Position numbers and translations under genes: made by a program
Shown here: positions 1 to 64,000 of the stretch, in pieces
How positions within the stretch are numbered: position 1 is the stretch's first letter
Layout: each line of letters starts with the position of its first letter
The notes under the pieces: generated by a model
Seen by the model: the letters and a program-made list of their open reading frames with translations, nothing else
Databases searched by the model: none
Told to the model about the DNA's origin: nothing
Assembly (NCBI RefSeq): GCF_963675165.1
Contig: NC_087392.1
Coordinates: 451,001-515,000, forward strand
Reading direction: 5' to 3'
DNA: 64,000 nt
From: Halichondria panicea
Lineage: Eukaryota > Porifera > Demospongiae > Suberitida > Halichondriidae

Positions 1-487
1 CTTGGTCCATGGTCTGAGTACATGTGATCAGTATCAGTTGATAACACAGTTGGAATGTATACCTCCAGTCTTTAGTTTGTCCTAATTCATTCCACTTGAT
101 ACCATCCCAGTTCGTCTTGTTTTCCTTGCCCCCATCAGCCTTGCCCCCATCAGCCTTGCCCTTCCCTTTGCTCACAGCCCCTCCATCAGTAGCTTCTGTC
201 GTCTTGATTTTCTTCACAGGAGGAGGTGCCTGGGGCTATACGTACGTACGTGACTGTGTGAGGTGTGTGTGTCAGTGACGTACCTCCTCACTAGTGGAGC
301 CAGAGCCTCCTTCTAAAGCAGCAGGAGCCTCCTGGTTTTGTGGGTGTTGGTATGAGGTAAAATAGCAGAGTATTCAGTAGCTAATAACAATCTCTAGGTT
401 CTAGTGCAAAAGGCTGGATTTATTATCAAAGTAAGTTTTACACAGGATTCTATTAGGTAGAACCTTTCTCTTCCTTCCTTTTGGCAT
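1..487 (-). CDS. Unrecognised Lys/Gly-rich gene, 5' part, runs off left edge
   Basis: I do not recognise this gene. Three exons can be read on the minus strand with phase-compatible splice sites: 464-487 (starts ATG at 487, MPKGRKRK), 284-331 (EAPAALEGGSGSTSEE) and 63-229 (begins APPPVKKIKTTEATDG and ends near NELGQTKDWR). Positions 1-62 would be intron. The donor of exon 1 (GTTCTA) is weak; the other sites are canonical. The protein start is basic (MPKGRKRK, KGKGK, a KADGG duplication), which would suit a nuclear or nucleic-acid-binding protein, but that is inference. It is head-to-head with GET1, 186 bp apart. The rest of the gene is outside the window, so a family cannot be assigned. The exon structure is moderately supported and the function is unknown. 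Confidence 0.4.
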
Positions 488-673
488 GACTTGGACTGTA
501 GATAGTGAGAGAGCTCTTGGAAACAGACGTAGACAGCGGCACAGCAAATACACAGGAGGAACGATCAATGGCCACATTGCATAGGGAAAATCCCTACCTG
601 TAAGTCAACAGTGTGGAACTCTGTTAGGGAATATCCCTTCATCATTTTCTGCTGACAGTGGGCATTTCTGGCC
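488..673. promoter_or_regulatory. Divergent promoter of left-edge gene and GET1
   Basis: These 186 bp lie between the ATG of the minus-strand left-edge gene (487) and the ATG of GET1 (674). Both 5' UTRs and any core promoter must fit here unless distant noncoding exons exist. No TATA box stands out. The call rests on gene geometry only. Confidence 0.4.
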
Positions 674-1505
674 ATGGATCTCCTGGAGAGTGTTGTGATC
701 AACTGGAACCTCCTGTGTCTTGTCTTAGGAACAGTGCTGCTCACCAAGCTGCTCAGATTATGGAGTCCCAAGCTATGTAACAAAGTAAGTTTACTTGTCT
801 ACTGGTTTAGATGCTGGAATACATTAATACATATGACATCTAGTTGGCGTATTGGTACACCTCTGAGCCTCCTGACTTGGTTAGCCTGAAGAGAGAAGTA
901 TCAGATATAAAGCAACAGTTGCAGCATGTTAATATGATGGTGAGATGAAACTCGCTCTTTTTTGTCAGATTGTGTATGTACACTACTATCTGACAGGACA
1001 ATTTTGCAGATCATGCCAGACTTCAGAGGAGAATCAATCAGAAGGACAGAGAGCTTCAGGTGAAAGGTCTGTGCTATTGTAACTATAGATAGTTACCATT
1101 AACAAACCATATTCCTCAGAGAAGGGTCACAAGTCACGGTTGACGAAGCTGAGTGCCGTGTTGAGTGGAGGGAGTTCAGTGTTAATAGTGAGAGCACATA
1201 CATCCCTCTCTACCATTGCTAATTGTTGTCATGCCGTTTCGTAGTTTATAATGCGTATTGGTGTCGTCATGTTGAATCGTCGGAGACCAGTTGCCATTTT
1301 CCCCACTGAACTGTTCCATCCAGTGTCTCCACTCCTGGCCTTCCCCACTGGACAACCAGGTGAGGTGTATATATCCATACCTCCAAGTGCGTGGTCCCTT
1401 ATTGAGTGTTTCTCTTTCTCTGCAGGTGGTATCGGCTGTCCTCTGTGGGCTGTAGCCTGCTCTCAGTTTATAGATACTGTCATGCAATGTCTGAACGTTG
1501 TCTAG
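674..1505 (+). CDS. GET1: GET1/WRB, receptor subunit for tail-anchored protein insertion
   Basis: GET1 (WRB) is the ER-membrane receptor that, with GET2/CAML, takes tail-anchored proteins from the ATPase GET3 and inserts them into the membrane. Six exons join in frame: 674-784, 868-939, 997-1059, 1122-1187, 1245-1359 and 1426-1505. They give 168 residues, close to the 174 of human WRB. The N-terminus has a hydrophobic segment (NWNLLCLVLGTVLLTKLL). A coiled coil follows with the family hallmark HVNMMDNFADHARLQRRIN, the surface that contacts GET3. Two more membrane segments follow, around VLIFIMRIGVV and GGIGCPLWAVACSQF. All exon phases fit. The gene ends 213 bp from the convergent AT-hook gene. 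The identification rests on motif recall, not an alignment, but the NMMDxFAxxARLxRxIN block is distinctive. Confidence 0.88.
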
Positions 1506-1718
1506 TTTTATTGTTGTACTTTTATAATACCATTAATTGTTTTTTGGTTTCAGTACTTTAATATTCTGGCGTAGTCTACAATGTATAATTTATTATGAAA
1601 GTAGTAACAGAAAACATTGCGATCTAACAGTTCCACTGTACATTTGCATGAGTATAGAACAGAAAATTTGAATAATTGTATCTATATAATTATATGAAAA
1701 TGGCTATAATGTTATTGT

Positions 1719-3157
1719 TCAGTCTTCTTCGTCCGATGATTCTACAAATCTATCATCCAGTAGGGGAGAATCTTTCCTGGGCATTTTCTGGATTCTAGCT
1801 GTGGTGTAGGGAACAGTCGCAAAATCGGCAGTCTCAGAATCGCTGGGGCATGAGAGCATCTGTTGGAAAACCTCATTACTAGGTTTGCCTGTACCGCTAC
1901 TAGTATTCAAATTTGTCGGGTCTGCACCAAATAACGGGTATGAGGATGATATGGAGACTGCAGGAAAGGAGGGTAGAGATATATCAAGTGGCTCCGAGCT
2001 CTGAGCTGGTATCACTGCCATGGCCGCCGCTGGGTTCTTTTTTGGTCGACCTCTCTTTTTCTTAGGGGGAGGTATTTGGTCCGAAATGGGTATTGGCCCA
2101 GCCACAGGCTCTTTCTTTGGACGACCTCGCTTCCTTTTGACAACAGGCTCATCGTTTTCTGGCTTGGGATGTTTTCTCGGTCGACCACGAGGGCGTTTCT
2201 CAGGCATCTCTCCGTCAGACTTCTCAGGGGGTTGCCATTCACGTTCTGGTTGATTTTCGGCTTCGAAATCACCAGGATTCTTTTTTGGTCGTCCACGGCC
2301 TTTTTTTGGCTCAGGTGAGGTTGATGAAGGGTTCTTTTTGGGCCTTCCACGTTTTCTTTTGACAGCATTTGGGTCAATAACAGGCGGTGGGTGCTTCCTT
2401 GGTCGGCCTCTCTTCTTCTTAATCGATTCGTCCAAAGATGGCGAGTCTATTCCTCCCACTGTTGACAGTGGTAACACGATAGGAACCACAAGAAGTGGAA
2501 TCTGAAACAGAAAATAATAACAAATGAATAGAAGTGAAAGAGCTATGAATACACTACAAAACAAACAAAACAGTTAATAATTATATCCTTGACACCTATT
2601 CTGCTTACCTCAGCTTTGTCCAGGTTGCTGTCAGTGGATGCAGTGATCTGAGCAACACTCACTTGTGAAGGCTCAGGGACCAGTTCGGGCGGGGGTACCA
2701 GCATCGCCGTGGGCACAACAGGGTGGCTATGGCTCTCCGGCTCGGTCAGCAAACTATCCGCTACTGATTTCGTGGGTGTTGTAGGGGTCTTGGGAGGTCG
2801 TCCCCTCTTTCGTTTGATTTCGGGCTCTGTGCCAGGGACTGGTTGAGGGTGCTTCCGTGGTCGGCCTCGGCCTTTCTTCGCAGGACTAGAGGAGGTTAGG
2901 GGCTCGTCACTCAGGGGTTCGGGTTGAATGGGCGGTACCGAGTCCTCGACCGGGTCTATAGAGACAACGTCCACAACATGAGGGCTGCTGAGGTGATGGA
3001 TTCCCAGGGATCCTCGCATCTCATCTAAAATTTTGTCTATGGTGCCGGTGTCAGTGGCAGTAGGTACTTTTCTGGGCCTCCCTCGCTTCCTCTTGGGCAG
3101 TAGGATCGGAACACTTGACACAGAGCTTTCAATAATATCTTTCGTCTCCAGATCCAT
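1719..3157 (-). CDS. Nine-AT-hook nuclear protein
   Basis: Two exons (2609-3157 and 1719-2501, phase 0 junction) encode 443 residues. The protein is almost entirely disordered and built around nine AT-hooks of the form KRKRGRPRK or KKGRGRPKK, three in exon 1 and six in exon 2. Between them are Pro/Ser/Glu-rich spacers. AT-hooks insert the R-G-R-P core into the minor groove of AT-rich DNA, so a chromatin or transcription-factor cofactor role in the nucleus is likely. The C-terminus is acidic (FVESSDEED), as in HMGA proteins, which however carry only three hooks. No SET, PHD, bromo or other enzymatic domain is visible, so this may be an independently expanded HMGA-like protein. A TTTATT on the plus strand at 1589-1594 reads as AATAAA for this gene. 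An intervening ORF in another frame (2012-2377) is a shadow. Confidence 0.85.
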
Positions 3158-3387
3158 CTTCAGTCAGTCTAACTTACTCCAATATCGTGTCCGCACTTAT
3201 TTTCAAACACAATAATTATGGAGGTTAATTAGAGTTAATAACCGCAAGTGACTGACTCTCACGTGAGAAAAGCCACTTAATTATTGGCAATACCACAACA
3301 GTATCTATGGCAACTGCTGTACAAAATTAATAGTTATTGTCAACAATAAAATCATCACATGAATCAAAAAATTATTATGATTGAAAT
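3158..3387. other. Spacer: AT-hook gene upstream region and lebercilin 3' end
   Basis: This 230 bp spacer lies between the ATG of the AT-hook gene (3157, minus) and the stop codon of the lebercilin gene (3388, minus). It must hold the 3' UTR of one and the promoter of the other. It is AT-rich. No recognisable element or extra coding sequence was seen. Confidence 0.5.
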
Positions 3388-5833
3388 TCATAGTATCAAT
3401 TCTTCTAAATCGTCAGGTTCAGCAATACCACCTGGCATCATGTCCACTTTGTTAGGTTCTGCATTTGGCCTCAGTGGCAACAGTGGTGGAGACTTGCTCA
3501 TTGGTCCAAACACCATGCTTTGGTTATGGAGAGATTTACTTGTCGTGCTATTCAAGTTCACTCGCTTTTCCCATGGATAGTCTTGTTCTCTTCCACTGAA
3601 TGATTCTTGATTCAAGTCTAGTCCTCCTCCATTGAAAATCGGTTTCGTGGGATCTTCACTTTCACCAAAGATATCTTTTGTTTTGTCCGAGCCCTTGGTC
3701 TCCCTAGCTCGTCGTCCAAAGGTTGGTTTGTAGCCTTGATTATCAATACTCTTAGTATCATTGTTGCTGGTAGATGCTTGTGCACCACTGCTTGATTTCA
3801 CACTATATGCACCACTGTTTAATTTCCCCAACAGGTTACTTCCTGATGACTTTTTGCTCCCAAATGGATCATCTTCAGTGAAGAATGCAGGTTTGCCTTT
3901 ATGCAAATTGTCTATGGTATCAGCTTGCCATGATCGGACAGATGTGGAGCTTTGTCCAGAATTGGCTCTAGCAGGTCCAGTGGTTGTTTTGCTCAATGTT
4001 ACACTTTTAGGGTCACCACCGTCATCAATTGCCATCAACTTGGCCAACAACAACTTCTTCTTCTTTGCTTCCTCTTCTTGTGCCGATGTCTGAGTGGCCG
4101 TGAGTGCAGGCATCTTAGGATGAGTTGTGGTGATCAATTGTTCTGTGCTCGCAACTTCAGTTCTTTTCTGAGGAGGCTCATTGTTGTCTGTAATAGTGCT
4201 CTGAGAGACGGTGGTTACTGCTTGACTAGCAGGCGGTCCTTTCCTACTGTCAAGCTCACGCAATTTCGAGAGTAGGAGGTTCTTCTTCTGTTGCTCCTCA
4301 CCTTGAGCAGGTGGTTGCGAGGAAGGGGGCGATTGGATCACATGTTGTATTGTATGGACTGTGGGTGCGATTACTGGCATCTCAACAGGACGCTGAATAG
4401 TTGCTATGGGTGATTTTGGCTTCTGCGTTGCTGGTGGCTGTATATTGTCCATTGATGGAGTCATATCAGTTTGTGTAATACGAGTTTCGAGAGTTTTCGA
4501 AGGTATAACTTGTGTTTGTGAGCTGGATGATTTGAGTGTTGGCTTAGTTTGTAGAGAGACGTTTTTCGTCGGGGGACATGAGAGGTCAGTTTGTGAGAAC
4601 GTGTTTTCCATTAGTGGTACATCTCTAGTGGAAGTGTTCAAAGAATTTCTGCCCATTCGTTGACTGTAAATGTTCATTACTTCCATCTCTTTAGTTCTCT
4701 CCTGTACAGAAAACACAATTATGTAAATAGCAGTTCTGTATGTGTGCAAAATTTACCTTTAACTGATGTAGTGTTTTGTCTGTCCTGTCGCTAGATGCTT
4801 CAAGATTTCGAGACAAGGTTTTGTTTTTAAGCATCAGTGATCTGATCTCCTGGCCATGGGTTTTGTTGAGCATCTCGACTCCCCTTTCCAGTTCCTGTGA
4901 GGAAAGAGAGAGAGGATGAAATTAACTTGTGATGAAGTTAACGATAATTATTTAGAGTTAGGTACCACAGCCTAGCCAGCATGTAGTGGTTTACCTTCAG
5001 TTTCCCATCTCTGTCCTGAAGTTGCTCTTTGGCCTCCTGTAGTTGCAGAGTGAGTGACTCCCTCTCCAAGAGGTTCTTTTGCTTTGCTACCAGCTCCAAT
5101 TTCTTGCCACGATTCTTGAGCCTCCGAACTTCAGTGTGTAGATTAGTCACCTTCTCTTCATGTGTGAGAGACATTTCCTGACTGCGTCTAAGCTGCTCTT
5201 TTAATACTCGAACCTGCAGTGAAAATTGCACAATTTGAAGCAAGAACACGTTGAATAATTGTCAATTTGAACTCACCTCCTCCGAGTGTCTGGCTAGTAT
5301 CTGTGGTAGCTCCCCCTCCTGGGTTGCCACTCGGCTCAGCTCTCTCTCTTGTCGTACTTGTAAACGTGTCAATAATTTGTTCTCTTTCTTAGAATCGGTT
5401 AGCTCCCGTTTACAGTCTGCCAGTTGGTTCTGTATCTTCTTAATGGTGTGCAATTTGGCAGAGAGCTCTCGATCTCTGGGTGAGAATGGCGTTCCTCTAG
5501 CCACTGGCCTCTCAGACATAGCCCTGCCCTTTCCTAAAAAAGCAGTATGAATTAGTATGTGTTACACAAAACAATCTCAATTTTACCTAGCCCTAAGTTG
5601 TTGATTTTTCCAGGATTGTACTGACTTCTAGCCTTCCTTTGTACTGGGTTAGTCCTGGCGGGTAGGACAACAGGAGGTCTCTTTGGCGATGATAACACCT
5701 CTGCAGGCTTTAATGATCCATTGCCACCTTTGGAAGAGTCATATTCTTCAAAATCCTCTGAGTAATCGCTCGAACTCAGAGTAGAGCTGGAGTCCATGAT
5801 GCTTTGCTGATTTGTTTTACATGTAGTTGTCAT
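3388..5833 (-). CDS. LCA5: Lebercilin (LCA5) homologue, ciliary coiled-coil protein
   Basis: Lebercilin is a ciliary and basal-body coiled-coil protein involved in intraflagellar transport in vertebrates. Five exons join in frame: 5587-5833, 5277-5533, 4995-5213, 4757-4894 and 3388-4701. They give 724 residues if translation starts at 5833 (MTTTCKTNQQS), or 712 from the in-frame ATG at 5797 (MDSSSTLSSSD). Residues ~95-330 are a long heptad coiled coil. Family hallmarks are LPQILARHSEEV (LPQIMAKHQNEV-like in vertebrates) and KEMEVMNIYSQRM (near the end of the lebercilin domain). The last exon is a long disordered Ser/Thr/Gln tail with two related elements of the form KKxLLxKLxxxD (KKNLLLSKLRELD, KKKLLLAKLMAID). 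A working ciliary gene fits an animal with flagellated cells. LCA5 and its paralogue LCA5L cannot be told apart here. Confidence 0.82.
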
Positions 5834-6001
5834 GGGAAACTGGAAAAGATCGCCAATATTAAATGTAATAAATGTAGGCGTGGAGGTGTAGCACAGTACA
5901 GCAGCTAGTACAGTACATACAGCAGCACAGTAAATCCAACAAAACAGAAAGATAACAGAGAGCATGTGGTACAGGTGGTGTAGGATATAACTAGAACATA
6001 G

Positions 6002-8226
6002 CTAGAATTGGTCCATTTCTTCTTCAAAGTTCTGCATGTCTTGAATTGATATATCTCCACAAAAATCATCCTCTGCTTTCACTTCAGTCTTTACAGTTGG
6101 CAGTCTTGTCTCTTGTTTACCACCAGTGTGCCCACGCTGCATTCGGCTCTCCCGGAAATACTGAGAGGGGTGCTCCAAACTGAAAGGGGCAGCTTCAATC
6201 TGAAATGACAAACCAGTATTATAAACAAATAAATAACAGCAGAAGGATTTATTAACTCACAGCATGAGTGATCTCATAGTACTTCTGACAGGCTAGTTGA
6301 TAGTGGCCATCCTTCAGATAGGCGGTGATGTTAGTGACTCCTTTATGTGAAACTCCATGAGTGGTGAGCATCTGTCGAATGTGACTATCATCCCAGTGAC
6401 GAAAAGGACACCCTATAATTATATACAGACAAGTATGATAGAGAGAGTACAGGAGTATTGTAGGTGAGCTCACCGTGATGGTCTCCCTGGCCTGGGTTGT
6501 TGGAGAGAATGATCTTGAGGCAACTGTAGGGAGTGTAGTTGGCCCTCTTGCCCTCTTTACCATAGCTGTGTCTCACATTGTATGCATACTGCTTCTCAAA
6601 CTGTGGGGACAAAAACAAATCAACACCAAATCAAATGTACAACATGTGCCTAATAGTGTACACCTTCTCTGGTTCCATTTTTTTGACAAACTCTGCTCTC
6701 CAGAAGGCCATAGCTTGGTCCAGTGTGAGTCCAATGCTCTTGAGGAACAGTCCGTACTGTAGACGACCGAAGTGCCTCAGATGGTGTTCTTTGCGCAGGG
6801 TTTCATGCAAGCTTCTCATACAGGGAGGAAAGGACTGCTTCGAGACCTACACACATTATATAGGGAAACTATATATAACCACGTACATACAAATCTACGC
6901 TGTACAACAAAAATGCAAGCCATGGTTAATTATTTAACTAATCTGAGACACATGCACAAAGACTCACGGAGTCAATCTGGGCCAGTGAGATGCTTCCCTG
7001 CAGATTCTCTCCCACACTGGAGAAGTCCTCACCAAGGTAGCGATGTTTGATGGTCTTGAGCATGGGGGCAATCCTCTCATCATCATCCACCACTGGTAGG
7101 TGGTTGCGGGTCTTCTGCAGGGGAAGAAGAAATGAAGTAGATGATGGGTACAGAGAGGGGTGTGTTTTACTTACCACTAGTTCCTCAGAAAGCTTCTGTC
7201 TGAACTTGTTGCACACCAAACGAGCAATCATTTCCTCATTGTTGACGGGTATGTACACAGCGCCCTGAGGGGACGGTAGGTTACACACAGACGCACAGTG
7301 CTTGCAGAATGGAAGCTTACACTCTTGATGACCACTTGTCTGCTCTGAACCAAGTCCAGGGCGTCAGCAAATGGTACAATGTAGAAGCTGTCAGGATTAT
7401 TTTGATAGAAATTCAGTTCTTCATCCTTCAGCTGGCAAAAGAATTTGAGCATTTATTTATATTTGCCTAAAAATCAGACTCACCTCACTGTCTTCCCTAC
7501 TGACAACATCAAAGTTGAAGTCATCTTTGTAGCTGTTAAAGAACTCTGCTCGCTCGGAAAACCCTAACAATTCTCTAAATCTCATTCTCAGCAACTCTGT
7601 TTCCAGCCCCAGAAACCACCGCCTCATGTCCTCCCTGTATAGAATATAGCAACAATGATGAGCGTGTGTATGCCACAGTGGGGTGTGAGTGTGTGTGTAC
7701 ATGGAGGGGGTGACTCAACGTTCTACAGTAGGCCAGCCGGAGTATGTAGTGTGAGAGGTGGTCTCTCCTCCGCTCTCCCACAACCTTAGCGATGACACTG
7801 TGATTTTTTTCTTTTGTGGAATCATCAGGCAAACGCTGCAAACACAAAGCTAGATAGACATGGTGTTAGAATCAGAGCAACCCTCACAGTAAGTGGCATG
7901 TCTTTGAGTGGTCCAGTCTTGACGTCCTTGATATAATTCTCGTCTCCTTTGTGCTTCCCTTCTCGTGAGGCCCTCTGACGAATATTGTCTAATTTCTGAA
8001 GCACTGCAACAATATGTATCGTTACATACTTGTATAGTGCCAATAAACTCTAGATAGTGAGTGCGCGTGTATGGTAATAATTATTACTTTTAAGTCTCTG
8101 CTCTGCCAGCTCTTCAAACTCTTTTAGACTGATGGTCTCGTTTGGAGGAGTCTTGTACAGCTGGAGCCTGGTTGGATAGTCTCCTAGATGGGCCCTGACA
8201 TTCTTTTTACTTTTACTAAACTCCAT
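6002..8226 (-). CDS. PRIM2: DNA primase large subunit (PRIM2)
   Basis: PRIM2 is the Fe-S subunit of eukaryotic primase. It pairs with PRIM1 and DNA polymerase alpha to make RNA-DNA primers in the nucleus. About ten small exons run from the ATG at 8226 (MEFSKSKKN) to the stop at 6002. Conserved blocks follow the family order: [70 protein letters not shown] and [10 protein letters not shown]. All four expected cluster cysteines are visible: in FPPCMR, YSCLKI, the CPFRH context and LACQK. An in-frame ATG exists 40 codons upstream (8346), but MEFS at 8226 matches the human start and is preferred. The C-terminus is acidic ([11 protein letters not shown]). The gene is head-to-head with UROD. Confidence 0.92.
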
Positions 8227-8368
8227 TTCAAGTTGAATTTTAATACCAGAGCTTGTAAGGTCAGAGGTCAAGCTGATTTCTCCAAATGAAGCACCCACAA
8301 AAAGTGTGCGCTTTTTAGAAACTCCAGTGCCATTACTGTAAGACACAGCTGATTTAGATCTGCAAGAA
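8227..8368. promoter_or_regulatory. Divergent PRIM2/UROD promoter
   Basis: Only 142 bp separate the preferred PRIM2 ATG (8226, minus) from the UROD ATG (8369, plus). If PRIM2 used its upstream in-frame ATG (8346) the gap would shrink to 22 bp. Two housekeeping genes therefore share one very short bidirectional control region. No TATA box was seen. Confidence 0.5.
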
Positions 8369-9901
8369 ATGGCTACTCAGAATACTTTCCCAGCGCTCAA
8401 GAATGATCTGATCTTGAGGGCAGCTCGTGGAGATCGTGTAGAGAAGACTCCAGTGTGGGTCATGAGACAGGCTGGAAGATATCTTCCTGGTAAGCATCCA
8501 TCTACTAGAGTATCTATGTGTATTACTGCCTTTATTATATTGCAGAGTTTAGAGAATTTCGTAAGCAGCATGATTTCTTCACCATTTGCCGCACTCCTGA
8601 GCTAGCCTGTGAAGTAACCCTACAGCCAATACGAAGGTTTGATCTAGACGCAGCCATCATCTTCAGTGACATCCTAGTCATCCCTCAGGCCATGGGTCTA
8701 ACTGTGGAGATGGTCCCTGGCAAGGTGAGCCTCTACACGCCAGTACATGCTTAGTAAGTACTCAAACTGATACGATTATTACAATTTTATTACTCATATT
8801 TGTAGGGACCTCACTTTCCTCAGCCGCTACAGACGCCCTCTGATCTAGCTCGTCTCAAACTACCAGTGGATGTGAACCAAGAGTTGGGCTACGTATTCAA
8901 AGCAATCACACTCACAAGACAGAAACTAGAGGGGAAAGTCCCATTGATTGGGTTCTGTGGAGCACCAGTAAGACACATACAGCACGCACACACACACACA
9001 CTAGTGTAATATAGATCCATTCTAATACTTAATGATAAATTTAATAGTTTTGTTTTTGTTTTTTTTGTGCAGTGGACTCTGATGTCCTACATGATTGAGG
9101 GAGGTGGTAGTCCTACTCTGAGTAAGTCCAAGGCCTGGCTGTATGCTCATCCTGACGCTAGTCATCAGCTGCTCCAATCCATCACGGACGTGTGTATCGA
9201 GTACCTAGAGGGACAGGTGGCTGCTGGAGCACAGCTGCTGCAAGTGTTTGAATCTCATGCTGGACTCCTCGGGAGAGAACAGTTCCTGCAATTTTCATTG
9301 CCTTATCTGAAGCAGATTGCCAGCAAACTCAAGGCTAATCTTCAAGCAAAGAACCTCCCCATAGTACCAATTGTAAGTGTGAAAAGTTCAATATAGCACG
9401 TCTATTCCAACTGTAACGCTTCGAGGCATAAATTACCTAATCGACTATAAATAATAATTATAACAATTTAAGTAAAATGAGGTTTATCTCTCTCTCTCTC
9501 TGTCTCAGATTGTATTTGCTAAGGGAGCTCACTACGCTCTCAAGGAGCTCTCTGACACTGAGTATGATGTGGTTGGTTTGGATTGGACTATGGAGCCAAG
9601 AGAAGCAAGGCATGTGCTAACCATAATGTCATGTGTGTTGGCTAGGCTATGCATTGATTGTGTAATTCCTTCTCACAGGAAGTGTGTAGGGGAGACAGTC
9701 ACACTGCAGGGCAATTTGGACCCCTGTGCTCTGTACTCACCCAAAGAGGACATACGAGCAGCTGTTAAGAAGATGGCAGAGGGCTTTGGTAGCCAGCGCT
9801 GGATAGCAAACCTTGGCCATGGGATATACCCAGACATGAATCCTGAACACCTCAGAACTTTCATAGATAGTGTACATGAGTTTACCCAACAAGAAAACTG
9901 A
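8369..9901 (+). CDS. UROD: Uroporphyrinogen decarboxylase (UROD)
   Basis: UROD converts uroporphyrinogen III to coproporphyrinogen III in the cytosolic part of haem synthesis. Six exons (8369-8489, 8546-8724, 8806-8967, 9073-9372, 9509-9609, 9679-9901) join in frame into 361 residues; the human protein has 367. Family signatures are present: [17 protein letters not shown] with the substrate-binding Arg near the start, [12 protein letters not shown] with the key Asp, [29 protein letters not shown] and [12 protein letters not shown], then the C-terminal [10 protein letters not shown]. The fifth intron only keeps the frame if it uses a GC donor (AAG|GCATGT at 9610) with the acceptor ending at 9678, a known minority class. 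The gene runs tail-to-tail into CRYZL1. Confidence 0.96.
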
Positions 9902-10029
9902 TCAGTTTTAGAACTTTATTGTGATAATGAAATCAAATACATGTATCAGAAAAACATTAAATAATACAAAAACAACGTATACAAAAACAACATTAATTTT
10001 GACAATGACTATTATAAATAAACGGAATG
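9902..10029. terminator. Overlapping convergent 3' ends of UROD and CRYZL1
   Basis: The two stop codons are only 128 bp apart. A plus-strand AATAAA at 10017-10022 and an ATTAAA at 9957-9962 can serve UROD. The minus-strand AATAAA for CRYZL1 (TTTATT at 9915-9920) lies about 15 bp after the UROD stop. The two 3' UTRs must therefore overlap antisense to each other. Signals are seen in sequence; their use is inferred. Confidence 0.5.
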
Positions 10030-11854
10030 CTATTTGTTCTCAGTTGTCATGACAATCTTGCCGACTCCATAGCCTCCTAGTCTGCCTAGTTCCTCACACA
10101 CTTGATCCAGGATGATAGTCTTGTACACATACGGCCTGGGAGCGGGGTTACGATCCAGCTGTCAATACAAGTATACCTCATCATAACACACTCACTTCAG
10201 AGTACCATTCTCCAGTCTTGATGCTATACTGGTCAGCATGTCCAGATAATCTCCTTGGTTAGCTCCCGACAATGTCCATCCTGGCTCAAAGAGGAAGTGA
10301 AGCGAAGCCCCTTTCATTAGTAGCAGTTGTGAGTCAGGGGGGTCCAATTGAAGAGCCGGCTCTCGAGTCACCCACTGACCCCTCGTTGCTAGGCAACTAA
10401 TGAGCTGGTGTTTTCTCGGAGGAGGGGGGATTGTTTGAGTGTGTGCCTGATCCTCGTACTCGTACCTGTACCGCTCATTCTCCAGTTGTCTCCGTAGTGA
10501 CGCAGAGTCCACAAGAAAGTCAGAGAGAACGTAGTTAGGAGACACTGTATGGGTGTGTGGTGTGTGTGTGTGTGATGTGTGGTGTGTGGTGTGTGTGTGT
10601 GTGTGGTGTGTGTGGTGTGTGTGTGTGTGTGGTGTATGGTGTGTGTGTGTGTGGTGTATGGTGTGTGGTGTGTGGTGTGTGTGTGTGTGGTGTGTGGTGT
10701 GTGGGGGGCTTACCTCCGGCATCAATAATACAGTTAACTCCTAAACTTCCAGTTTCCTGGAGACACACATCGACAAGATTTGAAGTGGAGCTCAGATCAA
10801 CAAGTTTCACTGCACATAGCAAATGCAAATAAGAACACTTCACACTAGTTAACAATAATAGGTAGCAACTCACATAATGAAAGATGCAGTGCTTTCAAGA
10901 GAGATGCCTCATCATCATTGTGTACAACAGCAATCACCTACAACATAAAAATCGGCACATATGCAACACACACAAAATGGAATCAACAATTGCTGACCTT
11001 TGCCCCTAGAGCCGTACACAGCTGCAGCATGATGAGCCCCTCCCCCGAGGCAGCTGAACACAGTAGGACAATAGACCCAGCTCCTATTCGACACTGATGG
11101 TGGAGGGCAGTGTAGCCCATAACTCCGCCCCTCATGGTAGCAGCGGCATCCGAGTGACTGACTCCAGACGGCTTCTTCACTAGATAATACTCTGGAAGGC
11201 TGCAATACGCGGCACAACCAGGACACTCTGAATCAAGTGGCAGGATGCCCATTACTTCATCCCCTACACTGAACATGAGCACTGAGGGACCAACTGCGGG
11301 GGAAGGGGAGGGGGAGGGGGAGGGTCAGTCAGCCACACACACACTTGCTTATAATAGCTTCACTACCCTGGCCCCTAGCTCTCGTTCGGTCAGTAAGTCA
11401 CACACACACTTGCTTATAATAGCTTCACTACCCTGGTTCGGTCAGTCAGTCAGTCACACACACACTTGCTTATAATAGCTTCACTACCCTGGCCTAGCTC
11501 TAGCTCTGAAAACATGTCCATATCACTTGTAAGCCCATGACTATACCTTTAGTGACGATTCCTGATATTTCAGAGCCGACAGGAACCTGTTCTGTAGAAA
11601 TACCGAGTTGCGAGAGAAGCTGCAAGAAATAAGAATGGTTATAATTATGGCAACCGGCCATGTACGTGAGGTGTGGTTCGTTAGTTGTTACTACCTTGGT
11701 ATCAACTCTGCTCAGTGCACAGGCCTTGACCTGAACCACCACATCATGGTCCGATAGCACTGGTAGGATAACCTGAGATAACAAAACGGTTAGTAAAGAA
11801 ATGCTGGCTACTGTACTAGATCAAGCTACAAACCTGGGTGTCTGGTAAAGACAT
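10030..11854 (-). CDS. CRYZL1: Quinone oxidoreductase-like protein 1 (CRYZL1)
   Basis: This is a zinc-free member of the medium-chain dehydrogenase/zeta-crystallin group, with a GroES-like N-terminal half and a Rossmann half. Its physiological substrate is not well established. The first exon is tiny (11834-11854, MSLPDTQ). Next are 11695-11772 (QVKACALSRVDTK), 11547-11619 (VPVGSEISGIVTK) and an exon starting at 11293 (DEVMGILPLDSE, GGVMGYTALHH, GAKV). Further exons carry AVVHNDDEASLLKAL, LGVNCIIDAG and QLDPPDSQLLLMKGASLHF, and the last ends at 10030. The exact QVKACALS, GILPLDSE and QLDPPDS blocks point to CRYZL1. One oddity: the final junction (donor near 10190, acceptor near 10161) keeps the conserved frame (LDRNPAPRPYVYKT) only with a non-canonical boundary; a strict GT-AG join shifts frame and stops early. 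Confidence 0.85.
10554..10706. repeat. TG-rich microsatellite in CRYZL1 intron
   Basis: About 150 bp of (TG)n interspersed with TGG, lying in a CRYZL1 intron. Apparent ORFs through it (all Cys/Val/Trp or His/Thr) are products of the repeat and not genes. Confidence 0.95.
11325..11500. repeat. Three-copy tandem repeat, ~55-60 bp unit, in CRYZL1 intron
   Basis: Three consecutive units share a CAGTCAGT-type start, a (CA)n stretch and then TTGCTTATAATAGCTTCACT followed by ACCCTGG. They are preceded by a GGGGAG-rich stretch at ~11296-11324. The repeat lies in the intron between CRYZL1 coding exons 3 and 4. No function is suggested. Confidence 0.85.
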
Positions 11855-12232
11855 GAGAGGGCTGTATAATTATGTATAATTTATCTAGACAGTGTGTTTA
11901 TTGTTTGAATGATCTCACATGATCTTCTACTCGCGGAGTTAGCCTTCTTTGTCCATCAGCAGAGTTGCTGTAAGTCAAGTAGACACCTCTCATCCTCTTA
12001 GTCTAGCTCTCATGCATCATTCATCCTCTCACAACAAGTCTTCACTTTGTTTAGTCAGCATTGAGAACACGCCTCTTCTACCAGCTACGCCCCTCTTTTT
12101 ACCTCTTGGGTAATAAAGGGGCGTAGCTGCTGTATATCAACCACCTCAAAGAGCTAAGCATAAACTACATAAACTAAGTGAGTGTCTATCCCTGTCCTCC
12201 TGATACGTTATGATGCTGGATAGAACACTGAA
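11855..12232. promoter_or_regulatory. Divergent upstream region of CRYZL1 and the giant receptor gene
   Basis: These 378 bp separate the CRYZL1 start (11854, minus) from the giant gene start (12233, plus). They must contain both 5' UTRs and promoter elements unless noncoding first exons lie elsewhere. No TATA box or repeat stands out and no coding potential was seen. Confidence 0.45.
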
Positions 12233-15200
12233 ATGGCCATGAAGATACCCTCAAATCAACACAAAGCCATCACTGGCTTGTTACTCCTTCTACTAATGTC
12301 TGCAGTGGCTCAAGATGCCAGTGAAGCTGGATTATATCCATCCATACAGTTCACTGTAAACCTAGCCACCCAGCAACCTATTAGTGCTACCTCCACTTGT
12401 TCCAGTACCTCCTGCATTAGTGGCGGATGTAGAGTGTGTAATGCATCCTGTCCGCACGGTGCTGACCTCCCCTCGTCCATTGACCTACTGACTGTCGGCA
12501 CTCCAGCTAGTGGAGTGGTAAGTCAACAGTCTGATAAAAGCTACTAACTAAATTTCCGATACAGTGTTAGTTGTAATAAAAGCCTACAACAACACCTGCT
12601 GCTGTACTACTACTGCACAGAGTGATATTGGATCTAATGAGGTTATATTTTTCCCCATTAGACACTGTCTGGGGATGTGTCAGCTAAGGGAGACCTGATC
12701 TACAGTTTTGATGGTGGAGAGGATTCGTTTGTGAGTGTGTCTCAGGCGCTAAGCTTCCAACCCTCCCAGGGATTCACCGTAACAGCATGGGTGCAGCAGT
12801 CCCCTGGCAATGCAGGGTAAGTGCACTCTGACCTAGCACTGGTGTGTAATCCACACAGACACTATGCTACTATAGTAGTGCACTGTAGTAAACTGTTAAT
12901 GCAGTTATGGAATGTGGTAAATTTATGGGAGGAGATAGCTACCCAGCTACTATTAATTTGGAGATTGGTCACAGCAGATAATATATTTTTTCTCTGCAGA
13001 TATATATTTGCAAAGACGACAACTACTGGTCTAACAACATTCTATGCACTGTTTCTGAACTCTTTGGAGCGTACAGCCACCTTTGAGTATCGCCCTGAGG
13101 GCCTTGACGAGGGATCGCGTAGCTTGGTACTACAAGATGTCAGTGTCACAGATGGACTACACCATATTGCCATCTCTGTATACGAGGACAGTGTAGCATT
13201 GTACCTCGACGGTAGACTGCACAGAGCGAGAATGCCTCTGTTAAGAGTACTGGAGGATGGACCAGGAACAGTGGTGATCGGAAGAAGACTGGGAAGCATC
13301 ACTCGATTTCAAGGTAGGCAAAACCTAAACTCATATTTATTGTGGCAAAACCTAATAATTAAAACCCATATCTATTGTCAATTTAGCTCATCGTTTCAAA
13401 ACCAAAGGCTGCGCATGCTCTCTGATATTAATATCATCTTGCATGTTTTTTCCTCTTACAGGTGAAATGCACTCACTGTTCTACTTCAACTCAACGCTAT
13501 CAGACAACCTCATAGCCGACCTGGCCCTAGCACCGCCCACCCTCCACACTCAGCCAGAGTGCCGCTGCCCCCCCTCACATCCTACACCCCTCGAGCAACA
13601 ATGTGAGGACCCGACAGGAACATCAAGAATCCCTCGTCTCAACACTGAATCACATGACCCTACGAGAATAAATGATGGAGATCAGGACACTTGGTGGGAG
13701 AGTGCTATTGGGGAGGCCCCTGTTAATATAACCATCTCATTGGGGGGACTACGAACAGCTGTTGTTGTCGGTGTAACATTTCGCTCACTCTTACCTGAAT
13801 CCATGGTGCTTTACTACTCCACTAATGGTGTGAACTTTGAACCTCGTCAATATTACTCATCGAACTGCTCAAGGTTTAGTCTCCCGGACAATGGCCTCCT
13901 CTCACACACCACAGACGTCAACTGCATCACAACTGCCTCCAGGCCTCTCCCTAATCAGCTGGTTCTGTTCCGCGTCCTCGATGGATCTAACCGCCCTGGG
14001 GCAACAGCGACTGATTATCGCCTCAATATAGACTTGCATGAATTCTCACAAGCTACTCATATTCGATTGGAGCTAATTAACTGGAATTCCGACTCTGTTT
14101 TAGAGAAATATTTTGCCATCAATGAAGTACAAGTGTACGGCCAAGAATGCGTTTGTAACGGCCATTCTGAGAGCTGCGTCGATGCAGTGTGTGCCTGTAG
14201 CCATAACACGGCCGGGGAGAATTGCAAACAATGTCTGCCACTGTACAACGATAAACCGTGGGCCGCGGGTACTCCCTCTTCCTCCAATCAATGTGAACGC
14301 TGTGACTGTAACAACCACTCCCTTTCCTGCTCCTACAACAGCACTGCCGACAATGGAGTGTGTGATAATTGCCAGGACAACACTCATGGTTCCCAATGCG
14401 AATTCTGTATAGACTTTCATTACCACTTGTCAGGGGTTAGCTTCAGCGACCCAAATACATGCACAGCATGTGATTGTCACATGATTGGAATAACGGACGT
14501 TGGTGACTGTGGGAGGAGAGACAATATAGATGGGACTGATTCTGGCCAATGTTTGTGTAAGGCTTTTGTTACTGGTAGAAGATGCGACCAATGTATTGAT
14601 GGTACATTCAACCTAACATCTTCAAATATTGACGGTTGTCATGATTGTAACTGTGATACGAGAGGAACGATAGACGAGAGCATGTCATGTGATCAAGACA
14701 CTGGACAGTGTGAATGCAAGTCTAATGTGATTGGACGCGACTGTTCATCATGTGCTGAGAATCATTTTGGCCTTGAGGGCGATGAAGGTTGTCAACCCTG
14801 TCATCAGGAGTGTACAGAATGTATTGGACCCTCCAACGCTGAATGCCTGGTAAGTATAACAAAACAGTTATAAACTTAGTCGTGTTATCAGTCAACACTA
14901 AATTGTAGCTTTACAAAAGAGCTACTACTTGAATAGGCTTATTATCCAAAATTAAGTTATAGCCGGCCCCGTTAACTCTTGTTCAGGGCTGAAAAATGAC
15001 AAAATTAATTAAGGCCCCGACAAAATTATTTGAAAGATTTATTTCTAAAAATTGTAAAATTTTTTATATTGGATCAACTGGATTAAAATTATGGCCGTTT
15101 AAAGATGTTCAACTACCTTCCCCCCCTCCGTAACGATTGGTTCTTTCAGCTGCCATAACTTGAATTCCGTTGATCCAATTGAAAATTTTTTTTTATTTTC

Positions 15201-15783
15201 TGAATGCTTGGAAAGATACCTTTCAAATGGTATCATCAAAGTTCTTATTTGAGATATAAAAGTTTTTGCCCATTTAGCCATACCATGAATAATAGCCCAT
15301 GGTCCAAGGCTGAAAAATGACAAATTAAGGCCCCGACGAAATTTTGGATTGAAATATATCATTTGAAAGGTCTCTTTCTAAGCTTTCAGAAAATCATAAA
15401 AATTTTGAAATTAGATCAACGGTACTAAAGTTATGGGCGTTGGAAGATATTCAACTACCCTCCCTCCGTAATCACATAATTATCTTTGGTTTAATCAATG
15501 GTTCGGGGATTCTTTTAGCTTAAACTTCGTTGATCAAATTGCAACGATTTTTTTTTATTTTCTGCCAGCTTAAAAAGTACCTTTCAAATGGTGGCATCAA
15601 TGTTCTACAATAAATTTATGTGTTCTTTTCATCACCTTTTCCCCCTCTCTCCACTTCAGACATGTCGCAATGTGCTAGACGGAAACTCCTGTGCCCCCAA
15701 CTGCCCTGTGGAGGCGTACTCCGATACAAACGCCACCTGCCAATCATGCAATCAACAATGCCTGTCCTTTTCTGAACAAAGAT
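12233..15783 (+). other. N-terminal laminin-type region of the giant receptor
   Basis: The start (MAMKIPSNQHKAITGLLLLL) is a clear signal peptide ending near AVAQ. Exons 2-3 (12662-13313) read as a LamG/pentraxin-like beta sandwich (DLIYSFDGGEDSFVSV, GFTVTAWVQQSP, VTDGLHHIAISVYEDS, VALYLDGRL). Next comes a laminin N-terminal (domain VI) segment at ~13545-14145, with the hallmarks PTRINDGDQDTWWES and VTFRSLLPESMVLYYSTNG. Laminin-type EGF repeats follow at ~14148-14850, starting with CVCNGHSESC and CDCNNHSLSC. A short Cys-rich piece at 15660-15770 joins to the first cadherin repeat. The LamG-LamNT-EGF_Lam order is also that of usherin and suggests a basement-membrane or netrin/laminin-like contact surface. 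Binding partners are not readable from sequence. Confidence 0.8.
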
Positions 15784-18700
15784 TTGTCGCAGAAATTCCT
15801 GAGAATTTTATTACAGGGGCGACCCTTATAACGATTGTTGCCATGGATAGACGCACTCTCAACAGACCAATAGAATATTTGATCACAAAAGGAAACGAAA
15901 GACAAATATTTTCAATTAATCCGACCAATGGGATAGTCTCGCTGAGTTCAAACCTCGATAGGGAGACTGAAGAAGCACACACATTTACTGTGAGTGTCTT
16001 TGATGTGGGGACTCCTATTTCCGACCAATCAGCTTCTGTTTCTGTGATTGTCCTGGTGACTGACGTTAACGATGAACAACCTGTGTTTGAACAAGAACTT
16101 TATGATGCTTTTGTGATTGAAAATGCTCCCTCAGGCACTTTACTGGTGACAGTTCTAGCAACCGACCCAGACACTCCTCCCAATGCTATGGTTACGTATT
16201 CTATTGCCCCTGGAGTAACAAGTACTAGCGATTTTCAACTAGATGCTATCTCAGGCGAGCTGATAACCTCTCGATCGTTCGATTATGAAACCGAAACTAG
16301 GTATGAGCTGACGATACTAGCGATGGACAGTGGAGCACAGCCTCTCACAGGAACAACTACAGTACGAGTTACTATTGGCAACATCGATGATGTTAGTCCA
16401 ATCTTTGAATTCTCTGAATACTTAACTAATATATCAGAAACAGCAGCAATTGGACAATCTGTGTTTACAGTAACGGCAACTGATGTAGATTCCGACGTCC
16501 TCACGTATAATATCACAAATGGAAATGAGGAGAGTATCTTCATTCTCCAGCCAAATACTGGACAACTAACTGTCGCTGCAAGATTAGATTTTGAAACCAC
16601 TCAGATTCACACCCTCACAGTACGAGTTACCGATGGCAACACCCTCCCTGCCACTACCACTATCAGAGTGAATGTACTAAATGTTAACGACGAGCAACCA
16701 ATTTTCTCATCACCTCAATATTCCGTAACTATATCAGAAGACATTTCCCTCAGCTCAACAGTGCTGCATACTAATGCTACAGATAGGGACATTGACTCAG
16801 TGATTGCCTACTCCCTCGCTGGTACTGATGCATTTATTGTCGATGGCTCAGGAAATATCATCACTCAAACCGAGCTAGATTTCGAGGTTCTATCCTCATA
16901 TGAATTTGTGGTTATAGCAACAGATGATGGAGAACCATCACTATCAAGTTCAGCTACCGTGTTTATTCTTGTAACGGATATAAACGACAATCCCCCTATG
17001 TTTATAGACAGCGTTATCACCACTAGTCTCCGCGAGGACGCTCCCATTGACACCATTTTAACCGCACTCTCTGCAACTGACGCTGACTCGGGAAGAAATG
17101 GTCAGATAATTTATTCACTGTTCGAGCAAGGCTCTCAATTTTTCATCAATGCAAGCACTGGAGTGGTGCGTCTACTGCAATCCCTGGATTACGAGACAGA
17201 TGTACGGCACACCGTTATTGTGGTAGCAACCGACCTTGGTGATCCAAACCTCTCCGCTAGAGCTAATTTGACGCTCATTGTGGAGGATGTAAACGACAAC
17301 GCTCCAGTCTTCACAAACCTATTGTACACAGCTGCCGTTGACGAGGATGTTTCCATAGGGACCTCGATTGCACAAGTCTTTGCTACAGACCTTGACAGTG
17401 GAACAAATAGTTTGATTACATTTTCCATTTTGGCCAATAGTGAAATATTTGCGATTGAAATAGACACTGGAATTGTTCGTTTGCTGGCACGTTTAGACTT
17501 TGAGGAACAATCTCAGCACATCCTTACGCTAGTGGCTAGCAACTCGGAGAGCACCCTCCCCCTAATGACCTTTGTCACCCTAACGATCGTAGTCGTTGAC
17601 ACTAACGAAGAAGCACCAATGTTCTCTCTGAGTGAGTACAGTTTCTCTCTGCTCGAAAACCAGGGGTCAGGGGTTATTATCGGAGCTACCAGGGCCACTG
17701 ATGGAGATGGAGGGACAAGTGGTGTTATTCGCTATGCTATCACAATAGGAAATCAGCGTGGCTTATTTGAAATAACGGTGGATGGAGAGCTGGTCACAGC
17801 AGGAACTACTGATAGAGAGCAACAAGATATGTACAACCTTGTTATCGTGGCAACAGATGAAGGAGTTCCACCACTTTCGTCCAGTGCTGATGTTCGAGTG
17901 ATGATAATGGACGTAAACGACTCTCCCCCTCAATTCTCAGTGACCGTCCCCTACACGGCCTCAATATCAGAGAATCAACCCTTAGGGGTCAATATTGTAA
18001 CCTCACCCCCTCTAACTGTCACAGATGCCGATGGAATAGGACCAAATTCTGAAATATTATACTCCATTGCTGATGGAAATTTGGGGAGAGCTTTCTCAAT
18101 AGATGCTCAGACTGGACAGCTGCAAGTGGCGGGAGAGATCGATTTTGAAGTGAGGAGTGAGTACGAGCTGGTGATAGTAGCCATGGACGCTGGAATTCCC
18201 CCCCTCTCAAGCAGTGCTATTGTTATGGTGCAGATTATTGATGAGAATGACCACCAGCCTCGAGTGGATAATGTCTCTACAATACTATTATTCACTGAAG
18301 GAATGGATTTTTTGGTCGTAATGCCTCGAGTGATAGTCACGGATGAGGACACACTTGGGCTACGCCAACTCACATTGTCCCTCTCTGCCCCAGGACTCAG
18401 TATTGGGAATGTTGGGTCTCTCTTCTTTGAAGGCTCTCTGCCCCCCTCTGTAACCACGAGCTCACAAGACAATGGACGGCTGCTGGATGTGACTGGAGTA
18501 TTTTCTGATGATGAAGCAACTCAAATTCTACGTGCTCTCGCCTTTAGAAACAATGATTTGGAACCAGACCTTCCATCAAGACTGGTACAGCTGCAAGTGT
18601 TTGATGGCATTTTTACCACCTCTCTCCAAATTGAAATACGATTCGAATTGATAAACGACAATTCACCGACCATTGATCTGGATACAAGCTCACCTGGCAC

Positions 18701-21700
18701 TGGTTTCAACGCTGTATTTGTGGAGGGTGGAGCACCTGTAGCCCTCACTGGAGACGTTGCCATTAGCGATGCCGATAGCAATGCAGAGGGCATTGTATCA
18801 CTGACAGTGGAACTCTTGAATGCTCAAGATGGCTTCCTAGAGAGGCTAATATTCACCTCCATACCTGACCACCTCGCAGTGCAGAGCAGTGGAGCGTTTA
18901 ATCACACTCTCACCATCTCTTCCCGTACACCATTAGAGTTTTCATTCTCTGAGTCACTCCTGACCGCCCTTACCTATGTCAACCTTGCTGACGAACCACA
19001 AGCCATGCCTACTCGGACTGTACGCATCACCCTTAGCGATGGAGAACTCAGTAGCCCACCAGCTGTGAGCTCTGTAACGCTCACTCTTGTGAACGACCCT
19101 CCACGTCTAAACCTTGGCAACAATCCTGACTACCAAGTGGAGTTTGTTGAAGGACAAGGTTCTGTAATTACTACAGGAACCAACTTTACGTTATCTGATA
19201 GCGATAACGATATGCTTCAGAATGCAACAGTGACCCTTGTGAACCCTGCTGATGGAAATGGAGAAATGTTTATCATTGATAGTGCAAATACTGAGTTAAC
19301 GATATCAGCCACTGAGCATACAATCACCGTATTAGGGCCTGCTTCGATATCCTCATTCTCAAATGCTATACGATCTGTTCGCTACAACAACATCTTGCAG
19401 AGTCCAAGTCCAAACATTCGAGAGGTTGTCTTCACCGTGTCTGATCTAGAGAGCACAAGCTCAGCTGTCACCCTCGTCTCCTTCAGTCTTCTTAACGACC
19501 CCCCAGTGTTGGACCTCAATGGACCCCACCCTGGGATAAACTACCAGACGGACTTCGTTGAAGACTCGCTTCCTATTGCTATCAGCAGTGAACTAACTCT
19601 AAGAGATGTTGACAGTCCCTCACTCCAGCTGGCTACTGTCCGACTATTCTCCACTCTGGACAATGAATCTGAGGGTCTATCTATCACCAGTAATGCAGGG
19701 GGTGCTCCTTTAATTACCGTGTCCCCCACGGAAATTATCATACAGGGAGCTGCAACAGCTGCCATGTATGCTACTCTTCTGCAAAGCCTCCGTTATTATA
19801 ACAACGAGGCAGAACCTTCTGAAGGAATAAGAAGAATAGAATTTGTTGTGAGCGATGGAGAGGTCAATTCAACTGTCGCTGTGACAACAGTAACTGTCCG
19901 ACAAGTTAACGATCCACCTGTACTTGTACTAAACAATGGAATACCATTTGCAGTGGTGTATATTGAAGAGTCTCCAGCCGTTGCTATAGTGAGCAGCGAA
20001 CCTATTGCCATCCAAGATGCTGACAACAACACATTCAGCACGCTACTTGTGAGCATCTTCAACGCCTTGGACGGGAGTTCTGAGTTGCTAGGCTACCAAG
20101 ACCCGAGTGATGACCTCTCCCTGGCCGTATCTCAAACTATCCTCCCACAACTTTCTCAGATCCACTACCAGTTCTCGTTCAGTTTGCAATCTTCCACAGC
20201 GGCCAACTATCAGAGTCTCATCTCCTCACTCACATATCGTCATAGTTCCCAGGAGCCGACCGCTGGTACTAGAGAAATCGATATCTCCCTTAACGATGGT
20301 GTGGACTCAAGCCTCTCACAACAAACCATGGTTACAATTGAATTACTTAACGATAATGCACCGATATTTCAGCAATTGTTCTACCAAGTACAAGCTCGCG
20401 AGAACGTTGCTAACATCACTGCAGTCACGGTCCTAGCAACAGACGACGATTCAGCCCGAGGCGATTTCTCCGAACATGGAACTGTTATCTACTCGATTGA
20501 ATCTGGTAACGAACAGGGGTTCTTCTCAATCGATCCCCTCTCTGGAGTAATTCGTCTGGTGGTTCCATTAGACAGAGAAGAGACAGCCATTACTCCTGTG
20601 CTGATGGTGAGGGCTATCAACGTTGTCCCTCTAAACAACCCTCTCGCTGTGTACCCTTCAAGTTTTGTTCTTGTAGCTGTGGCTGATGTGAATGATAATG
20701 GACCACAATTTGTGGAGGTGTCTTATGAGTACAGTGTTGATGAGCATTCAGTAGGTGGTGTGTTTGTGGGTGTGGTCTCTGCAACAGACGCTGATGTCGG
20801 AAGTAATGCTGAGATACAGTACACAATTGATAGCGGAAATATAAACTCTGTATTCCAAATTAACCATGATACTGGCGTCATTTCAGTTGCCAACAGCAAC
20901 CTATTGGATCGGGAATCTGTGGCACAATATATGCTAACAATTACTGCCAGAGATGGGGGAACTCCTGCAATTAGCAACACTACAATTGTCACTGTAACTC
21001 TCAATGATATTAACGATCAGCGACCGAGGTTCACAGCTGATCAGTACTCAGTAACCATTCCTGAGTCTGCAAGTGTTGGATTCTCAGTGCTAACTCTAAC
21101 TGCCACAGACCTTGATACTGGCTCTAATGCAGAGTTAATGTACTCGCTAGAAGGAACTACTTTCTTTGCAGTCAACCAAAGCTCCGGACAACTAACTACC
21201 CTCTCCCCACTGGACCGGGAAAGCTCAACCATGCATGCATTCATTGCTGTAGTAATGGACAGGGGCTCCCCCCAGCTCTCCGCCACAGCTCAAATATTGA
21301 TCACACTATCAGACGTCAACGATAACCACCCCCTGTTTCAACAAGGGAGCTACTCCGGCAGTGTTATTGAGAACGCACCAGCTGGACAGTTTGTGCTCAG
21401 TGTTACGGCCTTTGATGCTGATGCAGGCTCCAATGCTATGGTTACCTACTCACTGAATGGAACCACCGACTTCCAAATAGACCCTCAAAGTGGAATCATT
21501 GTAACCTCCGCTCCACTTGATAGGGAAACCATTCAACTGCAACAGTTCTTTGTAGTTGCACAAGACAATGGGGAAATTCCCTTACAGAGTGTTGTGGGCG
21601 TATCTGTTGCGGTATTGGACACTAACGATAACAGTCCACAATTCTTTGAGGCTAGTTACTCGGCACAAGTGTTGGAAAACTTACCAGCTCCACAAAACGT

Positions 21701-24700
21701 TTTGACAGTGGAAGCAAGAGATGAAGACGACGGCTCTAATGCTGTAATCAATTTCCGCCTTGTGAGTGGCGAGAATGTGTTTGCAATAAACCCAACCACT
21801 GGAGAGGTTATTACACGCGTGAGTTTAGATCGTGAAAAAACGTCACTGTACGAGCTTTTAGTGGTTGCTATGGACAACGGAGCACCACCACAAAGTTCAA
21901 CCGTGCCTCTGGTGGTTAGAATATTGGATGAAAATGAACCTCCAATGTTTGACACTACCAGCTATTCGTTCACTGTGAGTGAGGGTACAGTTAGTGAAGT
22001 TGGAATGGTATCGGCATCTGACCTGGATGAGGGTTCAAATTCCGATATCACATACTCCATTCGGGAATCTGTTCCCTTCATTGTCCACCCTACCACTGGT
22101 GTGGTGAGTGTGTCCGTTGCTTTGGACAGAGAGACAATGTCGGGCTACAACTTCACCGTGGTTGCGAATGATGGTGGTGGATTATCCACCAGTGTTGGCG
22201 TGGTGATTATAGTCTCGGACATTAATGATGTAACTCCCACTTTCTCACAGCCGAGCTACACAATCTCCTTACCTGAAGATCAACCTTTAACCTGCGGATT
22301 ACTGATATTGATGGCAACTGATAGAGACGTTGGGGTTAATGCTGCCATTACATACAGTCTGAGCAGTGCAGTGTTTGGTTTGGACGTAGCCTCAGGGGGT
22401 CTGTGTTTAATTACCCCCCTCGATGCTGAAAGAGTGGCTGCATACAATCTCTCAGTGACTGCTACCGATAATGGGACTCCTTTCCTCAGTTCTACTGCTA
22501 TGGTGATCGTAAACGTCATTGATATTAACGACAACCCCATCCAGATAATCACCATGACATCGCAGACACTGTACACTGAGGAGGGATCCCCTGTGACGAT
22601 TGCTCCAGATATGATAGTACTTGATCCAGACGTTACAGCTGAGGTGATAACTGCATCTGTTACTCTGTTGGGGGCGCTCACGCAAGACCCCCAGCTGACT
22701 GTAGACGAGAGTGCAACCTTCGGCTTTAGTTTGAATGGAATCCAGTTAACGATTGATACACCACAAAGCGCCACTTTCTTCCAAAGTGTTCAATATACTA
22801 ACCCTTTGTCCGAGCCATCACCTCACACACTGATCGCTCAGTTCACAGTCTCTGATGGTATACACATTGCCGTGACGAATATCAGCATCACTATAGTAAC
22901 AATCAACGACAATTCTCCTATTGTCCTGTTGTCCGGAACAGAAGTGAATACCACTGCTGTGTTCACTGAAGACACGACTATCGGACAGCTACTCTCACCG
23001 CAAGCCATGCTGCTTGATGCTGACTCTGATGCAGAGACACTCTCCAACATTGTAGCAGTACTATCAAATCCACTCGATGGTGGACTGGAGTTCTTGACTG
23101 CCCAATCCAATGGGATTGTGGCCGTTTTCCCACCGTCTGGAGGGCACACTTTGCAATTTCTGGGCCCTGCCTCCATTCAGGATTTTGCTGATGCCCTATC
23201 TACCCTTCGATACCATAGTAACACGAACAATCCTCAGCTGCCGCTGGAACGAGTTGTGCAAGTCACTGCATATGATGGATCTCTTGTCAGCCAGCGTAGC
23301 TATGTCTCGGTTGAGATTGTGCCCGTGAATGACCCACCAAACTTGCAGCTCAGTTTTGGAGGAGATCTCAACACCACATACACTGAGCACCGCCCACCCA
23401 TATTGTTGACGTCCAATGGTTACTCTCTCACAGACCCAGACTCTCCTCTCCTCACTGAAGCAACTGTCACAATTATCAACCCCTTGGATAATAGCGAGTA
23501 TATCTTATTGGATTTACCCACCTCCCTAACAATTACTCGAACATCCAATGGTGAAATAATGATATCAGGTCAGGGGATTGTATCAGAGTATGCTGAGCTA
23601 CTTCGAAGTATCCGCTATCTTAACAACGCTACCAATCCAACACCTGGCAGTCGAGAAGTGGAGTTCAGTGCCAGTGATGGACAACTGAGCGCCATGGCTA
23701 CAGCCGATGTTGATGTGGTAACTGTGAATGATCCACCAATCGTTGATCTAAATGGGCCGCTATCAGGAGTTGATCATGTGACAAGCTTCACTGAAGGGGG
23801 TGCTCCTATTTTACTTTCCTCCCCTGATGTAACTATATTGGATACAGATAGCAACGTGCTGATTTTGATGACTGTGCAAATCATATCTGCAAGAGATGGA
23901 ACCAGCGAGATTCTCATCGCTCCCCAAACAACTCTCAACTCTTTCTTTGATGCCTCCACTGGCCAACTGGAAGTGAGGGGAGTGGCCTCTGTATTCGAGT
24001 ACCAGAACATTCTGAGTGGCGTGCTGTATCAGAATACAGCTAATGAGCCGGAGGGAGAGTCCAGGGAGATCACTGTTGCTGTTAGCGATGGACAACAGAG
24101 TAGCACTCTAGCAACGGTCAGTGTGTTGTTTGTACGTGTTAATGACCCACCACAACTGTTCCTGGACACTGGCGGACAATTTAGTCCGGTATACATTGAA
24201 AACAGTCCAGGCGTATCGATTGTCAACACTCGCAGGGCCCAGATTGTCGATGTTGATAGTGCCACTCTGAGTTATCTGAGAGTTGAACTTGGTAACTTAC
24301 TGGACAGAGAGTTGGAGACTCTCACCACCTCCTCCATACCAGACCTAATAGTGGACACCGAGCGGGGGGAACAAACAGCTGTGTATGTGTTCTCCTTCCC
24401 CACCCCATCTCCGCTAGTATTATTCCAAGAGCTCTTACTCTCGTTAACATATATTAACTTGGCAGCCGAGCCAAACGCTACTGAGGCAAGAATTGCCACA
24501 GTAACAGTGAGCGATGGACAACTGGATAGCTCTCCTGCGATAGCTACCATATCTATAGCTCTTGTGGACGACAATCAACCACTTTTCATGCCAACAAGCT
24601 ACTTATTTGCAATAACTGAAGGCATTAGTATTGATACAGCCCTAGGGTTTGTAGTAGCCATGGACGCTGATGTTGGAGATGAGTTTCTGTATCAGCTCTC

Positions 24701-27700
24701 AACTACCGATTCTCCGTTCAATATTGATAGTGTAAGTGGTGAGATCAGAGTGGGCGGAGCTCTGGACAGAGAGGCTACGGATGAGTACACACTGACTGTT
24801 ATTCTAACGAGAACAGAGAGTCCGTTCAGTAGCTTCAACGATGAGGCAACTGTTGTTGTAACAATATTGGATGAAAACGATCAAACTCCAATGTTTAATG
24901 CGAGTGTGTATATATTTGACATTCCTGAGAATTTGGACATGGCTACTCCAGTGGGTGTGGTCCACGCTACGGACGGAGACATTGGAAATAACTCACAATT
25001 GTTATACTCCATCAACCAAGCAACTCCGTTTATTGTCAATCCTCAATCTGGAGTCATATCTCCCAACCTAATACTTGATCAAGAGGAGATCTCCAGCTAC
25101 CAATTCACAGTTACTGTTCAAGATAGCGGCCAACCAATTCTCTCCGCTACCGCTATTGTCATGGTAACACTATCAGACATCAACGATAACCACCCCCTGT
25201 TCTCACAGTCCGTCTACTCTGCTGTAATTATAGACAATGCACCAACGGGCGCTAGTCTCTTCCAATTATCAGCGACAGACCGTGATGAGGGATCAAATGG
25301 TCATGTGACCTTCGGTCTACTCCCTCTCAGTAGCTTCTTCTCGCTCAACAGCAGCACTGGGACTATAGTCACTGCTGACAATCTCGCTCCTGGCCTGTAT
25401 AATTTCACCGCTGTTGCCGTGGATTCTGGAGCACCCCCTCTCTCCTCGACGGCGTCAGTGTCCATTCAAGTGTTGAGCTTTGACTCCACCCTTCCTCAAT
25501 TCAGCCAATCGCTGTACGAGGGGGAGGTGGTTGAAAATTCCCCAGAGGGGGTATCAATTCTCACAATTTTGGCCGAGGACCCCCTGACTGGGGGTTCGCT
25601 CACGTACTCTATACCCTCTACTGCTTCAACTCCTCCCTTTGCCCTCCACCCTCTCACTGGTCAGCTGACTACTAGCGGCAACCCAACGCTCGATAGAGAG
25701 TTGCAGAATGTCTATCAGTTTCAAGTTACTGCTACTGCAGCTGATGGCGAGCGAGTAGGGGTTGCCTTGGTGATTGTTCGTGTCAGAGACGCTAACGATT
25801 TCCCTCCTCTCTTTGTGCTACCATCTTATACGTTCAGTGTACCAGAAAACTCACTAGATGCAAGTGTCGGTAACGTACTGGCCAGGGACTTGCGTGACAT
25901 TGGAAATAATGCATTGATTGTCAGTTACACTTCCTCTGATGAAGCGTTCGCAATAAGTGCAGATGGGGAGATTACTGTGGCTGAACTACTTGACAGGGAG
26001 ACCATGGAAATGCATGTACTCATTGTCACGGCAATAGACGGAGGTACACCAGCTCTCTCCGGTTCTGCATCAGTAACTGTGAACGTACTGGACCGTAATG
26101 ACAATCCACCAGTGTTCACAATGGACGTGTTTGAAGGTAGTGTGCAAGAGAGACAACAGATAGGTACCCCGGTGCTAATCGTCATGGCTATCGACTCTGA
26201 CATTGAATCAAATGCAGTTGTGTCTTATTCAACAAACCACACCCTCTTTAGCGTACACCCTCAAACTGGAGAGTTATCAACAATGGCTGAACTTGACTTT
26301 GAGACTCTAGGTAGCATTATTGAGGTAACCATATTTGCAATGGACAGAGGAGAACCTTCTTTGTCCGCCATGGCTCTTGCTTTAATCACCATTCTGGATG
26401 TAGATGATTCGCCTCCAATGTTCTCACGGCCTGAGTACATCGTTGCAGTACTCGAAGAGCAATTATTCTCGGCTTTGCTGCAGTTCAATGCCACAGATAT
26501 TGACAGTGGTCCTAACAATCCTCTCATCTACGCTATTGTCGAGGGAACGGCACAGTTTAGAATCAGCTCTACTGGACTTCTGTCTGTCGTGCAATCATTG
26601 GATAGAGAGGTAGTCGCTCAACATGTACTCATAATCTCAGCAACTAGCCAGGACTTCACTGGAGCTAGTCTGTCTGCTACAGCTAGAGTGATTGTGCAAG
26701 TATCGGACGTAAACGATCATCCTCCCCAATTCACTGGATTGCCATATCAATTCACAATATCTGAAGGAGCTCCTGACAATGCTATACTAGGCACGCTCAC
26801 TGCCACGGACAATGACATCGGCCCTAATGCAAACGTGAGTGGGTTTGTCTTAATTAATGAGGAGGATTCTGCAGGAATATTTGATCTAGACCCCCAATCA
26901 GGGCTGTTGCGACTGTCCCTCGCCAACGAATTGGACAGAGAGACGATGGATAGCTACCTGTTACAGGTGGGCGTGGCAGATGGAGACACACCCACTAGTC
27001 TATTCTCAATTACCAACGTCTCTATAACAATCACAGACGTTAATGACAACCCTCCAATGTTCGAGCTCCCAGAGTATACTACAAGCGTAAGGGAAAGTGC
27101 CAATACAGGGCTTGTATTTTTTACAGCTCTAGCCACTGACAATGACCAAGGCTCTAACGCTATGGTGTCATACTCGTTGGTCCCACCCTCCCCTTTCTTC
27201 TCCGTCAACGCTACAACAGGGGGTGTGTTACTGGCCAGCACTGTGGACTTTGAATCACAACAATTCCACACTCTAACGATTGTAGCCACAGACATGGGGA
27301 CACCTCCTCTGTCAGGCTCCACCTCCCTCCTCGTCAATATTATCGATGCTGACGACCTACCCGTTGTCTTCACACCTGACAGCTTCTCTGGGGGAGTTTT
27401 TGAGAATTCTAACACTGGAACCCCCATACTAACGGTAACAGCACAGGACCCGGATACTATACAGAGCAATCCAATCACTTATTCACTTGAAGAGAACGTT
27501 CCTTTCTCGATTGATGCTCAAAGCGGCCTCATTTCAGTGGCTTCAGCTATAGATCGAGAAACTATCGACATGCATACGTTTCAAGTATTTGCCGGCAACC
27601 TCCCGGGTATCAGCGCTACGGCAACAGTCACTGTGGTGGTGCTGGATGTCAACGACGTTGTACCCGTATTTGCAAATGAAATTTTCGAGTTCCAAGCTCT

Positions 27701-30700
27701 CGAATCAGCGACTGTTGGTATAGAAATAGGACAAGTAAATGCTACTGATGGAGACATTGGCTCTGCTGGAGAGGTGGTGGCTTATGGAATTCAGGGGGGT
27801 TCTGGAGAATTTGCTATCGATCCCCAGACAGGGGTTATTACACTCGCACAGAGCTTGGACTTTGAATTAATGCAAGTTCATATTATCACGGTAACAGCGA
27901 GAGATGGGGGGACTTCTTCACTTACTGGCAGTGCGGAAGTGAGGATATCTGTACTAGACATTAATGACAACACTCCTCAGTTCTCCATGGCAACGTACAC
28001 TACCGTAATTGCCGAGACAGAACCTATTGGAGCATTCGTTTTTACGGCACAAGCAGCTGATGCTGACTCAGGAATTAACCAACGTATCACCTACTCTCTC
28101 GGCAACCCCTCGCGCTCTCAATTTTCAATAGACCCCCAGACTGGCGATATCAATACTACTGCCCCCCTAGCCTTGCAGAACTACACATTGACTATGATTG
28201 CCACTGACAACGGCACACCACCTCTTTCAAACTCGGCAGTTTTAGTTATCCAAGTGACGGACACAAACGAACGACCACAATTCAGCCAGCCATTATATTC
28301 AGTATCGCTAGTTGAGAATATGGCAGTGGGGTCGACAGTGTTGCAGGTGTCTGCTATTGACTCGGACGTGGGGGGCAACGCTGCTATTATGTACGCCATA
28401 CAGACGCAGGGGGTATTTGTAATTGAAAATATTTCTGGAAATTTGATATTGAATGAGATGTTAGATTTTGAAGAAGTACAATCATACGAACGAATCGTTA
28501 TAGCAACGGACTCAGGCACCCCTCCCCTCTCTGCTACAGCGACTGTATTGTTTACAATTGAAGATATCAATGATAATAGTCCTGAGTTCAGTCAGAGTGA
28601 TTACATAGCAATCATATCCGAGGGGTTGCCAGCCGGCAGCGAGGTAATTAGAGTGAGTGCAACGGACCGTGACAGCTCAGATAATGCAGTAGTTGTTTAC
28701 AGCCTGAGGGAAGATAGCCCTTTGTTTACAATCAACCCCGTGAGTGGAGCAATCTTCACACTACAGGAGCTAGACTTTGAATTATCGCAGAACTTTGCTC
28801 TATCAGTGATGGCACAAGACAGGGGAGAACCCCCTCTCAACAGCACAGTGGGCGTAGCAGTGCTAGTCACAGATGTTGACGACAACCCACCCGTCTTTGA
28901 CCAACAGCTGTACCAAATCTCCGTATCTGAGAACGCTACAATTGGGAGTGTTTTATTGAGTGTGAATGCAAGCGATCGGGACGGCAACGAAAATGCTGCC
29001 ATACTATACAGTCTGTCAGGTCAGGTTCCAATTCCATTCCAACTCGATTCCAATACTGGAGATATAACTGTCATGGATCCAGGATTGGACAGAGAGTCCA
29101 TTGACAGCTACACACTTACAGTGATTGCAAGTAATCCTTTTTCAACTGTATTTACTGCTACCACTATTGTCCAAATCAGTGTGTTGGATTCAAATGATGT
29201 AGTACCAAGTTTTGACAGGGAATTATTTCAATTTACGATATCTGAAGCTATGGAAACAGGATTTAGCATCGGTACAATAGCCGCTCGAGATAATGATGTC
29301 GGAACAAATGCACAAGTATCATACTCGCTTCTGCCATCCTCCGATTTTGTATCAGTAGTAATGGAAACAGGAGAACTTCAAGTTTCCGGGGAGCTGGATT
29401 TTGAAGCCACTCCCCTTATTGAGTTAACGCTGATAGCCACAGATGCTGGCACACCTCCTCTTACGTCAGCTGTCACCGTGCAAGTGATCTTAACGGACGT
29501 TAATGATGTCCAGCCTCTTGTCACCTTCACTCAGAGCCAATTCCAATATATTGAAGAGTCCGCTCCGATAAATATCGCAGGGAGTATCTCTATCATTGAC
29601 CCAGACACTTCATCCCTGCAGAATGCCGTGGTGATGCTTACCCTCGGGTCCAATGGGGTCCCTCCCCCCTCGGACTTCATACAGCTGGATCGTGGGTTCA
29701 GTGAAAGCCAAGGTCTTGTTCTCACTGCCTCTGCAAATCTTATCAATATCACTGGCCCAGCCACCCCACAAGTGTATACCAGCGTCATGTCACGACTGCA
29801 ATTTGGCAGCACGGCAGGAGAACCACTGAACGGCCTCAGGCAAATTAGCCTGCAAGTATCCGATGGTGTTTTTACCAGCAATGTTGGGGTGATCTCCGTT
29901 TCTGTGGTAACAATCAATGATAATCCCCCGGTGTTGGATCTGAGTGTTGCTATGGATGGTGTGGGCTATCAGACAACTTTTGTGGAGGGCGGATCGTTTG
30001 TATTTTTAGTAGCTGGAGATGCAATGTTAACCGACTTAGACGGTGATGTGATAGAGGCAGTTTTAGTTAACCTCACTAACCCTCTGGATGGTACGCAAGA
30101 GGTAATCAGCTCCATCTCATTCGGATCTGTCACTGTGGAAGCAACCGGCCACATCCTCTCACTCATAGGCCCCGCCTCTATATCGGAGTTCGAGTTGATC
30201 TTGCAAACAGTTACTTACGAGAACAGAGCAGGAGAACCAAGCGATACTCAGACTCCTCGATTGGTGGAGTTTACAGTTACTGATGGCAACCTAACCAGTA
30301 ATCCAGCTGTAACCAGTGTTCGAATACAGCTTGTGAACGACCCCCCCTCTCTCTTCCTGGGGGGTACTGTTAGGGACGTTACCCTTACCTATTTCGAAAC
30401 CGACGCCAATCTTCTGTTATTTCCAATGAATTTTGTCCTGTCAGATTCTGATTCAGAGCAAATCTCGTTTGTGAATATAACTATAATTAATTTTGAGCCT
30501 ATAGTTGATCGATTCTTGTTTTCAGCAGAGGGCAGTAACCTCACAATTGAAGTTCTAAGCGGTACACTTTTGGTGAGCGGGCCGGCAGCCATTGAAGACT
30601 TTGAGGATTTCCTAACTAGTGTGGCTTACCTCAACACGCTGGTGGACAGCGAGGAGATGGACCAACTACAGGGAGGAAAGGTTGTCGTATATTCTGTCAG

Positions 30701-33700
30701 CGATGGCTTCCAAACGAGTGCAGTAGCCATGGCATTTATCACATTCTCTGCTGTTAATGATCCTCCGTTTATAGATCTCAACGGACCAGAAGAAGGGACA
30801 GACTTCTTTGCAGTTCTCACCGAGGGAGATACTTCTATACCCATTGTGTCCAACCAAGCCACCCTCACTGATAGCGACTCTGACACCTTGATATTCGTGA
30901 GTGCTCACTTACAAGCTGCACTCGATGGCGGCCAAGAATTGTTGAGTGTATCAAGTTCTAGCAACATCAATGCACTCTTCAACACCTCTACTAATCAGCT
31001 CATCCTAACGGGACCTGCAACAGTTGAGGAATTTCAGGTTATTCTGCTCACTATGGTTTATCAACATCTCGGACCTGAACCCACCCCTGGAATCCGTGTA
31101 GTAACTATAGTAACAAGCGACGGAGAAGCGTTGAGTTTGCCGGCCGTCTCTAGAATCAATGTGCAGAGTATCAACGATCCTCCTCTCATCGTTTTCGACC
31201 TCACTAATACCCCATTCACAGAGGGTGGACCTCCAGTGGCTTTGCTTACAAGTGTGAGTGTATCTGATCCAGATAATCTACTACTGGCCTTCGCTACCGT
31301 AACCATCGACAATGCCCAAGATTCTCTGCAGGAGGTCATATTCAGTCAAGTGGGTGGAGTCAATGTAACCACATCACAAGCCGGCAGTAGACTATCGTTT
31401 ACATTCATCCTATCATCACCAACTGTTGAGAATTTTGAATTTTTTCTAGCTGGACTATTTTACAATAATCTCGCAAGTGAGCCGACCCCTGGGGGCAGAA
31501 ATATTACCCTGGTCTTATCTGATGGGGAAGATCTCAGTGCCCCTGTAATTATCACCCTCGTTGTGGAGGAAATAAACGACAACAGCCCCGTATTTCAAAA
31601 CCCCCCCGCTCAAGTTAACGTGTTGGAGAATGCAATTGTTGGAACAGATGTTTATCAACCAACCGTATTCGATGAAGATGCTAATTCTGAAATTACTTAC
31701 TTCCTATTGGACTCTTCCTCTATGTTCAATATCTCTGCTAGCAGTGGTCTGGTGACATTAGGGCGTGGTCTGGATAGAGAGACTAGAAGCTCCTACCTCC
31801 TCACCCTCACAGCCTCGGACGGACTTAACACAGTGGAGCTATCTTTCCTTGTTGTGGTACTGGATGTCAATGATGTCTCACCCGTGTTTCAACAACCACT
31901 GTACACAGAGAATGTGGATGAGAACACTCCGCTCAACACTCTGGTAACTATAGTGACAGCTAGCGACGAGGATGCTGGTACCAACGCTCAGTTGAGGTAT
32001 GCAATCAGTGCTGGAAATCTAGAGAATGTATTCGCTATCGATAGTAGCAACGGTAGTGTTTCAGTTGTTGGTAGTTTGGATTTTGAGAGAGTGGAGTCTT
32101 ACAGTTTAATGGTGATAGCACGAGACATGGGAGAACCTGCTCGTACTGGCACAGCGTTTGTCGTTGTGTCGGTTAGGAATGTAAATGATAATCCACCCAT
32201 TTTCAATCCCAATTTTGTGTCCATCGAATGGACTGAAGATACCCCTATCAACACGGTAATCTACACTGCTATGGCAACAGATAACGATGCAAACGCGGAA
32301 CTAGCCTACAGTCTGATATCTGGTGATGAAATTTTGTTTAGAATTGAATCTCTTTCTGGAAATGTAATTTTAATATCTCCCCTTGACTTTGAAAAAAACA
32401 GTTCACATAACCTGGAACTTCAAGTTTATGATGGACAGTTTACTGATTTGTTGCAGCTGAACATTACTGTCGGAGATGTTAATGATAATAGACCCATTTT
32501 TGAACTGAACAGTTTCTCTGTTAGTATTTCTGAGAATGCATCCATTGGAGTGAACATACTAGCCGGACTGTTGGTGGTGAGAGATGAGGACGAAGGGTCT
32601 AATGCAGCTGTGCAGTTTGTCATCGAGTCAGGTGATCCTCTCAATCAATTTGCCTTCAATATTGTCAACATCAACACAGCACAACTTGTTCTGATTGGAC
32701 GCCTGGACAGAGAGACTCGAGATAGTTACTTGGTAACGATTGTTGCTCGAAATCCCAACAACCGTCTTCAAAACGACACTGCAATTGTCAATATTCAAGT
32801 GGAAGATGTAAACGACTTTTCTCCAGTGTTCAATTCTTCTCAATATGTATTCTCCATCAAGGAACATGTTTCACTCGGAAGTACAGTTGGTACTGTGTTT
32901 GCTGTGGACCAAGATATTGGCTCTAATGGTCATGTGAATTATGATATCGTCTCAGGTGATCCTGATGGGGATTTTAATATTTCTACAACTGGCCAGATAC
33001 GAGTGTCACGTGTACTGGATAGAGAGATGACATCACAATATACCTTGGAGGTATCAGCGCAAGACAGGGGGAGTCCTCCTCTCTCCACGACAACCATTGT
33101 CGACATCTCAGTAGGGGACATTAACGACCACAGGCCGCAGTTTATAATGGACGTTATTCAAGTGACTCTACCAGAGAACTCTTCTGGAGGTACATCGTTG
33201 ACCACCCTCCAAGCCACGGACTCAGATGAAGGCATTAACGCACAAATACAGTACAGCGTACATCCTGCCAATACATCGCAATTTTTCATCAACCAAAACG
33301 GGACACTATTCACCTTGGAAACATTTGACTACGAGACTGACCCCAGTATACTGGAAGTCATTGTACTGGCTACTGATGGGGGCTCACCATTTCTAGTTAC
33401 GGAGGCACGGGTGATTATATTTTTATTGAATGTCAATGAATTTCCTCCAGTGTTTGAGGAGGCTGTGTATAGTGTGTCGGTGCTCGAGAGTGTGGCTACC
33501 ATGACGACAATAACAACAGTGTCCGCTACTGACATGGATGGCGGGGATGCAGGAGAAATAGAGTATATCATCCTCCTGCATAATGTTCCGTTCGCCATTG
33601 ACAATGTTACAGGTTAGTGGTATTATTAAAATTGTTATGTGTTGTTACAATTATTATTCATACCTAACTGTTGCTCCTACCATCCACATGTACAGGTGAT

Positions 33701-36700
33701 GTGTTTACTACTGAACTCCTGGACAGGGAAATATTATCCTCATACGAGTTTACAATCTCAGCGACCAATCCGCTTGGAGATCCTCCCATGGTTTCCACAA
33801 CTACTATACGAGTGACGCTACAAGACGTCAATGACAACCAGCCTATTTTCAGCAGGAACACTTATAGCGGGGTAATCACCACACGCACACAAGTGGGTAC
33901 GGCAATACTTTCCGTGTCAGCTGTGGACTCCGATCTCGATGGCAACGGAGCCATTGAATACTCTCTAATAGAGCAGAGTAATTTGTTTATTGTGGATCTG
34001 TTGTCAGGAGAAGTGACTCTAATTAGTGAGATCAGTGATGCAGAGACGTTCCAACTGGTTGTGATGGCTACTGATCAAGGCAACCCTCGACTGAGCAGCA
34101 ACGCCACGGTGATTATCAGGGTCGTACCCCCAGTACAAGTGGAGTTCTCACAGGATGGAGCTGGTTTCTTATTAGCCGGGGCCTCAGCGGTACAGCAGCC
34201 TATAGGTGAGAGCAAAACTTCTGTGTTTAATCAATGGGTTTGAAGACTCTTTTAGCTGCCATAACTTGAATTCCATGGATCCAATTACAACGATTTTTGG
34301 ATTTTCAGAAACCTTAAAAAGAGACCTTTCAAATGCTGTCATCAAAGTTCATACTTAAGCGATAAAATTATTTGCCTATTTGGCCAAACCATGAATAATA
34401 GCCCATGGTCCAAAGCCGAAAAACGGCAAATTAAGACCCTAACGAAATTTTGGATCGAAACACATCATTTGAAAGGTCTTTTTCTAAGCTTTCAGAAAAT
34501 CATAAAATTTGTGACATTGGATCAACGGTACTAAAATTATGGGCATTGAAAGATGTTCATGTTTAATCAATTGGTTCAAGGACTCTTTCAGCTGCCATAA
34601 CTTGAATTCCATGGATCCAATTGCAACAAATTTTGGATTTTTCGAAACCTTAGAAAGAGACCTTTCAAATGGTGTCATCAAAGTTCATACTTAAGCGATA
34701 AAATTATTTGCCGATTTTGCCAAACCATGAATAATAGCCCATGGTCCAAAGCCGAAAAACGGCAAATTAAAACCCTAACGAAATTTTGGATCGAAACACA
34801 TCATTTGAAAGGTCTTTTTCTAAGCTTTCAGAAAATCACAAAATTTTTTACATTGGATCAACGGTACTAAAGTTATGGGCGTTGAAAGATGTTTATGTTT
34901 AATCAATGGTTCAAGGACTCTTTCAGCTGCCATAACTTGGATCCAATTGCAACAAATTTTGGATTTTTCGAAACCTTAGAAAGAGACCTTTCAAATGGTG
35001 TCATCAAAGTTCATACTTAAGCGATAAAATTATTTGCCGATTTTGCCAAACCATGAATAATAGCCCATGGTCCAAAGCCGAAAAACGGCAAATTAAGACC
35101 CTAACGAAATTTTGGATCAAAACACATCATTTGAAAGGTCTTTTTCTAAGCTTTCAGAAAATCATAAAATTTTTTACATTGGATCAACGGTACTAAAGTT
35201 ATGAGCGTTGAAAGATGTTCAACAATCCTCCCTCGTTTATTATATCTAATTGCTTTCTCTCTTATCTTGCAGGTCTGTTTGCCAACTTTCCCCTTGCTAG
35301 CGATGGAACACTAACGGCTAGGCTAGGAAATTCTACAACCCATGCCCCTTACTCCACCCACCTCCCCCCTGCCGTCAGTGTGAGGGGGGCACTACTAACT
35401 GACATAGTGTGGCATGATCTACCAGAGATACAAGTGGTGGTACAAGTATCCGATGCAAGTGGTGATGTTCATTGCACACCAACGCAAGTCGCTGTTCGAG
35501 TTCTACCCGATTCTGTCCTAGCAACGATTGCCGATACTACGCCTCAGATTACCTGCACCTCCTCACCAACCACAGGCCTGTGTGAGGCCACTCTCCCTCT
35601 CCCAGACGTCTGGTTCACCTCCTCACTCAGTACCCGCTCTGTGTCTGTTGATATTCGCCTTCTGGACTCGTTAGACACACCCACAATTATCGGCAGTGTG
35701 ATTGTTACTCCTCAACCCCCTCTGAACTTTTTCAACAATGTTGCCGTAGTATTGCCATCACGACCATTGTCCCCTGCCCAATTGTTTACGGCTCCATTGT
35801 ACGCACATGCTAGCTACCCTGTGTCCACATTAAGTGTGAGATGTGCTTGTGATGGATTGTCTATCGAGAATTTGGAAATTAATGAAGCAGTGTGGATATC
35901 TGAAGTACGACCATTACAGTACCAAAGTGGACAGGAAGTGGGTGTGGTCATAATACTTCGAGACCCAGAGTCAATATCAGCTGATACTGTCGTCCAACCA
36001 CAATTGATTTTGTCTTTTCAAATGCGAGTGTTAATGTCAGCTGTACCTGGAAGCGTGGCGACCATAAATTGTACGACACTATATCTTGGAAATGTGTTTA
36101 ATGAGAAGATACAGCCTCAAGGTCATGTGACACCCACCCCCTCTCTCATTATTGATTCCAATACAACGAACTCTCCGACAGTTGGTGAAGTGAGAATTGC
36201 TCAAAATATACCCAAAGCATTGTTTTCGTTCGCGGACCAAGCACAAATAGTTAACACCGCTGTGTTTAGTGGAAGTACATCAAATATTCGCATCAACCAT
36301 CTTGTAGCAATGTCTTTCGGAGGTTTGGTCCTAGCGAGCAATATTAATTGTCAATGGCGCTCCCCTGCATTCACTATCACCCCCCAGTGTGATCAGATCG
36401 TTATCAATGGCTCGGAAACGTCAGCAGCTGACAATGAACTTATCACAACTGAATATCAAGGATTGACTTCATCTCTCACCCTTCGTGTGTGGTTCCCCTC
36501 TGCAGATGTATCTCTAGAAAGCCTCCCGTCAACTCTGAGTCCCGTCCTAGGCTGGCTGGCCCCCAACTCTACTGGGCAATGCTCTCAACGCTACCAGAGG
36601 GGGGTGCTCCAAGCCAACGCCCACTACTCGTACAGCCCCTCCTCTCCTGTCTTCACTGTGTCCATTCTACCACTGATATCACGTCATTTGGTCTCCTCTG

Positions 36701-39700
36701 ATCTGTCAGTTGTGTCTGTGGGAGGTGATGGATTGCTGACTGCTCTGTCTACAGGATCTAGTATAATCTCCGCTGGGGATAGTGTTGGACCAGTTGTTGT
36801 TACAGTAACGGACGAAGCTGTACAAGTAGCTGCACTGGATGTCACGGTGTTTAGTGGCCTGACTATCAGCCTACCCCCCTCTCCGTATCCAATCGGATCT
36901 ACTCAACTAGGATCTGTCGTAATTGAGCAAGAATTCAATTCTGTGTCTTCTCCTGTACTTGTTGCCATGTTAGCAGCTGCCTCTGACGGCTCTGTGATGT
37001 CCCTGACGGAGGCGGAAGCAATACGCTTGGTCAGCCTCGACGAGACAGTGGTGCAATCAAACAATGGTGCTCTGGCACTGGTTGGAATGGGCAGCGGAGA
37101 GTTGATACGAGTTGATTGGTTATCTGTTTGTACTGGAAATATAATCGCCTCAGGACGTGGACTAATCGATGCTCGAGTACCCGATCCGATTGGTTTTGAT
37201 CTGAGCCTCTCCTCGTCGTTAGTAACATACCCTGAGGACATGGCAACCGTAGGGGGAGTCCCCACGTCATCCACCCTCACCGTCTCATTGGTTTATCCTG
37301 ACAGCTTACAGAGGGACGTAACAGAGGACCCACAAACCACCCTCACATTAACTAAAGGAGAAAACCTGGTCAGTCTGGATATTGCCAATAATATAATCAA
37401 TATTATACCAATTAACCAAAACATGTTAGTAGGAGAAGTTACGATTACTATCGGTTTTGGTCCAATATCGAAAAACATTTCAATCACTGTTGTTGTCTAT
37501 CAAGGAGTGCGTATACTCTCCACCCCTTTCCCCGCCTACTCTGGCTCCAGCTCCGTCTCGAAAACCACCCTCTTCAGAATTGAACAAACTAATCTCTACC
37601 AGTCTGCATTGCTGCAGCTTGATGCGATATTATCTGATGGTTCTGCTGTTAACTCACCTCTTGCCTTGTTTGACACCACCTCCCCTCAACTCTCACTCAG
37701 CGGAAATGTTGTGAGCGCCTCTCAAGCTGGCACTTATGAGGTCAGAGGTCAACTGGGACCTGACGATGCTGTTATTCAATTGAACGTATCTGACAATACT
37801 GTTTTTGTGACATCGTTTCTACAATTCTCCTCTATGGTAGATAATGACACATTTAGTGGTACTGTCGGAGCTACTGCCTCCCTCAGCCTCGATGTTCAAT
37901 TCAGCGATTCTACCATTTTCAATAATTTTTTACCTGTCCTTGCCGAATCTGTTTCAGATATAATCTCCTTGACTACAGACACACCTGGAGCCATTACCAT
38001 TGACTCCACATCGGCTACTCTGTTTCTTCTTAACAATCACCACTCATTGGTGACAGTTACAGTTACTAAGCGACCAAACAACGAACCTCAAGCACAAGTG
38101 AGCTTTGCTTGCAATCTAGTACCAGCTGTAGGCGATGTCGACCTTGGAGCTATCAATGGAATACCACTTCCCAGTTTAACTCAAGGTTCGATTCTCACTG
38201 TTCCTGTACACATCAATGCCGGAGCTCAGCGGCTGGTTAACTTCAGTCTAGCACTGGTGTATGATAATGATCGATTGAGTCTTTCTAGTGTGGATACAGT
38301 TTGGCCAGGTGGTAGTCTGCAACACTCCGATACTCCAGCGGCAGGTCTGCTCACTCTTACAGGCTCACATTCGACCGGCATATCTGGACTGGTTCATGTG
38401 GGCACGCTTAAGTTTGACACCCTCGCTAGTGGCATGGCAACAATTGAGGGATTGGTGTTGCAGCTGACTGATGACCAAGGACTCGATATTGGCAATGGAG
38501 GTACTAGACAGTTTATTGCTGGACGCGGGAGTGTGGAGATTTTGCCTGGTATTAATAAGAGAAGTATTCACACCAGAGGAAGAAGAAACGTCGTTTGTAG
38601 CACTGCTCTACCTTGTGAGTCATGCCCCTCAATCAGAGAAAGGGGAGACACGAACGGAGATTGTATATTTAATAGTCTGGACCCTCTCTTTATGTTGAGC
38701 TATTTTGCCGAGGATATATTTGAGTTTCAATTACCCTCAGGCATTTCGCTGAATTCCTCACTAATATCTGAGCAGCTGGAACAGTTTGATGCTGACCTAA
38801 ATACAGCTGTGGACCCGCAGGATATCTACTTCCTCCACCAAATCCAAACAGGCCTGCTAAACTTCCTGACTGATGTGAGTATACTTCCCATTCAAGACAA
38901 TCCTTCTTGTACACTGGCAATCAACTGTACGCTAACAAACCATTCGCAAAGCAGCACACAGGTTTTATTTGATCTCTCTCTGCCGTTTGATGCTACCTTC
39001 GCAAGACAGCAAGTGTTTGAACAGTCTGTGTACATACGAGGAGCTCCTGTGAGTGGAGGCAACAAAGGTTTAGTGTTGCAAGGAGGACTGGTTGAAGCTG
39101 TTGAACTGGAACCTGGTGTGTACGGTATTGAACTACGAACTAACTTAACGCTAACGGACATTGGAGTGAGTGTGATACAAGTTACGTCTGAACATGGACT
39201 TGGAACGAACCATGCCAGAACAAGAGCAATGTTTGGTCATCCGGATCCCCCTCACGCCTATCCCAACATGCTGGATGTATCTCTATCAGTGTTCTCTGGT
39301 GATACAAGAATCATCGCTAGCAATGGCTACTCTCCCTTCACCTCTTTCAGCAATACATTCACGACAACCGCCTGTCAGCAACCACCAGAGCCGCCAGTTT
39401 TCAACCAAACCTTCTACTCGACTTCCGTTCCCGAGAACACTCCGCAAGGCACACCCATTCTCACAGTGCTTGCACGAAGCAACAGCCCATTCGCGGCCAC
39501 TTACAGTATAGCCTCAGGCAATGCAGGCGGAGTGTTCAGTATCGACCAGACCTCAGGTGTTTTATCAGTGATTGATGTGCTAGACTACGAGACAAGGATC
39601 TCCTATATGCTGGAAATCTTAGCCACTGATCCAGCTACTGGTTTCACGTCTACAGCCAGTGCAGACATCCTACTGATCGATATCAATGATAATCGCCCGG

Positions 39701-42700
39701 TGTTTACTGAATTTGTAACTGAAATAACTCTCGAAGATAATACACCTGTTAACAGTTTGGTTACTGTGGTAATAGCCGAGGATACCGACAGTGAAGTAAG
39801 TGGTGAAGTCCGATACGATATCCATAGTGATGGAGACACTTTTGCTATCAATGCTGAGTTAGGTGTAGTCACAGTTGCACGTGTTTTGAACTTTGATGTC
39901 CAAAGTAATTACATTGTAATTATAACGGCGAACGACCAGGGACTCCCCCCTCTCTCGTCCAATCTAACAGTGAACATAACGATTCTTCCCTCCGACCCAA
40001 CAGTGCTCGAGTTTGAGGAGCCATTTGTCATGACTACAATCCCAGAGAACTCATCGAATGGAACGACGGTGCTCGAAGTGGTGGCCTTCCCTGTTTCTGG
40101 GGAGACTGATGGTACTGAAGTGGTGGAGTATTTTATAGACGCTACTGTCCCCGTGCCATTTGCTGTTGATTCTGAGACGGGTGTGATATCGGTGGCTGGT
40201 GAGTTGGATAGAGAAACTGTTGACTCGTATCAATTTATAGTGCGAGGAGTGTTGGTGAACGATGTTAGAGCCGTGCCAGCACAAACTGCCATCTTTGTAA
40301 CTGTCTCTGATGTGAATGATAATCGACCACTGTTTGAACAAGACTCCTATCAGGCAAATCTCCGTGAGAATGAACCCTCAGGCACACTACAGCTGACTCT
40401 TAGAGCTATAGACGTTGATCAAGGGCAGAATGCCAATATCAGCTACTCGTTATTGCAACCCTCCGATATCATCGCCGTGGAAAGCATAAGTGGGGTGCTC
40501 ACTAACACACGGCCAGTGGACTATGAGCTGACTCAGCAGGTGGTGGTTATTGTGCTAGCAACGGATGCTGGAACTCCTGCTCTATCTGCTGAGATCAATG
40601 TTACCATAACAATTGTTGATGAAAATGATAATCGACCTACGATACATTTGTCCAGCCAACAAGAATTCCTCCGGGAGAATGTTACTATAGGAACAGCAGT
40701 GGCCCAAGCTAACGCTACAGACTTGGACCTTGCAGACAGTATATTATTCAGTTTACTAATGGCTGATACTACTGGAGGAAGAGTACCAAGTATTGACTTC
40801 ATCATCGATGAATATACCGGACAAATAACCACTTCAGCTTCTCTAGACTATGAGATGGTATTGTTCTACGAACTAGTGGTCATGGCAACTGATAACGGAG
40901 GACTGAGTTCAGAGGCTGTACTATTGGTGAACATAACTGATGTGAATGATAACTCACCCACTTTTGCACAGAACAACTTTAATCTATCTGTCCGTGAAGA
41001 TACTGCAATAGGAGCTACTCTATTTGTGCTGGATACTACTGACAACGATTCACCCTCAAACTCTGAAACTGTCTATACCTTAATCACCAGTGATCCATTT
41101 GTATCTACACTGTTCAATGTAAGCGCTGCAGGGGAACTGACACTTAGCTCCCCTCTAGACTACGAGACACAGGCAAGCTATGTATTAACAGTGAGAGCCT
41201 CCAACACTGCCCCAGGGGCTGCCTCCAGCACTGCAAATATCACAATCATGGTAATCGATGTCAACGAATTTGCACCAGTCTTTACACAAATGATGTACAA
41301 TGCAACAATTGAGGAAGAAGCACAATCTGGAGTGTTTGTAGTGCAAGCCTCAGCTACTGATCAAGATGGAACAGCTGCAATCACATACTCCATTAATCTA
41401 CAAGAGTTTCTAGTCGTTGCCAACGGAAGCATTTTCACCACACAGCCACTGGACAGAGAAAATATAAGTCTGTATGAGATAACAGTGACAGCCAGTGATA
41501 ATAACATTCCTGGACGAAATGCATCAAGTGTTGTTTTGGTCTATCTCTCTGATATCAACGACAACCCCCCATCACTTAGCTCCCCCACAGAGTTGACCAT
41601 CTCTGAAACTATGAGTGTAGGTACAGAGGTACTAAAACTGACTGCTATGGACCCTGATGATGGATTAAATGGAGAGATTGGAAGCTTTACCTTGCTCACT
41701 TTATCTGATAGCTTCAACTTAACTCTCAGCGGAAGCCTTGTAATTACTATGCAATTGGATGCCGTTATTGTACCACAAAATATTCTATTAATACAAGTGA
41801 ACGATCTGGGAGCTCCTCCTCTCTCCTCTACAACCTCGCTAACAGTTAATGTTGAGCCTTCCCTTGCACCAATGTTCACTCAAGCACGATACACGGCTTC
41901 TATAGCGGAGAACAACGAACCAAATACATTCCTGCTACAAGTTCAGGCAACGTCCAGACATCAAATGGTTACCATTGTCGGCTACTTTCTCAGTCCTGAT
42001 TCCATTCCACTGGCTGGTGTGTTTGCAGTTGACGAAAACACTGGGAACGTAACTGTGCTTGAATCATTGGACCGTGAAGCACGTGATTCGTACTCTCTAA
42101 CTATAATAGTTGAAGCTTTGTTCAATGGAACTATTCTAACGGCCGCTGCTCCACTCAATGTTACCGTTGTAGATGTGAATGATAATCCCCCTCTCTTTGA
42201 CCAGCAACAAAATGTTGTGTTTGTACCAGAGACAGTAAGAGCTGACTCTGCAATCATCATGCTTCAAGCTAGTGATAATGACACAGGTGGCAATGCTCAC
42301 ATTGAATACACCATAGCAACTGGTAACGAAGAGAATCTGTTTAGAATTGAAGCGAATGGAACTATTTTTGCAACCACTTATCTTCTTGGAAGAGTTGGCA
42401 ATTATACACTAAGTGTTTTAGCCACAAATCCTGTTGAAGTCGGAGCTCTCAACTCCACAGCAGAAGTTCTGATTGCTATTCAACCTGTTAACACTTTCAC
42501 ACCTCAGTTCTCACAGCCAGCATATATTGTTAATATATCCGAGAGCAGTAACGTTGGAGCTTTGCTGGGGATCCTGGTAGCCATGGACGCTGACGAGGGA
42601 ACAGCTGGAGATATTACCTACAGAATCCAGTCTGACGGTAGCAGTGGACGTTTTACCATTAACTCGACCTCTGGTGAACTCTTCCTCAGCGATACAGTGG

Positions 42701-45700
42701 ATTACGAGCTCCAAACCACCTTTAACCTCAACGTTACTGCCACAGACGCTGGCACACCTCCTTTTTCATCAGTGGTTTTGGTGACAATCGAAGTCCAAGA
42801 TGTTAATGATCAGCGGCCAATCTTCACATCTCCACTTTTTGTTTCGGAGGTGGATGAGGGATTACAAGCTGGCGCTGTGGTCACTATCCTCACATACAAC
42901 GATGAGGACTCTCCACCAAATGCACAGGTGGTTTTCAATGTTCCATCAGACGTTGCCTCTCTCTTTGCAATCTCCATTAACGGTACAGTGCAAACATTGG
43001 CACCTCTGGATCGAGAAAATGTACCTAGCTATACATTTACGGTGACTGCTGTTAACGAAGGGGGCGGAGTAACTCTCACTGGAACCACCACCCTACAAAT
43101 CACTGTGGAGGACGTCAATGATAACAACCCACTGCTGAGTCAGCGTATGTACGCTCGTGTCCTCCAAGCACCTGTCTCTGCTAATACATCACTTTTAACT
43201 GTGCAAGCTTCGGATGCTGATGCCCCAGGGCCCAACTCTCAACTCTCATTCTCATTGGTCAATTCTAGTGGCGTATTTGCTATTGGTACAACAACAGGAA
43301 CGATATCAATTATCAGTGAAATTAAAAACGCTGGAAATTTCTCGTTTGCAATTGAGGTGACTGATCAAGGCCAACCACCCCTTAGTAGCAATGCTACTGT
43401 CATGGTAACGGTACTACCAGCTGATGACTTAACTGCAGGAAGAGAAAGAGACTTTGTGTTTACAGCTGATCGTGGAATTCATCTCGTTGGAGCTTCCGCT
43501 GAAGTTATGGTGGGTGTGTACAACCATCAGTATGGATACGCTATTGGTAGGAATGTGTTTGAGAGTAGACGAGTGAGTGTTGGTCTAGGCCCTCTGTCAG
43601 CTACCCAGACAGTGTCCCCTTCCCGACGGCCTGCCGTAAGTGTGGCTGCCATTCTTGTCAACACTTTTGTCTGGCATGATAGCCCTAGTGTACAACTGGT
43701 CGTACAAGTAAGAGACGAAGCCGGTAGCGTACATACTGCAGGCACCTCCGTATTTGGTATGGCCACCCATCCATCTCTTGGCCCATCGCAGCAGAGCAAC
43801 TGCTCCACAAGATCGTCTGATGGCACTTGTATGATATCTGTACCTATACCTTTAAACTGGTTCAGCAGTAGCGAGGTTGTTAATGTACAGTATGGACTCT
43901 CCAGTACAACTTTGCAAACTGCAGGAAGGGTAGAAATACAGCCACAAATTTTATTCACGTCCTCTGATAACATCTACGTCTACATGGAGATGCCATTCCA
44001 AGATCTCTTCAGAAGAGACCGTTTCTCTGTGACTGTGTATGGACAGGCTGGCTCTAAAGCAGTTGGTTCTTTCACCATATCCGTGATAGGTTCCAGTGAC
44101 ATTGTTCTGACTAGTTTGACTGTAGATGGCTCAGTGTGGCAAGCAGAGACTGGAGTGAGTGGTGATGGAAGTAGGACAATAATAGCAGTCAGAGCTGATC
44201 AAACGATAGTCCCTCCATCTGGTCGAGTTGTTTTGTTCACGATTAATGCACAAGTTTCAGGGAGCAGCACATTGGATACTCTACTTACCAATGCTATGAT
44301 GTGTACAGTAACAGATTTGAGTGATTTTGATAGAATGAGAGTACTGCCACCGCCTGGAGAGACTGCTCAACTATCGATGACGTTGTCACGAAATGGAATC
44401 ACTACTTCAGGTGCAGTGTATGTAGCTGCTGATCGAACTGTAGGCCTGTTGCCTTATACGGAGTCATCAGAACTCATCAATACTGCTTTGCTCAATAGAG
44501 AACCAGTGATTAGTCCTCTAACAGTCTTGGAGGTTAGGCTAACTGGTAATGTGTTATCGTCCACCACTCCCCTCTTGTGTGAGACTGCCAACCCGTCTGT
44601 CGTCTCGGTGAGTACAGATTGCGCCAGTGTCATGGTAACTCAGGACAACACTCAAGCATCTACTAGTGTGGAGATTTCTATCACTCAAGGAACATTGTCT
44701 GCCTCCACCCCCATACGTGTGTGGATACCTCAAACAGCACTCAGGGCCTCACTATCTGATACCATTCTCAACAGAATACCTGGTCTGGCTACTAGTACTG
44801 AGGCATGCTCTCCCATCTACCAAACTGCACACCTCACTGTTTTTGCCGATTTCACCGACTCTCAAGAAATTATACAAAACATTGACATCACTGATATGAT
44901 ATCCAGTCTTGTGACCACATCTGATTCTACTATTCTATCTGCTAATGAAAGGACAGTGAGTGGTATTTCTGCAGGTATTGCTGAGCTGCAATACCAATCG
45001 CCATCACAGCCATCAGGTAGAGAGTTTACTATTAAGGTGAATGTAACTGATGCAGCGGTGGAAGTATTAGGATTGGACGTTCAAGTGCTGACTCTATTGA
45101 CTGCTGATGGATTGAATAATATTGATAGACTATCGACAACATCGCTCACTCTAACTACTGAACAGGTGTTTGACTTTGAAGGCACTCAGGGAGTTGTTAT
45201 TTCAACTGCTGTTTTTGCTGATGGTACAAGATCTCTACTCAATCAAAGCTCAGTAACCTACCAATCCCTCGACTCAGACATTATTTCTGTTTCTGGGTCT
45301 ACAGTGACTGCATTGGCCTCTGGAGAAGGGGACCTCATACGAGCAATATGGACACAACCACAAGACTGCGGCCTGGAACCGATAGCAACGGGAATAGGTA
45401 TTGTACGAGTAACCATTCCACAACCTGTTCGTATTGATGTTATTGCACAGACAGTTTTGACTAGAGCTGGAAGTATAGCCGAGTCTATAAATGTACCTAC
45501 AGCTACGAGTGTATCTATCACAGCTGTGTACAGTGATGGTCGGAGTCAAGATCTCTCTAATGATAACCGGACTCGATACATTGTACCCTCCGACCTTATA
45601 TTGGTGAGAAGTGATGATGTCATACTATCCGTAAACAGCGAAGCAACTCCTGGAAACTATGTAATACAAATCTCATTCGCTCAATTTCCAAGCCTGGGGC

Positions 45701-48700
45701 AAAGTGTGACAATCAGCGTTGTTGAACTGGAAGATATTGTTTTGTCAGCCACCCCCTTTCCGATCTACCCTGGATCTAGCAACACGTTTATAACCCAGCT
45801 CCAAATAATTGCTGCCACTGGTGTTAGACAAAAGGCATTAGTTGCAGCTAATGGAATTCTGAGCAATAGCGAAATAAGGAGTATATCATTCCATCCTGAA
45901 TTGACATTTGAGATCACCGAGGATCAGAATTTACAGTCACGCATTGATCGATCTGCCTCAGGCAATGTACTAACCGTACCATCCGTGTCACAACTTGACA
46001 GTGTTATCAGTATATCTGCAATGCTAGGACGAGTTGATTCGTCTACTCCCCTGCAATTAACCATCTCATCAAATGAAGTTGACATATCTGTAATTAATAT
46101 TGAGAACTTTCCCAGCTTCACGTTCAATGGAATAGCCGACTCAGCACAACACCAAGTAGTGTTCACAGCTATATTTCAAGATGGTACCCAGTATGTCAAT
46201 CTGTTTCGAGACAACAGCCTTCCTAACCTTGTCACCTTCGATGCTCCGTCCTCTGCAGTCGATATTGATCGTCTTACTGGAGTTTCCACGCTTAGAAGGA
46301 ACTTGCCAACCACAGCAACTATCACTGTCGAGGCTATCAACAATTTGATTGAGTCGAGTATCAATTTTTTCACCAACCTTGACCCAGACATAGGAGACGT
46401 TGACCTTGGGGAACTCACAGGTCCACCCCTCCCCCCCATAACAATGGGACAAACGTTTACTGTTCCTGTTAGAGTCAATTCTGGTTCAACCATACTTGGC
46501 TCTATTGAACTGGACATTGCTTTTGACCCGTCTACAATTCGTGCTGTGTCAGCTATTGCAGGACCTGACTGGCCAGCTGGTGGTAATTTTGTTCCTACCT
46601 TAAACGACCCACTAGAAATAGTTTCATTGGGTGGAACACTGGTAGGAGGAGCTCCTGTTTCTGGCCTCTCCCATCTTGCTGACGTCACGTTCGAAGTGGT
46701 GGGAACAGGTACTACTGATGTGTCAGGGACGGTGGTCACATTAGCCGATGTGGGAACTCTTGGAGCTCCAGCTGAGAACATAGGTACTGTACCACGGCCA
46801 TTCATTGCTGGGAACGTTCAGATCCAACTGAATGGTGGTGTAGGAAAACGAGATATTTCCTACCAAACAAGAAATGTCCAAACGAGGCGAGTAAAGAGAC
46901 AGACTGCTTGCTCTGATGATTCTCCGAGAGAAACTGGTGATCTTGATGGGAATTGTGTTTTTGATGTGAGAGATGGAGCCTTTTTGCAACAATACATACT
47001 CCAATCACTAACCACAGGAACACCTCCAGCCCTCCCCGCTAATAGAGCTATGTTCCTTGACATAGATGCAAATGGTAGAGTGGATGTCAATGACGTGGTA
47101 TTCATGCTGAGAGTTAACTTCCGATTGCTGCGATTCTTTCTCAATCCAAAGTTTGATGCTGTTGACGATTCTGAAAGCTGTCAACTCACATTCAATGTAT
47201 CTTTATTGCAGGGAGGAGACTCTCCAGCAAGCAGCTCAACTACTTCACTAGTTATTGATATTGCCCACTCAGACTCTGACTTCCAAGACGAATTTGATGC
47301 TTCAAATTTTACCACAGGTTTTCTCTTACCCACACCCAAAGGGATGGGGCTGCATGGAGGTCTTGTACTGGCTGCTTATCTTGGTGATGGAGTGTATGGT
47401 TTCACAATGAACACAGCTATAAGCAAAACACTAATTGGTTTGTCTCTTATTCAAGTAATATTTGATAACAATAATGACACCTCTGCAGCGAGAACTGCAG
47501 CCTTGTTCTCACAGTCTGGCCCTCGCTATGGTAACCTTGATGTCACACTCTCACTACGTCAACAAAGTGTACCTATATCCACTCAACTTGGCTACTCCCC
47601 CCTCTACTTGTTTGATAGCGTACAGACGACTGAAGTGTGTCTCTTTGAAAAACAACCACTCAGATTCATCAACAGTACCTACTCTGCTAGCATCAATGAG
47701 AGTGTCCTAGTTGGCACTGAAGTGCTGGCCCTGTCTGCAATTTCAACAAGACCAGACGCTGCAATAACCTATTCCATCAACAATAACTCATTTCCATTTT
47801 CTATAAACCTCGTGTCTGGAGTTGTTACGCTCTCACAACCATTGGACTTTGAGACTCAGCAAATGTACCAGCTCACAATCACAGCAACTGAAGTTGGAGG
47901 CTTTTACACTGCAACTGCAGAGCTTGTGATACTGGTGATCAATGTGAACGATCTCCCACCCATTATCAATGATACTGCCCCAGTGCAAGTAGTGGCTACT
48001 CAGAGCAATGGAGACATAGCTCGAGTGATTGCTGTTGACCCTGATGGTCTTGACGAATTGCAGTTTGAACTCACTACATCTCTCAACCAGTTTAAAGTTA
48101 ACCAATCAACAGGAGTTGTTAGTATCGCTTCTTCATTGATGGACCTTGCAAATACGATAGTTGATTTGAACATTTCTGTTTCTGACAGCCTATTCACAAA
48201 TTCTACTTCTGTTACAGTTGATGTTTTCCTACCTACATTTACAGAACAATCAGTGGTGGTTTCCATTCAAGAAAATGCAATAGTTGGAACTGCAGTGGTG
48301 AATATATCTATTGAGAATGCAAGAGATTTAGAATTTGTGTTGGTGTCTGCAGATCCTTCATTTACTGTCAGCAATGATGGGGTAGTGACTGTTGATGCTG
48401 GATTGGATTTTGAGGCTCAATCTACCCATATCTTCAATATTACAGCTACCAGTACTTCACCACCTGTTACGTTAATTACAACACTGAATATATCCTTAAT
48501 CGATATCAACGATAATCCACCCACCTATTCTGATGCTGTTATCAATATCACTATCAACTCCAGTACCCTCATAGGAGAACGCATTGCTAGTGTCATAGCA
48601 ACTGATGCCGACTCTGGTGTGAATGCAGACATCTCGTACACTTTACAAACTCCAACCTCACTGTTCACACTCCATCGAACAACTGGTGATTTGTTCTTAG

Positions 48701-51700
48701 CTGGAACTCTACTAGGTGTACAGTCATCACTGGAAATCATAGTGATAGCTACTGATGGTGGAGCTATGCCTCTCAATGGTAGTGCTCGAATTATGATTGA
48801 GATTGTTTCCCCTTTGTTTGTCGACCTTCCTATTGCCCCAATCTTTGTTGCCTCTAATGGCCTTGCAATTTTATCCGATACACAGATGAGAAACAACAAT
48901 AGTTTTGCTCAACAGTTTAGCAAATTACACAATTCAAAGTCTGAAGAGTTATCAGCTACTCTGTCTGGTATGAGGATTACTGCCTCGGTGTCAAGCACAT
49001 TGCAAAATGGTGTTACAGCTACTGCGGCTTTGCTTCAACCATCAACGGTGGTGTACCAAGAGTCACCCACCATCTCAGTGGCATTCCAAGTCAGGGACTC
49101 TGATCATCTCACAACTGTTGTTAATACGATTGCTTCTTTTGATGTGGTTCGTGATGCTTTGAGGAACAGCTCTGACTCGTGTGTGCCTGATGACCGTGGA
49201 GTGTGTGTGGCTGTATTCACTGTACCTCAGAATTGGTTCACTCAAGCTACTACTGTGATCATAGTTGAGCCTCAATTGAATGGACAGCCAGTTGACTTGA
49301 ATGTAATGTTTATCACTTTACAACCTTCTCCATCGAACTCATTAGACTTTCAAAATGCTATAATTACTACATTGCCATCGCGAGATATCGTATCCGGACA
49401 AACTATTACAATGGACATATCTGCCTACATCAGTAATGCAGTGGTTGGATTCGCTGTCTCATTCCAACTACACCCATCTCTCGAGGTAATGGATGTTATC
49501 ATTAATAACACTCAGTGGGGTGTGCAAACAGCCTCAGGCAATAATACCCTCGGAATCGTAGCGATTGTGGCCACACCTGTTGAACAATTCACCGTCCGTT
49601 CACCTGTTTATTTATTTTCCGTTCAATTGAGAGTGGTTACTAGTAACCCTGCAACCATTCCTATATCCGGGACAATACACTCTCTGAGCGATGCTATCGA
49701 AGGCAGCGTGATTCTTGACTCAACCAACAGCTCCACGGCTCCACTGTTGTTGACTGGTAGAGACGGTGGTGTGAGTGAGATTGGAACTGTTAATGTTGTC
49801 CCTGATACATTGCAAGCTCTGTTTCCATACACTGAGCAGCCTGAGATCCTGAATACAGCTGCTCTGGATGGTATTGTATTATCTATACAAGTGTATTTGT
49901 TGGGTGCATATTCATCTGGAGAGATCCTACCATACACAGCTGACATCACCTGCTCTAGCAATACGTCTGTCGTCAATATTGACTCGCTTTGCTCATCTCT
50001 GCTACTCAATGGAGGAGAAACTGGAGGTGCTGACAGTGTATTAATGATGTTCAATGTATCGGACATTACTGCATCCATGCCAGTGCGTGTTTACTACCCT
50101 CAGGGAAGCTTAAGACTGGTTGCAAGTGACACAACACTCAATCGTATACAGTACACTCTTGCTGATACCTGTACATCATACCAGCAGGCATCTTTGTCAG
50201 TTTTTGCTGATTTTAAAGCAGGTGAACGTGCCCTCACAAATGTCTCCCTCGCTCACTTGTTACCACCGCCTTACCTTGAAGACGATGAAAGCACTGTGCT
50301 ACAACTGGATGGTCATATGATGTATGGTCGGTCTTCTGGTTCAACTCGTGTGTGTGTTGGAAGCACTACAGTTTGCATTGAAATTACTGTCTCCACGGAA
50401 GTCGTGAAGTTGGTTAATGTGATTAGTTTGTTAATTGTTGAACTCAGCCTTACTGCTAACTCTACTGTTGTTCCTAACTCGGTAGAAACAGCTCTGTTTG
50501 ATATCAGATCACAACTGCAGTTTGAGCAGGAGATTGGTACACTACTAGTGGCAGTACAATACACAGATGGAACCTACTCTCCTGTTGACATCAGCGATGT
50601 GACTTTAAATCAACCTGTAGATACGTCTGTGTACACTATTCAAACTGGCCAAGTAACAGCGAGAGGAGGTTCAGGCTTGGCTGAGCTGTTTTATCGATGG
50701 ACTCCGCTAGCTGGAACATGTGGCTTAACTGTCAGTGAAACCATCTCTGTAACAGCAGACCTCCCACAGCCTGTATCAGTACGCACAACTACTCTCACCC
50801 TTACCATTGCAACTATAGAGAGTGATGCTTCACTAGCTGGACTACCAACTACTCTAAGTATTACAATGGAACTGGTATACTCTGACAATCGCACTCTGAA
50901 TATTACTGGTGATTCTCGCCTTAGCTACATGCCCTCAAGCAATCTAATAGCCATCTCCAGCATTGGTGAGGTCACAGCCACTGGACAAGGCGCTGGTGTG
51001 GGTGTGGCTATTGTTGTAGTTATGTTCACGAACGCCCAATCAAACCTAACCATTGAACTAAGTGTGGAGGTGGTGGCTGCAACTGGTTTGGAGATATCTG
51101 CCACCCCATATCCAAGTTATCCTGGCTCAGAAAATAATCAGATATCAACTCTTTCTCCTCTCGAAGACACTGGTATCTGGCAGAGGGGGGTGGTTGCACT
51201 TCGTCTCAGTCTAACCAATGGGCAGACTCTCGATGTTACTTCACTTCCCCGTGCAGTAATAACAGTGATTGGAATAACTATCTCTAATGAGTTTGTTTTA
51301 AGTGTGAATGGTGCTGGAGGTGTACTTATAGATGCAATGTTTGGTTCTCTGGTCACTGATATACCACGACAGCTTACTGTTAGCAGCACACCTATTACAG
51401 TTACTAACATTTCACTGGAGCCCCTACCCAACAATGTTCTGGTGGGTATAGCTGACATCTCTGCAATACAAGTATACTCAACTATCACATTCTCTGATGG
51501 TACAATGTTCATCAACTATCCTGCACCCAGCCTACCCTCAGGTCTGGTTGTCTATAGCACTGACAGCAATGCTATTGCAGTTAACCAGTCAGGAATGATA
51601 ACTCCACTGCAGAACTCTATGTCTTTAGTAACTCTAACGGCTACTAGTAAAGATGAAAGTGTCAGCTCCAGTATTCAATTCACTGTTGACCTTGTTCCTA

Positions 51701-54700
51701 ATATAGGTGACGTTGACCTTGTATTATCATCATTTGGACCGTTCACTGTGGACAATCTGTTGAGTATTTCTATATTTATCAACACCGGGGGTCGTAATCT
51801 GGGGGTGATCGAGTTGTCGCTACTGTATGACAGCCAGGTACTAAGCCCTGTGAGTGCTGAACTTGGATCTGATTGGACGAGTGGAATATTTGCAGTTTAT
51901 CTCTTTGACAGCGCTGGTATCGTGAGAATGGGTGGTGTACTCACAGTTGAAGGTGCTGCCACTGTTGACCTGCATTTACTTACTGTACACTTCAATGTTA
52001 TTGGACCATCTGCTTTTGGCGAGTCTTACCTACGCGGTGAATTGGTTACTCTCACAGAGTTTGGTGCTCAAGGTATTACAATCGGGGCACCTACACCTCG
52101 CCCGTTTGTAGCTGGAGATACAAGATTCTTTGTTGATAGCACTCGTAAAAGATCGGCTATGCAATCTTCAAGCACACCTCGAACCAGGAGAGCCGTTGAT
52201 GAATGCCTTACCTTCAACTGTAGCTGCTCACGATCCACTCAAGGCGATATAGATGGTAACTGTTTGTTTGATCTGAGCGACGTCTCCTTTGCTCTTCGCT
52301 ACCTCTCACAGTCACTAATTGAACTGAATGGAGATGATTCGATATCTTCTGTTCTGGATCAGAACAGAGATGATGCTGCAGACACAACTGATGTTTATTT
52401 CCTTTTCCGAGCCGCTCTTGGTCTGACTCATTTCCTGCAGGATGTTCAAATCACTCCTGTTCAAGATGCTCTCTCAGCATGCCTTTTCACAGTGAATGTG
52501 CAACTATCATCCTCTGGACAAACGGATGTGCTTATCGACCTAGCCTTGGACCCTCAATTGGCCCCTATAAACAACATCCCCTCAACAGGCAGTATACTCA
52601 CTACAGACAAAGGCTCTGACTTGTCCGGCGCATTATACTCCACACAATTGGTTAATGGTTCGTATATTCTCCAGCTGGGAGCAGAGTTTGTTTCATCTAT
52701 GGTCGGTGTATCTGTTGTTCTGGTTACATACGACTCGAGACGTCAAACAAGTGCTGACAGGACAACACAGTTCTTTGGACCACCTCCCCCAACCTTCGGA
52801 GCCTTAAATATTACATTAACTCAACCACCAGTTCGTCTCTCTGCTTTAAATGGTTACTCTTCATTGTTGACAGTCTCTAATAGTTTGGAGTCTTCTCAAT
52901 GCAACAATAATCCTGTACTAGGCTTACAGCTCAACGCAACATTCTTGTCTCCATTCCAAGCGGTATTGGATTGGACGCTACTCAATCGCAGAACAGGACT
53001 AAACTTTACTGATCAGCTAAGGATACAAGTTCAAGAGTGCAGTATTTCTCAAGCAGGAGTTGCTGATAATATCTGTCCCGAGTATTTGATCTCCCCAGTG
53101 CAAGCAAACACACAGCACACTTTACCATCAACACCATTCACTGAGTATGCTTTCAGAGTGCTTGCCCCAAATGATGTGCAAACAAACATGCTCCAAGTCC
53201 GCTCCCCTGAGGCCTCTCCTGAGGGCCTGTCTGCTCCCACCTACGAACATATCGCTGGTGGTGTGGTCCTGAGATGGTCTGTACCCTCTCAACCAAATGG
53301 AATCATTACTCACTACACTCTAACACGCAACTCTCAAGTAGTCTTCAACGAATCTAGTTTAATTGTTACCCTTCATTCAGCCATCACTGTAGCAACGAAT
53401 GTCTCGCTAACGGCCTACAACTCAGCTGGTTTCACCACAAGCCCCCCTGCAGTCATACCCCCCACTGATATTGAGGGTAGCACACTGAGCCCAGGATTGC
53501 CTGTGGCCATTACTGATGCTATCATAGTATGTGTATTGTTGACTGTGTGTGTGATAGTAATACTGTTGGTGCTACTAGCCGTGGGAATGAAATGTAACAG
53601 GAGGTGGGGCAAGGACAAACCACCACCCTTTATCTCTCTGGACTTTGATGCCGAGAAGATTGGTGTGGTGAGTTACAATTGTTGGAGCTATAATTATGCA
53701 TGTGCATTTTCACCATTCGTAATACCATAATGTGCAAAAGGAATATACAATTCATAATTAGCATGTACAGGGTAATTAAATTAAAATTAATATGCAGGAA
53801 TGTCTGACTAATTATAAGTACAATGTTGCTATAACAAATGCTTGTAGGAGGAGATTCCACTTAAGGATGACAGTGTGAATGTGCTGCTCTCATTGGATGC
53901 ACAGAGAGGACAACACTTCTCTCAAAAGTTCACGCAGGAAGACTCCCAAGCATTCTGGCATCAGGATGAAAAAGGCATTGTGAGTTTGCACACACACACA
54001 CAACACCCCCCACACACCCACACCCACACACACTAAATAGGTTCAATACCATGCACACACACACACAGGAACTGTTTCCTCCGCACTACGAGTCCTCGGC
54101 TGATGACTCGAGTGGTGATGAGGGCTTCACTACAGAGCTGGACGAGCAATGGCGTCTTGGAGAGACAGCTCCTGAGGATGGAGAGTTTGCTGAGCTGAGT
54201 GACCTCTGGGACGATGCACTCAACGAGAGCAAGGGGCACTCCACAAAGAAAAAGTGAGTTGTATATATAGGCACAGTAAGATTTTAATAAAATAAACTTG
54301 TAAACTATCTTTCTAAGAATTCTGTGGATCCAATTTCAACGATTTTATGATTTTCTAAAAGCTTAGAATGAGACCTTTCAAATGGTGTCATCAAAGTTAA
54401 TATTTGAGCGATAAAAGTATTTGCCGATTTGGCCACACCATGAATAATAGCCCATGGTCCAAAGCCGAAAAATGACAAATTATGGCACCTTATCAATTTT
54501 GGATTGAAACACATTATTTGAAAGGTCTCTTTCTAAGCTTTCAGAAAATCCGAACATTTTTGACATTGGATCAACGGTACTAAAGTTATGGCCGTTTATA
54601 GATGTTCAACTACAACCCCTTGTTCAATAGGAAAAAGCAAGCTATGTGTGGTTCACTTATCCCCATCTCTCTAGGTTACATTCTAGCTTGATTTGGTATG

Positions 54701-57700
54701 CTGACTTTAATAATACTGTTTGGTTTCTCTGTAGGTCGAACAGGCCTTCCTCCTCAAGCAAGCGGAGGTCAGGTATCTTTAAGCGATTCTCCAGACACCA
54801 ACAGGAGGACCAGCTGCAGTTGTTGGAGGAGGGTGGGTCACAGCAATCTGTTGGAGAGCCTGACCTTCTCTCCGATCATGAGGTACGCATGTACACACGG
54901 TCATGTGGTTTGTGGTTGAGCATGTAGCCGTTAGAAAGCTCGATAGAATGTGAGTAACTGTACATTTATGCATCTCTTGCTCATATAATTATAGATGGAG
55001 TATTTTCAAAGTCAGATCACCAGCTACAATCAAGAGCAAAGAAGAAGATCCTCCGTAATCGAGACTAGCAAGAAAAGATTAAACTTTGGAGTAAGTCTTC
55101 ACATCATCATAATATACCGATTATGTATTTAATTTTTGTTTTGAATCGGCTGTTAATTGTTCATAACCCCCTACCCTCTAGGGTACCACGTCAATGACGA
55201 ATGAGCAGGTGGAGCGTTATCCTGTCGATCTCCCAGATGAATCTGCTGAGTCAGCGTCAGAGGTTGCCAAACGTCTGATGAGTACTGTACAAGTTGGAGA
55301 CTACCGACGACAATACCGCTCGCTAATGGCCGTCAAGCCAGACAGTGAGGCCTCCCAATCAAGGTATACACATGTATGTGTGTGTCTATATTATATATAT
55401 ATGTATGTGTATGTATGTCTGTGTGTGTGTGTGTCTGTGTCTGTGTGGGGATGGGATGGAGTTGTGTGGGTGTGTGTGGGTGGGTGTGTGTGTGGGTGTG
55501 TTTGTTTGTGTGATGGGATGAATTTGATCCAAACAAAATGTTCAATATACAGATTGTCAGTCAATGTGCCCAAGAATCGCTATGGCAATGTGTCTGCAGC
55601 TGACCAGACCAGAGTCACCCTGACTGATGCTACCCCCATGGTGAGAATGTGTGCACTGTAATGTCATACTTTGCTCATAATTGTACCATAACTTCAGCTA
55701 ATAAATGCTCAACTAGAGTTAGTTTGTTACTATACAAGTACTTGAATGTGTATGTTTTCCTGCACACACTAATCACTCTGTATTGACTGAGTGACTGAAT
55801 TCTTTCCATGCCTTTGCAGGTTAGAGGCTCTGACTACATCAATGCCAACTTTTTGAATGGATTCGACCGACCCAGTGCCTATATAGCCACTCAGGTTAGC
55901 TCTTGAAATCTTTTTTAGGCATAATTGTTTTGAGCTACTGCATGCAATATGGCTCTATTTGTTTTCACAGTCAATCAATTATCATTCTCAGTGTGACTGT
56001 GTGTGGTTTGTTTGCTAACAACCCAAAACCAAATGATATCCGATAGACACAATCTATACTATAGATCTAATTGCTTGTCTACGGGCCATTGCCCTGCCCC
56101 CACCACAGCGTGTTTGTCCCCTTCTCTACGTACACTGAGAGCTAACTAGTCGTAATCATAATTGATTGAGTTATTTTGTTTGTCATTTTAGAATGTCAAT
56201 ACAACGTCAATTAGAGGGAGTATGGATTCTCGTATGAAGTTTCTCAATTTATTGTTATTCACTAAATTATTGGATAAATGGATATGTTTCCACGGCATCC
56301 CAGAAAGTTTTCAGACTGTTTAAGTTGTTGTCTTCCCCCTCAAGCTAGTCTACCCAAATTGTGTGTGTGTGGTCAGCATTCAAATTGCTATCACAACCAT
56401 TGGATTCTTGCATGCATTACAGATATAGACAGTGTTTCATGTGGCATGTTGCTAGGAGATTAATTACACTGCAGGGTCCGCTGCCAAACACAACTGTGGA
56501 TTTTTGGAAAATGGTCTTGCAACAAAAGACAGAAGTGATTGTCATGACAACAGGCATCACTGAGAAAGGACGTAAAAAGTGTGAAAAGTACTGGCCTGAT
56601 CAAGAGATGTCCCAGAGGCATGGCCCCGTCACGGTGCACTGCACCAGTCAAACGTATGCGCTGACCAATACAGTGTCACTGTATGTTAGTATAATGATAG
56701 CTTACGTACATAACTTGTTTATACTTAATTAGCTTGTTCATATACATACTGTTACTGTACACTGTTTCCCTTAATTATATAATTAAACTACCCTCCCCCC
56801 CCCTCTTGTATCTGCAGGAGGTACCCTGACTACACAGTCTCACAGCTGACCCTGAGGATGGAGGAAGAGGCTGGCAAACGACACATTACTCACTATAACT
56901 ACCATTCGTGGCCCGACTTCGGCAATCCTCAACCCACACAGTTCATTGACATGGTGACCAAGATTCATTCGCCAAAGGATCGTCCCATTGTGGTACATTG
57001 CAGCGCTGGTCTGGGCCGTAGTGGAGTATTTATCACCGTCCACACAGCTTTGGAGACGCAGGCCGCAAAGAGAAAAGTAGACATAGAGAAAATTGTTTAC
57101 AATCTCCGCAAGCAACGAGAGGGGATGGTCCAGACACCGGATCAGTACCGATTTTGCTACGAGGCCACGGCAGACGCTCTATCAGCTCAACAGAGAACAA
57201 GAACCAAATCAGAGCCTGCAGCGGCATTCATCCCTCCCACTATTCGACCTCTTTCCACACCGACTGTAATTGAACCAGCTACATTGACTCGTGAACACAG
57301 ACAAAAGAGAGAAGCCTCAATACCTCCCCCCTCACCATCTCTACCACCCTACACTGAAGAAATGCAAAAGGAAGAAACGGCCCACCCTAGGATTGAAACC
57401 CCACCCCCTCCAGAGTCATCGCCACCTCCTCCGATAAGTCAGCAAGAGACACCAATCAAAGTGGCCATCACACCTGACGTGATAGTCACAGCACCATCTA
57501 TGGAGAATATTTCGGACCACGAACTTGTACAGAGGAAACTGGACGATCTTGCGGAGAAGAGGGCCACTGAGACCACCCCCTCCAGACCAGCCTCTGACAG
57601 AAACTCTGGTGTGAGCTTAAGAAAACAAGAAACAAATGCTCCAAAACAAATTGAAACTACAAAAGAACCACTAAAGCGCAACAAGCCTGCGCCTAAAGAG

Positions 57701-58729
57701 CAGCCTAAGGCGTCGCCATCGAAACAGACAAAGAAAGTCAGCGAGCTTCCAAAGAAATCAGAACCTCAAAAGAAAAAAGAGCCCCCTCCTCCAGAAGATG
57801 ATGAAGTACCACCCCCTCCTCCACCCACTAGCCCTCCACCCACACTTGAAGAGGCTCCACCCACTCCACCAACGAGCCCACCTCCTGAAGAGAGTGAAAT
57901 GGAAAGTTTTAAAATCCCTGAAGCAGTTGAAGAGCCAGAGGAAGAAGAAGGAGGATTCTCAATAGGGGACAATCAGTTCATTGAACAGAAACCTTACAAG
58001 AAGCCTGCAGTGGAGAATGCACAGCAAAAGAAACCAGCTAACAAACCAGAATGGTCGCACAAAAAGAAGACACAACCACAACCACAGCGAGAATGGAGCT
58101 ACAAGACAAAAAAAGTTGCTCCTCCTCTAGCATCAAAGATTGAAAAGAAGCCTGAGATCCACCCTCCTCCACTGGAGGTGGTCAATCATGGCCCAAGAGA
58201 GAGTGTGGTAAAGAGAGTAGGCAAACTGAACATACCCTCAGCATTCGGAGGAGAGTCAGCCTCACCAGAACCATCACCCTCACCCTCACGTGCTAAAGAA
58301 ACAGAAACTTTACCTCTAAAAAAGCCTCCAGTTAAACCACCGTCTGAGCAACCCCCCAAGTGGAAGCAAGACAAAAAGCCAATGCCTAGCAACCGAGTTC
58401 CAGGCACATCTGCACAAAGCACTCAGAGAACGGTGGGAAAAATCAACACTTCAAAGTTTGAGCAACCTAAGAAAGACATTCCTTCTGAGCCTGAGCAAGA
58501 AGTGGCTGGTAGCACATCCATTCTTCAGAGGATCAAACAGCTTGAAGCGAAGGGATCTCCTGGTTCCCACGGTGCGACCCCATTTAAGCTCCCCACACCC
58601 ACTCAAGCTGTCAAACTGTCCCCAACGAGGCAGCTGCCTAAGAACATGCCACCTGTTACAGTGCCTCTGGACGACTCGGACAAAGTGCGAGGATTGTTGG
58701 CAAAGTTTGAGAAAAAAACAAACTTTTAA
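12233..58729 (+). CDS. Giant cadherin / TMEM132-like / receptor tyrosine phosphatase, 13,998 aa
   Basis: Single-pass type I receptor with an enormous adhesive ectodomain and one cytoplasmic tyrosine phosphatase domain. Sixteen exons join with consistent phases: 12233-12517, 12662-12816, 13000-13313, 13462-14849, 15660-33612, 33696-34205, 35273-53667, 53848-53979, 54069-54253, 54735-54882, 54995-55090, 55182-55363, 55553-55640, 55820-55894, 56475-56653, 56818-58729; total 41,997 nt, no internal stop. Residues 1-26 are a signal peptide. Then: LamG-like, laminin N-terminal and EGF-Lam (to ~755); cadherin and VNDPP-type repeats (~756-6850); TMEM132-like module 1 (to ~8245); cadherins (to ~9586); module 2 (to ~11000); cadherins (to ~11388); module 3 (to ~12750); FN3-like domains; TM ~12952-12974; PTP ~13197-13487; tail to 13998. 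The laminin/EGF/FN3/PTP plan recalls lefftyrins and the cohesin domains recall coherins, cadherin families reported from choanoflagellates and sponges. Joining of exons 4-5 and 6-7 across repeat-filled introns is inferred. Confidence 0.85.
14935..15592. repeat. Intronic foldback repeat copies in intron 4 of the giant gene
   Basis: The 810 bp intron 14850-15659 is largely made of a repeat that recurs in introns 6 and 9. A right half lies at ~14960-15096. A full unit lies at ~15147-15440, with left arm GCCATAACTTGAATTCC... and right arm ...GGTACTAAAGTTATGG. A left arm only lies at ~15517-15592. The arms are inverted relative to each other (CTTTCAAATGG versus TTTGAAAGG; TAACTT versus AAGTTA). 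Minus-strand ORFs through it are by-products. Confidence 0.85.
15784..18264 (+). other. Cadherin repeats 1-8 of the giant receptor
   Basis: Eight tandem ~105-residue cadherin repeats, recognised by the closing Ca-binding linkers (TDVNDEQPVF, LNVNDEQPIF, TDINDNPPMF, EDVNDNAPVF, MDVNDSPPQF) and the internal LDRE/LDFE and A.D.D patterns. Repeat 6 closes with a degenerate VDTNEEAPMF and repeat 8 with IDENDHQP. The DRE, DxD and DxNDN residues needed for Ca-rigidified junctions are mostly kept. Confidence 0.88.
18265..20370 (+). other. VNDPP-type repeat block 1 (five repeats)
   Basis: Five ~140-residue repeats that differ from the cadherin repeats. Each opens with a Y..xFxEGxxPV pattern, carries a DxDS..L motif, then a TYxNxxxEP segment, R.V...SDG and closes with VNDPPxLxL (e.g. 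LVNDPPRLNL, LNDPPVLDLNGP). This type is known from bacterial and animal cadherin-like/VCBS-like adhesins; the exact Pfam family cannot be fixed by eye. The last repeat closes with LLNDNAPIF, handing over to an ordinary cadherin repeat. Confidence 0.7.
20371..22549 (+). other. Cadherin repeats 9-15
   Basis: Seven cadherin repeats with linkers ADVNDNGPQF, NDINDQRPRF, SDVNDNHPLF, LDTNDNSPQF, LDENEPPMF, SDINDVTPTF and IDINDNPIQI. The linker after repeat 13 lacks the usual second Asn/Asp and one residue. Otherwise the Ca-binding residues are conserved. Confidence 0.88.
22550..24587 (+). other. VNDPP-type repeat block 2 (five repeats)
   Basis: Again exactly five repeats of the non-classical type, closing with INDNSPIVLL, VNDPPNLQL, VNDPPIVDLNGP, VNDPPQLFL and LVDDNQPLF. 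Length (2,038 bp) and order are nearly the same as block 1. The block sits between two runs of classical cadherin repeats, which supports a history of whole-block duplication. Confidence 0.7.
24588..29522 (+). other. Cadherin repeats 16-31
   Basis: Sixteen cadherin repeats, the longest uninterrupted run in the protein. Linkers include LDENDQTPMF, SDINDNHPLF, RDANDFPPLF, LDRNDNPPVF, SDVNDHPPQF, TDVNDNPPMF, LDVNDVVPVF, LDINDNTPQF and EDINDNSPEF. The linker after repeat 18 (LSFDSTLPQF) has lost the DxNDN motif. The run ends with TDVNDVQPLV, passing into VNDPP block 3. Confidence 0.88.
29523..31595 (+). other. VNDPP-type repeat block 3 (five repeats)
   Basis: The third five-repeat block of the same type, 2,073 bp long, closing with INDNPPVLDL, VNDPPSLFL, VNDPPFIDLNGP, INDPPLIVF and EINDNSPVF. 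The entry repeat of each block has an INDN- rather than VNDPP-type end. This is the same asymmetry as in blocks 1 and 2 and suggests the five-repeat unit itself was copied. Confidence 0.7.
31596..34147 (+). other. Cadherin repeats 32-39 (spanning a short intron)
   Basis: Eight cadherin repeats with linkers LDVNDVSPVF, RNVNDNPPIF, GDVNDNRPIF, EDVNDFSPVF, GDINDHRPQF, LNVNEFPPVF and QDVNDNQPIF. The intron at 33613-33695 (phase 1) splits repeat 38. The last repeat closes with VVPPVQVEF, with no Ca-binding linker, where the TMEM132-like module begins. Confidence 0.85.
34243..35218. repeat. Three tandem foldback repeat units in intron 6 of the giant gene
   Basis: Intron 34206-35272 is almost wholly three head-to-tail copies of the same ~330 bp repeat; successive copies of ATGAATAATAGCCCATGG lie at 34391, 34727 and 35053, spacings of 336 and 326 bp. 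Each unit has inverted arms of about 75-80 nt: left arms start near 34258, 34593 and 34928, and right arms end near 34543, 34880 and 35204. The loop between arms is ~125-130 nt. The units are nearly identical, so the array is recent. Confidence 0.9.
38131..38870 (+). other. Cohesin-like / furin site / dockerin-like cassette 1
   Basis: A cohesin-like beta sandwich starts at GDVDLGAINGIPLP (38131). It has the family's VPVHINAG, FSLALVYDNDRLSL and LKFDTLASG elements and ends near 38530. A basic linker follows with R-G-R-R at 38575-38586, a furin-type R-x-K/R-R site. A short Cys-rich stretch (VVCSTALPCESCPS) precedes two dockerin-like Ca loops, GDTNGDCIFNSLDPLFML (~38645) and FDADLNTAVDPQDIYFL (~38787). 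The paired DxNxDxxxxxxD loops with trailing helices match the dockerin type I plan; the second loop is less typical. Confidence 0.65.
39403..43425 (+). other. Cadherin repeats 40-52
   Basis: About thirteen cadherin repeats between TMEM132-like modules 1 and 2. Classical linkers include IDINDNRPVF, SDVNDNRPLF, VDENDNRPTI, TDVNDNSPTF, SDINDNPPSL, VDVNDNPPLF, QDVNDQRPIF and EDVNDNNPLL. Three junctions have lost the motif (LPSDPTVLEF, VEPSLAPMF, QPVNTFTPQF). The run ends with LPADDLTAGRER, into module 2. Confidence 0.85.
43426..47667 (+). other. TMEM132-like module 2
   Basis: Same domain order as module 1 and uninterrupted by introns. It shows FVWHDSPSVQLVVQVRDEAG, GTCMISVPIPLNWFSS, a cohesin-like domain, RTVGLLPYTESSELINTALL, VWIPQTALRASLSDTILNR and CSPIYQTAHLTVFADF. 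Then come KVNVTDAAVEVLGLDVQVL, SATPFPIYPGS, the second cohesin-like domain, an R-V-K-R site, the dockerin-like pair and the conserved C-terminal domain ending near LGYSPLYLFDS. Shared motifs with module 3 are stronger than with module 1, suggesting modules 2 and 3 arose from a later duplication (by eye). Confidence 0.7.
46391..47150 (+). other. Cohesin-like / furin site / dockerin-like cassette 2
   Basis: The cohesin-like domain starts at GDVDLGELTGPPLPPIT, with FTVPVRVNSGS, IELDIAFDPSTIRAVS and VTFEVVGTGTT. The basic linker carries R-V-K-R at 46888-46899 within TRRVKRQTAC, a textbook furin site. The dockerin-like pair follows at once: GDLDGNCVFDVRDGAFLQQY and LDIDANGRVDVNDVVFMLR. This is the most canonical dockerin pair of the three, keeping Asp/Asn at the expected Ca-ligand positions of both loops. 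Confidence 0.72.
47668..48828 (+). other. Cadherin repeats 53-56
   Basis: Four cadherin-like repeats between modules 2 and 3: YSASINES..INVNDLPPII, a degenerate one (VQVVATQSNGDIARVIAVD) that ends without a Ca linker (VDVFLPTF), SIQENAIVGTAV..IDINDNPPTY, and a last one passing into the next module at IEIVSPLFVDL. The shrinking length of the cadherin runs (39, 13, 4) toward the membrane is notable. Confidence 0.8.
48829..52920 (+). other. TMEM132-like module 3
   Basis: Third copy, closest to the membrane. It has VYQESPTISVAFQVRD, GVCVAVFTVPQNWFTQ, a cohesin-like domain (TLPSRDIVSGQTITMDISAY), ALFPYTEQPEILNTAALDG, VYYPQGSLRLVASDTTLNR and CTSYQQASLSVFADF. Then SATPYPSYPGS, the second cohesin-like domain, an R-T-R-R site, a dockerin-like pair and the conserved C-terminal domain (VGVSVVLVTYDSRRQTSADR .. 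FGPPPPTFGALNITLTQ). It leads straight into the FN3-like domains. Confidence 0.7.
51702..52440 (+). other. Cohesin-like / furin site / dockerin-like cassette 3
   Basis: The cohesin-like domain starts at GDVDLVLSSFGPFTVDN, with ISIFINTGGRN, VIELSLLYDSQVLSPVS and LTVHFNVIGPS. The linker carries R-T-R-R at 52180-52191 (TPRTRRAVDEC), again a furin-type site, then a CxFNCxC stretch. The dockerin-like loops are GDIDGNCLFDLSDVSFALRY and LDQNRDDAADTTDVYFLF. The second loop keeps Asp at the first, third, fifth and last ligand positions only in part. Confidence 0.65.
52921..53667 (+). other. FN3-like domains and transmembrane segment
   Basis: Two fibronectin type III-like domains precede the membrane: LQLNATFLSPFQAVLDWTLL to FTEYAFRVLAPND, and GLSAPTYEHIAGGVVLRWSV to VSLTAYNSAGFTTSPP. 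The single membrane span is the hydrophobic run at 53521-53589 (IIVCVLLTVCVIVILLVLLA), followed by the basic stop-transfer KCNRRWGKDK. FN3 pairs next to the membrane are usual in receptor tyrosine phosphatases. Confidence 0.85.
53985..54068. repeat. CA-rich microsatellite before exon 9 acceptor
   Basis: A CA/CCA-rich run fills most of the 89 bp intron 53980-54068 and directly abuts the acceptor. No further feature. Confidence 0.9.
54295..54612. repeat. Single foldback repeat unit in intron 9 of the giant gene
   Basis: One more diverged unit of the intron 4/6 repeat lies in the intron 54254-54734. The left arm is at ~54308-54388, the central ATGAATAATAGCCCATGG at ~54450, and the right arm at ~54511-54597, ending ACTAAAGTTATGG. 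The ~70 bp on each side look unrelated. Confidence 0.85.
55375..55515. repeat. TG/GGGTGTG microsatellite in intron 12
   Basis: Low-complexity TG- and GGTGTG-rich stretch in the intron 55364-55552. Apparent Cys/Val-rich and His/Thr-rich ORFs across it are artefacts. Confidence 0.9.
55895..56474. other. Intron 14 of the giant gene, nothing further seen
   Basis: A 580 bp intron inside the phosphatase domain. It is AT-rich, unique in appearance, without a repeat copy, RNA gene or conserved ORF that I can see. Confidence 0.5.
57201..58729 (+). other. Pro/Lys-rich disordered cytoplasmic tail
   Basis: About 510 residues after the phosphatase domain, encoded in one exon, rich in Pro, Lys, Glu and Ser. 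It holds many SH3/EVH1/WW-type proline stretches (PPPPEDDEVPPPPPPTSPP, EETPIK-like and KPPVKPPSEQPPK) and two related elements, RVGKLNIPSAFGG and RTVGKINTSKFEQP. A pair of WSxK elements (EWSHKKKTQ, EWSYKTKKV) is also repeated. The end is VRGLLAKFEKKTNF with a short coiled segment (ILQRIKQLEAK). A scaffold for cytoskeletal adaptors is a reasonable inference. The tail is not recognised as a known domain. Confidence 0.7.
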
Positions 58730-60746
58730 TTATGGACACTAACTAACTTTACAACACTTGTTTTTATTGTCCACCCACTCCATATGTAGCGTGCAATGTA
58801 CCACTTAGAGCTTATCACGTAGTTGTCATGGTAAGAGTGACAGTACAAGACTGGTCAATTTTCAACATAATTATTCCCAATAATTTATAGTCATAATTAT
58901 AATTACTAGTTTGCACATGTGCACAAATTTATTTCATATCAATGTTATCATAAGAAGTGCGTGATTATGCATAGTTGCATATAATTATCATATTTGTGAG
59001 CTGAATTGTCTTATAAATAATGATTTTGAAGCCTCTCAAGGGATAACATTCGTAATGCTCAGTGGGCATCACAGGAAGAGGCCATTGCACTGTGTGTACG
59101 GGTGTGAGTGAAGTGTTGTGCCTCGGCATGGCTTCCGAGGAATGCTTCGAACTTTAGATCACTAGACACAGCACTTGTTGCTAATGGAGACCACCGCACA
59201 CATCCCGGGAGTGGTCATTAATTACTATTGGCCTGTCTAATAATAAGAATAAGTTAGTTCTTAATTGCTATGTTAAGTATAGGAGCATTGCAGGCAGTGA
59301 GCTAGAGTGGTAATGCTCTGAGCGATGAAACATGTAGGGCACACTTAGATTAGCTGGGTCAGGTTTGCAAAATCTTGGTGTTCTTAATCCTTTCCCTGCT
59401 TTAGCTGTGAACTTTAGTGGTTAGGTACCCAGTTTCTATTTGCTTAAATTAAGAGGATGAATGTCCTTAGGCCTGTCTAAAAATAAGTTTTGTTAGTTTT
59501 TAATTGCTATGTTAAGTAGCAGGCAGTGAGGTAGAGTGGTAATACTCAGAGTGATGAAACATGTAGTTTGCAACATCTTGGTGTTTTTAACCTTTCCCTG
59601 TGAACTTCATGGCTTTGTGGTTAGGTACCCAGTTTCTATTTGCTTTAATTAAGAGGATGAATTTCTTAAGTTTTGAATATGCTTTACATTGTGATCTACA
59701 GTGCCTATTACCTGTTCCTACTCAGATTCCAGTTACTGTAACATGACTCCTCTTATGTCGGTATGGTATGGTACGATACCTAATAGGGGCAGGCTCCACT
59801 GGTCATGAATATAGTTAGCATGCAAGTATCCCAGTGGGAGGTCATTATTCACAACATTGCTCGGACATGCCCCACTAGTCAACCACCACTTCGTAAAACC
59901 ACACACCCCTTAGGGAAATGCTGATCTGGTAGCTTTATACTCCATACACACTGCAGTGTAACTCCCCCACAATCTTTAACAACTGTAGCTATCACTAATC
60001 ACACACCACACACCCACACACCCACACCTACACTCACAGTGTCAATATTGGGTATGCTAGCTCGCTACTGGAATTTACATCTGCTTATAGCTATCAAAGC
60101 AGTTTTGTAAATGTTATACCACTAATTAGATAAGAGTTGCACAATGCACACTAGAATACTAAATATTGGCAGAGGTTTGGCAAAGAACTGTCAAATATGG
60201 CAACTAGCAAAGAGCCCTGATTAGCAGCTGTACAAGCAATGGAACATACACCAGTTAGGCCAGCTACTCCTTGGCTACACATCAGCATGGGAGTGACCAA
60301 TATCTGAAACCTGTGGTTAAACTTCAAAGGGCAGTTTGGCATTCCAGGCTTGATGGCTGTCAAAGGCAGTCATTGCTCTAATAACATTTCCAGTTATCAA
60401 ATCACAAACTCATAACATATATCTGAAGCAGTAACACATCATTTATAGCTCAAATGCACAACTTGAACAAGAATAAAGTGACACACACACATTTGTAGAA
60501 GGTATAGAAAGTAGACAAAATGCGATAAAACTAGGGGGGGGGGTGCTAAAACCTGTTAAGTTGGTAAAAACTAAACCACTTGTGTGGCAGAGAAAATGAT
60601 TACAAACGCATGCATGAGCAGACACATCAAACATGTTGTGGGGTAAAGTGCAGTCTATAAAAATGGGTGGAGCAGTCACTCACGCAGTTCTTGTGGGAGG
60701 TAAAGGGATAAATTCCAAATTAATAAGTGTTCTTGTGGTTTGTAGG
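58730..60746. other. Intergenic region between the giant gene and FoxO
   Basis: These 2.0 kb hold the 3' UTRs of two convergent genes (the giant receptor, plus; FoxO, minus). They contain a tandem duplication (annotated separately), a short G-run at ~60534-60541 and CA-rich patches near 60000-60030. No tRNA, snRNA or coding exon could be recognised. Confidence 0.5.
59230..59665. repeat. Tandem duplication, ~240 bp unit
   Basis: Two diverged copies start with GGCCTGTCTAA at 59230 and 59470. Each carries TTAATTGCTATGTTAAGTA, a GGCAGTGAGxTAGAGTGGTA segment and GATGAAACATGTAG. They end with the shared CAGTTTCTATTTGCTT and AATTAAGAGGATGAAT. Not similar to the intronic foldback repeat. Confidence 0.85.
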
Positions 60747-62434
60747 CTAGCAGTACGCCGTCCTGTTGGCTAAGTTATGTCCTTGCATGAGAATCGGGTC
60801 ACCTTGAAGAGCGGCAGAAGTCAATGTGGGGTCACCGTGTGGAGAGAGGGTGGCAGGGTGGGAGTGACGATGATGGGGAATGTGATGATGGTGAGGGGGG
60901 CGGTGGTGCTGGGGGGTAAATTGAAATCCCAAATGTCCATTATCGTACTGCATTTCCTCCTTTATAATTCTGTTCACATCACAGTCAAATTCGGCTCCAT
61001 TTTGGAACAGTTCCATGTCAATGTCTTGAGGGAATCGATGATTGGTCACGGCCACCGGCTCGGAACCAGATCTCGGACGAGAATCGGCCGACAATGTGAT
61101 CTGCAGTGGGTGTGGGTGTGCAGCCGAGCGTGTAGGAGTGTAGCAAGTGGGACGAACTTGTTGATGGGGTAAATGGTCTTCGTATGGAGGGGGTGGCGGA
61201 AAACTGCCTTCGGGAATCTCAGTATCCGATATGCTTGAGTATCCAGAGGAATCCACGGGTCCAGGCCCGGCAAAGGTGAACACGGGGTGAGGGCTCTTTG
61301 TGACAAAGAAACGAGGTGAGTTGAGAGAGGAGAGAGACGAAGAGCTGCCCATGAGCTCTCGAGCTGGTCGAAGGTTCAACTGAGCCAGCATATCCGTGCA
61401 GGTGTTGGGATCCCCAATGTCGAGCCCGTCGCCATCTAGCAGCGAAGAGTTGGAGCCACTGAACACTCCTTGACATTGCTGGTCGATTCCGGGGGGAGAT
61501 ATGAGAGGGGATACGGGGGTCACGTTTCTGCTACCCCTGTGCATAATTGGTGATTGCATAATTGGTGAATAACCGGGGGAGAGATCAGACCCAGTGGGGG
61601 AGGGGCACGGCCTAGGGCTCCATGATGGCTGTAACAGGGGCGTTGGACTGTGGCACGGGCTTGACAGAATATTGTCCTGAGATGACGCTCCTTTGATTTT
61701 TTTAAGTTTGCTTTTCTTCTCCCTCTTTCGGCTTCTTGGTGAGTTATTGGTATTGTCCACGGAGTGAGAACGATTTCTTCGACTTGTTTTGCTCGATTTA
61801 GCGTCTAGATCAACGGTCCACCAGCTGCTTTTGCCGGACGTGTCGTTTTGTATTTTCACGAATCGACTGTGCAGAGAGAGGTTGTGCCTCACTGAGTTCT
61901 GCAGGGGGCCGGGGGAGAGGAGGTACAGTGAGTTAGTGCTGATTATCACCTACTACAATGCAATACAACAAGCTATACAAAAGCTTAGAAGCTTACCTTC
62001 CAACCAGCAGTTGAAGGACTGTTGGCCTTATCAGTGAAGTAGGGGACATTCTTAACTATCCAATCATAGATCTCAGACAGGGTTAGTCGCTTCTCTGGCG
62101 AAGACAGCACAGCTTGAGTGATTAGTTCAGCATAGGACATATTCCCCCAGGCGTTTCTCATCTTTGCAGGTTTGGGCTCCGACTTCGAGTGGTGAGGGAT
62201 AGGGGACTCGCATTCTGGCGTCTCAGCTTTGATCTCCATACCAGTGCCTGGACGAGGTGACTCGTAGCCTAGCTGCTCGTTGTCAGAGTCCACTCCAGCG
62301 GCAGCGCTTAACAACGCAGGGTCTCGTAGCGGCCAGGTACTTGACCTCGTTCTTGGGTCCAGATCCAGGTCCAATCCTCCAAGGTGGTGGTAGTCAGCGA
62401 TATGGTGGTGGTAATCAGAGCCTGGATAGTCCAT
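60747..62434 (-). CDS. FOXO: FoxO forkhead transcription factor
   Basis: FoxO factors bind DNA as monomers and are driven from the nucleus when Akt phosphorylates them in insulin/PI3K signalling. Two exons (61997-62434 and 60747-61898, phase 0) give 529 residues. An in-frame stop lies just upstream of the ATG. The forkhead domain starts NAWGNMSYAELITQAV and continues EKRLTLSEIYDWIVKNVPYF; the intron cuts it at AGWK|NSVRHNLSLHSRFVK, ending SSWWTVD. The GNxSYAxLI start is FoxO-specific. All three Akt-type sites are visible: RTRSSTWPL (N-terminal), RNRSHSVDN (end of the domain) and RPRSGSEP (C-terminal). The conserved C-terminal activation motif FDCDVNRIIKEEM is present. Neighbour: a divergent WWE-domain gene. 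Confidence 0.94.
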
Positions 62435-62748
62435 TTTGGGTAGCCGATTCTTTGGATTTTTCTAGGCAAATATAAATAGTTGCACAATTTTCACTTGACA
62501 AAGCTAAACAAGGAATTCTGGTTGTTGCACACGGCCTAATAGTATAGATGGTTGTTTCTTAGTGTAGAACAACAACGAATAATCCAGCTATATACTGTAT
62601 AGTATTCTCTGTGTCTTGTCCTACTGTATACTGTACAAGACTTAATTCTGCACACAAAGCTATAAATTGATTGTTTAATAATCACGTCATCAGCTCAATA
62701 ATTACAATCTTGATGGGACACCCCCTAAAAGCGCAAGCAAGTTAAAAT
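62435..62748. promoter_or_regulatory. Divergent FoxO / WWE-gene promoter
   Basis: The FoxO ATG (62434, minus) and the WWE-gene ATG (62749, plus) are 314 bp apart. The region is AT-rich, with several TATA-like runs (e.g. TATATACTGTATAG near 62590). No other element is evident. Confidence 0.45.
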
Positions 62749-63552
62749 ATGGCAACCAGAAGATCAGCAAGAACTAGAAAAAGAGGTATATACAGGCATT
62801 AAAAATAGTTTCACATGAAGCTGTATCTAGGACTGTAATGTTAATAATAGTGTTTTTTCCCATGTTTATTTCCCCTTCTATCGATGATCTATCGAACGTA
62901 GTTTTCTTGTTTAATATTAATGTTATTGTTGACAGGATGTGATTATGGATGGTCATTCCCTTATTTCACACATCAAAAGTAATCTACTGGGTTTTAAATT
63001 AAATAACCTTTTATCGGATTATCTATGACTTGTTCGTCTTATTATACATACTGCGTATTCATCCGCCCACTTTTTCCTGCTTCAAAGATCCTCCTCCAGA
63101 TGATGTTGAGGATGAAGGGTCAAAGGTTATCTGCTGGGAGTGGGAGGGTGACAAAGGACAGTGGACGTCATATGACCACCCACATGCAGCCGAGATCACC
63201 AAAGCTCTAACTGGAGGAGAGGATACTGTGACACTGCAAGTGGCCTCCACTGTCAAGCTGAACATTAGCCTGAGCTCCATGACACAAACGAACGTGGCAA
63301 CAGGATGGCAGAGAAATGTACGCTGTCACAGCAGTGGGTGTGGTCAGTGGGAGTGGCAAAACGAGCACGGAGTGTGGAATGCTTATTCTCCGAATTTGCA
63401 ACAACTGTTAGTGGCGTGTACCGAGTGTGGTGTGAGTGAGAGAGAGATAAAGTGCGGGGGACGCAGCTACAAGCTGGATCTGACGGCTAAGAAACAGATC
63501 AACGTGGAGACAAAGGTTGAGAGGAAGATTAGAGTCAATGGAGAGGTTGAAG
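62749..63552 (+). CDS. WWE-domain protein, 5' part, runs off right edge
   Basis: Exon 1 (62749-62785) encodes MATRRSARTRKR and joins in phase to exon 2 (63088-63552), which begins DPPPDDVEDEGSKVICWEW. Two WWE-type units can be read: WEWEGDKGQWTSYDHPHA up to SSMTQTNVATGWQRNVR, and WEWQNEHGVWNAYSPN up to KKQINVETKVERKIRV. WWE modules bind (iso-)ADP-ribose and occur in ubiquitin ligases (Deltex, RNF146, TRIP12, HUWE1) and PARPs. Tandem WWE is typical of Deltex, but no RING or HECT part is visible because the gene continues past 63553. The basic start suggests nuclear location. The exact family is open. Confidence 0.7.
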
Positions 63553-64000
63553 GTGAGCAAGAGTGGGCGTTCATAGGAATGCACTGTATGCTTTATTCAA
63601 TTGTGCTCTAATTTATTGTACTGTTCCCGGAAGTTAAGGGTCCTAACATCATTACATATCTTGGCTGCCCTGGAAACTAGCCATCGGCTTATTCGCCCAT
63701 CAGAGAGAGAGGGGGAGTGGCCTGCACTGCCATCAGAGAGAGGGGGGGAGTGGGGTGGCCTACCATCAGAGAGAGGGGGAGAGTGGCCTGCACTGCCATC
63801 AGAGAGAGGGGGGGGAGTGGGGTGGCCTAGCTGCACATGATGTATTAGGTTGCCTAGGGATTGCCCAATAGATTAGTGCACTTGATAGCCACAAGATATC
63901 CACAACAAAGCCACTTAGTCTCACATGTATAAACTTGATGTTGGAAGGCCAAATTTCAATATATTGGGGGACTGTTACAGTACGTGCTAGATCCGACAAT
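63553..64000. other. Probable intron of the WWE gene, no exon recognised
   Basis: After the donor GTGAGC at 63553 no further exon can be recognised to the window end. The stretch contains the minisatellite at ~63695-63828 and otherwise unremarkable AT-rich sequence. Confidence 0.45.
63695..63828. repeat. GAGAGGGGGAGTGG minisatellite
   Basis: Three to four tandem units of CATCAGAGAGAGGGGG(G)AG followed by TGGCCTGCACTGC or TGGGGTGGCCTA. Purine-rich strand asymmetry. Apparent ORFs here (SEREGEWPALP or SPPLSDG repeats) follow from the repeat. Confidence 0.9.

What the first reader, a model, noticed from the sequence alone, without database searches (positions are those of the whole stretch)
38131..52440. 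Furin site placed between a cohesin-like and a dockerin-like domain three times over
In all three modules (38131-38870, 46391-47150, 51702-52440) the order is cohesin-like domain, basic linker with a canonical R-x-K/R-R (R-G-R-R 38575-38586, R-V-K-R 46888-46899, R-T-R-R 52180-52191), Cys-rich spacer, dockerin-like double Ca loop. Position, not just presence, is conserved while the linker sequences differ. Cohesin-dockerin pairing is Ca-dependent and very tight in bacterial cellulosomes. Inference: the receptor is cut at up to three sites during secretion and the pieces are rejoined non-covalently, in cis or to other molecules. This would give a Ca-sensitive, separable adhesion receptor, comparable in logic to Notch S1 or GAIN-domain heterodimers but by a different device.
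Basis: partly seen in the sequence, partly recalled or inferred. Interest (0 to 1): 0.9.

Follow-up and report, generated by a model that had tools for sequence, protein, structure and literature searches.

The report
Furin-cut cohesin–dockerin hinge in animal receptor
A giant adhesion receptor of an early-branching animal, probably a sponge, carries likely cutting sites for a processing enzyme exactly between two domains that in bacteria grip each other tightly, three times over, so the receptor may be cut and yet stay clasped together.

Summary
The window carries what looks like one giant single-pass receptor gene (about 12233-58729, +): signal peptide, laminin-EGF, dozens of cadherins, three TMEM132-type modules, FN3-like stretch, TM and a tyrosine phosphatase, fitting a lefftyrin-type receptor phosphatase (family recalled). 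Each module ends cohesin, basic linker, Cys spacer, double Ca-loop dockerin. The only three R-x-[KR]-R motifs in the 12,180 residues of the two giant frames lie in the three linkers, which are also the three most basic stretches. One search found seven such modules in the genome: a mucin-like single-module gene on contig C15 has the same two-site linker; a coherin-like paralogue has the cassette three times with no site in any linker. So 4 of 7 linkers, in 2 of 3 genes, carry sites. Profile searches support cohesin and dockerin, fold searches support cohesin. Cutting is likely; rejoining by cohesin-dockerin in cis is plausible but unproven, as the structure models are too poor to judge docking. 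LAR phosphatases are furin-cut, noncovalent two-piece receptors, so the logic has precedent; the cohesin-dockerin device appears new.

The parts
12233..12547 (+). likely first exon with a signal peptide (MAMKIPSNQHKAITGLLLLLLMSAVAQ...); end is the frame's stop, exon end not known
   Evidence: frame translation; signal peptide judged by eye
12821..14873 (+). LamG-like (16.8 bits, below cut-off), F5/8C-like (20.8 bits, below cut-off) and laminin-EGF (over cut-off) exons
   Evidence: Pfam
15534..33617 (+). 18-kb cadherin exon (6027-codon frame; 15 and 23 cadherin stretches in its two halves); no R-x-[KR]-R in the 6009 aa examined
33668..34240 (+). bridging exon with 2 cadherin stretches and the likely start of module 1
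35212..53730 (+). 18.5-kb open frame with three TMEM132/cohesin/dockerin modules, cadherins, FN3-like stretch (20.1 bits, below cut-off) and TM
38128..38547 (+). module 1 cohesin
   Evidence: Pfam weak; seven-row profile; fold hits
38554..38565 (+). module 1 first dibasic site NKR|S
38575..38586 (+). module 1 RGRR
38644..38868 (+). module 1 dockerin, two Ca loops
   Evidence: no Pfam hit
38869..39375 (+). module 1 post-dockerin domain with conserved Cys pair
46390..46836 (+). module 2 cohesin
   Evidence: PF00963 over cut-off; fold hits
46843..46854 (+). module 2 first dibasic site GKR|D
46888..46899 (+). module 2 RVKR
46936..47142 (+). module 2 dockerin, two Ca loops
   Evidence: PF00404 17.6 bits, below the 22.9 cut-off; seven-row profile
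47143..47640 (+). module 2 post-dockerin domain with conserved Cys pair
51703..52140 (+). module 3 cohesin
   Evidence: Pfam weak; seven-row profile; not modelled
52144..52155 (+). module 3 first dibasic site RKR|S
52180..52191 (+). module 3 RTRR
52243..52437 (+). module 3 dockerin, two Ca loops
   Evidence: no Pfam hit
52438..52902 (+). module 3 post-dockerin domain with conserved Cys pair
53503..53592 (+). transmembrane segment
   Evidence: hydrophobic stretch; judged by eye
55799..58729 (+). tyrosine-phosphatase exons (HCSAGLGRSG) and tail
   Evidence: PF00102 E 5.6e-5, 1.1e-21 and 2e-30 in three frames; a fourth frame upstream, 55182-55658, gave no family

Best explanation
The gene encodes a lefftyrin-type receptor tyrosine phosphatase whose ectodomain is cut during secretion by a furin-like convertase in the linker between cohesin and dockerin of each of its three TMEM132-type modules, perhaps at two sites per linker, which would free a peptide of 8, 16 or 13 residues. 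The pieces remain together noncovalently, most likely because each dockerin, once loaded with calcium, holds the cohesin just upstream. The result would be a receptor of up to four clasped segments that can part when calcium falls or force rises, and so can unload the phosphatase tail. Shown here: the domains, the sites, their non-chance placement, the same two-site linker in another gene, and phosphatase exons downstream on the same strand. Inferred: exon joining, cutting, cis-clasping, calcium control, and any effect on signalling.
For: The only R-x-[KR]-R motifs of the 12,180 aa are in the three linkers, which hold the only 40-residue windows with 8 K+R, mean 1.3. K159, R160, R173 and R176 (module 2 numbering) are invariant in the three window modules, although these are only 32-34% identical. 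A third gene (C15) with one module has NRRRR|S and RDRR|S in the same linker and no other such motif in its 3964-aa frame. 20 convertase P-domain matches in the genome. Cohesin and dockerin profiles and cohesin fold hits. No Cys in the three aligned cohesins, so no disulfide from inside the cohesin can span the cut. LAR phosphatases: furin-like cut, subunits noncovalently bound (passages of PMC8711739).
Against: The paralogue with the same cassette has no site in 3 of 3 linkers. The models give no confident dockerin and no interface. Dockerin is under the Pfam cut-off or silent in all three window modules. The first dibasic site lacks the P4 arginine in all three window modules, so it is weak for furin. 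Each module should, by TMEM132 homology, hold another cohesin-like domain upstream, which could be the true partner (PMC6030884; not tested here). No orthologue from another species could be examined; no protein data.
Confidence: 0.45

Rival explanations
1. The linkers are cut, but to free cohesin and dockerin from each other so that they pair in trans, between molecules or with other cohesins, linking giant receptors into a calcium-dependent mesh.
For: Cohesins bind dockerins to glue the cellulosome complex together (stated in PMC6030884). The paralogue keeps the cassette without sites and could supply partners. The dockerin residues just before the last Asp of each loop differ between modules, which would suit different partners; that these positions set specificity is recalled.
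Against: Tethering in the same chain favours cis pairing; no partner was tested; the models give no interface.
Confidence: 0.25
2. The basic linkers are not cut; they are exposed hinges that bind acidic glycans or simply space the two domains.
For: The linkers are the most basic stretches of a K/R-poor protein. No cleavage data exist. One paralogue does without sites.
Against: R-x-[KR]-R is present in 4 of 4 basic linkers; given their own composition the chance is about 0.0014 for the three window linkers, though 0.27 for the C15 linker alone. A second basic site sits at the cohesin end each time.
Confidence: 0.2
3. The cuts serve to shed large ectodomain pieces as soluble matrix or signal; nothing holds them.
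For: No cysteine in the aligned cohesins. Cleaved LAR ectodomains are found in culture media (PMC8711739 passages).
Against: It leaves the cohesin and two-loop dockerin on either side of the cut without a role; release of the LAR ectodomain is described through a further, alpha-secretase cut.
Confidence: 0.1

Closest known systems
Lefftyrins, coherins and hedglings (cadherin families of choanoflagellates and sponges)
   Same: Cadherin proteins that hold the five TMEM132 domains in the same order (PMC6030884, parts 1-2 of 3 read); the tyrosine-phosphatase tail fits a lefftyrin as I recall Nichols et al. 2012 (paper not held)
   Different: Convertase sites between cohesin and dockerin are not mentioned in the passages I could read
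LAR-type receptor tyrosine phosphatases
   Same: Single-pass adhesion phosphatase with a basic furin-type site, subunits held noncovalently (PMC8711739 passages)
   Different: There one furin-type cut at the C-terminal end of the ectodomain; here up to three deep in the ectodomain, each between two domains of a known binding pair
Bacterial cellulosome cohesin-dockerin pairs
   Same: Both domain types recognised by profile, cohesin also by fold
   Different: There the partners usually lie on different proteins and build an enzyme complex (recalled); here both lie in one animal receptor with a likely cutting site between them
TMEM132 family
   Same: PF16070 over cut-off in all three modules
   Different: [quoted passage not shown] TMEM132 proteins there have no cadherins
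Notch S1 and GAIN-domain receptors (recalled)
   Same: Cut in the secretory path, pieces stay together
   Different: Held by other domains; no cohesin or dockerin

Membership tests
Lefftyrin-type cadherin receptor phosphatase | cadherin repeats, EGF-, LamG- and FN3-type domains, TM and intracellular tyrosine phosphatase (definition recalled from Nichols 2012, not read) | tested here: inconclusive
   Cadherin, EGF_laminin and Y_phosphatase over cut-off; fn3 (20.1 bits) and LamG (16.8 bits) below cut-off; exon joining not proven by transcripts
TMEM132-type module | conserved region, cohesin, three BIG domains in order | tested here: inconclusive
   Fourth domain over cut-off in 3 of 3 modules; fifth 24.1 and 16.6 bits in modules 2 and 3, sixth and second weak in module 3 only, all these below cut-off
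Cohesin domain | PF00963 match or cohesin fold | tested here: met
   Over cut-off in module 2 and paralogue modules 2 and 3; below it in modules 1 and 3; fold hits for modules 1 and 2; C15 and paralogue module 1 have no Pfam cohesin hit
Dockerin type I | two Ca loops each followed by a helix | tested here: met
   Loop pattern twice in 3 of 3 window modules; seven-row profile E 6e-9; helices after the loops in both models but at pLDDT under 50; Pfam below cut-off or silent in the window, over it in paralogue module 1
Cohesin-dockerin pair | high-affinity Ca-dependent binding | not testable with these tools
   Models too poor
Furin-processed receptor | R-x-[KR]-R in the chain between folded domains | tested here: met
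   3 of 3 window linkers; exposure not tested
Furin-processed receptor | cleavage observed in cells | not testable with these tools
   no proteomic or immunoblot data on hand

The most novel reading that the evidence does not exclude
An animal receptor phosphatase is cut by a convertase at up to three places and held together by bacterial-type cohesin-dockerin clasps in cis, each a calcium- and force-sensitive latch; the same cut-and-clasp linker is used by a second, mucin-like receptor, while a coherin-like paralogue keeps the clasp uncut.
Probability: 0.35. Interest if true: 0.85.

Novelty: new variant of a known kind. Interest (0 to 1): 0.62.

Why it matters
If true, a domain pair famous from cellulosomes serves in an animal as a mechanical and calcium-sensitive fastener inside a cut adhesion receptor that ends in a tyrosine phosphatase. 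It would give the cohesins and dockerins of choanoflagellate and sponge cadherins, for which I found no tested role, a directly testable function, and would show furin-type many-piece receptors arising by another device near the base of animals.

Tried and rejected
AlphaFold2 of modules 2 and 1 with three-row window-only alignments: too poor to judge docking. Trees of the seven modules: none of the inner branches of three trees reached the tool's mark for firm support, so gain or loss of the sites cannot be placed. Orthologues in other species: no eukaryote collection is on hand, and the tool holds no relatives of this genome. Papers: Nichols 2012 and Peer 2009 not held. No held paper has dockerin, furin and cadherin together. 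Other searches gave, in the rows listed, nothing on convertase sites in these cadherins: 15 listed of 16; 20 of 99; 30 of 344; 12 of 89; 12 of 1,133; 12 of 13; 1 of 1; most of these papers were seen as listings only, so this is no proof of absence. Passages read in PMC5097364 and PMC4054682 name these families; the latter says some hedglings carry 'Furin' domains, which I take as the furin-like Cys-rich domain and not a cutting site. A direct disulfide holding the pieces was considered and thought unlikely, as the aligned cohesins lack Cys; links through other domains, such as Cys 966 just before module 1's cohesin, are not excluded. Dockerin-like hits on C1, C3, C4 and C12 (11 of the 14 rows) were weak and not followed. 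A genome search with the TMEM132 part of module 2 gave 4 matches, the window's three and one of the paralogue. The Cys tally has one exception: C15 has a single Cys there.
Full report
What is there. The window lies in a 131-Mb genome with Wnt genes (10 matches), so an animal. Cadherins with this make-up are described from choanoflagellates and sponges (PMC6030884, parts 1 and 2 of 3 read), so a sponge is likely, by inference. On the + strand, exons from about 12233 (signal peptide, by eye) to 58729 appear to form one gene: LamG-like and F5/8C-like stretches below cut-off and laminin-EGF domains over it; 15 and 23 cadherin stretches in the two halves of one 18-kb exon; a bridging exon with 2 more; then an 18.5-kb open frame (35212-53730) with three TMEM132-type modules, 13 and 4 cadherin stretches between them, an FN3-like stretch (20.1 bits, below cut-off) and a transmembrane segment; then phosphatase frames (PF00102 with E 5.6e-5, 1.1e-21 and 2e-30). 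No transcript was seen, so the joining of exons is inferred. The phosphatase tail fits a lefftyrin as I recall that family; the defining paper was not held.

The finding itself. In each of the three modules the order is cohesin, linker, Cys spacer, two-loop dockerin, post-dockerin domain with a Cys pair that recurs in all seven modules. R-x-[KR]-R is found 3 times in the 6171-aa frame and 0 times in the 6009-aa upstream frame; all three are in the linkers. Shuffles expect 0.24 and 0.11; the highest count among 500 shuffles of the main frame was also 3, so number alone is weak. Position is strong: 0 of 20,000 composition draws filled all three linkers, 72 filled any. The linkers hold the only 40-aa windows with 8 K+R in 12,180 aa, mean 1.3. 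Given this basic composition, the motif would arise within a linker with p 0.13, 0.09 and 0.12. A further dibasic site follows the last cohesin strand in each (NKR|S, GKR|D, RKR|S); it lacks the arginine at P4 and so is weak for furin itself (motif rule recalled). K159, R160, R173 and R176 are invariant among the three, although the modules are only 32-34% identical. If both sites were cut, peptides of 8, 16 and 13 residues would leave.

Relatives in the same genome. A protein search with module 2 finds seven such modules (a lower bound by the tool's own note): three in the window, three in a paralogue 0.4 Mb away (C16:935264 to 911421, minus, 7948-aa frame) and one in a mucin-like single-module receptor on C15 (3964-aa frame). 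The C15 linker reads NRRRR|S and RDRR|S, the only R-x-[KR]-R of that frame. C15 has no Pfam hit for cohesin or dockerin; its place in the family rests on the protein match (E 2.6e-18, 29% identity over residues 1-310 of 428) and the alignment. The paralogue has no R-x-[KR]-R in 7948 aa and 1, 0 and 3 K+R in its linkers. So 4 of 7 modules, in 2 of 3 genes, carry the sites. The modules are so far apart that the trees give no firm fork, so one origin with loss and repeated gain cannot be told apart.

Are they cohesin and dockerin? Cohesin passes the Pfam cut-off in window module 2 and paralogue modules 2 and 3, not in the other four. The seven-row profile hits solved cohesins, best E 2e-6. Foldseek of the module 2 and module 1 models puts cohesins at the top (E 3.5e-6 and 8e-8; 47 and 50 of the 50 rows listed are cohesins or cellulosome-type modules), though the models are poor overall. 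Dockerin passes Pfam in paralogue module 1 (26.9 bits) and, with its neighbours in the frame counted, paralogue module 3; in the window it is below cut-off (module 2) or silent (modules 1 and 3). The seven-row profile hits 30 solved sequences at E <= 0.01, best 6e-9; 24 are named as dockerins or cellulosome-type enzymes and scaffoldins, 6 bear other names. A profile of seven rows speaks for the family and not for each row. The Ca-loop pattern, written after the loops were seen, matches twice in each window module and in paralogue modules 1 and 3, once in paralogue module 2 (its second loop has one extra residue), once in C15 (second loop degenerate), and once in the paralogue outside any dockerin.

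How it may work. A convertase cut in the linker, with the two neighbours forming a calcium-dependent pair, would leave a receptor in clasped segments. No cysteine lies in the three aligned window cohesins, though one (residue 966) lies two residues before that of module 1. Cys of spacer and dockerin are even in number in 6 of 7 modules (none in paralogue module 3; C15, with one, is the exception), so they may bond with each other on the C-terminal side of the cut. A disulfide from inside the cohesin across the cut is therefore excluded and other bridges are not. LAR phosphatases show that a furin-cut phosphatase with noncovalent subunits is workable (passages of PMC8711739). 20 matches to the convertase P domain are in this genome. 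What is not shown: cutting, binding, which cohesin the dockerin prefers (each module should by TMEM132 homology hold a further cohesin-like domain upstream, not tested), and function.

Verdict. It is best filed as a new variant: a lefftyrin-type receptor phosphatase with likely convertase sites between cohesin and dockerin.

Noticed in passing
L022-L024, G000:C15:5736095-5724204 minus: A mucin-like receptor with long Ser/Thr-rich repeats, one TMEM132/cohesin/dockerin-like module with two convertase-type sites, TM and short tail.
   Followed up: partly
L004-L007, G000:C16:935264-911421 minus and following exons: Coherin-like paralogue with three cohesin-dockerin modules without sites, a fourth TMEM132-type stretch that by eye seems to lack them, and a tail with two NPLY motifs.
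   Followed up: partly
G000:C16:5067576-5138191 and G000:C4:2391010-2538682: Clusters of proprotein-convertase P-domain matches, suggesting local expansion.
   Followed up: no
34265-35196: A repeated unit of about 336 bases, three copies by eye, in the intron between the bridging exon and the second giant exon.
   Followed up: no
8342-9901: Frames on the + strand that read like uroporphyrinogen decarboxylase (by eye).
   Followed up: no
60747-61949 minus: FoxO-like exon (Forkhead and FOXO-TAD over cut-off) downstream of the receptor.
   Followed up: no
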